A program made the translations under genes and the position numbers. Positions 1 through 64,000 of a stretch of 64,000 nucleotides of DNA are shown here, one piece after another. This DNA comes from Vibrio quintilis (GTDB taxonomy: Bacteria; Pseudomonadota; Gammaproteobacteria; Enterobacterales; Vibrionaceae): the NCBI RefSeq assembly GCF_024529975.1, contig NZ_AP024898.1, positions 1,302,001 to 1,366,000 of the forward strand. Reading direction: 5' to 3'. The first letter of the stretch is position 1; each line of letters begins with the position of its first letter. Below the pieces are notes generated by a model, which made no database searches, had not been told where the DNA came from, and worked only from the letters and a program-made list of their open reading frames with translations.

Positions 1-44
1 GGGTGAGTGATTGGCTGATCACAGATAACCGGGTCAGAAACTAA
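1..44 (+). CDS. Possible 3' end of an upstream gene (partial)
   Basis: One forward frame stays open from the window edge to a TAA at 42-44 and reads as a short tail ending RVRN. The other two forward frames have stops within the first ten bases. A strong terminator begins ten bases later, as expected after a real gene end. Only 13 codons are visible, so no product can be named. Confidence 0.3.
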   Translation, partial: VSDWLITDNRVRN

Positions 45-53
45 CCTGAATAC

Positions 54-88
54 AAAAGGCGAACTGTTTGGTTCGCCTTTTGTTTTTT
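54..88. terminator. Rho-independent terminator
   Basis: A perfect 11-bp stem (54-64 with 71-81) closes a six-base loop and runs into a T-rich tract. The A-run on the left arm lets it work in both directions. It would end the gene entering from the left and could also stop leftward transcription of the toxin-immunity pair. Confidence 0.85.
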
Positions 89-249
89 ATTTTTTGTTTT
101 GATTGAATATTCGGAATGTTTATCAAAACGGGTAACTCTCAACTTTTCAAGAAGATGCGGTAGATTAGGTCGTGACGAATTCATCTGAAATGTACTGATA
201 AATGAAAGGCCCTGCTTTGTGGCTGAGCCATTCTGAAATATTATACAGA

Positions 250-840
250 TTAGCTAAAAGTGGCGTCATCATTCCATTCTGATACCCTGAAAAAGCGGCA
301 ACCAGCAGGGTTTACTGACATAATTGCTTCTTTGATACTCTCGTGAATGAGTAATATTCGAGTGCTTTCAGCGACGTTAAATATTAGCCGTTCAGGCAGT
401 TCTATCTGCTCAAGTTTTTCATCATCAAGGACCAGCTTTTTAATGCCCCAAATCCGGCCTTTTTTACCAATATCCAGTTTAGAAAGCTCTTTGTCTAAAC
501 AGCTAATGCGATTCCACACATGCATAAACCAGTAATCATGCGGTTCAACTGAAGGAGCCTCTTTGGTGTTTCTCACCTTTGCTGGCACAAGTTGAACGCC
601 ATAAATATCCATTTGTGTAAGCATATTCGCGATCCGTTGAGAAAAAACCGGAGCAGGGAGTTTATGGAAGTCTGCCCATTCAAAATTAGGTGAGATCGGT
701 TCGCGTAAACATAACCTAACAGCTCCTTGTATTTCTATAGGCCGGCCTAACCCAAAATTACCACTTGGTTCATCCCAGGCAAATAATGGGTAATTATCAT
801 TATCATCCCTTTCAATTATATAATATTCATTTTGAGGCAT
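250..840 (-). CDS. Imm11-type (DUF1629) immunity protein
   Basis: A 196-residue soluble protein without signal peptide or membrane segment. The central part (NMLTQMDIYGVQLVPA, then DYWFMHVWNRISCLD) and the later VFNVAESTRILLIHES-type segment fit the DUF1629/Imm11 family, which protects against polymorphic nuclease toxins. Its start lies one base after the stop of the AHH toxin gene, the usual toxin-first order with coupled translation. I infer that it binds and blocks that nuclease. The family call is by pattern recognition. Confidence 0.7.
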   Translation of the reverse strand: MPQNEYYIIERDDNDNYPLFAWDEPSGNFGLGRPIEIQGAVRLCLREPISPNFEWADFHKLPAPVFSQRIANMLTQMDIYGVQLVPAKVRNTKEAPSVEPHDYWFMHVWNRISCLDKELSKLDIGKKGRIWGIKKLVLDDEKLEQIELPERLIFNVAESTRILLIHESIKEAIMSVNPAGCRFFRVSEWNDDATFS

Positions 841-841
841 T

Positions 842-1936
842 TTAATGTCCTATTTTTAATGGTCCTGATTTAGGGAGAGGATTTGTGGTACCTTGTTTGG
901 CAAGTCCATGTTTGCGATCATGAGGACATGGTTTGTTCGGTTTATTAGTAATACTTTTAGTAACACCGGCACAACCAATTTGTCCATCGGCATAGTCTTT
1001 ACCATCTCTGGTTATTGTCCATTCAAACGCGTTGATTTTCTTCAGGATAAATTCACTAAAGTCATCCAGGGCCTCAACTAACTCTTTGGGTTCAGCGCAA
1101 TAATCTCCTAACTTAATTTTTTCTTTCTCTTCATCTAAGATAGAAATGATTTTTTCTACATACCTCACTCCTTCAGCCCTGCCTGCTTTATGGTTACTTC
1201 GGTGAATTGGAACATGTAATTGGCAGGCTAAATTCATATCATAAGGTAGCATGACACCATTATTTTTATGGTTAATATTGTATCTAAACATACGGCAATA
1301 TTCTTCCCAGTCATCATCCTTAAGTGATTCTGTGGGTATTAAATGGTGTGCTTCCAGTGAGAATGCTCCTGTATACCAACGGTGATTTTCTACAGGGCCG
1401 ATAATGTTTTCACGTAATGTTTGCCCGTTACCCTTATTTGTTCCTTCTTTGCCTTTTTCTATAAACTCATGATTTTTTTTGCATATGGGACATACAGGTA
1501 CATCTTCATCCTCTTTGTCAGGATCGGCTGTAGTGGCTGCTGCAGCATTTTCGTCATTTGTACTCTCTTCATCCGGAGAGATTGTGGCCGCATTTCCCAC
1601 ACTTTCATTGTTTTCCTCATGAGGAGCAGAAGTCTCCGTCGCTGGCTCTTGAGTTGATTCAGGATTATTTATCGCTGCCCGATTGAAACTATTGGGCACG
1701 CAAGGCCGGTTATCAGGTTCCTGATCCAGTTCTTTCAATCGTTCACGGGTTTGCTTTTGTAATTTTTCTGTCGTTGAGAGCTTTTCAGGCTCCGGCACTT
1801 CCGGAGCATTGGCCGGACCTGCTACCGAGCCGGACGAAAACCCGCCACGACAACCTGCGGGCATTGCATGATGTTGATTTATTTGCTGTATAAGTAAAGA
1901 GTTTGGCCGTTTTTGGTTTTGATCATACACTGACAT
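842..1936 (-). CDS. AHH-family nuclease toxin (polymorphic/T6SS-type effector)
   Basis: A 364-residue protein with three visible parts. Residues 1-145 are low-complexity, rich in Pro, Ala, Glu and Asp, and look like a delivery linker. Residues 149-155 carry CPICKKN, probably half of a zinc site. Residues 185-290 hold the nuclease domain, with AHH at 196-198 in SLEAHHLIP, followed by NNGVMLPYDMN and HVPIHRSNH, the expected later His/Asn motifs of the HNH/Endo VII-like AHH family. A further CPHDRKH follows near the C terminus. There is no signal peptide, PAAR or VgrG domain, so the export route is not shown. The immunity gene follows directly. The likely role is contact-dependent DNA or RNA cleavage in competitors. 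Confidence 0.75.
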   Translation of the reverse strand: MSVYDQNQKRPNSLLIQQINQHHAMPAGCRGGFSSGSVAGPANAPEVPEPEKLSTTEKLQKQTRERLKELDQEPDNRPCVPNSFNRAAINNPESTQEPATETSAPHEENNESVGNAATISPDEESTNDENAAAATTADPDKEDEDVPVCPICKKNHEFIEKGKEGTNKGNGQTLRENIIGPVENHRWYTGAFSLEAHHLIPTESLKDDDWEEYCRMFRYNINHKNNGVMLPYDMNLACQLHVPIHRSNHKAGRAEGVRYVEKIISILDEEKEKIKLGDYCAEPKELVEALDDFSEFILKKINAFEWTITRDGKDYADGQIGCAGVTKSITNKPNKPCPHDRKHGLAKQGTTNPLPKSGPLKIGH

Positions 1937-2189
1937 ATAGGAATTTCCTCCCTATTTTCTCTGATATCGGTTTCCTGCCGAGTCCTTAATGCTGAAACTA
2001 TTTATGTAAAACTGAGCGCACATTAACAAACCCGAGGTATATGACACTGGTTGGGTTTTTGATGTGTGATATTGATTCAATAAATCAACGGTATAGGATC
2101 GACTGATTCAAGTAAGGTGCCGGTTTATGGATGTATTGTTGAGTTGGTCAGGCGAAAGAAGTAAACAAGTTGCGAAGCCCTCAAATTGA
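1937..2189. other. Intergenic region without recognised features
   Basis: This AT-rich stretch upstream of the toxin gene should hold its promoter, but I could not pick one confidently. A weak GC hairpin followed by Ts lies near 2030-2065. No coding frame of useful length was seen. Confidence 0.4.
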
Positions 2190-2507
2190 ATTGACCAAAC
2201 ACTCAGTAATTCAAATACACTTGTTCGTTGGAAGCGGATATCTTGAACAAACACTCATAAATTTGTGGCTTTTATTGGTCATCTCATGATGAATATGAGC
2301 AAAGGTGAGAAATTTTCACAATGAAAGTTCCGGATTTGTCAGATTATGAACGCACTTACAAATCGGTCCTGCCCACGCGCGACCAAGCCAAAAAAGACGT
2401 TTGGGTTTCCTTTTGGCGTCTACCCAAAGGAGCCGGGGCGCGTTCGCTGAAGCCTCTGTAACCGAAGAAGCCATTGCGCAACAAACTACCCCTCCGAAGC
2501 TGAAAAC
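2190..2507 (+). repeat. Dispersed mosaic repeat, family A, copy 1 (diverged)
   Basis: This stretch aligns along most of its length with 8683-9105 and in its right half with 11400-11610. Shared landmarks are TTGACCAAAC/TACTCAGTAATT, CATCTCATGATG, TTACAAATCGGTCCTG, CCAAGCCAAAAAAGACG and GCGCAACAAAC. It lacks the REP-like palindrome of the other copies and carries many substitutions, so it is probably the oldest copy. It fills the gap between two leftward genes. Confidence 0.8.
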
Positions 2508-2526
2508 ACTAGCAAATTACTTGAGT

Positions 2527-3081
2527 TTAGCTTGTCGAAATTAGTGATTTATAGTTTTCAGCAACCCAGTCAGAGATTGGCTTCCGCGCATTACGTTCAA
2601 TCGTTTTTCTACCGAGAGTTCTGCGCCAGAGACGTGCCGGGACCATACATTCAGCAACTTCACCCAAAATTTGAACCGGCCTTTGGAAACATCCGCGTTT
2701 GGTAAAAAACTCTTCGGATATATATCCGGTCACACGACACAAAATCACCGTCCCCTGTTTGGTCCTTACAAATACTAAGTCTCCTGATTTCATAACCTGT
2801 AACCAGTAACGAATCGCCAAATCACAACGGCGTTTTCCAGATTGCTCCAGGTTAATTTTTTCTTCTTTCGCTAAATTTTCCTTAATTTCACGGATTTTTT
2901 TAGCCAGCTGTTTTCCATTCAGACGTAACTCTGGAAATATTTCATCTTTATGCGCCAGGGCAGTATCTAAGTCACCACAACTACCGTGTGCACTATGGAT
3001 ATATGAATAACTTTCGCTGAGATCAATTTCACGCCATCCATCTTTGTCCATTCTTAAAAACCAAATATTCATATTTGTCAT
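2527..3081 (-). CDS. Hypothetical protein, possible PUA/EVE-like reader fold
   Basis: 184 residues from the first start. A second ATG nine bases downstream (3072) is better spaced from the GAGAAG ribosome site. It has a charged helical middle (KKIREIKENLAKEE) and a beta-rich second half (GDLVFVRTKQGTVILCRVTGYI, then RPVQILGEV). That pattern recalls the PUA-like domains of EVE or modified-base-reader proteins in defence loci, but I see no diagnostic motif and no fused nuclease. It sits between a repeat and a CYTH gene. Function unknown. Confidence 0.55.
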   Translation of the reverse strand: MTNMNIWFLRMDKDGWREIDLSESYSYIHSAHGSCGDLDTALAHKDEIFPELRLNGKQLAKKIREIKENLAKEEKINLEQSGKRRCDLAIRYWLQVMKSGDLVFVRTKQGTVILCRVTGYISEEFFTKRGCFQRPVQILGEVAECMVPARLWRRTLGRKTIERNARKPISDWVAENYKSLISTS

Positions 3082-3103
3082 CTTCTCTGTTTTTTAAGCC
3101 CTG

Positions 3104-3670
3104 TCATACACCACGCTCCATCAGCATTTCCTTATACGACTTCTCCTGCAATGCGGATGGGTTCAGCCCGAATTGACCTGCCAGCGCTTCAAGCCGGGTT
3201 TTGTAGGTTGATAACATCGATTCATCGTCGGTCATTATCGCGAACTCAGCAAAGTCACCGATGCCATCCAGTGAGTCGACAGTGATGTGAAATGCTTCCA
3301 CGAAGTAGATACTGCGGATTTTTTTTGCTTTCAGGACGACTTCACAACCCATAGTTTCTAACATACTCCGGGCCTTCGAAGCATCAGTGATGTTAGTCGC
3401 CTCACACCGGTCCGGCCCCGGCCCTTTGACAATCCATAACCGGATACCTGAAGGCTCCATTGTACGAATGCAAAGACTTTTGTCCTGAGCCTGTAATGCT
3501 TTATCCGGGTAATCAAAATACCAGTCACATTCTTCATTGTCCTGAACCATGACTTCGTGAGGCATAAGACTCAGTGTTGTCAAAAAGTCTGATTTAGACC
3601 GGAGACGATACTTTAGCTCAACCTCATACTTTCCTTGAAAATGGTCGTTGCACATATGCAGATTCTTCAT
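3104..3670 (-). CDS. CYTH-domain protein (class IV adenylate cyclase-like / triphosphate-binding)
   Basis: 188 residues with the N-terminal signature YEVELKYRL, the ExExK-type strand of CYTH domains. Paired basic and acidic strands follow (CIRTMEP, WIVKGPGPDRCEA) and a late KEMLMERG helix typical of CyaB-like proteins. These form a metal-dependent tunnel that binds triphosphates, and members include class IV adenylate cyclase and thiamine triphosphatases. Substrate cannot be assigned. The gene ends 22 bases before the next leftward gene, so the two may be co-transcribed. A palindromic repeat lies just upstream. Confidence 0.75.
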   Translation of the reverse strand: MKNLHMCNDHFQGKYEVELKYRLRSKSDFLTTLSLMPHEVMVQDNEECDWYFDYPDKALQAQDKSLCIRTMEPSGIRLWIVKGPGPDRCEATNITDASKARSMLETMGCEVVLKAKKIRSIYFVEAFHITVDSLDGIGDFAEFAIMTDDESMLSTYKTRLEALAGQFGLNPSALQEKSYKEMLMERGV

Positions 3671-3728
3671 AAAAAGAAAATATTATCATATGGAACAGGT
3701 TCAAAATTTGAAGCGGCATAAAAACCCA

Positions 3729-3909
3729 TATACCCAAGCAACCTGAAGATGCATGATTCAGCGTGCAGCCGAAAGGGGCAGTTCAAAGAAAGGGAATGCA
3801 GGAATGTACCCACCTTTCAAATTCTCTTGACGCAGAAATGTGCCTTTCAGCTCACGCCCTGCGGGTGAGTTTGTCACTGAACCCTGCATCTTCAGGTTGT
3901 TTGGGTATA
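3729..3909. repeat. Palindromic repeat family B, long copy
   Basis: The stretch starts TATACCCAAGCAACCTGAAG and ends with the reverse complement of the same motif with one or two changes, enclosing about 130 bases. Its inner left part, GCGTGCAGCCGAAAGG, recurs at 25495. The inverted ends recur as short palindromes at 33537 and 35470. About 40 bases to the right, a 22-base motif (CAGGTTTGTCGTCAGCGGCT, 3952-3971) recurs at 33669. This is a MITE- or REP-like intergenic element with no coding capacity. Confidence 0.8.
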
Positions 3910-4008
3910 TCTGTTGACTGAGATTGAAAAGTTAAAAGCATTCGTGACGCAGGTTTGTCGTCAGCGGCTGACATGACTGCAAATTATAAGGAAGCACGCT
4001 CTTCTGCA

Positions 4009-4890
4009 TTAAATAACCGGAAAATGCACCAGACACACCCGTTCCACAAGCCCTTTCAACTTCACCACTTCTTGTGCCAGATAATCCAGCTCTTCAATGG
4101 TGATTTCAAAATGCTCCGAATAGCGGGCTTCGATGTAAGCGCGTTGCAGGCGGCGGAAGCTGCGGCGGTGAAGTTTATTGTCCAGCGGGAAAATCGTTTG
4201 AAACTGCGGATCGATTTGCGCACAGAGCTTACCCAGTTTCTCAATATTGTGCGATTTGGGTAAATAGTTGGTGCAGGTCAGCAGTGTGCAGGCGTATAAA
4301 TGTTCCGTTGCCTGATGAAGTTCAAAAGCTGCTTTTTTAAGGCGTAAATCGTTTCTTGTAAATTGATAAGTCGCTAAATCATCATCGGCACTGGCAATCC
4401 ACTGATCATAATGCTTTTTGGCAATCGCTTGTTTCTCTTCCTCCGTGAGTTTCCCCGGCAGCGATAATTCCTTCGGCGTGGCAGAGAAAATCTCAATCCC
4501 CTCTTCCCGGATATCTTTGAAAAAATAGTGACCCTGTTGAAGGCGTTCATTCACATCCCGGAGCGAATGCACAATCAGCCCCAGCGGTGCAGAAGTGACT
4601 TTGCGGTCGATCTCTTCCTTCGCCCGCTGCCAGACCACATCGTCTTCCACTAAATCATCGTGATTCACCACCACCAGAATATCGTAATCCGAAATATAGC
4701 CGTTGGCCGGATCATTGACCCAAGTGCCTTTGGCATGGCTGCCAAACAGAATAATTTTCAGGATCCGGAATTCCCGTTTACTCCCCTGCTTACTTTCAAT
4801 GTAATCAGCCAGCGTGTCGCGAAAAATAACCGACATGGTCTGAAGTTCATGCTGTTTGAATTCGGGAAGGTGGTCGAGGCTACTTTTCAT
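4009..4890 (-). CDS. Fused minimal nucleotidyltransferase-HEPN protein
   Basis: 293 residues. Residues 45-125 form a Pol-beta-type minimal nucleotidyltransferase: GSHAKG at 50-55 and SDYD (Asp68, Asp70) give the metal-binding pair. Residues 150-293 are helical and fit a HEPN domain (AAFELHQATEHLYACTLL, then LQRAYIEARYSEHF). In two-gene MNT/HEPN toxin-antitoxin systems the nucleotidyltransferase AMPylates the HEPN RNase. Here both are one chain, so self-modification in cis is possible. The classical HEPN Rx4-6H motif is not evident, and the domain may serve binding rather than RNase activity. A repeat copy lies directly upstream. Confidence 0.75.
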   Translation of the reverse strand: MKSSLDHLPEFKQHELQTMSVIFRDTLADYIESKQGSKREFRILKIILFGSHAKGTWVNDPANGYISDYDILVVVNHDDLVEDDVVWQRAKEEIDRKVTSAPLGLIVHSLRDVNERLQQGHYFFKDIREEGIEIFSATPKELSLPGKLTEEEKQAIAKKHYDQWIASADDDLATYQFTRNDLRLKKAAFELHQATEHLYACTLLTCTNYLPKSHNIEKLGKLCAQIDPQFQTIFPLDNKLHRRSFRRLQRAYIEARYSEHFEITIEELDYLAQEVVKLKGLVERVCLVHFPVI

Positions 4891-4996
4891 GGGTTCTGCT
4901 GGTGATAGTTCCTGAAACTGACAATAGCTTTAGTGTGGCGGGTTGCAGAGAAAAAGTCTATCTTTTTCAGGGGGATTGAAATGTCCTCAGAATTAA

Positions 4997-5177
4997 GCTT
5001 TGGTGGAATGGTATGTTGCGCTATGGGCTTCTTCGGTTTCTTTGGCTGCACCGAACGCGCCCCAGATACTCTTTCCCGGATGAAAGAGTATCCAGAAAAT
5101 CCTTTGGTGCTCGCTGACCGGACCGGTTTTGTATGCGCATCCTGCGCAGCTTTTTATGAGGGGAAACTGACAAATCC
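4997..5177 (-). repeat. Dispersed mosaic repeat, family A, copy 6 (reverse, partial)
   Basis: Read on the minus strand this matches the right-hand module of family A: CCATTCCACCRAAGC, CAAAGAAACCGAAGAAGCCC, a divergent centre, and a GGTCCGGT/GATTTGTCAG end. Its open frames are shadows of the repeat. The centre differs from other copies, suggesting drift or a patchwork origin. Confidence 0.7.
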
Positions 5178-5209
5178 ATCGTGAATTTGCCTCCTGATTT
5201 GTGGGATTT

Positions 5210-5302
5210 TTATGCAACTTCTTTGCTTTCATAGCCGGGACATGTGCCATGTTGTTGGAGTGCCTGTTCCTGCAGTTGCTTCAGTTCTACTTCTCTAGTA
5301 GG
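5210..5302 (-). pseudogene. C-terminal gene remnant
   Basis: A 30-codon reverse frame without a start reads PTREVELKQLQEQALQQHGT, then CPGYESKEVA and a stop. The amphipathic helix and clean stop look like a real protein tail, but an in-frame TAA precedes it and no upstream body exists. I do not recognise the parent family. Confidence 0.3.
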
Positions 5303-5413
5303 TTATATGAAGTACAAAAGCGACCAAAGAAGATATTTTGAACAACAAAGAGGGAAAACTCTATTCCCAGAAATCTAGTCCAGCCTACACTTAATCTTTT
5401 TTGAATGACCTCG

Positions 5414-8400
5414 CTAGGTTTTCTGATACTTCATTCTACGATTATCGAATGCAGCCATTGTACCTTCAAGCACATCGACCACTTTACTATTGATTATGCT
5501 GCACTCAATAGCTCCAGGTGTATATGTGATGTTATGACCATTTGTGCGGTCAAACTCGCAGTGGATTATCTGCTCTGCATCACAGACGACGGCAAGGTTT
5601 GGATTGTGTGTCACCATAATAATCTGTCGCTTTTGTTTTGCTTCAGTCAACACTGGTACAAGTAGACTCACAATTGTCTCATTGTCCAAGTTTTCTTCTG
5701 GTTGATCTAAGATAATGGGGGTATTTCCCTTATCAACAAGCAGATAGAAAATTAACAGTAATGCACCTCTTTGCCCAGGTGACAGCTGCCCAATTTGTGC
5801 ATCTTGGAACATTAGTGTGTATCTTGGCTCAAGGTAATTCAGACCAAAGATGAGATCATAGACTTCATTTGCTGTACGGTCTTTACGTAGAAGTGAAGCT
5901 ATGCCAACTGGGTTCTTAGATGCATCCTCTAGCTTTTGGTGCAACTCTTGAACAAATCCGATAAGAGACTCCTCTTCATTAAGATCGTGTCTATCCATTA
6001 GCTCTTTCATTGCTGACAGACTCTCTGACTTTCCTCTGAATTCCCCCGATTCTTGTTTTACGATAGAGAATAATTTGTTCGATACTTGGTCTGTTGTACT
6101 ACTCAGTTCAGCTCTAAACTGCAATTTATACTCATCACGGATCAGAGCATTATTCTGGATGAGAAATTGAACTGGCTCAAAAAGAGCCTCACGATTCGTC
6201 TTTTGCTCATAAAGAACTCTGAATATTTGGCGGGTTAAGTCCTGCCGTTGAACATGTAGTTTTTGTCTTTGAATTGGCAGTTGGTCCAGTTGGGCTTTTC
6301 TATGTTTAACACCCTCAATAGTATCTGGTTCATCCTTGGAACCCAGTAACGCTGCCTTCTTGTCCTCCCAAACTTTAAATTGCTCTTTATATTGCAGGAA
6401 TGCTTGTTGTGGCGCATTTAGTTGTGTGCTTAATGAAGCCTTCTTCTTTGTAAGATTTTGCCTTTCAGTATCAATGGATAATCGACTCTCTTTTAGTTCA
6501 TTATCACGGTTGATGATATCGCTCTCGAAATCTGAAATTGCTTTTTCATCAATTTCTAATTTGATTAGGCTTTTAACACTTAAGCCTAGAAGTCCGGCGT
6601 CAGAGTTGAACTCCGAAGCAAATTGTCTCACTGCACGTTTGACAATCTCAAAGCCTGCTCTGATGTTCTTACATGCTTTTTTCTTTGCCGCGAGCTTTGT
6701 TATTTCTTCTCGATTTGATTCTTGCTTTTGCTGAAATTCTTCAAGCATCTGTCTAATCGCTGTAAGCTGTTCAGCTACTTTTTGTTGTTCCGTGGTCAAC
6801 TCACTCGTTGGCTCTGGAACAGCTTCTGGCTCAACCTTTTTAAGTTCTTCGAGTAGCCTTTCTTTTTGAGCCAATAATTCTGCAAGTGCCTTTCGCGCTT
6901 GATCGGTCATCTGACTTTCAACAAATGCAATTTGTTCATTAACTTTGTGCAATGCGCTGCGATAGCTTTCGAGCTTGCTGCGAAGTGAACTTTCTTGCTG
7001 CTCGATAAGTTGGTCAAAATCATGAGCACCTAGACGTATAGAGTCATCAGCATGTGAGAAAATTACAGATCTTAACTCTTTCTCGAAAGCATCTGACTGG
7101 CCAGAAACATGAGCATTACACAATTCTTCAAAGTGCCCCTGTGGGATATACTTTACGAGCTCAACATTCTCAGTTGCTGGGTTTTCATTAAGATTTTTCG
7201 CGAATTCTTCGCCATCACCCCATGTTACTTTTGCATTGAAGTAACTTGCTGGCTCACCGGTTTTACCCCTGAACCGATTCTCTTTTAAGAAAGAAAAGTG
7301 ATGACTTTGTTTTGAGTTACCAAGCAGTGCTGCTATATCTGCTAATGCACTTTTACCGCTACCTTTATTACCAATGATTGCTATTAAGTCATGGTTTAGA
7401 TGTAATTTAGTTCGGTCAAGCCAAGTATCTGCAAGTTGTCTTCCTACGGATTTATTAACTTCCAGTCTTTCAATAAAACGACTTTTGTTTTCACTTACAA
7501 CCTGACGCTTTGGAGGAGTTTCTCCAATAAATGACCGCTTTGCTGGTTCTTTTATGGCTTGCTTTAATCCTTCAAATGTTGGGTTCGCTTTTATCCAAGT
7601 TGCTTTTCCTGATGGGTAATCGCCATAGCCTCGGTGATCCTTATTTTCAGGTTCACCAGTGAATCTATGAGCATCGCTACCTGAAACAGCAAGTCTGGGT
7701 TGGTTGTTTAGGGCTTTTTGAAAAGCATCGAACCACCGTTCATTCTCAGTGACTTTTACACCAGCGAACGCTGCCCATGTTGCGTAGTCTCTTGTTTCAA
7801 AGATTGGCGAGGACTTGAAAAGGGTTAATGAGTAAGCGTAATGCTCATTACGCTCGATTTCAGTAAGTCCATCGTTCGTATTGAACGACATGTAACCAAT
7901 AGCCTGCTTTTCGCTTACATTATCAATAGCGCCCTGGTAGCTTTCACATGTGACCTCAGCAATTATAGAACCAGCTTTGAGAGCCTCACTATCAACTTCA
8001 TTGACCCTCTGTTGATTTAAACCGTGGTGGCGTAACTTATCGGGTTGAGCATTTTTTGCAACTTGTATTAAGGCTGCATCAGATAACGGCTTGTTTACCA
8101 GTGCGATTTGCAGTCTGCTTTTGAAATCAACAAGTTCCTGATCAGGTGTATTGTCAGAGAAAAGAACGTGTGCATTTAGCCTTCCCCGCATCGGAGCCAT
8201 CAAACGCAATTCAATTCCAGGGAACACGGTTTTCTGAAGTCTGGGAGCATCTTCTTGCGTTAAACGATGCTTCAAGGCAAACCATCCATCAAAAGTCCAG
8301 TAATCCATAATCGCAAATACCGCTGGTTCTGCTGCATTCATTGCATGGATCATTTCATCGACTAAAGGAGCGTTTTCAGATGCACATGGATCCAGGTTAA

Positions 8401-8494
8401 ACCTTGGACCATTCCAATGGAAAGACGCTGGGGTGTGAATATGTAGATCCCACTTGCGCCATTCTGAACCACGAGGGTATTTACTACTAGCCAT
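5414..8494 (-). CDS. PHP-domain/SMC-like ATPase (TrlF family)
   Basis: 1026 residues. An N-terminal PHP phosphoesterase domain (about 1-300) shows DLHIHTPAS at 16-24 and SGSDAH near 270, both metal-site motifs. An ABC/SMC-type ATPase head follows with Walker A IGNKGSGKSAL near 371-381. A long coiled coil (about 480-780) comes next, then the signature LSPGQRG near 901 and Walker B NTPIILDQPEENLD near 929. This is the TrlF-type architecture, a Rad50-like ATPase with a predicted phosphodiesterase. I infer a DNA- or RNA-directed role in phage or plasmid defence. It stands alone, without a clear partner gene, flanked by repeats. Confidence 0.8.
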   Translation of the reverse strand: MASSKYPRGSEWRKWDLHIHTPASFHWNGPRFNLDPCASENAPLVDEMIHAMNAAEPAVFAIMDYWTFDGWFALKHRLTQEDAPRLQKTVFPGIELRLMAPMRGRLNAHVLFSDNTPDQELVDFKSRLQIALVNKPLSDAALIQVAKNAQPDKLRHHGLNQQRVNEVDSEALKAGSIIAEVTCESYQGAIDNVSEKQAIGYMSFNTNDGLTEIERNEHYAYSLTLFKSSPIFETRDYATWAAFAGVKVTENERWFDAFQKALNNQPRLAVSGSDAHRFTGEPENKDHRGYGDYPSGKATWIKANPTFEGLKQAIKEPAKRSFIGETPPKRQVVSENKSRFIERLEVNKSVGRQLADTWLDRTKLHLNHDLIAIIGNKGSGKSALADIAALLGNSKQSHHFSFLKENRFRGKTGEPASYFNAKVTWGDGEEFAKNLNENPATENVELVKYIPQGHFEELCNAHVSGQSDAFEKELRSVIFSHADDSIRLGAHDFDQLIEQQESSLRSKLESYRSALHKVNEQIAFVESQMTDQARKALAELLAQKERLLEELKKVEPEAVPEPTSELTTEQQKVAEQLTAIRQMLEEFQQKQESNREEITKLAAKKKACKNIRAGFEIVKRAVRQFASEFNSDAGLLGLSVKSLIKLEIDEKAISDFESDIINRDNELKESRLSIDTERQNLTKKKASLSTQLNAPQQAFLQYKEQFKVWEDKKAALLGSKDEPDTIEGVKHRKAQLDQLPIQRQKLHVQRQDLTRQIFRVLYEQKTNREALFEPVQFLIQNNALIRDEYKLQFRAELSSTTDQVSNKLFSIVKQESGEFRGKSESLSAMKELMDRHDLNEEESLIGFVQELHQKLEDASKNPVGIASLLRKDRTANEVYDLIFGLNYLEPRYTLMFQDAQIGQLSPGQRGALLLIFYLLVDKGNTPIILDQPEENLDNETIVSLLVPVLTEAKQKRQIIMVTHNPNLAVVCDAEQIIHCEFDRTNGHNITYTPGAIECSIINSKVVDVLEGTMAAFDNRRMKYQKT

Positions 8495-8648
8495 TTACTT
8501 TTCCTAACTTGTTAGAGAAGCAAGCAGTTAAGCCTACACCCTAATTATTATTTCACTAAAAGGGACATACACCTTACGCTCCGGTAGAAGTATAAAAATC
8601 ATTCCGATAAAAAATTTGAACATATTTATCCCTTACATAATGTCACGT

Positions 8649-9105
8649 AAAATGCCACAACTCTCCCTTCTTCAATAAATAGAATTGACCAAATACTCAG
8701 TAATTCAAATGCACTTGCTCGCTTAAAGCGGATACTTTGAACATACACACATAATTTTTATGGTTTTCATTGATCATCTCATGATAGATGTGAGCAAAGG
8801 TGAATTTGCAACGAGTTTATATCAATGATGCTTATATTCGGTATGCATTCCCACGGAGTGGGAACGAGGAGAAAAACACAGCCAAATTGATCATTGCTCA
8901 AAGGAGGAACTTTCAGGAGAAAGTTTCAGATTTGTCAGCGCAGGGACGCGCTTACAAATCGGTCCTGACCCACGCGTGACCAAGCCAAAAAAGACGTTTT
9001 TGGTTCCTTTTGGCGTCTACCAAAAGGAACTGGGGCGCGTTCGGTGCAGCCAAAGAAACCGAAGAAGCCCATCGCGCAACAAACCATTCCACTGAAGCTG
9101 AAAAC
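8649..9105 (+). repeat. Dispersed mosaic repeat, family A, copy 2 (most complete)
   Basis: About 457 bases with all modules in order. The left module matches copies 4 and 5 (ATGCCACAACTCTCCC to CTTATATTCGGTATG). A REP-like palindrome, ATTCCCAC/GTGGGAAC, follows near 8850-8870. The right module matches copy 3 almost base for base (GAGGAGAAAAACACAGCC to CCATTCCACTGAAGC). It occupies most of the gap between the TrlF gene and the Xre gene. Bases 8495-8648 show nothing else. Confidence 0.85.
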
Positions 9106-9173
9106 GAATCACTCACCCATTGAGATTTGTGGTATGTATCCCCGTTCGTTATAACCCATCACTTACCAGCCAC

Positions 9174-9626
9174 CTACAACGACACATGCCAGACATGATT
9201 CTTCTCTTCAACTTCCATCCGGCAACTGAAAATGTTTTGAGCTTCCGCTTCTGCCAGTTGTTCCAGCAACTGACCCAGCTGGCTGTGCTGATGACATGAT
9301 TCTGAAAACAGTACCCTGACAGAGACGTCTGCCAGTTTAGGAATCGCCGATTCTCCTTTCTCCCAGCGGCCTATCGTTTGCTGATCAACACCAAGTAATT
9401 CCCCCAGCACTCTGCGGGACTGATTCAGCTCGATGCGGAGAAAACGGAATTCATCTCCGGTTAACAGACTATGTTTTCCAGCCAAAGATAACCCAATGGC
9501 CTGATGCAGCGACTCAATGTGGTCAATACTCAAATATTCTTCGTTATCAATCACCTGAAGGCAGAAGCCATTTTTCAGATAAATGTCAGGCAGGCCGCAC
9601 TCTGTATAATGGTAGATTTCATTCAT
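9174..9626 (-). CDS. Xre-family antitoxin-like regulator
   Basis: About 150 residues from the ATG at 9626, which has AGGG nine bases upstream. The open frame reaches 9656, but that extension lacks a ribosome site. The N-terminal third (YHYTECGLPDIYLKNGF) is typical of a DUF4258-partner/MqsA-like antitoxin family. An Xre helix-turn-helix follows (LNQSRRVLGELLGVDQQTIGRWEKG). Such proteins repress their own promoter and neutralise a toxin encoded just upstream. No intact toxin is present, only a short broken frame at 9643-9765. Two matching palindromes flank the promoter at 9791-9857. Confidence 0.75.
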   Translation of the reverse strand: MNEIYHYTECGLPDIYLKNGFCLQVIDNEEYLSIDHIESLHQAIGLSLAGKHSLLTGDEFRFLRIELNQSRRVLGELLGVDQQTIGRWEKGESAIPKLADVSVRVLFSESCHQHSQLGQLLEQLAEAEAQNIFSCRMEVEEKNHVWHVSL

Positions 9627-9642
9627 CACATGTTTCCCTGAT

Positions 9643-9765
9643 TTATGGCAGAACAACCGTCACGATAAAAGCTGAAGGGTCAGATTCAATCCTTACTTTT
9701 AACAGAAAAATATTCCCATCCGTATTCGATGATTCACTCCCACATCAGGAACCAAATGAGACCAT
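9643..9765 (-). pseudogene. 41-codon frame with an in-frame TGA, possible toxin remnant
   Basis: Starting ATG at 9765 the frame reads MVSFGS, TGA, CGSESSNTDGNIFLLKVRIE and ends FIVTVVLP plus TAA, 16 bases before the Xre start. It lies where the toxin would sit. The tail resembles the last strand of a small toxin, and it could instead be a leader. Selenocysteine reading is possible in principle, but I see no SECIS hairpin and consider decay more likely. Confidence 0.35.
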
Positions 9766-9790
9766 AGCGCTGTCATAAAGTGGATTTTTA

Positions 9791-9857
9791 TATCAATTTG
9801 ATACAAATTTATTCTTTAATCACCTCAATGTCAATTTTTATATCAAATTGATATAAA
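9791..9857 (-). promoter_or_regulatory. Promoter between two operator palindromes for the Xre gene
   Basis: On the minus strand a TTGACA -35 box and TAAATT -10 box are separated by 17 bases. Two related palindromes flank them. At 9837-9857 the arms TTTATATCAA and TTGATATAAA are perfect over ten bases. At 9791-9803 the core TATCAA/TTGATA repeats. The arrangement suggests cooperative autorepression by the Xre protein. Confidence 0.7.
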
Positions 9858-10075
9858 TATGAGTTTTGAAAACAGACAACACCAGCTGAAGCTTATTACA
9901 TTCAATCAGCGGTTTTATCTTATGCAGAACTGTGATTCAGAATAAACCAGCGTCGCCCCTTCCGCGTGTCACCACACAAGAATGCCATCAGGAAAAACAT
10001 CCGGGTTGCACAGGAATGAGAATCACCTCATAACGAGTCATTCCTTTTGTACTCCCTGATAAATGACTCTGTGAG

Positions 10076-10456
10076 GTGTATGTCCTCAGTGTTTTTATCT
10101 CCAATTCAGACAATGAATCGACGATGCCCCCTTTAGTCGAAGAAATTTTGTCGCTGAATGCCAATGACGGGAATCGTAATGATGAGCGGGCGTTGAACTA
10201 TGTTTTGTATAATAACCCTCAGATTTATTTGCAATCTTATACCTTATATTACAAGTAACACCAGCAAGGCCCGAATAAGCATGGCTATCAGGTGGTGAGT
10301 GTCGAGGTCCTGACTGCATGGAGTGGCGATCGATTATTGGCCAAGGTGATCTTCCATTATCAAGGGATCGATACGGGCGCTAAACAAAGTTGGTACAGCA
10401 CCGTCGATGTCACAGGGGAATCCCCCTTTTTAGTCACAGAGTGGAAGCGATTCTGA
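10076..10456 (+). pseudogene. Degenerate unknown gene with an in-frame stop
   Basis: A GTG start at 10076 opens a frame that meets TAA at 10256-10258. The same frame then continues to a TGA at 10454-10456 and reads as ordinary protein (GYQVVSVEVLTAWSGDRLL, then SWYSTVDVTGESPFLVTEWK). The continuous 127-codon sense indicates one former gene broken by a nonsense change. An in-frame stop just upstream suggests that the 5' end is also lost. Family not recognised. Confidence 0.5.
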
Positions 10457-10693
10457 CCCCAGTATCAGTCCTTCACTTTCCCTCGTGTCTCCATGAAAGA
10501 TTGGTTTTGATTGATGACGAAAATCACGTCTAAAAATGCACGCGTAATAACGTGTAATATTTTATTTTCCTGTGAGCATATAGATTAAAGATGTTTCCAG
10601 CAGAGAGTTGGAAAGTAAGAAGAGTCGGGCAGGCTGACGTCGTATTGGCTTAGCTTTCCTAGGAATTTTATAATCAAAGATAGGATTTTCGTT

Positions 10694-11104
10694 ATGACTT
10701 CTGAAAACTCAGTGATAGAAGGCGGTGCAGTGCTTGTTTATGGGTTCAAGACTGTAGGTGAGATCAATCTGCCATTTGGTACACTCAAGTTAGTGATGAA
10801 CGAACAAAAGGAAGTTGCGGGTACCATTTCTATGACCAAGTTACTTGGTATGCCAGAAAAAGTTGAATTGCTATTCATGAATAAGATTGATATGAATGGC
10901 AGTACTGGATACTCGACAATTAAAACCCCCGCTATTGGTTATGATTATCTACACGGTGAAATACCCAATATTACAACCACAGAAGTGTTCATTGAACTCA
11001 AACCTGGAATGAAAGAAGGTCGTATCGTTGTAGAAGGATATATTGACCTACCTCTCTATCTGATTAAAGAAGAAATAAATTTTTCTGATGAAGTTGAAGC
11101 ATAA
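10694..11104 (+). CDS. Hypothetical protein
   Basis: 136 residues with AGGA eight bases before the ATG. It is a beta-rich soluble protein without signal peptide, membrane segment or cysteines. Its strands (AVLVYGFKTVGEINLPFG, TTEVFIELKPGMKEGRIVVE) suggest a beta-sandwich or barrel. It stands alone between a pseudogene and a repeat. I do not recognise the family. Confidence 0.6.
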   Translation: MTSENSVIEGGAVLVYGFKTVGEINLPFGTLKLVMNEQKEVAGTISMTKLLGMPEKVELLFMNKIDMNGSTGYSTIKTPAIGYDYLHGEIPNITTTEVFIELKPGMKEGRIVVEGYIDLPLYLIKEEINFSDEVEA

Positions 11105-11309
11105 GAGCGTGCGATAAGGACGTATGTTGGTGTGCCGGGGGTGTTGTTACAACGTCTTCGGCACTTAGCCAATATTGGAACCCATGGGATAGCTACTTTT
11201 TAAAAGAATCAAAAAAGGCAAATAAATAACACAGAATGGCAAGTTAACAATACCACCTCTTATCAGGTGGCCAAATTAACTATGCCACTTCACTATTGGG
11301 GGTCAGTTC

Positions 11310-11610
11310 AGGACCGTGGGAACAAGGGTTATCATGGTAATTTTTGGCTCGGTATGCATTCCCACGGAGTGGGAACGAGGAGAAAAACACAGCCAAATTG
11401 ATCATTGCTCAAAGGAGGAACTTTCAGGAGAAAGTTTCAGATTTGTCAGCGCAGGGACGCGCTTACAAATCGGTCCTGACCCACGCGTGACCAAGCCAAA
11501 AAAGACGTTTTTGGTTCCTTTTGGCGTCTACCAAAAGGAACTGGGGCGCGTTCGGTGCAGCCAAAGAAACCGAAGAAGCTCATCGCGCAACAAACCATTC
11601 CACTGAAGCC
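11310..11610 (+). repeat. Dispersed mosaic repeat, family A, copy 3
   Basis: It opens with the right-end module of copies 4 and 5 (GGACCGTGGGAACAAGGGTT at 11311-11330). After a short spacer it continues from GGTATGCATTCCCACGG at 11351 through the right module to CCATTCCACTGAAGCC. From 11351 on it is nearly identical to copy 2. Bases 11105-11309 and 11611-11680 hold nothing recognisable. Confidence 0.85.
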
Positions 11611-11680
11611 AAAGCAAACAAAAACAAAGCCAATGTATCGGCGCCGACAATTCTCCACTTCCAACCAGCATATCAACGCC

Positions 11681-12613
11681 CTACTCCTCAAAACACCCCA
11701 CCGGCATAAACGCATTTAATTCCTGCCGGATGCTTTCAACAAAAGAGCGGGCCATCATCGACATCGGTTTGTGGGAAGGCGTGAGAATCGCGTGCTCAAA
11801 AATGACATCCGGCACAAACGGCCGGAAAACCACGGGTCCCTGTCGTGATTTACTGATCCGGTAACTGGCTGCACTCATCGGGTCGCACACCGAGCAGCAG
11901 AGTTGCCTCTCCACCAGCTCAAAGCCGGACATAAAATTCTGTAACTCGAAACGCGGATGAAAACGAACGCCCCGCTCCTCAAATAAAAAGCGCAGTGTTT
12001 CCGTATTCGGATGCTGGAAAAATAAAGTCGCCAGCGCGACGCCATCCAGATCTTCAGGCGTAATACATGGTTTTGCTGCCAGCGGATCATCCTGATGCAC
12101 CGCACAAACGCCTTTGAGAATCACCGGCTCGACATGAATCGAGTCTCTTGCTCTGGGCATTTCTGCATAGCCGATATCGTATTGCTGCGCTGCGATCCAG
12201 TCGTACACAATCATTGAACTTCTCATCATCATGGAAATATTGATCGCAGGCTTGTCCTGTACAAACCCGGCCACCACATGCGGCATAAAATACAACGCAG
12301 CGGCTGGCATGCAGGCAATGCGCAGATGCCCGCGGGACAGGTGACCCACTTCCGCCATCAGTTGCGATGTCCGGGTCAGACGTTCCAGAATCGCATCACT
12401 TTCCTCAAGCAAAAAATACGCTTCCGGCTTCGGGATCAACCGCCCTTTCTCCCGCTCAAACAGCTGAAACGCCAGCTCCGTTTCCAGGCTGAAAATCATA
12501 GCACTCACTGCTGGTTGTGTCCGGCACAGCTTTTTTGCCGCTTCTGAAACCGACCCCGACCGCATCACCGTCCTGAAGGTTTCCAGTTGTTTGATCGATA
12601 AATTCGCACTCAC
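11681..12613 (-). CDS. LysR-family transcriptional regulator
   Basis: 310 residues, normal length for the family. An N-terminal winged helix-turn-helix (LETFRTVMRSGSVSEAAKKL, TQPAVSAMIFSLE) is followed by a periplasmic-binding-like effector domain from about residue 90. It is divergent from the TRAP/oxidase operon 120 bases away, the classic position for a LysR activator of that operon. The inducer is probably the transported substrate or its oxidised product. Confidence 0.9.
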   Translation of the reverse strand: MSANLSIKQLETFRTVMRSGSVSEAAKKLCRTQPAVSAMIFSLETELAFQLFEREKGRLIPKPEAYFLLEESDAILERLTRTSQLMAEVGHLSRGHLRIACMPAAALYFMPHVVAGFVQDKPAINISMMMRSSMIVYDWIAAQQYDIGYAEMPRARDSIHVEPVILKGVCAVHQDDPLAAKPCITPEDLDGVALATLFFQHPNTETLRFLFEERGVRFHPRFELQNFMSGFELVERQLCCSVCDPMSAASYRISKSRQGPVVFRPFVPDVIFEHAILTPSHKPMSMMARSFVESIRQELNAFMPVGCFEE

Positions 12614-12627
12614 AGCATCCCTTCCTT

Positions 12628-12642
12628 ATAAGAAAAATTTAT
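12628..12642. promoter_or_regulatory. Possible LysR-type operator
   Basis: ATAA-N7-TTAT forms the T-N11-A style dyad used by LysR proteins and lies 15 bases upstream of the regulator start, in the shared divergent promoter region. The AT-rich context makes chance occurrence possible. Confidence 0.35.
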
Positions 12643-12732
12643 GGAATGAAAGATATTTTAAATTTGTTTTTATTATCCGTCATCATTTAAATTAACAGAA
12701 TATTTACAACAATTAACATAAGGAAGTGTTGC

Positions 12733-13227
12733 GTGGAGCGATTGTTTAAATATCTGCTGACCGGACTGATGGGCATTGTCGCCTTTTCGCAGTTTATTCA
12801 GGTCATCACCCGGTATGTGTTCGAAGTCCCGGTGATGGGGCTGGAAGAGATTGCCATTATTCCCACCCTGTGGATGTATATGCTCGGGGCGGTCAATGCC
12901 TCGCGCGAAGACACCCAGATCCGGGCCAATGTGCTGGAGATTTTCATCAAAACCGAATGGGGACACACACTGCTGGCGCTGATTGGTGAAATCATCAGTC
13001 TGATCGTCTCGCTGTGGCTGACCTACTGGGCCTGGGACTATTTCAAATATGCCCTCAGAGTACAGAAAGAAACTCCGACCTTATATATACCCGCCGTCAT
13101 TTATGAGTGTTCTTTGTTTATCGGTCTGGCCCTGATTTGCGGCTTTATTCTGGTTCACATCGTCCGGCTGAGTAAAAAATTAGCCCGTCCGCAACTGACC
13201 GCAGAGGAAGGGGTGAATCATGGTTGA
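12733..13227 (+). CDS. TRAP transporter small permease (DctQ type)
   Basis: 164 residues with four predicted membrane segments, the DctQ norm. The GTG start at 12733 is chosen because AGGAAG lies six bases upstream. It pairs with the large permease, whose start overlaps its end by eight bases. It opens the operon controlled by the divergent LysR gene. Confidence 0.88.
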   Translation: MERLFKYLLTGLMGIVAFSQFIQVITRYVFEVPVMGLEEIAIIPTLWMYMLGAVNASREDTQIRANVLEIFIKTEWGHTLLALIGEIISLIVSLWLTYWAWDYFKYALRVQKETPTLYIPAVIYECSLFIGLALICGFILVHIVRLSKKLARPQLTAEEGVNHG

Positions 13228-14521
13228 AGTCGCATTATTAGCCGTCGGCGCACTGGTTCTGCTGCTGACGATTGGCGTGCCGTTACCTTTCTGTTTCGGT
13301 GGTGCACTGATGGTGATGACCTATGTGGGCGACATGTCCATGAAAGGGAATATGATGTGGGGACTCGGCCAGTTAGCCAACCCGATTCTGCTCGCGATTC
13401 CGCTGTTTGTCCTCTCCGGCACCATTATGAGCCAGAGCGGTATTGCCGCCAGCCTGCTCAGGTTCGTCAATGTATTTGTCGGCCATATCCGCGGCGGGCT
13501 TGGCGTGGTTGCTTCCGTGAGCTGTGCGATTATCGGCGCGATTTCAGGCAGTGGCCTGACCGGCGTCGCCGCCATCGGCCCGCTGCTGATCCCCGAAATG
13601 GAGAAGCGCGGCTATCCGCGGGCTTACGCTACCGCGCTGGTCGCCAACTCCTCGATTCTCGGCCTGCTGATTCCGCCCAGTGTCACCATGATTGTTTATG
13701 GCTGGGTGACGGACACCTCGATTCTGGCCTGTTTTCTGGCCACACTGGGACCGGGCCTGCTGGTGACCTTCAACTTTGCCGTCATCAATCTGGTCAAATC
13801 GCGCAACTTCCCGCTGGTACTGGAAGAAACGCCCACAGTAGCCGGGCTGGTGAAAGAAGCTTCGTCCCGCACGGTGCACGCTATTCCGGCCTTATTAATG
13901 CCGGTGTTTATTCTCGGCGGTATCTATGGTGGCGTGATGACACCAACCGAAGCGGCAGCCGTGTCGGTTATCTATGCCATTCCGGTTGGATTTCTGATCT
14001 ACAAAGGTCTGACATTCAAGTCCCTGCTGGCGTCCGGTAAAGAATCCGCCACCATGGTGGGTGCGATCCTGTTCATGATTCTGTTCAGCCTGATCCTCAG
14101 CCAGATGTTTGTGGTAGAGAATGTGCCGCAGGAACTGGTCAGCTCGATTTTTGGCATCACCGAAAACAAAACCTTACTGCTGATTTTTATTAACCTGCTG
14201 CTGTTTTTTGTCGGGATGGTCGTCAATGACATCACAGCAATCATCTTAATTGCCCCGCTGCTGCTGCCACTGATGAATGCGATTGGTATCAGCCCGGTAC
14301 AGTTTGCGGCAATTATGGGGGTGAACACCGCGATGGGCGGCGTCACCCCACCGTATGCATCGATTCTTTATCTCGGTGCCCGTATTGGTAACGTGAAATT
14401 TTCAGAAGTTGTCGGACCGGCCATGATGCTGATTCTGCTGGGTTATCTGCCGGTGGTGATCCTCACATCATTCTGGCCGGATTTATCGCTCTTTTTGCCT
14501 CACCTGTTCGGTTACAAATAA
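13220..14521 (+). CDS. TRAP transporter large permease (DctM type)
   Basis: 433 residues, almost wholly hydrophobic with about a dozen membrane segments. Family motifs are visible, including SGSGLTGVAAIGPLLIPEM near 110-128, the NSSILGLLIPPS loop and GVNTAMGGVTPPYASILY near 370. It forms the sodium-driven translocation channel with the small subunit and receives substrate from the periplasmic protein encoded next. Confidence 0.93.
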   Translation: MVEVALLAVGALVLLLTIGVPLPFCFGGALMVMTYVGDMSMKGNMMWGLGQLANPILLAIPLFVLSGTIMSQSGIAASLLRFVNVFVGHIRGGLGVVASVSCAIIGAISGSGLTGVAAIGPLLIPEMEKRGYPRAYATALVANSSILGLLIPPSVTMIVYGWVTDTSILACFLATLGPGLLVTFNFAVINLVKSRNFPLVLEETPTVAGLVKEASSRTVHAIPALLMPVFILGGIYGGVMTPTEAAAVSVIYAIPVGFLIYKGLTFKSLLASGKESATMVGAILFMILFSLILSQMFVVENVPQELVSSIFGITENKTLLLIFINLLLFFVGMVVNDITAIILIAPLLLPLMNAIGISPVQFAAIMGVNTAMGGVTPPYASILYLGARIGNVKFSEVVGPAMMLILLGYLPVVILTSFWPDLSLFLPHLFGYK

Positions 14522-14535
14522 TAAGGATGTTTACT

Positions 14536-15558
14536 ATGCAATTCACAAGTCTGTTTCGTTGTCGACTGAAGCCACACACCATCATCCCTGCCATGCTGCT
14601 GATGGGTGCCACTTTGAGCAGTGTTCCGGCCGGCGCCACGACGCTGAAAATCAGCCATGTCCGTCCGCAGGGAACGGTGATCGACAATGACATTAAAGCA
14701 CTCGGTGCCGCCCTGAAAAAAGCGACCGGCGGCGATTTAAAACTGCGGGTTTATGCCGCCAATGCACTGGGTGATTATACGCTGGTACAGGAAAGAATCT
14801 CCGTCGGTGCGGTCGATATGGCAGTACAGCCGGTCTCTACCGCCACCGACCGCAAGATGCAGATCGGCCTGTTGCCCTATCTGGCCAATAACTGGACAGA
14901 AGCCCGCAAGGTGTTCGGCCCCGGCGCGCCGGTGCGCGAAGCGATTGCATCGCTCTATGCCAAACAGGACATTACCATGCTGGCGGCTTATCCGGTCTAT
15001 TTCGGCGGTATCTCATTAAACCGCGACGCGAAAAGTCCGGGAACTTTGGCCAAAAAAGGGATCAAACTGCGGGTGCCGCCCATCAAAAGTTTCCAGCTGC
15101 TGGCAGATACTCTGGGTTATATCGGCTCACCACTGCCGTTCTCAGAAGCATTCACCGCGGTTGAAACCGGCGTGGTTGATGGTGTGATTGGTTCCGGTGC
15201 GGAAGGCTATTACGCTTCATTCCGTGATGTCACCAAAACCTATATTCCGCTCAATACCCATTTTGAGATCTGGTATCTGATCATCAACAGCGAAAAGTTC
15301 AATGACTTATCCAAAGCGGAACAGCAGGCACTGAAAACCGCTGCCAGTCACTTTGAGACACATCGCTGGGAACACGCCAAAGCGGATCAGGCTGCCAATG
15401 AGCAGAAACTGGCAGACAACGGCACTCAAATTGTCCGGGTGAGTGATAAGCAGCTGGCTGAGATATCACAACATGTCCACAAAACTGTCTGGCCGGAAAT
15501 CCTGAAAGATATTGGTCCGCAGTGGGCACAATCCATCTTAGATAAAATCGACCAGTAA
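14536..15558 (+). CDS. TRAP transporter substrate-binding protein (DctP type)
   Basis: About 340 residues. An ATG at 14527 sits too close to the AAGG ribosome site, so the in-frame ATG at 14536 is preferred. A Sec signal peptide ends near AGATT. The mature domain has the DctP landmarks: LKISHVRPQG start, the KKGIKLRVP segment with the carboxylate-binding Arg, and AFTAVETGVVDGVIG. It probably binds an amino or imino carboxylate in the periplasm. The substrate is inferred only from the downstream oxidase. Confidence 0.9.
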   Translation: MQFTSLFRCRLKPHTIIPAMLLMGATLSSVPAGATTLKISHVRPQGTVIDNDIKALGAALKKATGGDLKLRVYAANALGDYTLVQERISVGAVDMAVQPVSTATDRKMQIGLLPYLANNWTEARKVFGPGAPVREAIASLYAKQDITMLAAYPVYFGGISLNRDAKSPGTLAKKGIKLRVPPIKSFQLLADTLGYIGSPLPFSEAFTAVETGVVDGVIGSGAEGYYASFRDVTKTYIPLNTHFEIWYLIINSEKFNDLSKAEQQALKTAASHFETHRWEHAKADQAANEQKLADNGTQIVRVSDKQLAEISQHVHKTVWPEILKDIGPQWAQSILDKIDQ

Positions 15559-15564
15559 CTTTTC

Positions 15565-15586
15565 CGGGAGGACATATGTCCTCCCG
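15565..15586 (+). promoter_or_regulatory. Intercistronic hairpin
   Basis: A perfect 22-base palindrome (half-site CGGGAGGACAT) lies between the binding-protein stop and the oxidase start, without a T-run. Such hairpins often stabilise the 3' end of abundant binding-protein mRNA and lower expression of downstream genes. A protein-binding site is the alternative. Confidence 0.5.
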
Positions 15587-15604
15587 ACACTCAAGAGGTT
15601 ATTC

Positions 15605-16714
15605 ATGAAAGCGGAATATCTCATTATCGGCGGCGGTATTGTTGGCTGTGCCGTGGCCTATGGCTTACTCAAAAACGGTCACCGGGTGACCGTGCTGGAC
15701 GGTGGCGACAGCGATTACCGCGCTTCCCGCGGGAATTTCGGGCTGGTATGGCTGTCGTGCAAAGGGCTGGACGCACCGCATTATGCCGCCTGGACCCGCC
15801 GCTCCGTCGGGATGTGGCGTCAGCTGGCAGACGAACTGACCACCCTGTCCGGCATTGATCTGCATCTGCAACAAAACGGCGGCTATGATTTTCATTTCAG
15901 CCAGGCAGAATTAGAGCAGCGTGCGGCAAAATATGAATGGCTGCGCAGCGAACTCAACAGTGATCACCCGTACGAAGTGTGGGATCGGGCCCGGTTGCTG
16001 GAAGAAGAACCGGAGATCGGCCCGGAAGTCGCCGGAGCAATTTATGGCCCCGAAGACGGACACGTCAACCCGTTAAAACTGCTGAAAGCTTATCAGTTCT
16101 GCATCCGGGCACTCGGTGGCACGTTCACCAGTCAGGTCAGTGCGGAAATCATTGAAGCGGACGGCAACGGTTACAAAGTGACTTCCGCCAGTGGCAGTGT
16201 CTGGCATGCGGATAAAGTGGTGTTGTGCGCCGGGCTGGGCGCGGCACAGCTCGGGCCGCAAATCGGATTAAAAGCGCCGGTCATGCCGCAAAAAGGCCAG
16301 GTGCTGATCACCGAAAAAATGCCACCACGGCTGAAACGGGCGTCCGGGATTATCCGTCAGGTGGATGAAGGCGGCATTCAGATTGGAGATTCAAAAGAAG
16401 CCGCCGGATTTGATGATGCGGATACGCTGGATGTCACCGCTGCTATTGCAGAACGGGCGATTGCGGTGTATCCGTTCCTTGCACAGGTCCGGATGGTGCG
16501 CAGCTGGGGGGCGCTGCGGATTATCTCACCGGATGGACTGCCCATTTATCAGGAATCCACGACCCATCCGGGCACATACATCGTCAGTTGTCACAGCGGC
16601 ATTACCCTCGCCGCCGCCCACAGCTATTTGTTACCGGCATGGTTTGAACATCAGGCAGATCAACCTGATTTGGAGTTATTCAGTGAAAAACGATTCAACA
16701 TTTGTGAGGCTTGA
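15605..16714 (+). CDS. FAD-dependent amino/imino-acid or opine oxidoreductase, beta-type subunit (DAO family)
   Basis: 369 residues beginning with the dinucleotide-binding motif IIGGGIVGCAVAYGL and ending with the DAO-type HSGITLAAAHSYLLPAW segment. It resembles OoxB, HcnC and the beta subunit of D-hydroxyproline dehydrogenase, which oxidise a C-N bond and pass electrons through partner subunits. The two partners, a small [2Fe-2S] protein and a larger FAD protein, follow directly. The substrate is probably a secondary amine such as a D-imino acid or opine. No racemase or deaminating lyase is nearby to narrow it. Confidence 0.82.
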   Translation: MKAEYLIIGGGIVGCAVAYGLLKNGHRVTVLDGGDSDYRASRGNFGLVWLSCKGLDAPHYAAWTRRSVGMWRQLADELTTLSGIDLHLQQNGGYDFHFSQAELEQRAAKYEWLRSELNSDHPYEVWDRARLLEEEPEIGPEVAGAIYGPEDGHVNPLKLLKAYQFCIRALGGTFTSQVSAEIIEADGNGYKVTSASGSVWHADKVVLCAGLGAAQLGPQIGLKAPVMPQKGQVLITEKMPPRLKRASGIIRQVDEGGIQIGDSKEAAGFDDADTLDVTAAIAERAIAVYPFLAQVRMVRSWGALRIISPDGLPIYQESTTHPGTYIVSCHSGITLAAAHSYLLPAWFEHQADQPDLELFSEKRFNICEA

Positions 16715-16976
16715 AAACGCCGCGGATGAGAGGTTCACCTGCTACTGGGAAGGCAAGCCGTTTATTGCCAGAGCCGGTGACACCATTGCCGCGGCACTGC
16801 TGGCCGCAGGCGTCACGGCGACCCGCGAAACCATCGTCTCCGGTGCGCCACGGGCACCTTTTTGCATGATGGGTACCTGCTTCGAATGCCGGGTGATGGT
16901 CAACGGAGAACCCAACGTTCAGGGATGCATGCGGCTGGCCGAAGCCGGGATGCAGATTGAGCGTCAACGCAACTAG
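16683..16976 (+). CDS. Small (2Fe-2S)-binding oxidase subunit
   Basis: 97 residues from a GTG at 16683 with GGAG eight bases upstream; the longer open frame from 16365 is a shadow of the preceding gene. The cysteine pattern CMMGTCFECRVMVNG plus CMRLA binds a plant-type [2Fe-2S] cluster (Fer2_4). It matches the HcnA/gamma subunit of heterotrimeric amine dehydrogenases and overlaps the previous gene by 32 bases. Confidence 0.85.
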   Translation: MKNDSTFVRLENAADERFTCYWEGKPFIARAGDTIAAALLAAGVTATRETIVSGAPRAPFCMMGTCFECRVMVNGEPNVQGCMRLAEAGMQIERQRN

Positions 16977-17017
16977 ATTCAGCGTGAATACGATGAAACC
17001 AAACACAGGAAAAACCT

Positions 17018-18484
17018 ATGAGACATATTGATGTGTGTGTCATCGGCTCAGGCCCTGCTGGCATGAAAGCCGCAGCGGAGTGTGCCCGCGCCGGTGCACA
17101 GGTGCTGTTACTGGATGAGCAGCCAGCCCCCGGCGGACAGATTTACCGCGCGGTTGGCAACGGCGATCACCCGGTCGGCAAACTGCTCGGCCCGGACTAT
17201 TTACACGGGGCAACACTGGTTCAGGAACTGGCTCAGATTGAGACCTCCGGCAGACTGGAACGAATCACGCAGGCAACAGTCTGGCGGATAGATGCAGATA
17301 AGCGCGTTTACTGGAGTCAGAACGACCAGAGCGAGGTAGTTCAGGCGCGGCATATTATTCTGGCGACCGGCGCCACGGAGCGCAGTTTCCCGTTTCCGGG
17401 CTGGACCTTACCGGGGGTGATGACCGCCGGCGCAGCGCAGATTCTACTCAAAACTGCCCAAATCGCGCCGCAACAGGCGGTGCTGGCAGGCACCGGGCCG
17501 TTATTGTATCTGCTGGCTGGTCAGCTGATTGATATGGGTGTACCGCCGCTGGCGCTGGTGGATACACAGCAGCCCCGGAATTATCTGAAAGCGATCCGCT
17601 ATACTGGCGGTGCATTGCTGGGTTATCGCTACCTGCTCAAAGGGCTCAAACTGATGTGGAAAATCCGCCGGGCGGGCATTCCCCACTACACCGGCGCGAC
17701 CCGACTGAAAGCCACCGGACAGGGGCAGGTGGAGGCGCTGACCTTTCACACAGGCAGCAGAACACACACGCTGAAAACCACGTCAGTGCTCACCCATATC
17801 GGCGTGATACCCAATGTGCAGCTGACCCGTTCGCTGGAAACCAGACACCAGTGGAATACGCTGCAACACTGCTGGAAGCCGGAATTGGATCAAAACGGAC
17901 AAACCTCTCTTGAGGGCATCTCTGTGGCCGGAGACAACGGCGGGATCGGTGGCGCGATGGTCGCAGAACTTCAGGGCGAACTCACCGCCCTTGCCGTGTT
18001 GCGGACTATAGACATGCCGGTGCCGGATCATGATTCACGCAGTCAGGCACTCAAACAACGCATCGCGAAGGAGCTGGCGGTACGGCCATTTCTGGATGCG
18101 CTTTACACGCCACCGGCAACGGCACTGGCCCCTGCGGATGAGACGATCATTTGTCGTTGTGAAGAAGTACTCGCAGGCGACATCCGCCAGCTTGCCCGCG
18201 AAGGAAGCGATGGCATCAATCAAATCAAAACCCTGACCCGGTGCGGTATGGGGCCATGTCAGGGGCGTTATTGCGGTGCAGCGGTCAGTGACATCATTGC
18301 CGCAACAACCGGCCAGACTCCGGAACAGGTGGGTTATTACCGGATCCGGCATCCGGTCAAGCCACTGAAACTGGGCGAACTGGCCAGCCTGACACCGTAT
18401 TCACAATCATTTATGGCACCATATCGAAAGGAGACACCGCATGACGCAAATCCAGCGCCAGCACACGAATCAGCGTATGAGTAA
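17018..18484 (+). CDS. NAD(P)/FAD oxidoreductase, alpha-type subunit with BFD-like [2Fe-2S] domain
   Basis: 488 residues. The first FAD motif is [15 protein letters not shown], with ATGATER near 123 and a second nucleotide site near 160. Residues 375-440 form a BFD-like domain with CRCEE and [11 protein letters not shown] cysteines. This is the HcnB/OoxA-type alpha subunit that takes electrons from the substrate subunit. The last 44 bases overlap the RidA start. Confidence 0.85.
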
Positions 18485-18791
18485 AATTGTGATTCACAAC
18501 GACACCATCTATCTGTGTGGTCAGGTCGGCAGCGGCGACACGGTCGCGGAGCAAACTCAGGAGGCCCTGCGCCGGGTCGGGGCATTACTGGCCGAAGCCG
18601 GTTCCGATAAGCAGCATGTGTTGCAGGCCACGGTGTGGCTGGCCGACATGGCGGATTTTGCTGAGATGAATCAGGTGTGGGATAGCTGGTTTGAGGCCGG
18701 ATATGCACCGGCGAGAGCTTGTGGGGAGGCGAAACTGGCGCGGCCGGAGTTGCTGGTGGAAGTGATTGTCGTCGCGGCGGTTGCTGGTTAG
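18441..18791 (+). CDS. RidA/YjgF-family enamine/imine deaminase
   Basis: 116 residues with GGAG before the ATG. It has the RidA fold landmarks [19 protein letters not shown] and the [18 protein letters not shown] segment with the family's catalytic Arg. RidA proteins hydrolyse reactive 2-imino acids to keto acids and ammonia. Placement as last gene of an amine-oxidase operon fits removal of the imine product. Confidence 0.9.
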
Positions 18792-18879
18792 TTTTTTGGT
18801 AGCAGTTTTTGGCTGTTGGGGTGGTTTGGTGCGCTGATTGTTTTTTCGATCCAGGCTGCGTTTGGTGGCCGCGCACCAG

Positions 18880-19025
18880 CCCTTTTTTGAAGGAACAAAA
18901 AGGGGCGAAAAATTCCTTTTTTATTCGGCTTCAGCGCGCGTGGTCAGGACCGGTTTTACCACCTTCCATGGCGGGAAAAACCTTCAACAGACGTCGTGTC
19001 TGTTGATCCTTTGACTGGTGGGTAT
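18880..19025 (-). repeat. Degenerate repeat related to family A
   Basis: The stretch around 18885-18960 keeps the family A pattern of a short CCTTTT inverted arm, then GTGGTCAGGACCGGTTTT, but most positions are altered. It follows the RidA gene and ends close to the last integron cassette, where an attC would be expected but is not seen. Confidence 0.4.
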
Positions 19026-19050
19026 TTTGGTGTGTTGGCAGTATTTATTG

Positions 19051-19458
19051 TCAGGCCTCCGAGCTGAAGGCCTCAGGATGTTGCTGACCAGAGTCTCCGA
19101 TGACTTCCCACCCCGCCTTTGAGTTAACCCATAGATGATGCGCTACTTTTAAATGCTCTGCATCTGCTGAAATTAAACCCGCAGGCACATACATATGTGA
19201 CTGACTGTCAGCCCCAGGCAAAGGCGAGCCACAACATTTATAAAAACTTGTTTCCCAATCATGTCCGGGTTTAGCCCACTTTTGAATGAGTTCTTCACCT
19301 GTTACCCAAGAGAAATCAGAGTTCAGCACGATTACAACAGCAATGCCACCACTGCCGGTAGATTTTCTGCAAATGGAACAATGGCAGATAAAAACGTCTG
19401 AAACTTTAGATTTGATCTCAAACTTAACCGAACCGCAATTACATTCACCTTTAGCCAT
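19051..19458 (-). CDS. GFA-family zinc protein (glutathione-dependent formaldehyde-activating-like), integron cassette
   Basis: 135 residues with the GFA zinc signature CNCGSVKFEI, CHCSICRKSTGSGG and the later KCCGSPLP. The family contains Gfa and many carbon-sulfur-type enzymes of unknown substrate, so the specific reaction is open. It is the last identifiable cassette of the leftward array, with an attC directly upstream. No attC was found at its 3' side. Confidence 0.8.
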   Translation of the reverse strand: MAKGECNCGSVKFEIKSKVSDVFICHCSICRKSTGSGGIAVVIVLNSDFSWVTGEELIQKWAKPGHDWETSFYKCCGSPLPGADSQSHMYVPAGLISADAEHLKVAHHLWVNSKAGWEVIGDSGQQHPEAFSSEA

Positions 19459-19480
19459 TCCAATAAATCCATTTAGGGGG

Positions 19481-19603
19481 TCTAACGCCCGCTTAAGGTG
19501 TGAGCCACACTATCATCTACCTAAAGAATTGTGCCGTAACACTAAAGCCGATTCAAACCAATAATGCCAAGCGTTACAAATCTGCTTAAATTATTTGTTA
19601 TAT
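19481..19603 (-). other. attC site (VCR-like, about 123 bp)
   Basis: Read on the minus strand it opens with TAACAAATAATTTAAGC and closes with CTTAAGCGGGCGTTAGAC, the paired R/L boxes of an attC site with a GTTAGAC core. Length and end sequences resemble the Vibrio cholerae repeat. It separates the membrane-protein cassette from the GFA cassette. Confidence 0.8.
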
Positions 19604-20194
19604 TTATTTTCTCGCTATTGCCTCAATATCAATGTCATTGAGCTTATCTATATGTGGTCTAAGCGAAATGATTAAGTCGATAATAGACACGATATTGTCG
19701 TCGTAAGTAGCTTTAGCAAACTTTTCTTCATTACCAAATAGATACGTATCAAAGAGCAACTGCAATACACGATAAACAATTGCATCATGCAAGAACATGA
19801 AAAACATAGATACTAAAAAAACACTGGTTTTTAAGTACTCTGTGCCTGTTACAGCAAAGAAAATAGTTAATGATATAAACAACAAACAGGACAAAATAGA
19901 AGATGTTTGCTTGTCCGTCAAAACACGTGAGTAAAGCGCTATTATCGAAGCTGTACTCCTTTTATTTTGTAGCTGTAAAATTGTGGCTCTAGCAACTAAA
20001 TACCCTTTCATATACCTGAGCATTACATTAAGAACTTGCTCATCAATTTTACGCTTAGCGAAGGACCAGAGTTTTAGAGTGACCTTTGCGGTCACCCAAA
20101 GTAAGAACGCCCCAAGAATACTACCAAAGGCACCTAACACGATAATACCCGGAATCGTATCTTTTAACCAAACAACCAACTCTTCACTTAACAA
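19604..20194 (-). CDS. Hypothetical integral membrane protein, integron cassette
   Basis: 196 residues with three or four predicted membrane segments: one near 15-38 (GIIVLGAFGSILGAFLLWV) and two or three between about 98 and 150 (LSCLLFISLTIFFAV, VFLVSMFFMFLHDAIVY). A basic cytosolic loop lies between them and a soluble acidic tail follows. No family recognised. It is bounded by attC sites on both sides, so it is a mobile cassette. Confidence 0.65.
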   Translation of the reverse strand: MLSEELVVWLKDTIPGIIVLGAFGSILGAFLLWVTAKVTLKLWSFAKRKIDEQVLNVMLRYMKGYLVARATILQLQNKRSTASIIALYSRVLTDKQTSSILSCLLFISLTIFFAVTGTEYLKTSVFLVSMFFMFLHDAIVYRVLQLLFDTYLFGNEEKFAKATYDDNIVSIIDLIISLRPHIDKLNDIDIEAIARK

Positions 20195-20220
20195 TTATTA
20201 CCTCCGAACTACTCTATAAA

Positions 20221-20330
20221 TATAACGCCGAGTGCAGCGGCAGTTTGTGGAGTGGCGTTTTGTGCTAGCGTAGCGCCCAGCACAAAAAGAGCCACGGAAC
20301 AAACTGTCCGACTGGCACGATTTGTTAGAA
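20221..20330 (-). other. attC site
   Basis: On the minus strand it runs from CTTCTAACAAATCGTGCC to GCACTCGGCGTTATA, with inner complementary arms around GTGCTGGGCGCTACGC. The TAACAAAT/GGCGTTAT ends are the recombination boxes. It ends 27 bases before the membrane-protein start. Confidence 0.75.
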
Positions 20331-20416
20331 GCATTTATGGGGCTACACATTGACCAAAAGGCCACCCTCAGAAAATTTGAAACCAATGTTACTTAGCAAG
20401 GCATTAGTGATATTAG

Positions 20417-21033
20417 TAAAAATCCGCCTTCTTAGAAGGCGGCTTTGGTTTACAGCCCCCTGAAAGGGAGCATTCTCGCGCTGTTAGTTCATCTTCAACT
20501 CTAACTGCGCCTCGTATTCTTGATCTTTCTTATCTTGGTGTCTGACGTAACGTCTGATGATTTCTTCATTTACGCCAACCGTATCGACAAAGTAACCTCT
20601 TGCCCAAAAATGATTTCCCCAGAGCTTCTTTCTTATATGCGGGAATTTGTTAAACAACCGGATTGCCGAACGTCCTTTCAACATCCCCATCAACGTTGAG
20701 ATAGACACTTTTGGTGGAACTATCACAACCAGATGAACATGATCTTGCTGAACATTTAGTTCCAAGACCTCGCAATCTTTCATATTGCATAAAATATAGA
20801 TTGAGCGATAAAGCTCCTTACCTACGTTACCTTTCAGGATCTTGAATCTGTATTTCGGCGTCCAAACTATATGGTATTTACAACGCCAATAGACATGTGA
20901 TGAACTTCTATAGTCGCCCATGTTTTTTGTTTCCTCTTACTTGTGGTGAATAAGAGGTTTACTTCTAACATGGGCATTTCTTCGGGCAATAGCCCCAAGG
21001 TTCAATCACCACCGCCCAAGGCGGTGGTTTAGG
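20417..21033 (-). mobile_element. IS200/IS605-type insertion sequence
   Basis: The element carries only tnpA, with subterminal hairpins at both ends as in IS200: CCGCCTTCTTAGAAGGCGG near 20427-20445 and CACCGCCCAAGGCGGTG near 21011-21027. Exact ends are estimates, because these elements make no inverted repeats or target duplications. It lies inside the HEPN-like cassette gene. Confidence 0.75.
20484..20921 (-). CDS. tnpA: IS200-type transposase TnpA (HUH Y1)
   Basis: 145 residues, full length for the family. The metal-binding HUH pair is HVHLVVIVPP and the catalytic tyrosine lies in IIRRYVRHQ. TnpA excises and inserts the element as single-stranded DNA, targeting lagging-strand templates or folded ssDNA such as attC hairpins. 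It looks intact. Confidence 0.92.
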   Translation of the reverse strand: MGDYRSSSHVYWRCKYHIVWTPKYRFKILKGNVGKELYRSIYILCNMKDCEVLELNVQQDHVHLVVIVPPKVSISTLMGMLKGRSAIRLFNKFPHIRKKLWGNHFWARGYFVDTVGVNEEIIRRYVRHQDKKDQEYEAQLELKMN

Positions 21034-21635
21034 GATGACAATAAAAGCCAAGGCAACCTCAACTGATTGAATTGCCTCGGACTCTGAACACATTTTTGCC
21101 TGGTGAAGAACTTTATTACGTATTTTTTGTATTGCGTCTCTCTCACTCCAAAGCGGCGAATTGCTGCCTTCTCGGCAATATTTATTAATACCAGCTTCAA
21201 AAGCGATATGATGATCCAATATTCCGAAAACCAATTCTTTAAATCGGTCAATCCCTGTTTGCTTAACTAGTCCGGTTGCAATTAACTCCGCCAAAGACTC
21301 GGTATGAACAAGCCCATAAACAATAGGCTTTAGTAATACAGACTTAAGAAGCACCTCGGTAGCCGTAGAAGAAAATAAAAGCGATGCAGTTGGTTCTGAA
21401 TTCTGAAGCGATTTAGCCTTCTTTAAAAAAGTAACTGCATCTTTAGCAATATCAGCATGCGCCATATAATACGAAGCAAGACGATCAGAAACAAATTTCT
21501 CTACAACTTGTTCTTTATGCTCTTCATAAAGTTCAGAGGCTAACGAATCGACAAACTCAGAATATGCTTCCTCCTGTTGTGCCTCATACCAATCCATTGA
21601 CATACATGTTTCTCCGAAAAATCCAGGTTGCTATA

Positions 21636-21695
21636 GCTTCTAACGCCTAAATGACCTGCGCCGCCAGGCGTCAGGTTGATTTATCTGTTAGCTGC
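21636..21695 (-). other. attC site (short, about 60 bp)
   Basis: On the minus strand GCAGCTAACAGATAAATC begins the site and TTTAGGCGTTAGAAGC ends it, with complementary CCTGACGCC/GGCGCAGG arms. The stop codon of the GNAT cassette lies inside its first core, as is common for compact cassettes. Confidence 0.8.
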
Positions 21696-22104
21696 TTATG
21701 CTATCGCCTGGCGGAAGCGCCCAACATACCGGCACATTGGTAAGCCCTATATGCTCATAATACGTATTAGCTGCCGGAGCGGCTATTAAGATTAGATAGC
21801 ATTTAGGACCCAATTGTTCTTTGGTGATTATTTGAAGCTGTTTACCAATACCATGTTTTTGATAGTCTTTTGATACTGCCAAATCAGATAGATAGCATGC
21901 AAAGTTAAAATCAGTCATAGACCTAGCGATTCCAACCAATTCACCAGCGTCCCAAGCAGTGACTGTTAGATTACTATTTGCGATCATGCCTTCCATGCAT
22001 TCACGGTCATCAATAGGTCTACGCTCACCTAAAGTAGAGCTTTTTAAAAGATCAACAAACTGATCCGTTGTTATTGGTTCATTAATCTTGTACTCAACTT
22101 CCAT
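21688..22104 (-). CDS. GNAT-family N-acetyltransferase, integron cassette
   Basis: About 138 residues from the ATG at 22104 (MEVEYKINEP); the longer open frame reads through the upstream attC and is rejected. The acetyl-CoA loop is KDYQKHGIGKQL, with the C-terminal NTYYEHIGL helix. It resembles small GNATs common in integron cassettes. Substrate unknown. Confidence 0.82.
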   Translation of the reverse strand: MEVEYKINEPITTDQFVDLLKSSTLGERRPIDDRECMEGMIANSNLTVTAWDAGELVGIARSMTDFNFACYLSDLAVSKDYQKHGIGKQLQIITKEQLGPKCYLILIAAPAANTYYEHIGLTNVPVCWALPPGDSISS

Positions 22105-22123
22105 ATTTTTACTCCATTTACAA

Positions 22124-22176
22124 CAGCTAACGCCCCGCTCACCCGCACATACTGCGAAGAGCGGTTTGTTATGTGA
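22124..22176 (-). other. attC site (short)
   Basis: On the minus strand CACATAACAAACCGCTC pairs with GAGCGGGGCGTTAGCTG around a short loop. The CCGCTC/GAGCGG arms and TAAC/GTTAG cores are clear. Confidence 0.8.
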
Positions 22177-22187
22177 TTGGCATATTT

Positions 22188-22478
22188 TCATTCGTAGATT
22201 TTTCCACAATATAAGAATACAGCCATCTTTTTCCACATATTAGCTTCTGCTAAGTCTTGAGATGCACCAAAATCTGAATCTATTGCCCATGCATGTGCAG
22301 CCCCCAAGAATGACTCAATTGTTCCATTCTCCCAGCCATTGGATTCGCTACTATATGGATTGCTAGGGTTCAATTTCTCTTTGCGAACTGAGTCTTCACG
22401 ATCCTTTTTGAGGACCTCCACGAAGGCCAAAAATGAATTTTGGTCATCTACTATTTCAACTAACTCGTGTAATTCCAT
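22188..22478 (-). CDS. DUF7660-like small protein, integron cassette
   Basis: 96 residues, acidic, with WENGTIESFLGAAHAWAID, the core of a small family I recall as DUF7660. Related proteins sit in accessory and toxin-immunity regions, but no function is established. attC sites lie on both sides. No transmembrane segment. Confidence 0.65.
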   Translation of the reverse strand: MELHELVEIVDDQNSFLAFVEVLKKDREDSVRKEKLNPSNPYSSESNGWENGTIESFLGAAHAWAIDSDFGASQDLAEANMWKKMAVFLYCGKIYE

Positions 22479-22515
22479 AATTATATTTCTTGCTTTTCTT
22501 CACCGAGCTCTGTAG

Positions 22516-22589
22516 GCACATAACGCTTTGCTCACCGAAAAATTGGGAGCGTAGCGAGTAATTTTTCCGAGTGCAGCAATTTGTTATGC
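22516..22589 (-). other. attC site
   Basis: On the minus strand it runs from TGCATAACAAATTGCTGC to GAGCAAAGCGTTATGTGCC. Inner arms GGAAAAATTACTCGC and the matching GCTCCCAATTTTTC make a second hairpin. It follows the SEFIR gene by three bases. Confidence 0.8.
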
Positions 22590-22592
22590 ATT

Positions 22593-23336
22593 TTATGACT
22601 CTATTATGTTGTGCGCTTCAAGATAGTTAAGACCTCTAGAAGTAATACTTAGAGTGTCCTCTGTTCTCCAAGATATAAGACCCTGCTTTACTGCTTCCTG
22701 AATATATTTATCCAAAGTTAGCCTATGCATGGAAACTAACTGTACTATGTTTCTAAACCATATATAGTCATATTCTCTTCGCTCGTAACATTTAGCAACC
22801 GTCAACATTACCTCTTTCACTCCATCCGACGCTCTATCAGGTCGGGAGTGCTCCATTGGCTTGAACGGATTTTCACCAATCTTTGGTTTTTCAAATAGTG
22901 GTGAATTAAGCAAAGTGCGAAGAAGGTCGTCAAAACTATACTCGGCATCTTCATCTTTTGAAAAATTTACATATAGCTTTGTTTTTAAGAATGTAGGCCT
23001 TAAATCTGTTCCTACCTGCCGAATAATAGGAATGACTTTGCTGCTATCAATTTTTGAAAGCAAGGATGATGTCATAATCATTTTTTCATAGCCCACGCCA
23101 CCCTCACCAGCGTTAGCTTTTTTGACATATTTATCAGTACATATCATTAATACGTAATCAGCGGCTTCCAGCTGTGTTTCCATGAAATGAGGAAGGTCGT
23201 CTCCTGGTTTCAAATCCCACTGGTCAAGAACGGCATCAACACCACGATTTCTCAATGTTGTCGCAAAATCTAAAACCCACCCCTTATGATCGGCTGAATC
23301 ATGTGAGTAGGATACAAAAACTCTCGGTGGATTCAT
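22593..23336 (-). CDS. SEFIR/TIR-like domain protein, first integron cassette
   Basis: 247 residues. Residues 4-150 form a SEFIR domain: RVFVSYSHDSADHKGWV, DAVLDQWDLKPGDDLPHFME, YVLMICTDKYVKKA and GGVGYEKMIM. Residues 165-247 look like a winged-helix module. Bacterial TIR/SEFIR proteins often act in phage defence, some as NAD hydrolases or signal-responsive scaffolds. The catalytic glutamate cannot be assigned surely. As the cassette next to attI it is the one expected to be best expressed. Confidence 0.85.
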   Translation of the reverse strand: MNPPRVFVSYSHDSADHKGWVLDFATTLRNRGVDAVLDQWDLKPGDDLPHFMETQLEAADYVLMICTDKYVKKANAGEGGVGYEKMIMTSSLLSKIDSSKVIPIIRQVGTDLRPTFLKTKLYVNFSKDEDAEYSFDDLLRTLLNSPLFEKPKIGENPFKPMEHSRPDRASDGVKEVMLTVAKCYERREYDYIWFRNIVQLVSMHRLTLDKYIQEAVKQGLISWRTEDTLSITSRGLNYLEAHNIIES

Positions 23337-23344
23337 TTAGTCTC

Positions 23345-23410
23345 CATTAACTACTTATGCATAAAAGTTCTTATGTGGACAATGTCACCCAGACAATGTC
23401 CACATAATTT
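23345..23410. other. Integron attI region
   Basis: GTTAATGG on the minus strand (23345-23351) is the probable attI/attC junction before the first cassette. It is followed by an inverted repeat, TATGTGGACAATGTC facing GACAATGTCCACATA, at 23372-23406. Position between the divergent integrase and the first cassette is diagnostic. Exact attI limits are not known, and the inverted repeat could belong to something else. Confidence 0.55.
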
Positions 23411-23539
23411 TAATTCAATTTATGTCATATTTCTCTAGCTTCATCATTTTTCACTAAAAAAGTATGATTTTCTCCATCGATAATCACAAAATACCGACAA
23501 TATCTTTGTTAATTATTTTGAGTGTGATTTTATAAAATA

Positions 23540-23555
23540 CTGTATAGAAAAACAG
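23540..23555 (+). promoter_or_regulatory. LexA (SOS) box of the integrase gene
   Basis: CTGTATAGAAAAACAG is a perfect CTGT-N8-ACAG site eight bases before the integrase ATG. Known Vibrio chromosomal integrases are SOS-induced from such boxes. The site is intact although the integrase is truncated. Confidence 0.85.
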
Positions 23556-23563
23556 GTATCCAT

Positions 23564-23817
23564 ATGAAATCAATTTTCTTGACGAGTGTGAACGAATTTA
23601 TGCTTGTTAGACATTATGCCCGGAAGACCATCCAAACCTATCTTTTTTCGATAGTTCAATACATTAGATTCAACAATAATCAACATCCAGCAGAATTAGG
23701 CTGTCAAGATGTCGAACGATTTCTGACATATCTCACGACTCAACGGAAAGTATCAGCATCCACACAATCTCTTGCTTTAAATGCGCTTGTCTTTTTATAC
23801 CGAGAGTTTTTACCAAT
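23564..23817 (+). pseudogene. intIA: Truncated integron integrase IntIA
   Basis: The first 84 codons match the N-terminal SAM-like core-binding domain of Vibrio IntIA (TSVNEFMLVRHYARKTIQTY, QSLALNALVFLYREFL). From about 23818 the frame continues into family A repeat and ends at 23965. The whole catalytic domain, including the Arg/His/Tyr residues and the intI-specific patch, is missing. It cannot recombine. The divergent orientation to the cassettes is the standard integron layout. Confidence 0.85.
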
Positions 23818-24118
23818 AATTGTGGGGACAGGCACCCCATCTCCACCATGTCTATTTCAACACCGAAACCTCTGGAAATTATGCCCAAAAAATGCCACAA
23901 CTCTCCCTTCATCAATAAACAAAATTGACCAAATACTCAGTAATTCAAATGCACTTGCTCGCTGAATGCGGAGACTTTGAGCATACACACATAATTATTA
24001 TGGTTTTCATTGATCATCTCATGATGGATGTGAGCAACGTTGAATTTGCAACGAATTTATATCAATAATGCTTATATTCGGTATGTATTCCCACGGAGGA
24101 CCGTGGGAACAAGGGTTA
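23818..24118 (+). repeat. Dispersed mosaic repeat, family A, copy 4
   Basis: A 301-base copy nearly identical to 26231-26531, in the same direction. It starts AATTGTGGGGACAGG and ends CCGTGGGAACAAGGGTTA, so both ends share a GTGGGAACA-type motif in direct orientation. The palindrome TTCCCACGG/CCGTGGGAA near the right end is REP-like. Its left end cuts the integrase, and its last TTA is the stop codon of the next gene. Confidence 0.9.
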
Positions 24119-24634
24119 GCGTAATAATGTTCGCTCATACTCAATGGCGTCTTTCAAATCACCATTGAGTTCTGCGTATTTGGGAATATCCTTTACTTTA
24201 CGAAAGCCATTTCGCTCAAGAACTTTTCTTGAGCCCAAATTGCTGGTTAGAACAATAGCTTTCAATACGCCTAATTTGGATTCTGAAACTAAATATGATA
24301 TCAGCCGGTTAACCGCCTTTGATGCAATACCCTTCGAAGCAAACCGTTCCCCAATCCGATAACCCAATTCACCTGTACCATTTCCGGATTCAATGCGATG
24401 CACGTTAATCCTGCCACAAATTTCATTGGACCCGGTTCGGATCAACATTGGGTACATTTTTCCATGAGTATGTAATGACAAAAATTCGGAGATTTGACTT
24501 TTAACACCTTGTGGTGAATAAAAATCTTCATTACGGGGTGATATATGCAAGTCAAACCAGGAGCGATTCGTCAATTCAAACTCTAACAGCTCGTCCACGT
24601 CTTCTGTAGAAATCAGCTCTATTCTTATCGCCAT
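24116..24634 (-). CDS. GNAT-family acetyltransferase (RimJ/RimL-like)
   Basis: About 172 residues from the ATG at 24634, which has GAAGGTG correctly spaced; the GTG at 24649 is less likely. It shows the RimJ/L pattern: GELGYRIGERFASKGIASKA (acetyl-CoA loop) and LGSRKVLERNGFRKV. The stop codon is formed at the edge of the repeat copy, so the original C terminus may have been trimmed. Confidence 0.82.
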   Translation of the reverse strand: MAIRIELISTEDVDELLEFELTNRSWFDLHISPRNEDFYSPQGVKSQISEFLSLHTHGKMYPMLIRTGSNEICGRINVHRIESGNGTGELGYRIGERFASKGIASKAVNRLISYLVSESKLGVLKAIVLTSNLGSRKVLERNGFRKVKDIPKYAELNGDLKDAIEYERTLLR

Positions 24635-24687
24635 TTCAATCACCTTCACATGAATTAAGAGGTATTGAGGCCGGGGGAATTGGTTTG

Positions 24688-25005
24688 CTAAATTCCGTAG
24701 TCACGCTCTACTTTCGATATCCGGGTTTTGAACGATGAATACCATTTATCACGCCCAAGCCTTTGGGCTTCCTGATGCTCTGCATTTGCTTTCCACTGCT
24801 GAATGGACTCAAGATCAGACCAGTATGAAACGGTAATTCCAACACCTTCCCGTGCAGACTCTACGCCTAAAAAACCGGGTTGTTTTGAAGCTAATTCAAC
24901 CATGCGATCCGCCATTTGGCCATAACCATTATCATCACCTTCACGGTGAGATGTAAAAATCACCGCATAGTAAGGCGGCTTCGGTGTATTAGCGATGAGG
25001 GACAT
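24688..25005 (-). CDS. ABM-superfamily (antibiotic biosynthesis monooxygenase-like) protein
   Basis: 105 residues with AAGGAAG before the ATG. It has the dimeric ferredoxin-like pattern YYAVIFTSHREG, QPGFLGVESAREG, VSYWSDLESIQQWKANAEH. Family members include heme-degrading and quinol monooxygenases as well as non-enzymatic proteins. No specific substrate can be assigned. Confidence 0.8.
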   Translation of the reverse strand: MSLIANTPKPPYYAVIFTSHREGDDNGYGQMADRMVELASKQPGFLGVESAREGVGITVSYWSDLESIQQWKANAEHQEAQRLGRDKWYSSFKTRISKVERDYGI

Positions 25006-25167
25006 ATCTTTCTTCCTTTAAAGTGTCTTTTTAACAGGCAGTGTCTTTATAGTACTGTCAGGAAATACAGACTTCAATCCAGCCACACACTGCTCTGTCA
25101 GAACTATAAAACTATGGCCAATTTTCATTGACCACTACACCACGGGATGGCTTAACATTGCAAACCT

Positions 25168-25466
25168 TCAAAGAAGGTATCTCATCATTTTTGCGCCATC
25201 ACCATATGTAGCAGAGATACTCTGATCCGTCACTTCAGTAAAACCCATCTTTTCCCAAAACAAAGAAGAGCCTTGAACTGCAACCAGCAAGATTTGTTCA
25301 AATTTAAGTATCATTGCAACGTTTAATAAATGGCTGACCATTTTAGCGCCAACCCCTTTTCCAGATACCTGATTTGAAATAGCTAAATCATGTAAAAACA
25401 TTATAGGGCCAGATGTGTCAGACTCTTCAGGAAAAGGCTGGAATAATGGCAGCGGTGTTTCTTTAT
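25168..25466 (-). pseudogene. GNAT acetyltransferase truncated at its 5' end by a repeat
   Basis: The reverse frame encodes a good GNAT C-terminal half: MFLHDLAISNQVSGKGVGAK with the acetyl-CoA loop, then SSLFWEKMGFTEV. It runs without break into repeat B at 25464, and everything upstream is repeat or antisense of the next gene. About the first third of a normal GNAT is missing. Confidence 0.7.
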
Positions 25467-25535
25467 ACCCAAGCAACCTGAAGATGCAGGGTTCAGCGTG
25501 CAGCCGAAAGGTACAGTTCAAGGAAAGGGAATGCA
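25464..25535 (-). repeat. Palindromic repeat family B, partial copy
   Basis: TATACCCAAGCAACCTGAAG followed by GCGTGCAGCCGAAAGG and CAGTTCAAGGAAAGGGAATGC matches the left part of the copy at 3729. The right inverted end is absent. It marks the point at which the acetyltransferase gene is cut. Confidence 0.8.
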
Positions 25536-25598
25536 TACCTGACTTAGAAGTGCCACACAAAAAGCTTATCGGGACAAACGTTTTAAATACAGGGCTTC

Positions 25599-25982
25599 TT
25601 ATGCGCAACAATAGTATCCAAGAAGCGAAAGGCCGACTCCGAGTGCCGACACACCAAAAATCGCGCATATTAAGACCAGCACCATACATTCCGGAAATAC
25701 ATCCAGGCCTAATTTTGATGCTCGCTCTTTAATGTTGCGGCGTAAGCCTTGAGCAAGCTTTACTGCATAAAGAAAAAACAAGCCTAAAAAGATACTGAGT
25801 AATATCGGAAGAAGTAAAGCAAATACAGAGATCGATGGACTATCTTCAGAAAAATGAAACGAAAGTATTGCACCCGTAATGGCGTAATAAAAAAAATTTA
25901 ATTTAACCACACCTGCCAAATAGAATTTGTATAGCCCCACACTAAGCTCGTAGTCTTTCCATTTTGTTGAGTCTGAATTCAT
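25599..25982 (-). CDS. Hypothetical membrane protein
   Basis: 127 residues with three predicted membrane segments (VKLNFFYYAITGAILSFHF, FALLLPILLSIFLGLFFLYAV, MVLVLICAIFGVSALGVGL) and a basic cytosolic loop. GAACGAAG precedes the ATG. Upstream bases GCGCGGTGTTATAAGG on the coding strand look like the right half of an attC, so this may be a former cassette. Family not recognised. Confidence 0.6.
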   Translation of the reverse strand: MNSDSTKWKDYELSVGLYKFYLAGVVKLNFFYYAITGAILSFHFSEDSPSISVFALLLPILLSIFLGLFFLYAVKLAQGLRRNIKERASKLGLDVFPECMVLVLICAIFGVSALGVGLSLLGYYCCA

Positions 25983-26198
25983 CTTCGTTCCTTATAACAC
26001 CGCGCTCCGTAGAAAATTTGTCCGATGACAGAAAACAAGTGGCGGGACAGGTACTTATCTGGAGAACAAAAAATCAAAAGTCTGTTCACAGAGAATATTC
26101 CACACATGAAACAAGCTGTTAATTTACTGATTTATAATGATATTTTATGCGTATCGTGGTTATTTAAAAAACAACATATACATATATCATTATATTTA
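25983..26198. other. Intergenic AT-rich stretch
   Basis: Apart from a possible attC half-site next to the membrane-protein start, nothing is recognisable. A 63-codon forward frame here has no ribosome site and ends in repeat B sequence. Confidence 0.4.
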
Positions 26199-26225
26199 TA
26201 TACCCAAACAACCTGAAGATGCAGG
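26199..26225 (+). repeat. Palindromic repeat family B, single end
   Basis: One end motif only (TATACCCAAACAACCTGAAG plus ATGCAGG), immediately left of family A copy 5. The adjacency recalls nested or sequential insertions. Confidence 0.75.
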
Positions 26226-26230
26226 TAAAT

Positions 26231-26531
26231 AATTGTGGGAACAGGCACCCCATCTCCACCATGTCTATTTCAACACCGAAACCTCTGGAAATTATGCCCC
26301 AAAAACACCACAACTCTCCCTTCATCAATAAACATAATTGACCAAATACTCAGTAATTCAAATGCACTTGCTTGCTGAATGCGGAGACTTTGAGCATACA
26401 CACATAATTATTATGGTTTTCATTGATCATCTCATGATGGATGTGAGCAACGTTGAATTTGCAACGAATTTATATCAATAATGCTTATATTCGGTATGTA
26501 TTCCCACGGAGGACCGTGGGAACAAGGGTTA
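26231..26531 (+). repeat. Dispersed mosaic repeat, family A, copy 5
   Basis: About 301 bases differing from copy 4 at only a handful of positions, in the same orientation and with the same ends. Together the two copies bracket the 24.1-26.2 kb block. The HD-GYP gene ends 23 bases to its right. Confidence 0.9.
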
Positions 26532-26553
26532 AACACATCAGAAACAAACAGAA

Positions 26554-27582
26554 TCAGGAGGCACTCTCTTCTGCATACTCTTGTTTAATCTCAAGAATAT
26601 CAGGTAAAACCTGATGGAAAACCGCAACCAGTTCAGGGTCAAAGTGACGACCAGACTCCTGATCAATCAATGCGACCGCATCGCTGACTTCCCAGGCTTT
26701 TTTATAGGGTCTCTCTGTGGTTAAAGCATCGAACACATCAGCGATGGCGACAATTCTTGCAGAAAGAGGAATCTCCTCACCTTTTAATCCATTCGGGTAA
26801 CCACTGCCATCCCACTTTTCGTGATGTGCCAAAGCGATAATACCTGCTTCTTTTAACAGTTCTGAGTCATGATAACCAATGATATCAGTACCAAACTGAG
26901 GATGTTGCCGCATCAGTTCCCACTCCTGATCATCGAGCTTCCCGGGTTTTAAAAGGACAGAATCAGGAATACCAATCTTACCGACATCATGCATCGGAGC
27001 CGCTTTGAAAATCAGATCCGAATAATTATCCGGCAGGTCTAATGCTTCCGCGATTAATCTTGAATAATGGCTCATCCGGATCACATGAAGTCCGGTTTCA
27101 TTATCTTTAAACTCTGCGGCCCGGCCCAGGCGCCGGATAATTTGCAGCTGGGTCTGTATCAGATCTTTGGTTCGCTCGCGGACTGTTTTCTCTAAGTGGC
27201 GATTTTGATCATACAGGGAGAGGTGGGTCCGGACACGGGCCTGCACAATCGCAGGGCTGACGGGCTTGGTAATATAGTCGACAGCGCCTAAATCCAGACC
27301 AAAAGCTTCATCACTGTCAGCATCTTTCGCTGTCACAAAGATCACCGGTATGTTTCTTGTCTGTGGGTTATCTTTAAGCCTCCGGCAGACCTCATAGCCA
27401 TCCATTTCCGGCATCATGACATCAAGCAGTATAATGTCTGGCGCAGGTGTACTCTGAGCGATTTTCAGGGCTTTTTGTCCGGATAACGCCGCTTTTACTT
27501 TGTAATCTGAACGCAGAATACCGCTGATCACATCAATGTTGTCAGACGTATCATCGACGACTAACACAACCTGTTTATCCAT
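26554..27582 (-). CDS. Response regulator with HD-GYP cyclic-di-GMP phosphodiesterase domain
   Basis: 342 residues. A receiver domain (1-125) has phospho-acceptor DIILLDVMMPEMDG and the conserved Lys in ITKPVS. A short coiled segment leads to an HD-GYP domain (150-330) with HD at MHDVGKIGIPD and HHEKWDGSGYPNGLKG containing GYP. It probably hydrolyses c-di-GMP when phosphorylated. The start lies 30 bases downstream of the giant hybrid kinase stop, so the two form one operon and signal pathway. Confidence 0.93.
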   Translation of the reverse strand: MDKQVVLVVDDTSDNIDVISGILRSDYKVKAALSGQKALKIAQSTPAPDIILLDVMMPEMDGYEVCRRLKDNPQTRNIPVIFVTAKDADSDEAFGLDLGAVDYITKPVSPAIVQARVRTHLSLYDQNRHLEKTVRERTKDLIQTQLQIIRRLGRAAEFKDNETGLHVIRMSHYSRLIAEALDLPDNYSDLIFKAAPMHDVGKIGIPDSVLLKPGKLDDQEWELMRQHPQFGTDIIGYHDSELLKEAGIIALAHHEKWDGSGYPNGLKGEEIPLSARIVAIADVFDALTTERPYKKAWEVSDAVALIDQESGRHFDPELVAVFHQVLPDILEIKQEYAEESAS

Positions 27583-27611
27583 CCTTTCCCCCCGGAGTTA
27601 ACAACTCAGCT

Positions 27612-30600
27612 TCAGGTATCAGTTTCAATATCATCCAGCGTGTCTAAAGCGCTATCGAAATCATATTCACTGATCGCCTTAGACAGGGTCTTTAATTTAG
27701 CTTTATCAAACGACTGAACCGGAAGTTCTTCCAGTTCATTCAGCACCTCTAACGCCTCCGTATCATCATCCTCAAGCAGCGATCTCAGCTTTTGGATCAA
27801 TAATTTCTCTTTCTCCGGGTCCGTCTCGTCATCCCCGGATGGTTTTAGCCCCGTCGCTTCTGAGTCCAGTTCGTCTATTGCCTGAATTGCCTGGTTTACA
27901 AGCCCTGATAACTCATGGCGGAGCTGGCCAGTCACAGAAGCATCATCCTGTGCAGCAATGGATTCCTCCAGCCGCAGAGCAATACGGGATATCTGCGACG
28001 CACCGATGTTACCGGCTGTTCCTTTCAGCGTATGAATGAAACGCCCTGTTTCTTCGGTGTCCTGTGAATCCAGTAAAGTCTCAATATCACAATAGGTACG
28101 GCTAAACTTACTCAATAGTTTTCTATATAGTTTTGCATTATTTTGCGCGATTTCCATTCCCAGCTTTGTATCGATTCCTTCTAATTCCGGAAATGTTTCA
28201 TCAGCAACCTCATATTTACTCAACCGGACCACGGATTGAGGTTTCGCGGGCGTCATCCATTTAGCGATGGTGTGAAACATGTCAGCCGCATTGATCGGTT
28301 TGGGAATATGATCATTCATACCGGATTCTATTGCTCTTTCACGGTCCCCGGCCATCACATTGGCAGTCATCGCAATCACAGGTAAGTCGGCGAACCGGGG
28401 GTCTTTTCTCAACGCTTTGGTCGCGGTATAACCATCCATCACCGGCATCTGGCAATCCATCAGGACGCCATCAAAATCTTCTTCAGCAAGCCTGTCGAGC
28501 GCTTCCTGACCATTTTCAGCAATGCTGACCACGATGCCTGCATTGGTGAGAAGTTCATACGCCAGCTCCTGATTGATATCATTATCTTCAACCAGCAAAA
28601 TCTTTGCGCCCCTGATTTTATGCGTGCTGCCAATCTCTCTGCTGACTCTCAGATTCTGCCTGTCCGAGTCTGAGATATCATGACCAAAGGCTTCCATGAC
28701 GGCATCAAGCATACTGGACGCAGCCACAGGCTTACTCAGCACATGATTGAAATGAATCCCTTCACGGTGAGCCACTTCCAAAGCCTCATCCCGGCTGTAA
28801 GCCGTAATCAGAATAATGGGGATATCCGGCTGAGAGGACCGAATCTCTTTGCTGGCAGTAATGCCATCAATCCGGGGCATCTTCCAGTCCATCACAATCA
28901 GGTCATACACCCCATCGTTACTCAATTTCAACATGCCTTCCTGAGCAGAACTGACAGCTGTTACATTGAAATCAAATGAAATCAGAAGCTCGGTCAGGAT
29001 CTCCCTCGCTATTGAATTATCATCGACCACCAACACCCTCAAACCTTTCAGTTCCGGCAGTTCAGGTCTGACCCGCCCGATTGGCTGACCAACCTGAACA
29101 CCTAAATTCGCTGTAAAGGTAAAAGTACTTCCCTGATCAACCGCACTTGTCACAGATATTTCCCCGTCCATCATGGAGCACAGGCGTTTACATATTGCCA
29201 GACCTAAACCGGAACCACCGTATTTCCGGGTTGTTGAAGAGTCCGCCTGACTGAAAGACTGAAACAGTTTGGTCTGTTGTTCCGGACTCATGCCGATGCC
29301 TGAATCCTTCACTGAAAACACCAGAGTCGCTTTATTTGAGGTTAACTTCTCTAAACGGACGGAAACAACGATTTGTCCCTGGTCGGTAAATTTGATGGCA
29401 TTGTTGCCGATATTAACCAGCATCTGGCCTAACCGAAGCGGATCACCCACCAGCGCAGTTGGTACGTCTGCGGCCACATCAAAAAGCAGTTCTAATCCTT
29501 TTTCTTCTGCTTTTAAGCACAGCAGACTGGTCAGGTTTTCCATCACATCTTCCAGACGGAAGTCGATATATTCCATATCCAGCTTGCCCGCTTCGATTTT
29601 GGAAAAGTCCAGAATATCGTTGATGATACCGAGCAGGCTCACCGCGGAACGGTTCACTTTTTCAATATAATTATGCTGTTTTTTATCCAGGTCGGTCTGC
29701 AACGCTAATTCAGACATGCCGATAATGGCATTCATCGGTGTCCGGATCTCATGCGACATATTGGCCAGAAAATCCGACTTCGCTTTGGTTGCTTCCTCTG
29801 CAATGCCTATCGCATGTCTGAGCTCATCTTCTGCTTTCAGCCGGGCAGTAATATCATGAGCAATACCCTGAACCCCGACGACATGATTTTCATTGTCAAA
29901 CACCGAAAACTCAGACACTTCAAGGAAGCAGGATTCCCCGGACGAGGTTAACATCTCGATGATATAAGGCGGGACCGTCTCTCCGTTCAGGGTCTTCTGT
30001 GTATTACATTCCACATGTTGATTGATTGGCGAATCCGCCATGTACTCACCATAGTGTGACATCAGCTCATCGATGCTACGGCCTAACATCGTTCCCGCAG
30101 AAGGGCTCAAATAAGTGAAAACCCCTGCTGAATTGTGTGCATAGAAGAAATAGTTCGTCCCGAAGTGCTCCACTAACTCTCTGAACCGGGATTCACTTTT
30201 CTGCAGCTCATTTTCCATTTTCTTCCGTTGGGTAATATCTCTGACAATCCCGGTATAGAGGTGTTCATCACCGATGAAAAGTTCACTGACAGCCAGGTCC
30301 ATATCAAAGGTTTCACCATTTTTGCGACGCCCGACGACTTCTCTGGTTTTGCCGATAACCCTTGCTTCCCCCCCTTTCCGATAGTGACTTAAATAACCAT
30401 CATGCGCACTTCTCACCGGTTCCGGCATTAACATTTTAATATTTTGCCCTTCAACCTCTGAACGGGTGAAGCCAAACATTCTCTCCGCCGCAGGGCTGAA
30501 ATTTTGTACTGTCCCCCGGTTGTTCATCACGATAATGCCGTCTGCCGCATTTTCAATAATACTGCGAAGCCTCAACGTCCGTTCTCTGACACTTTCTTCA

Positions 30601-33458
30601 AGCTCTTCGTTGGATTTTCGCATAAAGCTCGTTGCTCTTTGCCCAATGGTCAGCGTCAGCAGACAGGCAGTCAAAATCAGACACAGCGAGACCATCGCAA
30701 TCAGAAACAGATAAAACTGCAACTGATAAAAACCTTCCATCGCTTCCGCTTTATCAATTTCAGTGGTGAGACCAACACCATGTTCATAATCCCATTGCCA
30801 TACCCCCATGACCTCAACACCTCTGTAGTCCCGGTAGCCTTTCACGTTGGCCCCGATGACAGAAAGTTTTTCGTTTACAGAAGGGCTGAAGGAGACGGAC
30901 AGAGCAAGTAAATTCCCGGCCATCAGGGTAAAGGGATGTACGGCGTTATTCTCTGGGCGATATCCTTCCGGTAAACTTCCGCCCGGGTCTCTGACCTGAA
31001 GTAACTGGCTTTTGTCCGGATCTCTATCAAGCAGACCGATGTCATAAAGTTGCTCAATGAAACGGCTGGTGGTGAACATCTCACCCTTCTTATTGATCAG
31101 ATAACTTTCACCAGATCGACCGATTCTCCCCTGATTCATAATCCGGGAGATGCGCCCATCCGGTTGTAACCTTTGCGTTAACACAGCCAGCACCTTGCCA
31201 TGCTCATCCTTGATTGGTGCAGCAAAAAACATACTGAACTGTTGGAGGTTGGACTGCGTCGCATTCAGATGAGTCATCTTTACATCTGAATCGATTGGAG
31301 GAATAAACACCGTTGCACCTTGAAAGACTTGATCTAATCTCTGTTTTTCATAGATATCAATCAGATTCCGGGTCCCGATATTCTGATCCCTTGCTGAAGC
31401 AATGCTGATGCGATCAGGATTAATGATAAAGAAGCCAATCCCTTGTTTTTTTCTGTCATGCTTATCCATGAAATCCCGGAGTTGACGCTGCAGCCCGGAG
31501 TTTGTCAGCTTCTCCCTGGTCGCGGGAACTAAGAGCAACTGTTTCGATAACGCCACTAATTCCGGATGCATCGCAATTTCGGCAAGATGTTGTTTCTGGT
31601 CATCAATCCATATGTCCAGTCTCTCAGAGGTGACTTTTAATACGGACTTCAAATCCTTTTCAATATTCTTCGTGGTTGAATATCGGTTTTGCTCCACGGT
31701 ATACCACACCAGTGTATACACAATCGTAATAATGACCCCCGTCAACATCATGATTGAAACAGTGAAGGCACGGGAACTGACAAATTTAGCAAGTTGTTCG
31801 TTACTCAGATACTTAGGCAGGAAATACATACTGAGTAGTACACCAATGACAACCAGTAAGGCGCCGCCCAAAATTAAATAAACGGTATTTCCATCGATTT
31901 CATGCACCCTGTCTTTCGGGACGGTTGCTGCGCTGTGATGACTCAAAAACCATTTTTCTCTGAGTTTTCTGATCTCTTGATCAGTGATTAAGGCCATTCC
32001 CTTTTGCAGGATTGAGCGAAGTTCCGGCAGATCTTTACGGGTTGCAATATTGAGCAGGCTATATTCCTCACCGCCCAACTCTAAAGCAGCAGAAATCGCG
32101 ATATCATTCATCAGCTGCTCTGCAATAAAGTGGTTGAGCACGGCCATTTCCCCAAACGCTGCATCCGCCTTACCGATACTGACAGCAATCATTGTTTGTT
32201 GGGTATCTTTTAGCGGTAACACTTTGATTTCAGGGAAATCCCTGGCAAGAATTTCTTCATAAAAGAACCCTTTCGTGACTGCGACTGTCTTGCCTGCAAG
32301 TTCCTTTAAAGTGTTGTATGGCATTGTTTTCTTGCTCAGAATTGCGTTCGGATTATCCGCATAAGGCGGAGTATAGAGGAGATATTTCTGACGCTCAGGC
32401 GTTTTGACAATATTCAGCATCACATCAAGCTGTCCGGATTTCATCATGTCGAGGAAATCCTTCCATAACGGGCCAGTCACATACTCAACCTGAAGACCCA
32501 CTTTATCAGCCAGAAGATTCATGTAATCGATAGAAAAACCCTGTGGTTTTCCGTTGACGGCATAATTAAAGGGCGGCCAGTCAGATTCATTACTGACACG
32601 GATAACAGGGTGCTTGTTTAACCAGGCGACTTCTGTTGCTGTCAGCTCAGCCTTCAATGATTCAGAGATAGGCGTATCGCCGGTAACTGACACCTCCCGG
32701 CTCACAGGAGTCCATAGCTGATCGTAAATCTCCTGATAGCTGCCATCCCTTTTTAACTGACGGATTCCTTGATTAAATTCATCTCTTAAAGCCGGATTGG
32801 TGAATCCCACGGCGAACCAGGTTCGCCCGCCAAAAACATCATATTGATTGTAGTCAGAAGGGTCGTAACCATAGTGTCGTGCCCAGTAAGAAAAGATATT
32901 CCAGTCGATCACCAGGGTATCAATTTTCTTTTGTAAGAACAGAAGCACCTGGGCTTTCTGGTCTTCCATCTCACGGTAGATTTCCATCTGAGGGATGACA
33001 TCTCTGAATTCATCACCCAGATCGTTTTCAGCACCGACCCACGCCGCCACTTTGCGATTTTTCAGATCCCTGACAGAGCGGATGATGCGGCGATCTTCTG
33101 GCTGAGTCAGCGCATAATTCCAAAAATAGATAACCTTATCGGTGTAAAAGAGTGATGGGTCTGTGCCATAAGGCACCGTCGTTGCGATATCAATATTCCC
33201 TGCCCGTAATTGTTCAGTCAGCTGATCATTAGAGAAATAACGGATATCCAGCTGATGTCCGCGCGCTGCTAGCGCTTGCCTGACGATATCGATTTCAATA
33301 CCGCGGTCAATAACGTCTGAAGGGGATTGCGCAAAAACAAATGGGGGTTTCGAATAGCCAAAGCCGGCTTTAAACGTTTCCCCATGAACCCAAGTTGAAC
33401 ATACAAAAAGCAGAAACCAGCCAGCTATCCATCTGTAAACGCGCGTCTGCATCATCAT
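27612..33458 (-). CDS. Giant hybrid sensor histidine kinase with two SBP sensor domains
   Basis: About 1948 residues. The start at 33458 (ATGATGATG with GAAGG six bases upstream) gives an immediate signal peptide; the frame extension to 33545 runs into repeat B. In order: two bacterial extracellular solute-binding family 3 domains (about 29-255 and 290-515), two membrane segments (near 531 and 571), a Cache-like periplasmic region (585-910), a third membrane segment (near 922), two PAS domains (960-1210), HisKA ([12 protein letters not shown], His near 1238), HATPase, two receiver domains (Asp near 1522 and 1666) and an HPt domain (HTLKGTAGN, His near 1809). It likely senses amino-acid-like ligands and relays phosphate to the HD-GYP regulator. 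Confidence 0.9.
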
Positions 33459-33536
33459 ATTCTGCCTTCGAACACCTGCATCAATCTCACATAATTCAGT
33501 TAGAAGCATAGAACAACATGGCTGATATGTGAGATT

Positions 33537-33583
33537 TATACCCAAACAACCTGAAGATGCATGATTCAGGTTGTTTGGGTATA
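33537..33583. repeat. Palindromic repeat family B, short copy
   Basis: A 47-base near-palindrome made of the two end motifs facing each other (TATACCCAAACAACCTGAAG and CAGGTTGTTTGGGTATA). At 33669 the CAGGTTTGTCGTCAGCGGCT motif also recurs as after the long copy at 3729. It sits in the promoter region of the sensor kinase, or could act as a hairpin for the methyltransferase transcript. Confidence 0.85.
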
Positions 33584-33679
33584 CAGGTGCTTTTTACCGT
33601 CTTCCGTGACGGGGAAAATCTTCAACAGCTACCGGGCACTTTCCCCACAGACAGCAAACGCCACGCCGCAGGTTTGTCG

Positions 33680-34315
33680 TCAGCGGCTGGCTTGATTCTG
33701 ATGACGATTAAAGGCAAGAACAGATATAGCCGGAGCGGAATTAAACACTTTCTCTTCGACACAGATTTCAGAAAACCCTGCGGCTTCTGACCACGCCGTA
33801 ATCTGCCCCGCCGTGATACCGGAACAGGCATACTTTTCATTGAGTTGTCTGGGCATGTATGTTGTAGCAATGACGCCATCAGGCGTAAGCATTTTCCTGA
33901 GTCGCTTCAAAACTTCTGTTGGTTCCGGCCAAAATTGTACGACATTCACTGAATAAATCTTATCAAATGGCAGTTCAGATTCCGGCAATATCATGTCACT
34001 TCCCGGATAGAGTTTTACCCGTCCGTTTTCTATCGCTTTTGCATTTCTTTTTGAGGCCTGATTCATCATGATAGCTGAGTGGTCTATGCCGACAATCACA
34101 CCTTCTTTTACAATATTGCTGGCTTTTTCTATCGCGACTCCGGGCCCGAATCCTATCTCAAGAACTCTGTCGGTTGAGTTTAATTTCAGCAAGCTTAATG
34201 TCCATTCATTGCGCTCAATATTAGAAGCGCGTCCTGCCATAATTTTCCCCGCCAGAATCCCCAACATCCCGGTTGGTTGTTTAAACTGATTCAATATTTT
34301 TGTTCCAATGTTCAT
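33680..34315 (-). CDS. Class I SAM-dependent methyltransferase
   Basis: About 211 residues from the ATG at 34315, which has a perfect AGGAGG seven bases upstream; the TTG extension is rejected. The SAM site is VLEIGFGPGVAIEKA, with the acidic loop VGIDHSAIMM. Later motifs fit the UbiE/MT11 group. The last three codons and stop lie within a dispersed motif also found at 3952, so the tail may have been replaced. Substrate unknown. The MarR gene upstream may regulate it. Confidence 0.85.
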   Translation of the reverse strand: MNIGTKILNQFKQPTGMLGILAGKIMAGRASNIERNEWTLSLLKLNSTDRVLEIGFGPGVAIEKASNIVKEGVIVGIDHSAIMMNQASKRNAKAIENGRVKLYPGSDMILPESELPFDKIYSVNVVQFWPEPTEVLKRLRKMLTPDGVIATTYMPRQLNEKYACSGITAGQITAWSEAAGFSEICVEEKVFNSAPAISVLAFNRHQNQASR

Positions 34316-34480
34316 CGCGATACCTCCTTTCAAAAAGAAAACAACTGATATTTTTCAACGCAGAATGACTATGTCTGCAAATCAGTGCCTTGGTCAGAAA
34401 CCAATCCATTCTCGCTGAACATGCATCTTGAGGTCACTTGGGTATATGAGCCAGGCATATTTCTGGTTTTACCCCTGAGT

Positions 34481-34927
34481 TTACTTTTCAGCACCACCTG
34501 TTGATTGAAAACACTCAATGATTTGATCGAGTGTTTGACTTGCATGCTCCAGCCCGGCTTGCGGGAAATTTAACCCCACTTTTTCAAGCAAAGCAGATTC
34601 TGTTATTTGCACCGATTCAAACATTTCCTCCCCGGCCCGGGTTAACCGGACCAAAGAAGAGCGCTTGTGATTTGGATTGCTGATGAATACCACCAGCCCC
34701 CGCTCACTCAAAGAATTCACGATTGTTTGTATATGCTGACGACTTACCAATTTTTGGTCAGCGATTTGAGGAACGGTCTGAGACGGATTGTGATACAGAT
34801 ACTCAAGTAAAGAGCGGTGGCTGGAATTTATCCCGAACTGTTCCAGCTGACGATCAGAGACACAACGAAGCAGTTGATATAACCGACGGGTTTGCACCGT
34901 AATTTTGTATAGAGCCTGCGCAGACAT
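34481..34927 (-). CDS. MarR-family transcriptional regulator
   Basis: About 148 residues from the ATG at 34927 (MSAQALYK); the longer frame would start inside the operators. The winged-helix core is VPQIADQKLVSRQHIQTIVN with the wing PNHKRSSLVRLTRAGEEM. Two palindromes directly upstream suggest autoregulation. The methyltransferase 165 bases downstream on the same strand is a likely target. Confidence 0.88.
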   Translation of the reverse strand: MSAQALYKITVQTRRLYQLLRCVSDRQLEQFGINSSHRSLLEYLYHNPSQTVPQIADQKLVSRQHIQTIVNSLSERGLVVFISNPNHKRSSLVRLTRAGEEMFESVQITESALLEKVGLNFPQAGLEHASQTLDQIIECFQSTGGAEK

Positions 34928-34940
34928 ATGAACACCATTA

Positions 34941-34986
34941 TTGACAATCAGGTTGTCAATAATGGGCGATGACAATAAGGTTGTCA
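34941..34986 (-). promoter_or_regulatory. Tandem MarR-type operators
   Basis: Two dyads share the half-site TTGACAA. At 34941-34959 the sequence is TTGACAATCAGGTTGTCAA, perfect except for the central five bases. At 34970-34986 it is TGACAATAAGGTTGTCA. Their centres are about 28 bases apart, and they lie just before the MarR start, where they would cover the promoter. Confidence 0.75.
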
Positions 34987-35057
34987 AATTAAATCATGGC
35001 AATGCGCCATCAGGCTGCGTCTGATGAAAGCTTTTAATATGCTGAAATTTATGGTTT

Positions 35058-35234
35058 TTATTTACTTTTAGAAGTGGGAGGCAGATTTGGATCGTCTGAT
35101 TCATCAGACTTCAGTTTCTCTTCTTCCTGCTTCTGGCGTTCATGCATTGCTTTAATCAGCTGACGGTCCAGTTCTGCAAAATACAGATCTTCATCAGCTT
35201 GTCCCCGTAACCGGAGTTTGTCTGTAAAGTCCAT
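35058..35234 (-). CDS. Small charged hypothetical protein
   Basis: 58 residues with GAGGTG six bases before the ATG. It starts MDFTDKLRLRGQADEDLYF and ends in a Lys/Glu helix plus a Pro/Ser tail. The clean ribosome site and balanced composition support a real gene. It resembles small conserved proteobacterial proteins of unknown role. No membrane segment. Confidence 0.7.
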   Translation of the reverse strand: MDFTDKLRLRGQADEDLYFAELDRQLIKAMHERQKQEEEKLKSDESDDPNLPPTSKSK

Positions 35235-35469
35235 CTGAAGTCACCTCTTTCGCTTCAGTTATTGATACAAGTATAGATAACAGCCAGCAAAATGACTGCT
35301 TTTTTATGATTTTAATATTCAACAGTACACGTAAATATAGACAATCTGAGGAGACAGGTTGCGGATATGCTTATAAAAAATAAAACAGTGAGGGTGCAGT
35401 ATCATGTCATCAGGGCTGAAAGGCTCCTGCCGGAGAAGATACTCAGCCCCGATGACAAAAAATAACAGG

Positions 35470-35509
35470 TATACCCAAGCAACCTGAAGATGCAGGTTGT
35501 TTGGGTATA
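35470..35509. repeat. Palindromic repeat family B, short copy
   Basis: A 40-base near-palindrome: TATACCCAAGCAACCTGAAG meets GCAGGTTGTTTGGGTATA. It lies ten bases past the stop of a leftward membrane gene, where a hairpin could act in 3'-end formation. Bases 35235-35469 hold nothing else recognisable. Confidence 0.85.
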
Positions 35510-35518
35510 AAACAGTGC

Positions 35519-35881
35519 TTACTCAGCGGACTCCTGACTAAAGAACACAGCAAGATACGCCACAATATAGCCATAGAAAACCGACAGCAGCGCCACAGCA
35601 AAATTGGCGGCTTCCTGATCCAGGTGACTCTGATCAAAGTCACTCAAAATATAAATCGTGCCGACAAGCAGCCCCATCCAGCCGGCAAAAATCATATTCT
35701 TTCTGATACTGAGAATCAGATCATTGCGGGAGAAATTCTTACGGTATTCAATCAGCGTCAGGCTGCTGCCGGTCAACAGAACAAATATGAGCGAAATAAA
35801 ATCTGCAAAAATAGTGACATCTAATCTGGTAATCGCGGCAATTCCTGAGCAAAACAGCACCAGGCCGATTATTTTTTTCAT
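35519..35881 (-). CDS. Small membrane protein, weakly MotA/TolQ-like
   Basis: 120 residues with four hydrophobic segments. The last, ANFAVALLSVFYGYIVAYL, resembles the MotA/TolQ/ExbB proton-channel segment, and the loop length is similar. At this size it lacks the full MotA architecture, and no motB-like partner is nearby. Treat as a hypothetical inner-membrane protein. Confidence 0.55.
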   Translation of the reverse strand: MKKIIGLVLFCSGIAAITRLDVTIFADFISLIFVLLTGSSLTLIEYRKNFSRNDLILSIRKNMIFAGWMGLLVGTIYILSDFDQSHLDQEAANFAVALLSVFYGYIVAYLAVFFSQESAE

Positions 35882-36033
35882 GGATAAACTCCTGTAAATA
35901 TGATGGGTTAAATCACATGCATACTATCGTCGTGATACCGGCGATTCCTATCCCGAAAAAGGATAATTTTTACCGGAAACACCCGTTACCCGAACGGGTA
36001 ATTCCTGTATAACCATCTGATTTTTAAAATATC

Positions 36034-36609
36034 TTAATGTGATGAGGAAATTTTATAAATCAGCTCTACTTTATTGTTTACTGCCGCTTTGGAATAAATA
36101 TTTGAGATATGCTTTTTCACGGTATTTTCTGAAATAAACAGCGCGGCTGCGATTTCTTTATATTTGAGACCCTTGATTAAATACTGAATCAGCTCTTTTT
36201 CTCTCTCAGTAAACTGAAATTTATCCAGCTGATTCAGGGCGGGTTGTTCCGCTGTAACATTCACTGAGATATAGAGTTTCTGTAATACAAACTGAGCCCC
36301 GTAAGCCACCGCAATAAACAGCCCCAGATTCACCCATAATGAAAAACTAAGACTGAAGGCATGCAGCGAATAAATCAGCTCCCCCACGGTAACAATCCAG
36401 GCAACCGGAGTCAGATTATCAATGATCAGACGCAATGTTTTACCGGAAGTGAGCGGGGAACCAGGACTGAAATAAAGTGCCAGCGGAATAAAAAACAGCA
36501 CCAGCAAAGCGGCCTCTTTTAAAAAAAGATATAACTGCAAAGCAACGGTGATGGTTAAAAAGAGAATAATACAGCCGGTCAGTTGGCTAGGTTGTACTTT
36601 GAATGTCAT
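36034..36609 (-). CDS. Membrane-anchored LuxR-type transcriptional regulator
   Basis: 191 residues. The first 110 hold three or four membrane segments. A cytosolic LuxR helix-turn-helix follows from about residue 130 (FTEREKELIQYLIKGLKYKE, IAAALFISENTVKKHISNIY). No receiver or autoinducer domain is seen, so the membrane part is probably the sensor. Target genes unknown; the neighbouring DUF4397 lipoprotein is a candidate. Confidence 0.83.
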   Translation of the reverse strand: MTFKVQPSQLTGCIILFLTITVALQLYLFLKEAALLVLFFIPLALYFSPGSPLTSGKTLRLIIDNLTPVAWIVTVGELIYSLHAFSLSFSLWVNLGLFIAVAYGAQFVLQKLYISVNVTAEQPALNQLDKFQFTEREKELIQYLIKGLKYKEIAAALFISENTVKKHISNIYSKAAVNNKVELIYKISSSH

Positions 36610-36680
36610 GATTCTGATGATGAAGAATTATTTACCATCGGGTTATTTTTCACTGCACCGGTGCATCTGTCAAAATAAAA

Positions 36681-36712
36681 AAAACCGCCAACTTGCAGGG
36701 TGGCGGTTTTTA
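36681..36712. terminator. Rho-independent terminator
   Basis: A perfect 10-bp stem (36681-36690 with 36701-36710), A-rich on one side and T-rich on the other. It lies after the DUF4397 gene and upstream of the LuxR-type gene, ending the leftward transcript and insulating the two. Confidence 0.85.
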
Positions 36713-36754
36713 TCTGATACAAAGGTTGTGAAACGGGGTCAGTCTCATGCTCGT

Positions 36755-38104
36755 CTACGGTGCTGCTGTGTCGACATTCAGCAATAGTCCACCGGCAAAG
36801 TCATCTGTTGCAACCACAGAATAGACGCCACCATCTTCAACCGCTGCGGTTGCCTGTACAGCTGGCGTATAAGTCATATCTCCGGCGAGAATAACCGCCA
36901 GATAATAAGTACCTTCCGGCACATTAAGCGTCGCAGTGCCTTTAAAGTCAACGCCACTTAAGACTACTGTGGTGGCATCGAAAGTTCCGGTCGCTGAAGC
37001 ATGAATATCCACCAGACCTAAACCGCCTGCTGTCGGGCTGGCATGTACAACCCGCAGTTTTGCATAACTGGCGACAGATCGCAGATCTTCAGCAATCACC
37101 AGCGGGTCAATGGTTTCGTCAGTCACACTGTTCAGCTTGCCTACCGCATAAATACTGGTCGTTGAGCCTGCATTCAGGGCAGTTCCCGGCGCTTCGATAA
37201 CCACCAGACTATTATCAGATGATGCCGCGACACTCAGGTCATAGCTGCCGGGATCCAGATCTTTACTTCTGAACTCTTTGAAACTGATCATTGTCAGCCC
37301 GTCGACAGCACTGCCGGAAGCCAGCACATCCACATCCGGAGCATCATCGACGGCATGCACAACCCGCACCGCTGCTTTTTCACCGGTACTTCTCAGTACA
37401 CTATATCCGTCTTTATCCGCTACCAGCAGGTTCACCGGTGATACCGCACCACCATCAACATTTGGCAATGCAGTGATCATCAGGTCGCTACCCATGGTCA
37501 GTTCAAGGTTACCGCTATCGAATACCGCGCTTTTATCACCCGCCAGAGTCACCCGGATCCGGTATGTTCCCGAAGGGATGGTGACTGGTAAATCCGCGCT
37601 GTCAATTTTGAATTCAAGGCCGCTGACCGCAGGATCCACACTGCTGATGTCTTCTTCTGTACTCAGATAAATATCAACCCCGGCTACGTCCGGATGCGCA
37701 TGTAATATATCAAGACGCACAAAGTTTCCTTCAGGCCCGGCGGCATCGCGACTCAGCACAACCGGTTCAATGCTTGCCGCATTATTCACCGCAATCACGT
37801 CATACTGCATATCCGGTGAGAAATTCAGGTTTGCACCAATCACTTCTGATTGCTGATCACCGGGAAGCAGCGCATTCACTGCAATATCGTAGCTCCCCGA
37901 CATCAGACCGATCCAGTCTCCTGCAACCTGATAATCTGTTTTTTCCAGACCTGAAGCGACATCACCATTGAGTGTCACTGAAACCATCGGTGCATCACTG
38001 CTGGCATGTGTCACCCTCAGTTGCACATCATTGTCGTCTTCATGATTACACCCGGCTAAAAAAATTGCCGAACCAAATACTGCGATTAACGAATTGACTT
38101 TCAT
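36755..38104 (-). CDS. DUF4397-repeat surface lipoprotein
   Basis: 449 residues with a lipobox (FLAGC, Cys near 19), so it is a lipoprotein. The body holds several DUF4397 repeats, each starting with an LRVTHASSDAP / LRVVHASPTAG / VRVVHAVDDAPDVDV signature and built of beta strands, typical of secreted anchoring or sugar-binding domains. The tail is Ala/Gly-rich. Its promoter carries the same ECF-type motif as the adjacent sigma operon, so it may be an envelope-stress regulon member. Confidence 0.85.
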   Translation of the reverse strand: MKVNSLIAVFGSAIFLAGCNHEDDNDVQLRVTHASSDAPMVSVTLNGDVASGLEKTDYQVAGDWIGLMSGSYDIAVNALLPGDQQSEVIGANLNFSPDMQYDVIAVNNAASIEPVVLSRDAAGPEGNFVRLDILHAHPDVAGVDIYLSTEEDISSVDPAVSGLEFKIDSADLPVTIPSGTYRIRVTLAGDKSAVFDSGNLELTMGSDLMITALPNVDGGAVSPVNLLVADKDGYSVLRSTGEKAAVRVVHAVDDAPDVDVLASGSAVDGLTMISFKEFRSKDLDPGSYDLSVAASSDNSLVVIEAPGTALNAGSTTSIYAVGKLNSVTDETIDPLVIAEDLRSVASYAKLRVVHASPTAGGLGLVDIHASATGTFDATTVVLSGVDFKGTATLNVPEGTYYLAVILAGDMTYTPAVQATAAVEDGGVYSVVATDDFAGGLLLNVDTAAP

Positions 38105-38139
38105 AGCTGTTACCTCTTGTTGTTCGATAGACGGCTTAA

Positions 38140-38167
38140 GTTACGGGTCACCCGTTCAATTCGATCA
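38140..38167 (-). promoter_or_regulatory. ECF-type promoter of the DUF4397 gene
   Basis: On the minus strand TGATCG is followed after 16 bases by CGTAAC, close to the TGATCC/CGTA pattern reported for ECF11 (RpoE-ChrR) sigma factors. It is about 35 bases upstream of the lipoprotein start. Confidence 0.55.
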
Positions 38168-38227
38168 TCGCTTTTTATGATTATTTTTACTTTTATCAAT
38201 AAAGCACTGACTCAGCGAAAAACTTTT

Positions 38228-38255
38228 TCATCCAAAAAGAGAATCCATACGTATA
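38228..38255 (+). promoter_or_regulatory. ECF-type promoter of the LON/sigma/ChrR operon
   Basis: TCATCC is followed after 16 bases by CGTATA, the same spacing and near-identical boxes as the divergent promoter at 38140. It lies 30 bases before the GTG of the LON-domain gene, consistent with autoregulation by the encoded sigma factor. Confidence 0.55.
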
Positions 38256-38284
38256 AGAAGAAAAATCAACCGGAGCTCAACACT

Positions 38285-38905
38285 GTGCGACATCATGAAT
38301 CCCAGCCATTACACCTGCCCTGTCTGATGACCACAGATCATCTGCTGCCTGTCGGCAAACGCAACATCCGGGGCAACGGGTTCATTTTTTCTCAAACCCT
38401 GCTCGATGCCATCAAACATCATGGCGTTTGGCTGGTGATGCAGGACAGTGACGGTCAGGCGGCCATTGCGCCGGGCGATATCGTGATACAGGCGAAAATT
38501 CTGGCCGTTGACTGGCTCTCTGCCGACCAAATCTGTGCCGAAATCTATACCCACCGCTGGGGCCGGATTGTCAGTGTCAGACAGGCCGCAGGATTCGGCT
38601 GGCTTTGCGCTCAGCCAGCGCCATTATGGAAAACACCACAACGCCTGTCCTCTGATGACATTTTAGTCACGCACTTCAGACAGTGGCTGCGTGAATCTTC
38701 CCGGCTTACCCCTTCTCCCTGGCTGTCAGAACAAACACCCCATATTACCGATCCCAATCAGCTTTGCTGGTACTGGCTGGAACTACTGCCACTGCCGCTT
38801 TCCACCAAACAACGTCTGCTCCGGCAGCCTGATTCGCAAGTCTGTCTGCGTTATCTGAAAAAAATTTTCCGTCATAGTGATCGATTCAGTCTCAACTTGC
38901 GTTAA
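38285..38905 (+). CDS. LON substrate-binding-domain protein
   Basis: About 206 residues from the GTG at 38285, which has GGAG nine bases upstream; the 56-residue extension runs through the promoter and is rejected. The N-terminal part (LPVGKRNIRGNGFIF, GDIVIQAKILAVDWL, VRQAAGFGWLCAQPAP) fits a stand-alone LON N-terminal domain, without the AAA or protease parts. Such proteins bind unfolded peptides. Its end overlaps the upstream frame of the sigma gene, suggesting one operon. Confidence 0.7.
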   Translation: MRHHESQPLHLPCLMTTDHLLPVGKRNIRGNGFIFSQTLLDAIKHHGVWLVMQDSDGQAAIAPGDIVIQAKILAVDWLSADQICAEIYTHRWGRIVSVRQAAGFGWLCAQPAPLWKTPQRLSSDDILVTHFRQWLRESSRLTPSPWLSEQTPHITDPNQLCWYWLELLPLPLSTKQRLLRQPDSQVCLRYLKKIFRHSDRFSLNLR

Positions 38906-38984
38906 ATCAGTATCGATCCCATGCTTGAAGTCAATCACAATGAAAACAAGTCAGTTCTCAACTCCGGAGAACACTAAGGAGCCC

Positions 38985-39554
38985 ATGATCGAGCAACCTT
39001 TGTCATGTCATGACGTGGCAACTTTGTTGTTTCGCATTGCAGAATCACGCTGCAAACGAAGCTATGAGCAATTATTTAAAATGATTGCGCCCATGTTACT
39101 GAACTACACCCGGCAACAACTTCATGACGAATCCCTGGCGATGGAAATTGTGCAGGAGACCATGCTCAAAGTCTGGCTCAAGGCGCATCTCTATGATGAG
39201 TCTAAAGGGGCAGCCACCACCTGGATCTACTCTGTCGCCCGGAATGTAAAATTCGATACATTACGCAAACTCAAACATCAGAATGACTGGGTTCAGGGCG
39301 ATGATCTGTGGCCGGTTCTTTGTGAAGAACCGGAGCCGGACCGGCTGCCTGCAGAATTTCATTCGATTGTCCGTCAGGAACTCAATAAAATTCTCGATGA
39401 ACTGCCGTCTTCCCAGTCAGAAGTGGTCAGAATGATTTGTTTACAGGGCGAATCCCATCAGGCTGTGGCACAAGCGCTGAATGTGCCGCTGGGAACCGTG
39501 AAAAGCCGGCTCAGACTGGCGCTACAGAAAATGAAGGAGGCACTGGATGACTAA
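38985..39554 (+). CDS. rpoE: ECF sigma factor, ECF11 (RpoE/ChrR) type
   Basis: About 189 residues from the ATG at 38985, preceded by AAGGAG; an in-frame ATG at 38940 is an alternative. Region 2 is YEQLFKMIAPMLLNYTRQQL, AMEIVQETMLKVWLKAHLYD and ATTWIYSVARN. Region 4 is LPSSQSEVVRMICLQGESHQ, AVAQALNVPLGTVKSRLRLA. It overlaps the ChrR gene by eight bases, the hallmark of this sigma/anti-sigma pair, which responds to singlet oxygen and related stress. Confidence 0.88.
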   Translation: MIEQPLSCHDVATLLFRIAESRCKRSYEQLFKMIAPMLLNYTRQQLHDESLAMEIVQETMLKVWLKAHLYDESKGAATTWIYSVARNVKFDTLRKLKHQNDWVQGDDLWPVLCEEPEPDRLPAEFHSIVRQELNKILDELPSSQSEVVRMICLQGESHQAVAQALNVPLGTVKSRLRLALQKMKEALDD

Positions 39555-40245
39555 GATTCACTACCATCCGACGGATGAAACGCTGGCTCGTTATGCAGCA
39601 GGAGACCTCGATCCGGCATCAGGTATTATGCTCAGTGCACACCTGGAATTTTGCAGCCACTGCCGCCAGAAAGTAGCGGCTTATGAAAAAGCACAGGCCG
39701 GTGAAATGATGCGGGCAAAACCGGAGCCGCTCAGCAGCGGGCTTCACGATATGCTTTCCCGGATACTTGAGCAAACTCCGGCGCAGGCCAGTGGGTTACC
39801 CTCTGCGGAGTGCGACACAACACCACCGGAAATGACGACCGAAATCTGTGTAAACAATAAGTCTTTCCGCCTGCCGCGGGCTTTAAGGCGTCATGAGGCC
39901 CATATTGGTCCGTGGAGCCGGCTGCCGGGAAATATCAAGCGGGCCAGCGTTTCGACCAGCGGTCAGAGCAAGATGAACTTCATCTATATGGATTGTGACA
40001 GCAGCCTGCCGCAACACACCCATCAGGGCCGGGAAATCACGCTGGTGCTGGCCGGAGAATTCAGTGATGAGCAGGCCACCTACCGGCCGGGAGATTTTGT
40101 TCTTCAGACTGACAACAACACACATTCGCCCAGAACCTCGGCTGATCAGGATTGCTTATGCCTGACCTTACTGGATGCACCGCTGCGTTTCACTTCCGGC
40201 CTTGCAACCTTATTAAATCCATTCAGCCCGCTGTTTTTCCGTTAA
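39547..40245 (+). CDS. chrR: ChrR-type zinc anti-sigma factor with cupin domain
   Basis: 232 residues. The N-terminal zinc anti-sigma domain has HPTDETLARYAAGDLD and the HLEFCSHCRQK motif (H-x3-C-x2-C). The C-terminal part (about 100-210) is a cupin with LPQHTHQGREITLVLAGEF and YRPGDFVLQ. It holds the sigma factor inactive until an oxidative signal releases it. A strong terminator follows. Confidence 0.9.
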   Translation: MTKIHYHPTDETLARYAAGDLDPASGIMLSAHLEFCSHCRQKVAAYEKAQAGEMMRAKPEPLSSGLHDMLSRILEQTPAQASGLPSAECDTTPPEMTTEICVNNKSFRLPRALRRHEAHIGPWSRLPGNIKRASVSTSGQSKMNFIYMDCDSSLPQHTHQGREITLVLAGEFSDEQATYRPGDFVLQTDNNTHSPRTSADQDCLCLTLLDAPLRFTSGLATLLNPFSPLFFR

Positions 40246-40254
40246 CATGCTCTT

Positions 40255-40290
40255 CCTGCCGGTGGCTGACACCGGCAGGATTCTTTTTTT
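40255..40290. terminator. Rho-independent terminator
   Basis: A perfect 10-bp GC-rich stem (40255-40264 with 40270-40279) runs into a T tract on the plus strand. It ends the sigma/ChrR operon and separates it from the convergent antiporter gene. Confidence 0.9.
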
Positions 40291-40321
40291 ACATCCATGC
40301 CGGTAAGTGATATCAGACACC

Positions 40322-41941
40322 TCAGCGTTGCGTATGATTTTCCTCAGTCGCCAGTGCCTGAAGCTCATTGGCAAAACCCAGCCCGGCCACGTTATAGATA
40401 TTGAATGTATAATCAACGCCCAGTTCGCGGAGTTCATCTTCCTCATCATGGTACTTGGCGGTTGCTGCAATGCGCCCCTGGTAACCCATTTCTTTGAGAC
40501 GTAAAACTGAATTCACATTGGCCTGATGGTTTGGCATCGTCAGCAGTACCCACTCCAGATCATGATGCAGCTCAGGTGCTCTGATCCAAAAGTCCGGATT
40601 GGTCGCATCCCCGGCATAAATATTACATCCCTGCGAGGTCAGCTTTGCAGCCCTTTCCCTGTCCACTTCAATACCGGCAATATTATCAGGATAGCTGTTT
40701 TCCAGCGCATGATATGCGGCAATTCCCATTCTTCCCATGCCAAACACAACCGCCTTAATATGCGCCAGCTCCAGCTTTTTCTCAGATTCTAACCGGTACT
40801 TTCTCTCAAACCAGTTAAGCTTTGCCCGCCATCGCTCATAGATTTGATCCCGCACGCTGATCACCGGCGCAGAAATCATAAATGAGAGCGATAAAACCAC
40901 CGCAAGCACGGCCAGCCAGTCATGGGACAACCAACCCGATGACACCGCAATTGCCCCGACTATCAAACCAAATTCACTGTAATTTGCCAGGTTCAGCGAG
41001 GTCCGCCAGGCGGAGCTGGTCCGTAAACAGAACAAACTGAACAGACCGAAGTAAATCGCGACTTTGATCGGCAGGAACACGATAAACAGTAAAGCGATCA
41101 GAATTTCGGTGCTGCCCGGTGTGGCTGTCATACCCACGCTTAAAAAGAAGCCGACTAAGAACAGTTCCTTAAACCCAAGCAGTGCTTTAACCAGTTCACC
41201 GGATTTCGGATGATTCGCCAGCAACATACCAAATACAAGCGCACCGACATCTCCTTTGATGCCGACGACTTCAAACAGATCAGCCCCGACCAGTGCCACG
41301 GTAATACCAAAAAGAATCAGCAGTTCACCATGCCCGACCCTGTTGAGCACTTTAAACATGATCCATCTCACCGGGATCAGCGCCACAAGAGCCAGCGTCC
41401 AAATCGTCGGCAGTTTCCCCATAGACACCGCGATAAAAACCACCGCAGCAATATCCTGAACAACCAGCACACCAATCGCTGTCTGCCCGTGCAGGGCATT
41501 ATTCGTTCCGCTCTCATCAAGAATCCGGACAGCAAAAACTGTGCTGGAAAAAGACATGGCAAACCCGATGAGCAGTGCGGTTTCAACCGACAGGCCACCG
41601 ATCAGGGGAAGGGATGTATAAGAAAGGAGGACCACCAGTGCCGAAAACAGCGCGGTGACTATCATCATGTGCAGGGTCGCCGTTCCCCACACTTCCGGCC
41701 TTGCCAGAGATCTCAGTTTGAGTTTCAGTCCGATGGAAAACAGTAAAAGAGTAATCCCGAGATCAGCCAGAACGCCCAGAAAGCCGCCCTCTTTCACTCC
41801 AAGCGCATTGAGGGCAAAACCGGCAATCAAAAAACCCACAAGGGGCGGCAGCCCTGCCGTTTTCACACCAAGGCCACACATAAAAGCAATTGCGATCCAG
41901 AGCGGGTCGCCATAATGAATTGAAAGTAATTGCGGGTCCAT
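40322..41941 (-). CDS. CPA2-family monovalent cation/proton antiporter with TrkA-N domain
   Basis: 539 residues. About twelve membrane segments occupy residues 12-370, with the family motifs GITLLLFSIGLKLK, ETALLIGFAMSFSSTVFAV and the ion-site VVQDIAAVVF. Residues 395-525 form a TrkA-N/Rossmann domain (AVVFGMGRMGIAAYHALE). This layout is that of KefB/YbaL-like exchangers, gated by nucleotides or thiols. No kefF-like partner is adjacent. Confidence 0.88.
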   Translation of the reverse strand: MDPQLLSIHYGDPLWIAIAFMCGLGVKTAGLPPLVGFLIAGFALNALGVKEGGFLGVLADLGITLLLFSIGLKLKLRSLARPEVWGTATLHMMIVTALFSALVVLLSYTSLPLIGGLSVETALLIGFAMSFSSTVFAVRILDESGTNNALHGQTAIGVLVVQDIAAVVFIAVSMGKLPTIWTLALVALIPVRWIMFKVLNRVGHGELLILFGITVALVGADLFEVVGIKGDVGALVFGMLLANHPKSGELVKALLGFKELFLVGFFLSVGMTATPGSTEILIALLFIVFLPIKVAIYFGLFSLFCLRTSSAWRTSLNLANYSEFGLIVGAIAVSSGWLSHDWLAVLAVVLSLSFMISAPVISVRDQIYERWRAKLNWFERKYRLESEKKLELAHIKAVVFGMGRMGIAAYHALENSYPDNIAGIEVDRERAAKLTSQGCNIYAGDATNPDFWIRAPELHHDLEWVLLTMPNHQANVNSVLRLKEMGYQGRIAATAKYHDEEDELRELGVDYTFNIYNVAGLGFANELQALATEENHTQR

Positions 41942-42168
41942 AGCAGTCCTGAGAGTTATCCTCCGTGACGTTGATTCAGTCAGTAATTGTTTGGATATCT
42001 ATCAGTAAAGATAGATGATTTTCCCGTTTTTTTTACACTCTCTATTCCTTCCCGGCTGGTTTTTGCAAAGAAATTTGTGAATTTGCCTGCCGGGATCAAG
42101 TCCCGGGTTCAGGTCACGGTCCCGGACAGTCAGATAAACCCATGCTCAGAGAACGGCCGGTGCCAAAA

Positions 42169-43209
42169 TCAGCAACAGGCACCTTCATCCATATCCGCCT
42201 GCCCGGTCTCAAAAGGCATCACCGAACCGCATCCGGCAAACAATCCATAATGATGGCTGAAGTCACCAATAAAGGTAAAGTGTCCGGCAAATCGCGTCTC
42301 TCGCAACATACGCCAGGTATTACCACAAACAGGAAATACCTTTCCCGTCTCTATTTTGTGATGTTTATCGAGCTCAAAGAAGTGTGGGTGATGCGGCACA
42401 GTTCCCTGATAAATCACTGCCTGTCCGTAATCTTCGCAGGCGGTTTCCAGCCCGTCCAGATGAAACAGCCGGTAAGTGGCCGAATAAAACTGAATATTGC
42501 CGGTCCGGGCTGCCAGCTCCGGTGCCGTCACTTCCAGAGGGCGATCAGTCACCAGCCGCGGGTCGGTAAAACCGGCCGCGACAGCCAGACGCTGGAAGTC
42601 ATTCCAGTAAAGCGCCCCCCCAAGACATTCACCATAAATCACCGGATCACGACGCACATCATCAGGAACGCGGCGATCAGCATACACATCAGAGAAATAG
42701 AACTCTCCTCCCGGTTTGAGCAAATGTTTGACACCTTCCAGTACCGATGCCTTGTCCGGAGACAAATTCACAACACAATTAGATACAATGACATCAAAGG
42801 AGCCCGGTTCAAGGGGAAGATCTTTCAACTTTTCGATATACCCCCGGACAAAACGGACATTATCAAAACCAAACGCTTCGGCATGCCACTGCTGGTGAGA
42901 TTTGGCAACCGCCAGCTGCTCTTCAGTCATATCCACACCGACAACTTCACCTGTCGGTCCGGCCAGCTGAGCCAGCGCATAAACATCACGCCCGGAACCA
43001 CACCCCAGATCAAGCACCCGGCAGCCGGATAACTGGGACGGACAAACCAGCCCACAACCATAATAACGGGATAAAACCCCGGGATGGATATTGGAAAGCA
43101 ACGGCTTTAACCATTCCGGAACAGCACTGATATCGCAGCAAGCCGTTGTCTGTAAATCCGCTGAACTCTGTAACTGTTTTCCGTAGTAATCCTGAACAAT
43201 GTCATGCAT
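42169..43209 (-). CDS. arsM: ArsM-type arsenite S-adenosylmethionine methyltransferase
   Basis: About 346 residues from the ATG at 43209 (MHDIVQDYYG, GGAG upstream); the frame extension is rejected. The SAM site is VLDLGCGSGRDVYALAQLAG. The ArsM cysteine motifs YYGCGLVCP, VSNCVVNL and GECLGGALYW are present and correspond to the As(III)-binding cysteines. It methylates trivalent arsenic stepwise. It is the last gene of an operon led by arsS, so the product is probably a precursor for arsenosugar rather than only volatile arsenic. Confidence 0.85.
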   Translation of the reverse strand: MHDIVQDYYGKQLQSSADLQTTACCDISAVPEWLKPLLSNIHPGVLSRYYGCGLVCPSQLSGCRVLDLGCGSGRDVYALAQLAGPTGEVVGVDMTEEQLAVAKSHQQWHAEAFGFDNVRFVRGYIEKLKDLPLEPGSFDVIVSNCVVNLSPDKASVLEGVKHLLKPGGEFYFSDVYADRRVPDDVRRDPVIYGECLGGALYWNDFQRLAVAAGFTDPRLVTDRPLEVTAPELAARTGNIQFYSATYRLFHLDGLETACEDYGQAVIYQGTVPHHPHFFELDKHHKIETGKVFPVCGNTWRMLRETRFAGHFTFIGDFSHHYGLFAGCGSVMPFETGQADMDEGACC

Positions 43210-43247
43210 TGAAATTTCTCCATTGATGTTGATGTATCCTGCGGGTT

Positions 43248-43856
43248 TCACCGCCACCCAGCGGGTAGCCATTGCAAGTCGGCCGGTTCGTCGATATCGT
43301 GCAGTGGTGCCAGTATTTTCAGACTTCTTCCGGCGGCCTGAATACGTTGAATGGTGAGTTCAGCGACCTGACTGGTACTCCAGGGCATGTTATGGAACAC
43401 GGCTGGTAAATGATGTTTTAATCCGAGCAGCGCATAGCCACCATCACTGACCGGGACTAAGCAGGCATCATGATCGACCAGCGCCAGCGCTGCTTCACGT
43501 AGAACCGGAGCCGTTAAACCGGGACAATCCGTGCCCATTAACAGCACAGCTTCCTGCTGCCCGGTGACTCTTTGCGTCACGGCCGCAAGTCGCTCGCCCA
43601 AATCGCCCTCAGTCTGGGCAGACCAATGCACTCCGGACGGAATATTCACCGACGACCAGACCGGATGCGACACCGACGGCGAGACATACAACTCAACCGG
43701 CCCGGCACCGGCCGCCACCGCTTCAGCGACACTGTGTTCCAGTAACGCCTGCGCCAGCTGCGCTGCACCTTCTTCGCCCAGAGCCGGAGCAAGACGCGTC
43801 TTTGCCAGCCCCGGTAATGGGGCTTTCGCCACCAGTATGATTCGTACAGCGGTCAT
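43248..43856 (-). CDS. DUF2064/TIGR04282 rSAM-associated glycosyltransferase-type protein
   Basis: 202 residues. It has the N-terminal ILVAKAPLPGLAKTRLAPAL and LLMGTDCPGLTAPVL motifs of the DUF2064 nucleotidyltransferase-like GT-A fold, with DGGYALLGL later. The family regularly accompanies ArsS-type radical SAM genes and TIGR04283 glycosyltransferases. It overlaps the previous gene by four bases. Its reaction is not established; sugar or nucleotide transfer in arsenosugar assembly is inferred. Confidence 0.85.
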   Translation of the reverse strand: MTAVRIILVAKAPLPGLAKTRLAPALGEEGAAQLAQALLEHSVAEAVAAGAGPVELYVSPSVSHPVWSSVNIPSGVHWSAQTEGDLGERLAAVTQRVTGQQEAVLLMGTDCPGLTAPVLREAALALVDHDACLVPVSDGGYALLGLKHHLPAVFHNMPWSTSQVAELTIQRIQAAGRSLKILAPLHDIDEPADLQWLPAGWR

Positions 43857-44587
43857 CGGTACTCCTTCGCCAGCTGTTCAGCCGGAACGCCCTGCCAGTA
43901 GGCCCATCTCAGACGCCACATCAGCCAGATCGTCCGCCAGACGCCCCGTTCCTGCCAGCGACGCCCCGATGTGGTTGCCCGGACTTTCAGGCAGCAGGGC
44001 CGGCCAAAGCGAAGCAGGCGTTTCGACATTTCAATATCTTCCATCAACGGCTGCTCCGGAAATCCACCGGCGGCCCGGAATACATCCCGGTCAACGAACA
44101 TGGTCTGATCGCCGGTGGCAATCCCCGTCAGGCGGGAACGAAGGTTCATCAGCGCAGCCACAATACTCAACATCCGCGCTTGTCCCGTCAGGTGCACATC
44201 AAACCGACCCCACACCTGCCGTCTCAGCCCCTGAATTATCATTTGATCGGCCAGCGCCGGTAATCGGGTATCAGCATGGAGGAAAACCAGAATGTTTCCG
44301 CTGGCTATCGCCGCGCCGGTATTCATCTGTTTTGCCCTGCCCCGTTCACTGTGCAGCACCCGGAAACCGGCAGAGAGAGCCAGAGAAACGGAAGTGTCTT
44401 CGCTTCCGCCATCGACCAGTAACACCTCATGCCCATTCGCCTGCCAGACCTGCAGATGCGGGAGCAGATCCGGCAGCTGTTGCGCTTCATTCAACATTGG
44501 CACAATCAGCGATAATGCAGACCGGGTTCGTTTCCCGGCAGCCCTGTCGCTGCCTTGACTCTCTGTGATAAAGGTTTGTGTGTTCAT
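43853..44587 (-). CDS. TIGR04283-type family 2 glycosyltransferase
   Basis: About 244 residues from the ATG at 44587; upstream sequence in the open frame is repeat-rich and untranslated. The GT2 fold shows LSLIVPMLNEAQQLPDLL, VLLVDGGSEDTS (nucleotide site), AKQMNTGAA, FLHADTRLP (DxD-like) and LMEDIEMSKRL. It is soluble apart from a hydrophobic tail. With the DUF2064 partner it forms the pair usually found next to ArsS. Confidence 0.85.
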   Translation of the reverse strand: MNTQTFITESQGSDRAAGKRTRSALSLIVPMLNEAQQLPDLLPHLQVWQANGHEVLLVDGGSEDTSVSLALSAGFRVLHSERGRAKQMNTGAAIASGNILVFLHADTRLPALADQMIIQGLRRQVWGRFDVHLTGQARMLSIVAALMNLRSRLTGIATGDQTMFVDRDVFRAAGGFPEQPLMEDIEMSKRLLRFGRPCCLKVRATTSGRRWQERGVWRTIWLMWRLRWAYWQGVPAEQLAKEYR

Positions 44588-44597
44588 ACTATTTTCC

Positions 44598-44692
44598 CGT
44601 GCCTGTCCCTGCAAAAAGCGGCAAAAAAGCAGTGTCTGTCCCCATAAAAAGCGTCCCCATAAAAAGCGCCTGTCCCCACAAACACTGACTTG
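44598..44692. repeat. Short interspersed GTCCC-AAAAAGC motif cluster
   Basis: Variants of a 15-18 base unit occur four or five times here: GTCCCTGCAAAAAGCG, GTCCCCATAAAAAGC twice in tandem, and CTGTCCCCACAAACACTG. Related units are scattered at 47990-48330 on the other side of the cluster. They lie between two co-oriented genes. Confidence 0.7.
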
Positions 44693-44702
44693 TTTTGTCA
44701 AC

Positions 44703-46868
44703 TTACTGTTTTGCACAACCGCGCCGCCAGTAATGATACTTCTCCAGCCATGACAGAATTCGTTCCGGCGCATGGGCCCGTTTCCATTCCCCGGCAGCAT
44801 ATTTATTCGCTTCAGCCCAGGTCGGATAGGCGTGAATCGTGCCTAATATTTTATTCAGGCCGAGGCCATGCTTCATCGCCAGGACAAACTCTGCCATCAG
44901 GTCTCCGCCATGCTCCCCGACAATGGTGACACCGAGAATGCGGTCTTTTCCCGGCTCTGTCAGCACTTTCACAAACCCGTGTCGCTCGCTCTCTGCAATC
45001 GCACGGTCTAAATCATCCAGCCCGAACCGGGTGACTTCATAAGCGATGCCGGTTTCGCGGGCTTCCTGCTCATTGAGCCCGACCCGGGCAACTTCTGGCT
45101 CAACAAACGTGGTCCACGGGATCACCCGGTAATCGACTTTGAACTTTTTGAACTGACCAAACAGCGCATTCACCGCAGCATACCAGGCCTGATGTGCCGC
45201 AGTATGCGTAAACTGATAAGGCCCGGCCACATCACCGGCCGCAAAAATATTCGGGTACAGGGTTTCCAGATAATCATTGGTGACAATGGTTCGTTCAGTC
45301 TCTATTCCCAGTGTTTCGAGCCCGAATCCCTCCAGCCGTGCCACCCGGCCGACCGCACACAGTAATTCGTCAAACTCGATCGCTTTCTCTCCGTTTCCGG
45401 CACTGACGATCAGGCGTTTCGTTGCCCCGTTTTGTTCACAGCGCAGCGCCTGATGTCCGGTTAACATGGTGACGCCATCCGCTTCCAGCGATGCTGTCAC
45501 CAGTGCCGAAACCTCTTCATCTTCGCGGACCATAATGCGCGGCGCCATTTCAACCTGCGTGACCTGTGAACCGAGCCGGGCAAAGCTCTGTGCCAGTTCA
45601 CAACCGATCGGACCACCGCCCAGTACCACCAGCCGCTCCGGTGCCTGATCCCGTTCGGCAAATGCGTCCCATAAGGTATCACTGGTGACATACCCCACAT
45701 CATCAATGCCGGGTAGGGGCGGCACAAACGGGCGCGCCCCGGTTGCAAGGACAGTCGCCCGGCCCGTCAGCCGCTGAACTTCTCCGTCATGACGCTTAAT
45801 CTCAACCGTCCACGGATCAATCAGCCGGGCGTAACCTTCAATCACTTCCACGCCGAGTTTGGTATAACGTTCAATACTGTCATGCGGCTCAACCGCCCGG
45901 ATCACCTCATGCACCCGCGCCATCACCCGGCGAAAAGAGAAGACAGGTTCACCACTTTCCAGCCCGTAACGTTCCGCATGACGCATCTGTTGCGCCACTT
46001 TGGCACTTTTAATCAGCGCCTTACTCGGCACACAACCGTAATTCAGGCAATCGCCGCCCATTTTATGCGCTTCTACCAGCGTCACTTTCGCTTTCACAGC
46101 CGCAGCGATATAAGCAGTCACCAGCCCACCGGCACCCGCACCAATCACAATCAGATTGCGGTCAAAGTGTTTGGGTTTCGGATAGTTGGCATACACCCGG
46201 CGGGCATTGAGCATGGCCAGCACTTTCTTCGCCAGCAAAGGGAAAATACCCAGCAGAGCAAAAGAGAGCAACAACGCCGGAGACAGAATACCGGACAGGC
46301 TATCAAGCTGCGCCAGTTGCGTCCCGGCATTGACATATACAATCGTTCCGGCAAACATGCCTACCTGACTGACCCAGTAAAAAGTCACTGCCCGGATAGG
46401 TGTCAGCCCCATCAGCAGGTTGATCAGAAAGAAAGGAAAGACCGGCACCAAACGCAGGGTAAACAGATAAAATGCCCCATCTTTTTTAATCCCCTCATTC
46501 ATCGGTTTCAGACGGACACCAAAACGGCGCTGGACAACATCATGCAGCAGATAGCGGGATACCAGAAAAGCCAGCGTGGCACCGATCGTGCTGGCAAATG
46601 AAACAATGACTGTACCCCAGACCAGGCCAAATAACGCCCCGGCTGCCAGAGTCATCACAGCAGCGCCGGGTAAAGACAAAGCCGTGACCAACACATAAAT
46701 CAGCAGAAAAGTGCCGCCAACCAACACAGGCCGGGCCGCCCGCAATGACTCAAAGTCACTCAGGCCACTTTTCATTCCTTCCAGCGTTAACAGCTGATTG
46801 AGATCGAAGTAAAAAAATCCTGCAACCAGTGCAGCGATAACAACCAGTAGTAATCCTTTTTTCATCAC
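44703..46868 (-). CDS. DedA/TVP38-like membrane domain fused to a disulfide oxidoreductase
   Basis: 721 residues. The first 225 have five or six membrane segments in a TVP38/TMEM64 (SNARE-associated) fold. Residues 240-700 are a class I pyridine nucleotide-disulfide oxidoreductase: FAD motif LIVIGAGAGGLVTAYIA, redox pair GGDCLNYGCVPSKALI, NAD motif VVLGGGPIGCELAQ, and a C-terminal dimer domain with HAYPTWAEA. It lacks a mercuric-reductase C-terminal Cys pair. Position 45 bases after arsS suggests reduction of an oxidised arsenic or thiol intermediate, but that is inference. Confidence 0.85.
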   Translation of the reverse strand: MMKKGLLLVVIAALVAGFFYFDLNQLLTLEGMKSGLSDFESLRAARPVLVGGTFLLIYVLVTALSLPGAAVMTLAAGALFGLVWGTVIVSFASTIGATLAFLVSRYLLHDVVQRRFGVRLKPMNEGIKKDGAFYLFTLRLVPVFPFFLINLLMGLTPIRAVTFYWVSQVGMFAGTIVYVNAGTQLAQLDSLSGILSPALLLSFALLGIFPLLAKKVLAMLNARRVYANYPKPKHFDRNLIVIGAGAGGLVTAYIAAAVKAKVTLVEAHKMGGDCLNYGCVPSKALIKSAKVAQQMRHAERYGLESGEPVFSFRRVMARVHEVIRAVEPHDSIERYTKLGVEVIEGYARLIDPWTVEIKRHDGEVQRLTGRATVLATGARPFVPPLPGIDDVGYVTSDTLWDAFAERDQAPERLVVLGGGPIGCELAQSFARLGSQVTQVEMAPRIMVREDEEVSALVTASLEADGVTMLTGHQALRCEQNGATKRLIVSAGNGEKAIEFDELLCAVGRVARLEGFGLETLGIETERTIVTNDYLETLYPNIFAAGDVAGPYQFTHTAAHQAWYAAVNALFGQFKKFKVDYRVIPWTTFVEPEVARVGLNEQEARETGIAYEVTRFGLDDLDRAIAESERHGFVKVLTEPGKDRILGVTIVGEHGGDLMAEFVLAMKHGLGLNKILGTIHAYPTWAEANKYAAGEWKRAHAPERILSWLEKYHYWRRGCAKQ

Positions 46869-46913
46869 GCATCCCCGTGGGTCAAAGTTATTTTATCGGC
46901 CGGAAAATAAACA

Positions 46914-47870
46914 TTAATCAAGTGCACCGCCACAACTGCTGCCCTGCCCGGCCGTACAGCCAAAGCAGTGATCAGCCACGCAGACCTGATGACCATCGGG
47001 ATCAGTTTTGAGCAAATCCCGCAGATGAATACGGTGACGGCCGGACAGCGGTAAACCCAGCTGCTGATTGAAATCACAGTCATACAAATAACCCTGCCAG
47101 TCGACACTCACCAGTGAGCGACACATCAGACCCGCCAGATTCTCCTGTTGGTAGCTGTCCTTCAGCAGTTGCATGTAGTCATCGAACTGGCCTCTGGCGA
47201 CCAGAGAAGAGCCAAACCGCTTGATCGGCATATTGGTCAGGGCATAGAGCTGATTGAATTCAATATCGAAATGGTTGCGAAGCTCCCGCTTATAATCAGC
47301 TTCAAGGGCTTGTTGATTCGGCGGCAACACCGGCCCCTGCGGGTTATAAACCAGGTTCAGAATCAAACCACTGCCGGGTTTACCGTAACCCAGAGCATTG
47401 AGCTGCTTTAAACCGGCAATGCTTTTATCAAACACGCCTTTGCCCCGCTGTTTGTCCACATTTTCCAGTGAATAACACGGCAAAGAAGCAACAATTTCAA
47501 CCTGATGCTGCGCCAGAAACTCTGCCAGTCCTTCCTGTCCCGGTTCAAATAAAACCGTCAGATTACAACGGTCCATCACATGCACGCCTGCTGCTGTTGC
47601 TTCGCTGACCAGCTGCCGGAAACCGGGATGCAGCTCCGGCGCTCCCCCGGTTAAATCCAGCGTTTGGATCTGCCGGGCAGACAACACAGATAACACCAGC
47701 GCCATCGTTTCCTCTGTCATCATCTCGGTCCGGGTCGGACCGGCATTGACATGGCAATGGCGGCAACTCTGATTACATTTGTAACCCAGATTAACCTGCA
47801 GGGTCTCCAGAGGTTTTCGACGGATGGCTGGAAAATCGGTCACTTCCAGCAGGGGTAACATGGCTATCAT
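46914..47870 (-). CDS. arsS: Radical SAM arsenosugar-biosynthesis protein ArsS
   Basis: About 318 residues from the ATG at 47870, with GGAG six bases upstream. The radical SAM cluster is CNQSCRHCHV, and LDLTGGAPELHP follows as in the family. The C-terminal domain ends CFGCTAGQGSSCGGALD; in some homologues one of these cysteines is selenocysteine, and here it is Cys. ArsS transfers a 5'-deoxyadenosyl group to dimethylarsinous acid. It heads the operon with the glycosyltransferases and ArsM. Confidence 0.9.
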   Translation of the reverse strand: MIAMLPLLEVTDFPAIRRKPLETLQVNLGYKCNQSCRHCHVNAGPTRTEMMTEETMALVLSVLSARQIQTLDLTGGAPELHPGFRQLVSEATAAGVHVMDRCNLTVLFEPGQEGLAEFLAQHQVEIVASLPCYSLENVDKQRGKGVFDKSIAGLKQLNALGYGKPGSGLILNLVYNPQGPVLPPNQQALEADYKRELRNHFDIEFNQLYALTNMPIKRFGSSLVARGQFDDYMQLLKDSYQQENLAGLMCRSLVSVDWQGYLYDCDFNQQLGLPLSGRHRIHLRDLLKTDPDGHQVCVADHCFGCTAGQGSSCGGALD

Positions 47871-47989
47871 AAGGAACTCCGCTTTCAACACAAAATCAGT
47901 CAGTTTGTTGTTTTGGTCGCAGTAACGCCCATAATTCTTACAGCGAAACAGAAAATAAATTGCAGAAGTCAGTTTCAGCAAGATTGCCG

Positions 47990-48330
47990 TGCCTGTCCCT
48001 GGAAGATTCACCTGTCCTCACAAGCAACATCAGCGAAATGCAGTGCCTGTCCTCACAAAACCAGCTCACAGGAAGAGCCCCCTTTTGAGGCGTCTGTCCC
48101 CGTAAACGTCCCGTAAAATCCTTTCAGATCACCCGCTGTTCGTTTTCCGGCGAATCCCGGACAGGCGTCATGATGAAAAAACCGACGCTCTCACTTAGTG
48201 TGGTTCAAAATAGATATGTTGCCACTTTCATAGCAATAATGAGCCGCTGGTAAAGACGACTGTCCTCATAAGCATCATAAGCAGTCCTCATAAGCAAAGT
48301 GGTAAAAGTGCCTGTCCCCGTAAGCGCCCG
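47990..48330. repeat. Interspersed GTGCCTGTCC motif repeats in the arsS-phosphorylase gap
   Basis: At least seven variants occur: GTGCCTGTCCCTGGAAG, CCTGTCCTCACAAGC, GTGCCTGTCCTCACAAAAC, GTCTGTCCCCGTAAACG, CTGTCCTCATAAGC, CAGTCCTCATAAGC and GTGCCTGTCCCCGTAAGC. All point the same way. The 590-base gap between the divergent genes otherwise contains no coding frame. Regulatory meaning unknown. Confidence 0.7.
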
Positions 48331-48460
48331 AGCGCGAAAGTGCTTCATTGGCGCATATGAGTATCCACGCTTACACTCAAAGAAATATGCATTTCAACTG
48401 TAATGAAAAGCATTCCGGTGACGACTAACCTGATATCACAGGTACGGAGGACAAGATCTG

Positions 48461-49321
48461 ATGACACAAATAAAAATCGGCATTATTGGCGGCAGCGGGC
48501 TTTACCAGATGAACGGGCTGGAAAATGCTACAGAACAAGCCATAACAACCCCCTATGGTGACCCTTCAGATAAAATTTTAACCGGTACACTGGCAGGTGT
48601 TCCGGTTGCTTTTCTGGCCCGCCACGGCCGCGGGCACCGGCTACTGCCCGGAGAAGTGCCCTATCAGGCCAATATTCATGCCCTCAAGCAACTGGGAGTG
48701 AAATATCTGCTCTCTTTTTCAGCCGTAGGTTCATTGCAGGAAGAGATGGCACCACTGGATCTGGTGATTCCGGATCAATACATAGATTTAACGAAGAAAA
48801 GAACCAGTACATTCTTTGGTGACGGTGTTGTCGCCCATGTATCGATGGCTCAACCTGTGTGTCCGGATCTGGCTGAATTACTGGGTCAGGCGGTTGAAGT
48901 CGCGGCACCGGAAGCCAGATGTCATCACAAAGGGACTTATCTGTGTATGGAAGGCCCGCAGTTTTCCAGCCTTGCGGAATCCCGCTGGTATCGTTCGATG
49001 AATGCCAGTGTGATCGGGATGACCAATATGCCGGAAGCCAAACTGGCTCTGGAAGCACAGATGGCGTATGCATCGCTGGCGATGGTGACTGATTACGACT
49101 GCTGGCACCCGCGTGAGGCCAATGTCACCACAGACATTGCCATCGCCAATCTGATGAAAAATGCCGAACGGGCCCAAACCATTGCCGCAAAAGCAATTGC
49201 GCTGATAGAGGAACGCCAGCCGGAATCCGCTGCCCACTCGGCCCTGAAACATGCTCTGGTGACACCGTCAGATATGATGACGGCGGATAAGAAGCAACTG
49301 GTTGAGTTGCTGATGGCGTAA
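48461..49321 (+). CDS. MTA/purine nucleoside phosphorylase
   Basis: 286 residues with a GGAGGA ribosome site. Motifs GIIGGSGLYQM, LARHGRGHRL (phosphate), SFSAVGSL and MEGPQFSSLAESRWYR, then IGMTNMPEA and the TDYDCW base site, place it in the PNP/MTAP family 2. It is divergent from arsS. In arsenosugar clusters such an enzyme is thought to remove adenine from the deoxyadenosyl-arsenical. Ordinary methylthioadenosine salvage is the alternative. Confidence 0.88.
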   Translation: MTQIKIGIIGGSGLYQMNGLENATEQAITTPYGDPSDKILTGTLAGVPVAFLARHGRGHRLLPGEVPYQANIHALKQLGVKYLLSFSAVGSLQEEMAPLDLVIPDQYIDLTKKRTSTFFGDGVVAHVSMAQPVCPDLAELLGQAVEVAAPEARCHHKGTYLCMEGPQFSSLAESRWYRSMNASVIGMTNMPEAKLALEAQMAYASLAMVTDYDCWHPREANVTTDIAIANLMKNAERAQTIAAKAIALIEERQPESAAHSALKHALVTPSDMMTADKKQLVELLMA

Positions 49322-49374
49322 TTGACTCATGTTCTGATTTTGATAAAAAAATCATGAGGATGTACAAAGATAAT

Positions 49375-49405
49375 AACCCCGACAGCCATGACTGCCGGGG
49401 TTTTG
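49375..49405. terminator. Bidirectional Rho-independent terminator
   Basis: An 11-bp stem with one mismatch (49375-49385 with 49392-49402) closes a six-base loop and ends in TTTT. It lies between the convergent phosphorylase and TonB-receptor genes and can serve both. Confidence 0.85.
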
Positions 49406-49422
49406 TATGATATATCAGCCGG

Positions 49423-51477
49423 TCACATCCGGTAGGTCAGGTTCAGACCAAAGGTCCGGGTCTGCCCGACAGATGCTCTGGTGCTCTGCTTCATGTAGAT
49501 AATATCTTCATCGGTCAGGTTGGTCACATAACCGTCAATGGTCAAATCACCCATGATGTACCGGATTTGGGCATTCACGGTCACGTAATCATCCACTTTC
49601 AGGTCAGCTGTATTTTCCAGATCAGAGTAAGAACTTCCGACATACACAACATCACTGCCAAATGAGAAATTATCGGTGACATAGTGGGTAAACCCGGCAG
49701 AAAGATTGCTGTGTGGTGCATTCGGCAGTTCATTACCAGCCGTCGATACATCATCTTTATCCACTTTCGACCGCATCAGACCCACAGAACCATGCAGTTG
49801 CAGCGCACTGGTTGCCCACAGGCTGCCTTCCAGCTCAACGCCGTACGTGTGTGAGTCTTCAATGTTATCGATATACGCCGACTGTACAAATGCCTGATAG
49901 CCGGAGTAATCGTTATAGAACAGGCTGGTTGTCAGCTCCGCATCGTCAAAGCTGGTTTTCAGCCCGGCTTCATAAGCAATCACGGTTTCCTGATCGTAGG
50001 TATAGTACGCGAACGTATCCCAGTTAACCGAAGCACTACCGGCATTATAGCCTTTGCGGACCGACGCACTGAGCACCATATCGTCATTCAGGTCATAAAC
50101 AATCCCGGCTTTCGGCAGGAAAATATCCTTACTGGTATCCTGCGCATAATCATCATCCCGCCATGAAAAATCGAGTGAACGCTTAATTTTTTCATTCTCA
50201 AACCGCATTCCGCCGATCAGTTTCAGATCAGAACGAACGGCGTAAGTACCTTCACTGTACAGCGCCGACGTAGTGATTTCATTCGGGCCACCAAATGCTG
50301 TGCCAACCTGCAGGTTCGTTTTTTCTTTGGACCAGAAAAGCCCTGTCACACCGGAGAAAGCGGAATCATCAGACTGAAACAACAACCGGTTTTCAAACAC
50401 CATATGATCTTTATCGGAAGTCACCACCATGCTGTTCGGATACTGTTCAAACTCAACATCAGTGACCAGATAACTAAAGTGGAATGCATTGGTCAGCCCT
50501 GAGGTCAGAGCATAATCAATATCCGCAGCAACTGACTCAACATCAGAGTCCTGCAAACGGATATTTTTCCGGCCGGCCTGACTGAGCGTCATGGTATGGG
50601 ACGTATATCCGGTTTCGCTGTCATTAGCCCAATTGAGATATTCGCCTTCATAAACCTGACGGGTCAGCATCAGTTTTGCTTTCAGCTCCGGTAATGCCGC
50701 TGGTTCCCAGAGAAATTTCATCCGGGCATTGACGTTTTTGGCATCATCCACATCCGGCCCGTTATCCAATTCGGAACCTGCCTGCTTATAATTCATCCAG
50801 CCTTCGCCTTTACGGCCATCCAGTGCCAGACGAAATGCCAGTTCATCATCAATCAGTGGTCCGGAAACCATCACGGCCACATTATTCCTGACGTTATCGT
50901 TTTTGTAGCGCTCCATCCCCAGACGAACCGCACTTTCCCACATATACGTTGGCTCATTGGTGGATAAAACCAGCGCGCCACCAATCGCATTCGTTCCCTG
51001 AGTCGTTGACTGCGGGCCACGCAACACTTCGACCTGTTTTACATCCCATAATTTGCTTGGCGTAAAACTATAGCCGGACCATGACTGTGTCACGCCATCA
51101 ACAATGGTTGAAATCCGGGCCCGTGAACCACTGTAAAATGCGTAACCACCCAGTGCGGCGCCCGTTCCGCTGATACCACGGATACTGATCGCGCCAAAGC
51201 CACCACTGACCACATTCGGGATACGGGTTGCCAGATCATTCGCACTGGTCTCACGGCCATTTTCAAACTGATCGGCAGTAATTACGGAAACAGCCGAAGA
51301 GGTATCGTTAATATTCTTGGTGATTTTTTCTCCAACCACGGTAACCACCGGCTGTTCCATGTCAGCAGGAGATTCAGCCAGCGCCACTGCCGGTGCCAAT
51401 GTTCCTGCATGCCCTAAAATGACAGCAATACGCCAGTTCAGATATTTTCTTCTTGTCGAAGGTTTGACAGGGTTCAT
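49423..51477 (-). CDS. TonB-dependent siderophore receptor 1
   Basis: 684 residues with AAGGA before the ATG. A signal peptide ends near ALAES, a TonB box-like PVVTVVGE follows, then a plug domain (VEVLRGPQSTTQGTNAIGGA) and a 22-strand barrel ending in the expected aromatic-rich LNLTYRM. It resembles the second receptor at 56099 along the plug (LWDVKQ-EV--GPQS), so the two are paralogues. A Fur box lies 80 bases upstream. Confidence 0.9.
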   Translation of the reverse strand: MNPVKPSTRRKYLNWRIAVILGHAGTLAPAVALAESPADMEQPVVTVVGEKITKNINDTSSAVSVITADQFENGRETSANDLATRIPNVVSGGFGAISIRGISGTGAALGGYAFYSGSRARISTIVDGVTQSWSGYSFTPSKLWDVKQVEVLRGPQSTTQGTNAIGGALVLSTNEPTYMWESAVRLGMERYKNDNVRNNVAVMVSGPLIDDELAFRLALDGRKGEGWMNYKQAGSELDNGPDVDDAKNVNARMKFLWEPAALPELKAKLMLTRQVYEGEYLNWANDSETGYTSHTMTLSQAGRKNIRLQDSDVESVAADIDYALTSGLTNAFHFSYLVTDVEFEQYPNSMVVTSDKDHMVFENRLLFQSDDSAFSGVTGLFWSKEKTNLQVGTAFGGPNEITTSALYSEGTYAVRSDLKLIGGMRFENEKIKRSLDFSWRDDDYAQDTSKDIFLPKAGIVYDLNDDMVLSASVRKGYNAGSASVNWDTFAYYTYDQETVIAYEAGLKTSFDDAELTTSLFYNDYSGYQAFVQSAYIDNIEDSHTYGVELEGSLWATSALQLHGSVGLMRSKVDKDDVSTAGNELPNAPHSNLSAGFTHYVTDNFSFGSDVVYVGSSYSDLENTADLKVDDYVTVNAQIRYIMGDLTIDGYVTNLTDEDIIYMKQSTRASVGQTRTFGLNLTYRM

Positions 51478-51556
51478 CCTATATCCTTTAAAACGTTAAA
51501 TGTTCAGAACAGACTCCATCACATTCCAGGTGTAATTTATTATTTTGAATAAAAAT

Positions 51557-51575
51557 TATAATAATTATCATTTTT
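51557..51575. promoter_or_regulatory. Fur box upstream of receptor 1
   Basis: On the minus strand AAAAATGATAATTATTATA matches 15 of 19 positions of the Fur consensus. It lies 80 bases before the receptor start, in an AT-rich promoter region. Confidence 0.75.
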
Positions 51576-51677
51576 AATTATAATTTTAACTATACTACCA
51601 CAGTTAATCCTGAAATTATCAATAAAAACAAACCGGGAAATCCATACGGGGAAAATCAAAGTGAAGGAGAGACAGTA

Positions 51678-51702
51678 ATGATCTGAGCCAGAGTCAGATC
51701 AT
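51678..51702. terminator. Possible terminator hairpin
   Basis: A perfect 9-bp stem (ATGATCTGA with TCAGATCAT) around seven bases, 65 bases past the stop of the ABC ATPase gene. No T tract follows on the minus strand, so termination may be weak or Rho-assisted. Confidence 0.4.
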
Positions 51703-51766
51703 ACTGCCCGGAAGAAAAAACAGAGGAGAAACACAAATTATTGTGCAGGAACGTACAGACAGCCAT

Positions 51767-52579
51767 TCAGCTGCCTTTCGGAATCACCATCGGCGTCCCA
51801 CTGACCGGATCATCAATAATCAGACTGTTCAGGCCGAAAACCTGCCGGATTAAATCCTCTGTCACCAGAGCTGCCGGTTCACCGTGAGCAATCACCTCGC
51901 CGCCTTTCACCGCAATTAAATGGTCAGCATAGCGGCAGGCATGATTCAGGTCATGCAACACCGCGATCACCGTATGACCAGATTCCCGGTTCAGCTGACG
52001 AAACAGATCCAGCAAATCTATCTGATGAGCGATATCGAGATAAGTCGTTGGCTCATCCAGCAAAATTACCGGCGTTTGCTGCGCCAGTACCATCGCAATC
52101 CAGACCCGCTGACGCTGCCCGCCGGAGAGCTGATCGACCATTTGATGAGCCAGTTCAGTCACACCGGTGACCGCCATCGCACGGGCAACGGCCTGTTCAT
52201 CGTCTTCAGTCCACTGACGAAACGTGTTCTGATGCGGATAACGCCCTCTGGCAACCAGATCAGCGACTTTGATTCCTTCCGGCACAAGGGCACTCTGGGG
52301 CAGCAGCCCCAGTGTTTTTGCCACATCACGGGTCGGCCGGGTATGAATATCTTTACCGTCAAGAAAAACCGTGCCGGCTTTCGGTTTCAGCAGACGACAC
52401 AGGCTTTTCAGCAAAGTCGATTTTCCGCAACCATTGGGGCCGACAATCACGGTAAATTTTCCGTCCGGAATATCAATTGTCAGATCCCGGCAGACCTCGT
52501 GTCCTTCATACCCCAGGGTTAAACGCTGACCACGCAGACGCGACGGTTGCTCATCCATCATGCTCTCTGTGACTGCCAC
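51767..52579 (-). CDS. Ferric-siderophore ABC transporter ATPase (FepC type)
   Basis: 270 residues, starting at a GTG with AGGAG eight bases upstream, or at the ATGs seven or eight codons on. Walker A is VGPNGCGKST, signature LSGGQRQRVWIAM, Walker B VILLDEPTTYLD, and the H-loop is VLHDLNHACRYAD. It powers the FepD/FepG-type permeases encoded 6-8 kb away on the same strand. It follows the NRPS gene by 15 bases. Confidence 0.93.
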   Translation of the reverse strand: MAVTESMMDEQPSRLRGQRLTLGYEGHEVCRDLTIDIPDGKFTVIVGPNGCGKSTLLKSLCRLLKPKAGTVFLDGKDIHTRPTRDVAKTLGLLPQSALVPEGIKVADLVARGRYPHQNTFRQWTEDDEQAVARAMAVTGVTELAHQMVDQLSGGQRQRVWIAMVLAQQTPVILLDEPTTYLDIAHQIDLLDLFRQLNRESGHTVIAVLHDLNHACRYADHLIAVKGGEVIAHGEPAALVTEDLIRQVFGLNSLIIDDPVSGTPMVIPKGS

Positions 52580-52594
52580 ATAATTCTCCTGTTG

Positions 52595-55500
52595 TTAATG
52601 ATAATCAGACAACAGCAATTCGGGCTGTTGCCGGAGTGATGATAAAGGCACTTCGGTACAAGAAGGCTCAGCAAACACATTGAGGATCTGATGTGTTGTC
52701 TGTCGCAACAGAGCTACCTGTGCCGGACTATAGTGCCGCGACAGATAACTCATCAGCACCCGGATCTGCGGTTCGTCATTGACGGTCTCTTCCATCACTT
52801 CAAATTGCAACCCAAGCGCGGCTTCATGCTTTTCCGGGTCAACCTGACTGAATTTAACCCGGTAACCTTCAGCAGAAACCAGACTGCCATGCAGTTTATT
52901 CTTGGCGTGCAACTGAATCATCACCTCAAACATATGTCCCGGCTGGTTCTCTTTTTCTTCGCCAAACAGCGCTGATTCCATCACATCCACCGGAATATCG
53001 GTATACGGCATAGAGTCATTGATGGTCTGTTTCACCTGTTGAATCAGCTCACTGACAGACAATTGCTCATCGAGCAAAACCCGGTGAACAGCAATCGTGG
53101 TGAAATAACCCACGGTATCAAAAAATGCTGCATCCATCCGGCCGGAAACCGGCGTGCCGACGACCATATCTTTGGGACCGCCCAGCAGATGCAGTGACGT
53201 GACGATAGCGGCGTACACCACATTAAACAGAGAAGCATCACTGGCTCTTGCCAGCCGGTACAAACCATCTGAGACCTCAGGCGCAAGATGAAATTCCACC
53301 CAGCCGCCGGCACCGTCTGCACTTTGATCCGCAGGTTGATGCAACGGTTGGTCCTCACCGTGGTCGTCACCGTGGACGTCGTCATGAACATCGCTGTGGT
53401 CATGACCCTGATCATGACCAAATATGGGCTTTGCCCATTGAGCGCCCTGCAGATGTTGCAGCCAGAATTCCAGATGCTGCGGATCAACGCCACTGGCTGC
53501 CTGTTGCTGTGCAAAAGTGTGGAAAGGTAACGGCGCTGAACGCCAGACAGGCGACTGTCCACCGGTACGGGCCAGATAAGCCTGACCAAGCTCATCCATC
53601 ATCAGATTCACCGACCACTCATCCAAAACCAGATGATGAAACAGCATCGACAGATATAACTCGCCGGATTCACTGTCACGGATAAACCGAAGCCGCAGCG
53701 GCAGCTCATACGCCAGATCAAAACCATAAACAGCTTCCCGGTTCAGCGCATCACGGAAAGGTTCCGAAGCCGTCGTTTCACTCAGCCAGCACCATGAATA
53801 GTTATCCAGTTCACTCACCGGCACGATCCGCTGCTCCGGTCCGTCACTGCCCGCTGCAAAATGCGTCCGCAACCCGCTGTGACGAATCAGTAGATCACGG
53901 AATGCCTGAAACAGTGCGGGTTCATCTACGCCGTCCGGGAAATGCAGGGTAAACGGAATATTAAACACATGATTGAGCCCCATCGCAGCAAATTTTTGCA
54001 CCACGGTCCACATCGCGTTTTGCGCATGAGACAGCGGAAACGGGCCGGTTTGGTCCTGATTCAGAGCAAAGTGTTGTGCCTGTCCTGATTGAACCTGCCC
54101 TGCCTGTTCTGGTTCTGACTGATCTGAAGTCATACCTGCAGCAGGGTTTTCTCCGTGTACCACAGCATGTTCAGCCAGTGACTGAGCGGTAGAGTAACGG
54201 AACAGATCATTCATCCGGATTTCAATCTGATGCGTGTTGAGCAACTGGCCGATAATCCGGGTTGCAATCAGCGAGTGTCCGCCCATGTCAAAGAAATCAT
54301 CCTGTGCGGTCATATCCGGCACACCCAGCGCTTCGCGGAATGCCCCGAGAATAATCGTCACCGGCACAGCGGAGGACGATAAAGACGGTTCCTGCACCAC
54401 AGTAAGTTCAGAGATGTCGGTGGAGCCCTTCGTTACAGAAGCACTCGTTACAGGAACATGCGTTACAGGAGCTCTCGTTACAGGGAAATTGGCCTGGGAA
54501 AGCGGGTTAAACGGGGCAACAGCGTCTTCCCGGCATAAAGTGCCAGGCATATCGCACTGATCTTTATCCGCTGGTTGTTTGTTGTTGATTGTTGCTGCCA
54601 GTTGTTCCAGCAACCAGCCACCGGCATAAGCAGACACCTGATCTGACGTCGTTAACATCAGCACATCTTCGCCCTGCGGATTCAGTGCCATCGCGAATGT
54701 CAGTTCAAACGGCACCTGTAACGCAGGCAGCCATACACGCTGAGCCTGCAATCCGGCAAATCCGGCCGCGGGATCAGACAGAGCAACCAGCAGCGCCTGA
54801 GGCAGGTTCTTTTCAACAGCATCGTGCTCAACAATATGATGTTCAACATTCCCCGCTTCAGCGAAACCAGCTGAGGACTGCATTTGCTGCTGTGCCTGAT
54901 GGAACAGTGATTCAGGATCGGTACAGTCCAGCGTCAGGATTTTCAGCCCTTCCTGAGACAGGCAGCCATGCAGAGCATCCGTGCAGGGCACGGCTTCTGC
55001 AGGGATGCATACCCGGACTACCGGCTGACCGGACACCGCAGCCAGCTGTCTGGCAACGAATGTTGCCAGCACTGTCAGGACAGTCACTGATATTTGGGGC
55101 TCAGCAGCACTGCGGGAAGCAGAACCTGAAGAAATGAAAGCCTGCCCGGCCGGTGGTAATAAGCCAGCCAGAGGTTTCAGGTGCAGCGCGACGGAAAACT
55201 GCGTGGCGGTGTTTCGCTGGCTGGCATAATTCAGACAGCCGTAACTGGCACTTTGTTCGCTGAAAGGAAGCCCGGAGCGGACTTCACAATGCAGATCACG
55301 CCGGAGTCCCGGTATTCCTGCGGTCACGATCTCATCCGGGAACATCAGTGACTGCGAATTCAGCTGACAGGTCGCGCCGGAGCACGCCACAGGCTGTTCA
55401 CGATCGGTCTGTCCATCATAAAGCGACGCAACCATGCTGAACACAGTATCCGGACTGATTTTTGAACTCAGTATCTGATGCATGACACATCCCAGAATCA

Positions 55501-56026
55501 CCTCCCCCGGCGCGGGCAACACCGCAAACTGAATTCCCGGCTGCTGTGCTAAATCAAACGGTTGCGACTGCATTTTCAGCAGATGTTCAACCGCCTGTTG
55601 CACACCGGTGACCGGTTCAACCCTGACCGGCGGTAAAGCAGCGGCTTGCGTTTTCAGTAAACCTGCCTGCGGTTCAAACCGGTAAACCGTTCTCAACGCA
55701 GGAAAGTGGTCATATACCTGCTGTAGCGCGGTGATTAAACGACCGGTATCAAGCCTTGTCGCATCCGTTACAGCACCGGTTGCTTCGCGGCCGGAAGCCA
55801 CTTCATCCGGACAGGTAAACCGGTAAGCAACCGCATACTGGGCGGGCTGCTCCCGGGACTGCTGATGAGAGAGCCAGAGCAATGACTCGGCATCATCAGG
55901 CATTTGCTTTTTTCCGGGACAGGATGCGTCCTGATCGGGCGATCCGGGCGCAGAAAAAGAGGTTTGTTCAGTCCGGGCAGACCATTGCACAGATGGTTCA
56001 GACTGATAATGGCTTTCTAAAGTCAT
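52595..56026 (-). CDS. NRPS with condensation-carrier-condensation layout (VibF C-terminal-half-like)
   Basis: About 1143 residues from the ATG at 56026, AGGA eight bases upstream. Residues 20-500 are a condensation-like domain whose HHxxxDG site is replaced by MHQILSSKISPD near 180, so it is probably inactive. A Thr/Val/Pro linker follows (PVTRAPVTHVPVTSASVTKG). The carrier domain has DDFFDMGGHSLIATRI, Ser near 584. A second condensation domain (650-1090) has an intact HHLVLDEWS near 800 and a His/Asp-rich insertion near 862-895. There is no adenylation, cyclisation or thioesterase domain. VibF is known as Cy-Cy-A-C-PCP-C, and this protein equals its last three domains. It probably condenses an aryl-oxazoline donor onto a polyamine. 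Confidence 0.85.
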   Translation of the reverse strand: MTLESHYQSEPSVQWSARTEQTSFSAPGSPDQDASCPGKKQMPDDAESLLWLSHQQSREQPAQYAVAYRFTCPDEVASGREATGAVTDATRLDTGRLITALQQVYDHFPALRTVYRFEPQAGLLKTQAAALPPVRVEPVTGVQQAVEHLLKMQSQPFDLAQQPGIQFAVLPAPGEVILGCVMHQILSSKISPDTVFSMVASLYDGQTDREQPVACSGATCQLNSQSLMFPDEIVTAGIPGLRRDLHCEVRSGLPFSEQSASYGCLNYASQRNTATQFSVALHLKPLAGLLPPAGQAFISSGSASRSAAEPQISVTVLTVLATFVARQLAAVSGQPVVRVCIPAEAVPCTDALHGCLSQEGLKILTLDCTDPESLFHQAQQQMQSSAGFAEAGNVEHHIVEHDAVEKNLPQALLVALSDPAAGFAGLQAQRVWLPALQVPFELTFAMALNPQGEDVLMLTTSDQVSAYAGGWLLEQLAATINNKQPADKDQCDMPGTLCREDAVAPFNPLSQANFPVTRAPVTHVPVTSASVTKGSTDISELTVVQEPSLSSSAVPVTIILGAFREALGVPDMTAQDDFFDMGGHSLIATRIIGQLLNTHQIEIRMNDLFRYSTAQSLAEHAVVHGENPAAGMTSDQSEPEQAGQVQSGQAQHFALNQDQTGPFPLSHAQNAMWTVVQKFAAMGLNHVFNIPFTLHFPDGVDEPALFQAFRDLLIRHSGLRTHFAAGSDGPEQRIVPVSELDNYSWCWLSETTASEPFRDALNREAVYGFDLAYELPLRLRFIRDSESGELYLSMLFHHLVLDEWSVNLMMDELGQAYLARTGGQSPVWRSAPLPFHTFAQQQAASGVDPQHLEFWLQHLQGAQWAKPIFGHDQGHDHSDVHDDVHGDDHGEDQPLHQPADQSADGAGGWVEFHLAPEVSDGLYRLARASDASLFNVVYAAIVTSLHLLGGPKDMVVGTPVSGRMDAAFFDTVGYFTTIAVHRVLLDEQLSVSELIQQVKQTINDSMPYTDIPVDVMESALFGEEKENQPGHMFEVMIQLHAKNKLHGSLVSAEGYRVKFSQVDPEKHEAALGLQFEVMEETVNDEPQIRVLMSYLSRHYSPAQVALLRQTTHQILNVFAEPSCTEVPLSSLRQQPELLLSDYH

Positions 56027-56098
56027 AATAATATTCCTGTGTGACCACCCATCGTTCACAGCCGTTACCGGCGCTAAACGCCGGTAACGGAATCAAAG

Positions 56099-58162
56099 TT
56101 AAAAGTTGTAATTGAATGACACACCAACCAAACGGGGTTGTTGCAGGATGGCACCTTCTTTGTCGATGGTTGTGCCATTGGTGGTGCCGTAATAAATCAC
56201 GTCGTCAGAATCAAACAGGTTGTTTGCAAACAGCGTGACACGGCCGGAGTCAAACACGTAGGCCAGTTGCAGATTTGCGACACTGTAGCCGTCAACTTCA
56301 CCGTCACTGTCATTATTCAGGGTTGAATAATAACCATCGGTATAACGCACGTTACCACTCAGCTCAAAGTCACCGAACCAGTAACGCACGCCACTGGTCG
56401 CGGAAAATCCGGGCGCTCTCGGCAGCTCACTGCCGTCATAATCTGCACCGTACTCTTCAACTTTGGTTTTCATCAGACCCAGGTTGACGAACCATTGTAA
56501 GTCGTCAGAAATCAGCCAGTTGACACCACCTTCCAGACCGTAAGAACTGGCTTTATCCGCATTGACAATCACCAGACTGTCCAGCACCTGAAGATCGTCG
56601 TACCGGTTGTAGAAGACATTGGAAGTCAGCTCCACCCGGCCATTCGCCAGACGGTGGCGGCTGAACAGTTCATAGTTCCAAACATATTCCGGATCAAACT
56701 CGTAGGTGGTAAAGCTGGTGAACTCGACACCGGCACCACCACTCTGGTAACCGCGGGCAACACTCATTCCGTACGTATTCTGACTGTCCGCCTTCCATGC
56801 CAGTGACAATTTCGGCAAAAAGGTCTGATAAGACTCATCAAAAGCCAGCGCAAACCGCGGCGCATTCCCGCCATGACGCTTCCGGTCTTCGGTTTCGTAG
56901 CGGGCCGTTGCTGTCACATCCACGGCAGGTGTCACCGCGTATGTCAGTTCCCCGTAAGCTGAAGCCGTCGTCGTTTCATCGCGGAATGTCCCCAGCCCGT
57001 CAATTTCCTCATCCTGATCTTTATTGAAATAATACAAACCGGTCAGCAAATGAATCCGCTGATCATCAGACAGATAACGCAGGCTTGGTTCAATCTGGAG
57101 TTCATCCCCGTCCATTGTTGCTGCATTAGACTGGGCCAGCCGATCGATATCAAAACCGGTATAAATGGTTTTGGTATTCAGCGTCAGATTCTCATTCAGC
57201 TGATAAGCCAGATCCCAGATACCACTGGTTGAATTGGTCTCAAATACCGGCCGGTAAGCCGAAAAACGGGTGCGTGGTACGGTACTGATCTGGTTCTCTG
57301 TCTGTGGTGCGCGGGTGTCGTAGTTGACGATGGTCAGTTTGGTTGAAAGCTCGGGCAACGCCTGAGGCTCATAAAGGAATTTCGCTCTTAAGGTTGTGGT
57401 TTGAAATTCACGCGAATCACCCGCCGGAGAATAGGTCGCCAGATCAACGTCACTCAAACGCTGCTGACGCTCTGCTGTCAAACGCACCGCCAGCTGGTCA
57501 TCAATAATCGCCCCGTTGAGCATGGCTGCAATCTGACGATAATTCTGGTTCCCGGCTGAAGCTTTTACTGCACTGTCAAAGTCATAGGTCGGATCATTGG
57601 TGGTCATCACCATCGCACCTGCCATGGCATTACGGCCCTGAATATAACTTTGCGGACCGAGAAACACTTCCGCCTGTTTCACATCCCACAAAGACTGCGG
57701 CCCGAAAGCCAGTTCTTTGTAGGTCAGTGAACGCCCGTCCACAGAGACATTCAACCGGGGGCGGACACCGGATAAAAACGAGACCGCACCAAAACCGGGA
57801 CCCGAGCCGCTTAACCCGCGAATCGTCGCCACGGCGTTGCCATTACCGACATCAACCACGTTCGGCGTCAGTTTCAGCAATTGTCCGCCTTCTGTGGCAT
57901 TGAGTGCCTCAATCTGGTCGCTGTCATAAACAGCCACACTGGAACTGGTTTGTTGTAATGTCCGTTTGGTTTTCTCCCCGTAAACCGTCACGACAGGAAT
58001 GGCCTGCTCACCAGACTCCGCCAGCTGAGTCTGGCTGTCAGCGGCAAAGGTGCTCTGCGATGCCATGCCCAGACAGATGCTGGTCACCGCCGCAGATAAC
58101 AGACTGAATGATTGTATTCCTTTTTTTTGATTGTTGGTTGGCACGGTGTGCACTGCTTTCAT
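56099..58162 (-). CDS. TonB-dependent siderophore receptor 2
   Basis: About 687 residues from the ATG at 58162, with AGGAG eight bases upstream; the frame extension is rejected. A long signal peptide ends near TFAAD, followed by the TonB-box-like PVVTVYGE, plug (AEVFLGPQSYIQGRNAMAGA) and barrel ending GVSFNYNF. It is a paralogue of receptor 1 and begins the receptor-NRPS-ATPase transcript. A Fur-like box lies upstream. Confidence 0.9.
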   Translation of the reverse strand: MKAVHTVPTNNQKKGIQSFSLLSAAVTSICLGMASQSTFAADSQTQLAESGEQAIPVVTVYGEKTKRTLQQTSSSVAVYDSDQIEALNATEGGQLLKLTPNVVDVGNGNAVATIRGLSGSGPGFGAVSFLSGVRPRLNVSVDGRSLTYKELAFGPQSLWDVKQAEVFLGPQSYIQGRNAMAGAMVMTTNDPTYDFDSAVKASAGNQNYRQIAAMLNGAIIDDQLAVRLTAERQQRLSDVDLATYSPAGDSREFQTTTLRAKFLYEPQALPELSTKLTIVNYDTRAPQTENQISTVPRTRFSAYRPVFETNSTSGIWDLAYQLNENLTLNTKTIYTGFDIDRLAQSNAATMDGDELQIEPSLRYLSDDQRIHLLTGLYYFNKDQDEEIDGLGTFRDETTTASAYGELTYAVTPAVDVTATARYETEDRKRHGGNAPRFALAFDESYQTFLPKLSLAWKADSQNTYGMSVARGYQSGGAGVEFTSFTTYEFDPEYVWNYELFSRHRLANGRVELTSNVFYNRYDDLQVLDSLVIVNADKASSYGLEGGVNWLISDDLQWFVNLGLMKTKVEEYGADYDGSELPRAPGFSATSGVRYWFGDFELSGNVRYTDGYYSTLNNDSDGEVDGYSVANLQLAYVFDSGRVTLFANNLFDSDDVIYYGTTNGTTIDKEGAILQQPRLVGVSFNYNF

Positions 58163-58315
58163 CTGAGATACTCCTGTAAGACACACCCGGTCACGTTCGT
58201 CTGAGCTTCCCGGCTGTCAGAATCTGGATAGTAAGAGGTTGAAATTGCTGTCAAACAGATCCTTCCCGGGTCAACCAGCAATTCAGGAGCTACTCTATGA
58301 AAACCAATTGAGAAT

Positions 58316-58334
58316 GTAAAGAATTATCATTTGT
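58316..58334. promoter_or_regulatory. Fur-like box upstream of receptor 2
   Basis: On the minus strand ACAAATGATAATTCTTTAC matches about 12 of 19 Fur consensus positions, with the core AATGATAAT intact. It lies 155 bases before the receptor start, in the gap after the permease gene. Confidence 0.55.
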
Positions 58335-58362
58335 GTTTAATAAATTTATTAAATCGTATGCA

Positions 58363-59442
58363 TTATTTATGCTTCTGATTGAGTAACCAGAGCAGATAAA
58401 TTCCGCCGACAATACCTGTCATCCGGCCAATCGGAATTGTCAAATCAAGGGGAATCAGCTGGGTTAACAGATCGGCAGCCAGTAACAGTACCCCGCCCAT
58501 CAACGCGGCACTGAAAACCGGCAGATTCCCCGAACGTCGCAGACGTGCTGCCAGCTGAGGCGCTGCCAGTGCAATAAAAGCAACCGGCCCGGCTGCTCCG
58601 GTCGCCAGCGCAGCCAGTATCACGGCAAACAGCATCATAACCAGCCGGACCCGCTCAATCCGGATACCAAGCTGTTTTGCCATTTCATCACCCATTCCGA
58701 TCATCATCAGAGGCCGCGCCAGCCATTTCATCAGCGGTAACAAAACCAGCACACCGATCATCACCGGCAGGGCGTGGGTCCAGTTACGGGCATGCAGAGA
58801 GCCTGAAAGCCACAGGTTGGCTGTCAACGCATCATCAATGTTGCCTTTCACCAACAGCAAACCATTGAGCGCCGTCAGGACCGCGCCAACACCAATGCCG
58901 GTCAAAATCAGCCGGTAATAACCGACGCTGCCGGATTTAAAAGACAACAGGTAAACCACTGCAGCTGTGACTATCCCACCAGTCATAGCTGCCAGTGCAA
59001 CGGCAATTGTTCCGGCAGAAAACAACACAATCTGTATCAGTGCGCCGGTCGCAGCCCCGCTGGTAAAACCGATGATATCCGGCGACCCAAGCACGTTGCG
59101 GGAAACCGACTGAAAAATGGCACCGGATGCGCCCAGCGCACACCCCGCAAAGATCGCCGTAACAATCCTCGGCATCCGGATATGGAATAACACGCGCTCC
59201 TGAATCCGGAGGTCCGGTGCACCGCCGAGAATGTCGAACACCTGAGTCAGGGAAACCGGAAACTTACCCACCGTGGTCGCATACATGCCCATCAGGCACA
59301 GCAGACCAAACAGCAATGCACCCACCAGTAATTCCCGACGGGAGTACACGATGGAGTATGGCCCGTAACGCCATACTGCGCGCGATAAACCGGCCTGACG
59401 GGCGGCTGATTCAGCCTGAGTTACAGTTGTGACAGTTTCCAT
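58363..59442 (-). CDS. Ferric-siderophore ABC permease (FepG type)
   Basis: 359 residues with about ten membrane segments and the FecCD motifs RMPRIVTAIFAGCALGASGA, NVLGSPDIIGFTSGAATGA and GAAGPVAFIALAAPQLAARL. It pairs with the FepD-type permease, which it overlaps by 22 bases. The N-terminal 35 residues are cytosolic. Confidence 0.92.
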   Translation of the reverse strand: METVTTVTQAESAARQAGLSRAVWRYGPYSIVYSRRELLVGALLFGLLCLMGMYATTVGKFPVSLTQVFDILGGAPDLRIQERVLFHIRMPRIVTAIFAGCALGASGAIFQSVSRNVLGSPDIIGFTSGAATGALIQIVLFSAGTIAVALAAMTGGIVTAAVVYLLSFKSGSVGYYRLILTGIGVGAVLTALNGLLLVKGNIDDALTANLWLSGSLHARNWTHALPVMIGVLVLLPLMKWLARPLMMIGMGDEMAKQLGIRIERVRLVMMLFAVILAALATGAAGPVAFIALAAPQLAARLRRSGNLPVFSAALMGGVLLLAADLLTQLIPLDLTIPIGRMTGIVGGIYLLWLLNQKHK

Positions 59443-60461
59443 TTTCTCACCAGAAAGACAAAGAAAGGCCCGCCGATCAGCGCCACCATAATGCCGACAC
59501 TAATTTCTCCGGGATAACCAATCAGCCGCCCGGCAATATCAGCAAACAACAATAATACCGCTGCAACCAGCATCGAGAAGGGGAGCAGGCGGTGATGATC
59601 AGAACCGACAAAAAACCGCGCCATATGAGGTGCGGTCAACCCAAGAAAACTGATCGGACCGACTGCCGCAGTCGAGGCACCGGCCAGGAAAATAATCGCC
59701 AGACACGCCAGCAACCAGACACGCACCGCACTGGCACCAAGCGCCCTGCCCAATTCCTGACCAAGCACAACCGTGTTCAGTACAGAAGCCAAAGATAAGG
59801 CCAGTAACGTACCTGCCGCCACCAGTGCCGAAACGGGAATCAGCACCGGATAGCCGCGCCCCTGCAACGCCCCGACGGTCCAGTGGCGGAACTGCTCAAA
59901 GACTTCCTGATGACTGTTAATCGTGATGATATGCGTCAGCGCCAGTAACACCACAGTCACCGCAGAGCCAGCCAGCACAATCCGGACCGGATTCATCCGG
60001 CTGCCGCCCGCCAGCACATATACGGCCATGCCACTGATCGCCGCCCCGCCAAGGCCAAACCACATATAGTGAGACACCTCCACCATATTCAGCCCTGCAA
60101 TGGCAATCACGATGGCGGTCATCGCACCGGCATTGACGCCCAATATTCCAGGGTCAGCCAGAGGATTACGGGTCAAAGCCTGCATCAGAACACCGGCTCC
60201 GCCGGTCGCCACACCAACCACGATCGCCAGTAAGGTCCGGGGAATCCGCAGATAATGCACCAGTAAATGCTGACTATCTGCCGGGTTAAACCGGAATAAA
60301 GCGTCCAGGGTCACCTGAACCGGAATCGGCCTTGAACCGATAAAGACACTGCATCCGGCCAGACACAGCAACACAAAAACCAGTATTCCGCCCTTCCCCC
60401 ACCAGGTTTCCTGCCGGGGTCCGGAAAGCTGTATCCGGGAAGAAAATGAACCCATAACCAT
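59421..60461 (-). CDS. Ferric-siderophore ABC permease (FepD type)
   Basis: About 346 residues. The start is placed at 60461 (or 60455), just after the binding-protein stop; the open frame running back to 60644 overlaps that gene and is rejected. FecCD motifs RIPRTLLAIVVGVATGGAGV, NPLADPGILGVNAGA and AVGPISFLGLTAPHMAR are clear. It forms a heterodimer with the FepG-type permease. Confidence 0.92.
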   Translation of the reverse strand: MVMGSFSSRIQLSGPRQETWWGKGGILVFVLLCLAGCSVFIGSRPIPVQVTLDALFRFNPADSQHLLVHYLRIPRTLLAIVVGVATGGAGVLMQALTRNPLADPGILGVNAGAMTAIVIAIAGLNMVEVSHYMWFGLGGAAISGMAVYVLAGGSRMNPVRIVLAGSAVTVVLLALTHIITINSHQEVFEQFRHWTVGALQGRGYPVLIPVSALVAAGTLLALSLASVLNTVVLGQELGRALGASAVRVWLLACLAIIFLAGASTAAVGPISFLGLTAPHMARFFVGSDHHRLLPFSMLVAAVLLLFADIAGRLIGYPGEISVGIMVALIGGPFFVFLVRKWKLSQL

Positions 60462-60471
60462 ACCCGTCAGT

Positions 60472-61410
60472 TTATTGTGTCTTAGCCGGACCAAACCGTT
60501 GCACCAGTGCATCAATGATTTCTGTCGCACTGTACATGTCGATCCGGAATGAATGTATCCCCAGCCCGTACACCTGCCCTGCCAGTACGGAAGGCTGATT
60601 ACGCAGAACGGGATCATGAATAAAGCGCCGGACATTCGCCTCACCGGAGGCCAGTAAAAATGTAGTCCGGGCTTTCAGCCGGGTCAGATTCTCATAATTC
60701 ACCCGCAGAAAATCCCGGTGCGACACCACACCGGTCTGCCATGCCGGGTCCGGCGCTTCAATCCGGAATCCAAGCGATTCAAGCAACCGGGCGTGCGCAC
60801 CTTCGGTTTTTGCCACCGCATTCACGACGCCGGCACCATGATAACTGATGATATTGGTCATGCCGTCCGGCAGCGTCATCTTCGCCCGGCTGGCCGTAAC
60901 CAGCTGATGAAATGCATCAATGTGCGCTTTCGCCTGCTGTGTCAGTCCGGTGGCCTGGCCCAGTTTCATCGCCAGCGACTGCCAGGACTGATCGCTGTAG
61001 TCCACCACAATCACCGGCGCGACCACTTTTAATTCATCCAGCTGGGCCAGCGCCGAATCAGCGCCGGAAGCGGATACAACGATCAGATCCGGCATCTGCA
61101 CATACACAGATTCCAGATCAACACTTCCGGCAGACCAGAGTTTCCTGACCTTGCGCTGGCGGGCAACCTGCTTCCACTGACCAAAAAACCGGCCATCTGA
61201 AGTCGCTGCACTGGCGGTTACCGGTGCACCGATAGCCAGCAGTGTGCCGGTCACCGTCACCGATGTGGAAAGAATATTTTCAGGCTGTGCCGGAATCGTC
61301 GTTGTCGTGCCATCATCATTGTGAAATACCAGCGGCCAGCTGGCTTTGGTGTCATTTGCAAATGTCAGGCTGCTGAAAAGCACAGCAACCATCAGAAAAA
61401 TGTTTTTCAT
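60472..61410 (-). CDS. Periplasmic ferric-siderophore-binding protein (FepB type)
   Basis: About 312 residues from the ATG at 61410, which gives a signal peptide at once (MKNIFLMVAVLFSSLTFAND). The mature part has the class III binding-protein pattern: VFHNDDGTTTTIPAQPENIL, SVDLESVYVQMPDLIVVSAS and VVAPVIVVDY. It resembles FepB and the Vibrio catecholate-binding VctP/ViuP proteins. It starts the uptake operon, under the Fur box at 61414. Confidence 0.88.
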   Translation of the reverse strand: MKNIFLMVAVLFSSLTFANDTKASWPLVFHNDDGTTTTIPAQPENILSTSVTVTGTLLAIGAPVTASAATSDGRFFGQWKQVARQRKVRKLWSAGSVDLESVYVQMPDLIVVSASGADSALAQLDELKVVAPVIVVDYSDQSWQSLAMKLGQATGLTQQAKAHIDAFHQLVTASRAKMTLPDGMTNIISYHGAGVVNAVAKTEGAHARLLESLGFRIEAPDPAWQTGVVSHRDFLRVNYENLTRLKARTTFLLASGEANVRRFIHDPVLRNQPSVLAGQVYGLGIHSFRIDMYSATEIIDALVQRFGPAKTQ

Positions 61411-61413
61411 AAT

Positions 61414-61432
61414 GATATTGATTCTCATTACC
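61414..61432. promoter_or_regulatory. Fur box of the uptake operon
   Basis: GATATTGATTCTCATTACC matches 15 of 19 Fur consensus positions. It ends four bases before the FepB-type start, so iron-loaded Fur would block both transcription and initiation. Confidence 0.75.
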
Positions 61433-61532
61433 GTTAATGTTTATTATTCACCCTGTTGAGCCATCAGTGGTGAAGAACATCGTGTGTCACTCTCAAAAAC
61501 AGATGATTGTTATCATGAATGTCCACATAAAG

Positions 61533-61551
61533 GCAAATGATAATTGTTTTT
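61533..61551. promoter_or_regulatory. Fur box of the VibH-like gene
   Basis: GCAAATGATAATTGTTTTT matches 13 of 19 Fur consensus positions. It lies 135 bases before the VibH-like start and about 120 bases from the FepB-side box, so one divergent region serves both. Confidence 0.6.
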
Positions 61552-61686
61552 ATTCACAAATGACATCAAAAAATTCAACACCTTAACCATGACTTCGGAT
61601 CTGTATCCGAATCACCCGGTCAATCGTTGCAGGCCGGACAAATGCAACGGTATGAAAAGTCAGACCAGAAACAGAAAAGGATGCTT

Positions 61687-63036
61687 ATGTTATCTCATCA
61701 CGCCTGTGAACAGTTTCCGATCATCGGAGCCCAGCAACATTACTGGAAAGAGTTTCTGAAATACGGTCACAATTCAATTTCAACCATTGCCCATTATCTT
61801 GAAATTAAAGGGGCTCTGGATGAAGAAGCATTCACAGTGGCCGTTAACCAGACGCTCCGGGAAAGTGACATTTTCACCGCGGTGATCAATGAGGCGCAGC
61901 AACCGAAGCAACACATCGGCATTCACCAGCCTCAGCTGACCCGAATCGATTTAACCCGGGAGCCTGCACCTTTTCAGACGGCACAAAGCCAAATGCAACA
62001 GGATATCCGCCAACCGCTGAATATTCTCTCCCCGGATATGTCTGCGCACCTGCTGTTTGTGCTCGGACCGGACCATTATCTCTGGTACACCCGCTCCCAT
62101 CATATTCTGATTGATGGCTATGGCATGATGTTATACGAACAACGGTGCTGTCAGCTCTACAGTCACCTGTGCCGTCAAACACCGGAAGGCCGCCCGTTTT
62201 ATGCCTTCAGTGACTATTTCACCGAAGAACATCAGTACAACGCCAGTCAGCGCCATCAGAGTGACCAGCAATTCTGGAAAGACTATTTATCCGCCTCTCC
62301 GGAGATCCCAAAGCTCGACCCGGACTACGACATGGCCGGTGCAGACATTATGCGCCGGGAAACCCTGTTTTCACCTCAGGTATCAGCCGGTTTGCGTACC
62401 AGTGCTGAGATGCTTGGCACCGGCTGGCCGGATTTACTCGTCACCCTGATCGCTCTGTATCTGCACCAGGCGGGTGAGAAAATGTTGTGGCTGCCGTTTA
62501 TGAACCGCTGGGGCAGTGTCGCGGCAAATATTCCCGGCCTGATGGTGAACATTCTGCCGTATCAGATTGACGTCGACGCATCGCAAACACTGGGGGAATA
62601 TATCCGGCAGGCCGTCAGCAGGCTGCGGACCATTTACCGCCACGGACGCTACCGGCTGGAACGCATTGAAGCCGATCACGGGCTTGATCAGGAAGAAAGT
62701 TTTTTTCTGACGCCTTTCATCAATATTCTGCCATTTGATATCCCGGCCCTGCCCGGCTGCGACGTGTCTCATGAAGTCATTGCCCGCGGAGCGGCTGACG
62801 GGCTGAATATTACCTGCAGCAGTGATCCGGCAGCAAATCATTTACGGTTCGCTTTTGATTCAGACAAACACAGCTATCCGCAGGAAATGTTGATTGAACA
62901 TGCCACGCAGTTACCGGCATTTTTGCGCAACCTGACCGAAGTCAATCCCGGTGATGATGAAGCCAGCCGGCGCGGGTACTTAGAAACGATTCTGGAAACA
63001 CCGATTGAGACCCTGTTAAAGCCGGGCGCAAAGTGA
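61687..63036 (+). CDS. Free-standing NRPS condensation enzyme (VibH-like amide synthase)
   Basis: 449 residues from the ATG at 61687 (AAGG six bases upstream). A single condensation domain with an intact HHILIDGYG site, and no carrier or adenylation domain, is the VibH layout and length. VibH acylates a free polyamine, norspermidine, with dihydroxybenzoyl-carrier protein. Presence beside a C-PCP-C protein supports a vibriobactin-like catechol-polyamine product. The DHB-loading and carrier genes are not in this window. Confidence 0.85.
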   Translation: MLSHHACEQFPIIGAQQHYWKEFLKYGHNSISTIAHYLEIKGALDEEAFTVAVNQTLRESDIFTAVINEAQQPKQHIGIHQPQLTRIDLTREPAPFQTAQSQMQQDIRQPLNILSPDMSAHLLFVLGPDHYLWYTRSHHILIDGYGMMLYEQRCCQLYSHLCRQTPEGRPFYAFSDYFTEEHQYNASQRHQSDQQFWKDYLSASPEIPKLDPDYDMAGADIMRRETLFSPQVSAGLRTSAEMLGTGWPDLLVTLIALYLHQAGEKMLWLPFMNRWGSVAANIPGLMVNILPYQIDVDASQTLGEYIRQAVSRLRTIYRHGRYRLERIEADHGLDQEESFFLTPFINILPFDIPALPGCDVSHEVIARGAADGLNITCSSDPAANHLRFAFDSDKHSYPQEMLIEHATQLPAFLRNLTEVNPGDDEASRRGYLETILETPIETLLKPGAK

Positions 63037-63071
63037 CAGGAGACTGTGTCTCAGTGACCTTCTGTATTCAG

Positions 63072-63674
63072 TCACCGCACAGGCTCAGCCAGCGAGATGT
63101 TCTCATTGCGCCTGAGCCAGTGTAAATGGGTATGGTAGAACTCATGCTCTGCCACACCATGCTGCAACGCCTTTTTGTAAATACAGGCGACAAAAATATC
63201 CGCCAGCGAAAACTTACATCCGGTGGCAAACCCTGACTCGCGACACATCAGACTGCTGAGTACATTGAGGCGATTGAGAATCCATTCCCCGCGTAACTGT
63301 TTTCTTTCAGACTCTGTCAGTTCCGGCCGGAAAAAATTCAGTGCCGTCCGGTTCTGCGGAGAATGCACCATCGAATCCACATAATGACAAATCCGGCGCA
63401 CCAGCGCTCTTTCATTGGCAGAACTCCCCAGCAGAGGAACGACGTCCGGAAAACGTTCTTCAAAATACTCCAGAATCGCCATCGATTCAGAGATAAGAAA
63501 ACCATTCACAGAAACAGACGGAAAGAAGCCTAACGGATTAATCGCCAGATAATCAGCCGCAGGCTGTTCCGGAGAAATCACAATCCGGCGGTAAGGAATC
63601 TTTTTATAGTTTAAAGCCCACTCAACCCGGTGCGAACTATTTGCTCTTTCAGATGTATAAAGTACGATGTCCAC
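63072..63674 (-). CDS. Glutathione S-transferase family protein
   Basis: 200 residues. The thioredoxin-like N-terminal domain has YTSERANSSHRVEWALNYK, NPLGFFPSVSVNGFLISES and MAILEYFEERFP, with the Ser near 13-14 of the zeta/maleylacetoacetate-isomerase type. The C-terminal helical domain contains FSLADIFVACIYKKAL. It is convergent with the VibH-like gene. Substrate unknown. Confidence 0.85.
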   Translation of the reverse strand: MDIVLYTSERANSSHRVEWALNYKKIPYRRIVISPEQPAADYLAINPLGFFPSVSVNGFLISESMAILEYFEERFPDVVPLLGSSANERALVRRICHYVDSMVHSPQNRTALNFFRPELTESERKQLRGEWILNRLNVLSSLMCRESGFATGCKFSLADIFVACIYKKALQHGVAEHEFYHTHLHWLRRNENISLAEPVR

Positions 63675-63853
63675 ATTCCCTCCTGCCCGAATTCATAACC
63701 AGTTCCGGATACTTTTGGCGCCTGTCCGCAAACCAGCAGATTGTTCATCTGACTTCCATCATCCTTTCAGTGATGCCGGTTTTCTTCATGTTACTTAGTT
63801 CTTCATATTGCTTTCTTTTTCAGGTAACCAGGTTCTTCCTCTTGCCCCGTCAT

Positions 63854-64000
63854 TTATTTCCCCGGTTTGTCCGGCGGGCTGTTTTTCTTAAATAATCCGT
63901 CCATCAGCTCCGTCGGCATTGGAAACAGGATGGTTGAGTTATTCTCTGCCGCAATTTCTGTCAAAGTTTGCAAATATCGCAGCAAAATTGCGTTCGGCTC
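63854..64000 (-). CDS. SPFH/band-7 (slipin-like) protein, C-terminal end (partial)
   Basis: The reverse frame from the window edge reads AILLRYLQTLTEIAAENNST, then ILFPMPTELMDGLFKKNSPP and ends PGK plus TAA at 63854. The NSTILFPMP-EL motif is the usual C-terminal end of slipin-type SPFH proteins, which scaffold membrane microdomains. The N-terminal bulk lies outside the window. Confidence 0.8.
   Translation of the reverse strand, partial: EPNAILLRYLQTLTEIAAENNSTILFPMPTELMDGLFKKNSPPDKPGK

Follow-up and report, generated by a model that had tools for sequence, protein, structure and literature searches.

The six genes identified in the 64,000-nucleotide stretch of the Vibrio quintilis genome analysed here (contig NZ_AP024898.1, positions 1,302,001 to 1,366,000; hereafter the window) are predicted, on balance, to form a pathway from arsenite to an arsenosugar that proceeds through phosphorolysis, nucleotide charging, and glycosyl transfer. 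In seaweeds and marine food chains, organic arsenic occurs mainly as arsenosugars. The original gene set and directions, five genes one way with a divergent phosphorylase, were borne out by the positions, which are unchanged for all six genes, and by the family scores. The minus-strand run comprises arsS, a gene for a DedA/FAD-oxidoreductase fusion, genes for TIGR04283 and TIGR04282 proteins, and arsM, and the 5'-methylthioadenosine phosphorylase (MTAP) gene is divergent:

46914..47870, minus strand, arsS, radical SAM arsenosugar enzyme, ~318 aa (listed ORF extends to 48011)
44703..46868, minus strand, fusion of a DedA/VTT membrane domain and an FAD disulphide oxidoreductase, 720-721 aa (Pfam VTT_dom, Pyr_redox_2)
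43853..44590, minus strand, TIGR04283 glycosyltransferase family 2 protein, ~245 aa (listed ORF extends to 44800)
43248..43856, minus strand, TIGR04282/DUF2064 protein, predicted nucleotidyltransferase, 202 aa (TIGR04282, fold model)
42169..43209, minus strand, arsM, arsenite methyltransferase, ~346 aa (listed ORF extends to 43272)
48461..49321, plus strand, MTAP gene, divergent, 286 aa (TIGR01694)
47871..48460, no strand, intergenic region between arsS and the MTAP gene, in which a 17-nt dispersed repeat occurs four times (47989, 48043, 48090, and 48308)

The arsS start was trimmed to ~47870 (318 aa) on the basis of homologues, including the ArsS of Vibrio aerogenes, which starts at the same place; the start codons of the TIGR04283 (~44590) and arsM (~43209) genes were chosen by us. 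The arsS and fusion genes are separated by 48 bp, and the fusion and TIGR04283 genes by 112 bp containing three further copies of the dispersed repeat, while the TIGR04283 and TIGR04282 genes overlap by 4 bp and a 38-bp gap precedes arsM. An Rfam scan of the window gave no match, and one promoter-like site was found in 41900-49450, compared with 5.6 expected. The curated NCBIfam cut-offs are passed by ArsS, TIGR04282, TIGR04283, and MTAP, and none of the key cysteine or acidic motifs is disrupted. The description of the cluster as complete went too far: no relative of DUF547 or DUF3047, both frequent companions, was found in the window, and the acceptor and the product are putative.

ArsS scores 477.5 bits against TIGR04167 (cut-off, 300), and its CxxxCxxC motif (C32, C36, and C39) and C-terminal cysteine motif (C305 and C313) are kept in 81 of 81 aligned rows. 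The closest solved structure to ArsM is an arsenite methyltransferase (5evj, 335.4 bits). Its best NCBIfam match is the arsenite methyltransferase PRK11873 (163.9, under the cut-off of 263), and its score against the arsenosugar ArsM family NF038099 (89.4 bits) is also under the cut-off (400). Cysteines 24, 25, 52, 145, and 195 of ArsM, which we take to be the catalytic ones, are kept in all 21 rows (L097 and L121 were left out; here and elsewhere, relatives' pieces with stops or short spans were excluded from alignments). These family scores and conserved cysteines support the proposed entry to arsenosugar chemistry, in which ArsM would methylate arsenite and ArsS would place the methylated arsenic onto the 5'-carbon of adenosine, yielding 5'-deoxy-5'-dimethylarsinoyl-adenosine. 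Both steps are assigned from published work on the Synechocystis ArsM and ArsS, which are described in the available part of PMC8552651 as catalysing the initial steps of arsenosugar synthesis; the MTAP, TIGR04282, and TIGR04283 steps are those that we infer here. Synechocystis sp. PCC 6803 likewise pairs ArsM with a TIGR04167-family radical SAM ArsS, whereas the pair in V. quintilis adjoins a phosphorylase, a nucleotidyltransferase-like protein, a glycosyltransferase, and a membrane oxidoreductase, the comparison being one of enzymes and not of gene neighbourhoods. The available passages of PMC12608789 and PMC6302742 contain nothing on ArsS.

The distribution of ArsM could also suggest that ArsS, TIGR04283, and TIGR04282 form a general module whose usual substrate is not arsenic, with arsenic as a side line. 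ArsS is present in 183 of 369 genomes sampled from the class, of which only 25 carry a long ArsM and at least 92 any ArsM-like match (1e-20); the other 91 have none among the candidates scored (five per genome in most genomes), and NF038099 occurs in 3 of the 369. That half of the ArsS carriers lack a recognised ArsM also counts against our pathway. We nevertheless consider the general module very improbable: ArsM is present in this cluster, published ArsS acts on methylated arsenic as far as the excerpts seen describe it, and the search may overlook ArsM, or a different methyltransferase may take its place.

The phosphorylase scores 313.7 against TIGR01694 (cut-off, 274.85) and 389.2 bits against the solved structure RsfP (4glf). 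Assignment as a PNP or MTI phosphorylase was rejected (PRK09136, 203 against a cut-off of 223; PRK08202, 70.8 against 218). R54, H55, F168, S169, D211, and D213, presumably the phosphate- and adenine-site residues, are invariant in a 23-row alignment of ArsS-linked MTAPs; the MTAP tree was likewise confined to ArsS-linked rows. Its placement after ArsS in the original prediction is supported by these intact residues and by its recurrence beside ArsS: the enzyme would likely exchange adenine for phosphate, giving arsenoribose-1-phosphate. Phosphorolysis would keep the anomeric carbon activated, which hydrolysis by an MTA/SAH nucleosidase would not. A precedent in outline is the fluorometabolite route (fluorinase and FlB), in which, according to the accessible text of PMC8694150, SAM is converted to a 5'-substituted 5'-deoxyadenosine that in turn undergoes phosphorolysis; here, in contrast, radical chemistry and arsenic replace fluoride chemistry, and the sugar-1-phosphate is predicted to go on to nucleotide charging. 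Among papers matching both a phosphorylase and an arsenosugar, one concerned, in the part available, only human PNP acting as an arsenate reductase. No other title in the literature searched, outside which most subscription papers fell, links the two.

The usual role of MTAP is methionine salvage. The enzyme might accordingly serve salvage only, acting on methylthioadenosine or on 5'-deoxyadenosine, a possible by-product of ArsS, with the arsenosugar arising by another route and TIGR04283 using an ordinary donor. It scores as an ordinary MTAP and has the residues typical of MTAPs. The family is common, with 5947 of 8000 candidate proteins matching at 1e-80, and is found in 90 of 186 class genomes without ArsS. 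Among the matches listed, most class-sample MTAPs are not near ArsS; with second ArsS copies left out, this genome alone of 86 with comparable positions has the two within 10 kb, the next-closest distances being 17 and 32 kb, and this rarity speaks against our model. We nonetheless judge a salvage-only role somewhat unlikely, as the genome already encodes an MTA/SAH nucleosidase, MTAP is missing from the 117 other genomes sampled from the genus (1 of 118 in total), and MTAP lies less than 10 kb from ArsS in 22 of the 80 nearest relatives.

The TIGR04282 protein scores 195 against its own family (cut-off, 134), and K11, K19, R21, D110, D187, and D189 are invariant in 56 rows. In its fold model (pLDDT, 96.5), the nearest folds are of the CofC/FbiD type, the characterised ones being 2-phospholactate, PEP, and 3-phosphoglycerate guanylyltransferases. 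Despite its family name of 'glycosyltransferase', the protein thus looks like a nucleotidyltransferase of the CofC/FbiD fold, judged from the model and the invariant acidic residues. Assignment as a glycosyltransferase was rejected: of the 50 structure matches listed, none is so titled except 3cgx, a 'putative nucleotide-diphospho-sugar transferase'. The earlier reading of two glycosyltransferases is accordingly not supported. The fold and acidic motifs are shared with the CofC/FbiD guanylyltransferases of F420 synthesis, but the score against CofC (TIGR03552) is 49.5, under the cut-off of 105, and a match in substrate is not implied. In the portion seen of one paper (PMC8801600), TIGR04282 is already labelled 'fbiD'. 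Both TIGR04282 and TIGR04283 are named for arsenosugar biosynthesis in NCBIfam, and since their cut-offs are passed, the arsenosugar link already stands in public annotation; the difference lies in TIGR04282, a glycosyltransferase by that naming and a nucleotidyltransferase by fold and motifs.

In our pathway, TIGR04282 would likely join arsenoribose-1-phosphate to a nucleotide, forming a nucleotide sugar. By their structure names, however, CofC-type enzymes use phospho-acids and not sugar-1-phosphates, and the nearest characterised folds would suit activation of the acceptor, in which a nucleotide is placed onto a phospho-acid such as 3-phosphoglycerate to give a glycerol-type aglycone. We regard acceptor activation as unlikely.

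The remaining glycosyltransferase, TIGR04283, scores 278.6 (cut-off, 182) and retains H105, D107, E184, D185, R210, and W212 in all 58 rows; its model (pLDDT, 91.0) matches GT-A glycosyltransferases and combines the GT-A fold with the acidic motif. It would likely transfer the arsenoribose to a glycerol- or lipid-type acceptor, giving a beta-riboside. The stereochemistry is consistent throughout: phosphorolysis would convert the beta-nucleoside to an alpha-1-phosphate, charging would keep the alpha configuration in the nucleotide sugar, and inversion by a GT2 enzyme would restore the natural beta-riboside. We tentatively propose, as a possibility somewhat short of even, that the cluster, previously read as containing two glycosyltransferases, makes NDP-5-deoxy-5-dimethylarsinoyl-ribose by phosphorolysis and nucleotide charging as a donor for arsenic glycosides or glycolipids. 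The fusion protein contains VTT/DedA (78.9 bits) and pyridine-nucleotide-disulphide oxidoreductase (205.5 bits) domains, and its redox cysteines C273 and C278 are kept in 48 of 48 rows (rows under 650 aa were left out). Its role, the weakest part of the pathway, is a guess: a membrane-bound reductase that might maintain arsenic or thiols there in reduced form.

Among the 80 nearest relatives, ArsS is accompanied by DedA in 63, TIGR04283 in 58, and TIGR04282 in 55, some loci ending at contig ends. This company is more than chance, with the co-occurrence counts ignoring kinship. The gene order recurs in beta- and gammaproteobacteria, with a nearly identical arrangement in Caldimonas. MTAP and ArsM occur together in 4 of the 80 loci, and all six genes in three (L065, L083, and L094). 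Within the genus, ArsM was found in this genome only (1 of 118), as was ArsS (among 90 genomes), and close ArsS and MTAP proteins are encoded by V. aerogenes. In the ArsS tree, the bootstrap did not settle and the placement of the window protein is weak (80/19). Five genus genomes contain a 71-75% relative of the Kef-type antiporter adjoining the cluster; when an empty insertion site was sought in these five, no other cluster-flanking gene was found beside the antiporter. Other marine bacteria are the probable source from which the cluster was acquired.

The cluster is not an ars export operon, as ArsR, ArsH, Acr3, and ArsC of the same genome, searched against the window, gave nothing better than E 0.46. 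The reported absence of arsR, arsB, and arsC therefore holds for the window with respect to ArsR and ArsC but not for the genome, in which a second arsenic system, arsR-arsH-acr3-arsC, is encoded on chromosome 1, away from and unlinked to the arsenosugar cluster. With this operon the genome is also able to export arsenic, and the view of metabolism rather than export was not upheld.

In the parts seen of the literature searched, only the first arsenosugar steps are assigned. If our pathway is true, three named proteins would account for the conversion of the adenosyl-arsenical to the sugar, beyond the two steps already known, and each step would be assayable with purified enzymes. The presence of ArsS in about half of the sampled class genomes (183/369) suggests that arsenosugar chemistry may be far commoner than is known.

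As the original prediction held, positions 42169-49321 contain six genes, five of which run along the minus strand while the sixth is divergent from them, and the cluster is real and conserved. Its outline is already present in the NCBI annotation.

Genes of the cluster (window positions; scores with NCBIfam cut-offs in brackets)
46914..47870 (-), arsS, TIGR04167 at 477.5 bits (300)
44703..46868 (-), fusion of a VTT/DedA domain and an FAD disulphide oxidoreductase in one protein (Pfam/NCBIfam)
43853..44590 (-), TIGR04283 protein, 278.6 (182)
43248..43856 (-), TIGR04282 protein, 195 (134)
42169..43209 (-), arsM, top solved-structure relative 5evj, 335.4 bits
48461..49321 (+), 5'-methylthioadenosine phosphorylase (MTAP), TIGR01694 at 313.7 (274.85)

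ArsM falls below the cut-off of the NCBI arsenosugar-ArsM family (89.4 vs. 400). Several gene starts as listed are too early; the arsS start placed here coincides with that of V. aerogenes ArsS. In alignments, the CxxxCxxC motif of ArsS is present in 81 of 81 rows, and ArsM cysteines 24, 25, 52, 145, and 195 and the redox pair C273/C278 of the fusion are conserved in all rows kept (21/21 and 48/48, respectively). MTAP residues R54, H55, F168, S169, D211, and D213, which we take to be the phosphate and 6-aminopurine sites, are conserved across 23 ArsS-linked sequences. The six-gene cluster is probably functional.

An ArsS scan gave at least 584 relatives, and the 80 best were taken as loci for comparison. 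Score thresholds placed DedA, oxidoreductase, TIGR04283, TIGR04282, MTAP, and ArsM near ArsS in 63, 54, 58, 55, 22, and 21 of these, respectively; when only the 47 loci whose sequence extends 6 kb or more upstream and 8 kb or more downstream are counted, the figures are 41, 38, 38, 38, 17, and 14. Three of the 80 (L065, L083, and L094) have the full set of six types; in L083, from Caldimonas manganoxidans, the order is divergent MTAP, sigma-factor gene, ORF, and arsS-fusion-TIGR04283-TIGR04282-arsM. DUF3047 and DUF547 (one member of each tested) accompany ArsS in 22 and 14 of the 80 loci, and no relative of either was found within the window. In Gallionella-type and related loci (L104, L105, L112, L122, L139, and L141), a lone DedA gene without the oxidoreductase half lies between arsS and TIGR04283, and in Microbulbifer the halves are often separate genes. 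The stretch 38877-40245 encodes a sigma-70-type factor together with an anti-sigma factor of the ChrR type (TIGR02451, 190.4; cut-off, 124.5); sigma factors adjoin ArsS in 20 of 80 loci, and the window's factor is only 24% identical to them.

The 22 MTAP neighbours of ArsS (7 in Microbulbifer, the remainder in nine other named genera and five further lineages) show four arrangements: co-directional, 39-114 bp upstream (9) or 60 bp downstream (1), and on the opposite strand, either upstream at 0.2-6.6 kb (11) or downstream (1). In 369 genomes of the class, both genes were found in 170, ArsS only in 13, MTAP only in 90, and neither in 96 (Fisher odds ratio 13.9, ignoring kinship and with a threshold that also admits MTI-type phosphorylases). 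The linkage is repeated but not general, because these 22 loci exist yet MTAP lies within 10 kb of ArsS in only 1 of 86 class genomes with both positions comparable, the source genome.

Synechocystis ArsM and ArsS are described as carrying out the initial arsenosugar steps (PMC8552651), and arsenic adenosylation is attributed to a radical SAM enzyme (PMC12159101). FlB of the fluorometabolite route is described as phosphorolysing fluoro-deoxyadenosine (PMC8694150); by likeness, the same type of step on the arsenic nucleoside would yield arsenoribose-1-phosphate, which TIGR04282 may charge with a nucleotide and TIGR04283 may then transfer. The beta configuration described for natural arsenosugars would be regained through two inversions. 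The source genome also encodes an ordinary MTA/SAH nucleosidase (317.8 bits), and MTAP is therefore not needed for that enzyme's task. Among the 183 of 369 class genomes with ArsS, about half (91) gave no ArsM-like match at 1e-20 and 158 had no long ArsM, counts that are upper bounds because five candidates were scored in most genomes. Either ArsS is fed by another methyltransferase or by environmental dimethylarsenic, or it often uses another substrate.

Among the Vibrio genomes sampled, ArsS (1 of 90 genomes above cut-off), MTAP (1 of 118), and ArsM (1 of 118) were each found only in the source genome; V. aerogenes CECT 7868 encodes MTAP (85%) and ArsS (89% over 201 residues). The window sequences cluster with the relatives L065, L066, and L077 in the ArsM tree (95/87) and with L065, L095, L107, and L118 in the tree of ArsS-linked MTAP (99/97), all marine gammaproteobacteria where named; in the ArsS tree, L065 and L066 are nearest, with weak placement. 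The cluster was likely acquired from outside the genus. No empty insertion site was found in the five genus genomes carrying a relative of the neighbouring Kef-type antiporter. A 17-nt element like GTGCCTGTCCCCRTAAG occurs nine times in the window at up to 3 mismatches (0.25 expected), with 7 of 9 copies falling in the cluster's two large gaps; its 12-nt core is also present in L001 (source genome) and L160 (a relative).

Dispersed element and adjoining region (window positions)
44599, 44632, 44666, 47989, 48043, 48090, 48308 (+), 17-nt element copies
23819, 26232 (-), 17-nt element copies
49423-63036, siderophore region adjoining the cluster: two TonB receptors, ABC ATPase, two Fe-siderophore permeases, enterobactin-type binding protein, MxcG-like protein

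Three points are new: the reading of TIGR04282 as a nucleotidyltransferase, the repeated MTAP link, and the rarity within the genus. The original reading as arsenic metabolism rather than export did not hold genome-wide: arsR, arsH, acr3, and arsC adjoin on chromosome 1, and a second arsC-family gene above cut-off lies elsewhere in the genome.

Export operon in the source genome
L155 (piece of the source genome) 3185-5774, chromosome 1, arsR-arsH-acr3-arsC (ArsH 398.1 vs. 292.25; Acr3 422.4 vs. 282.8)

The cluster is an addition to arsenic export in this organism, not a replacement for it.
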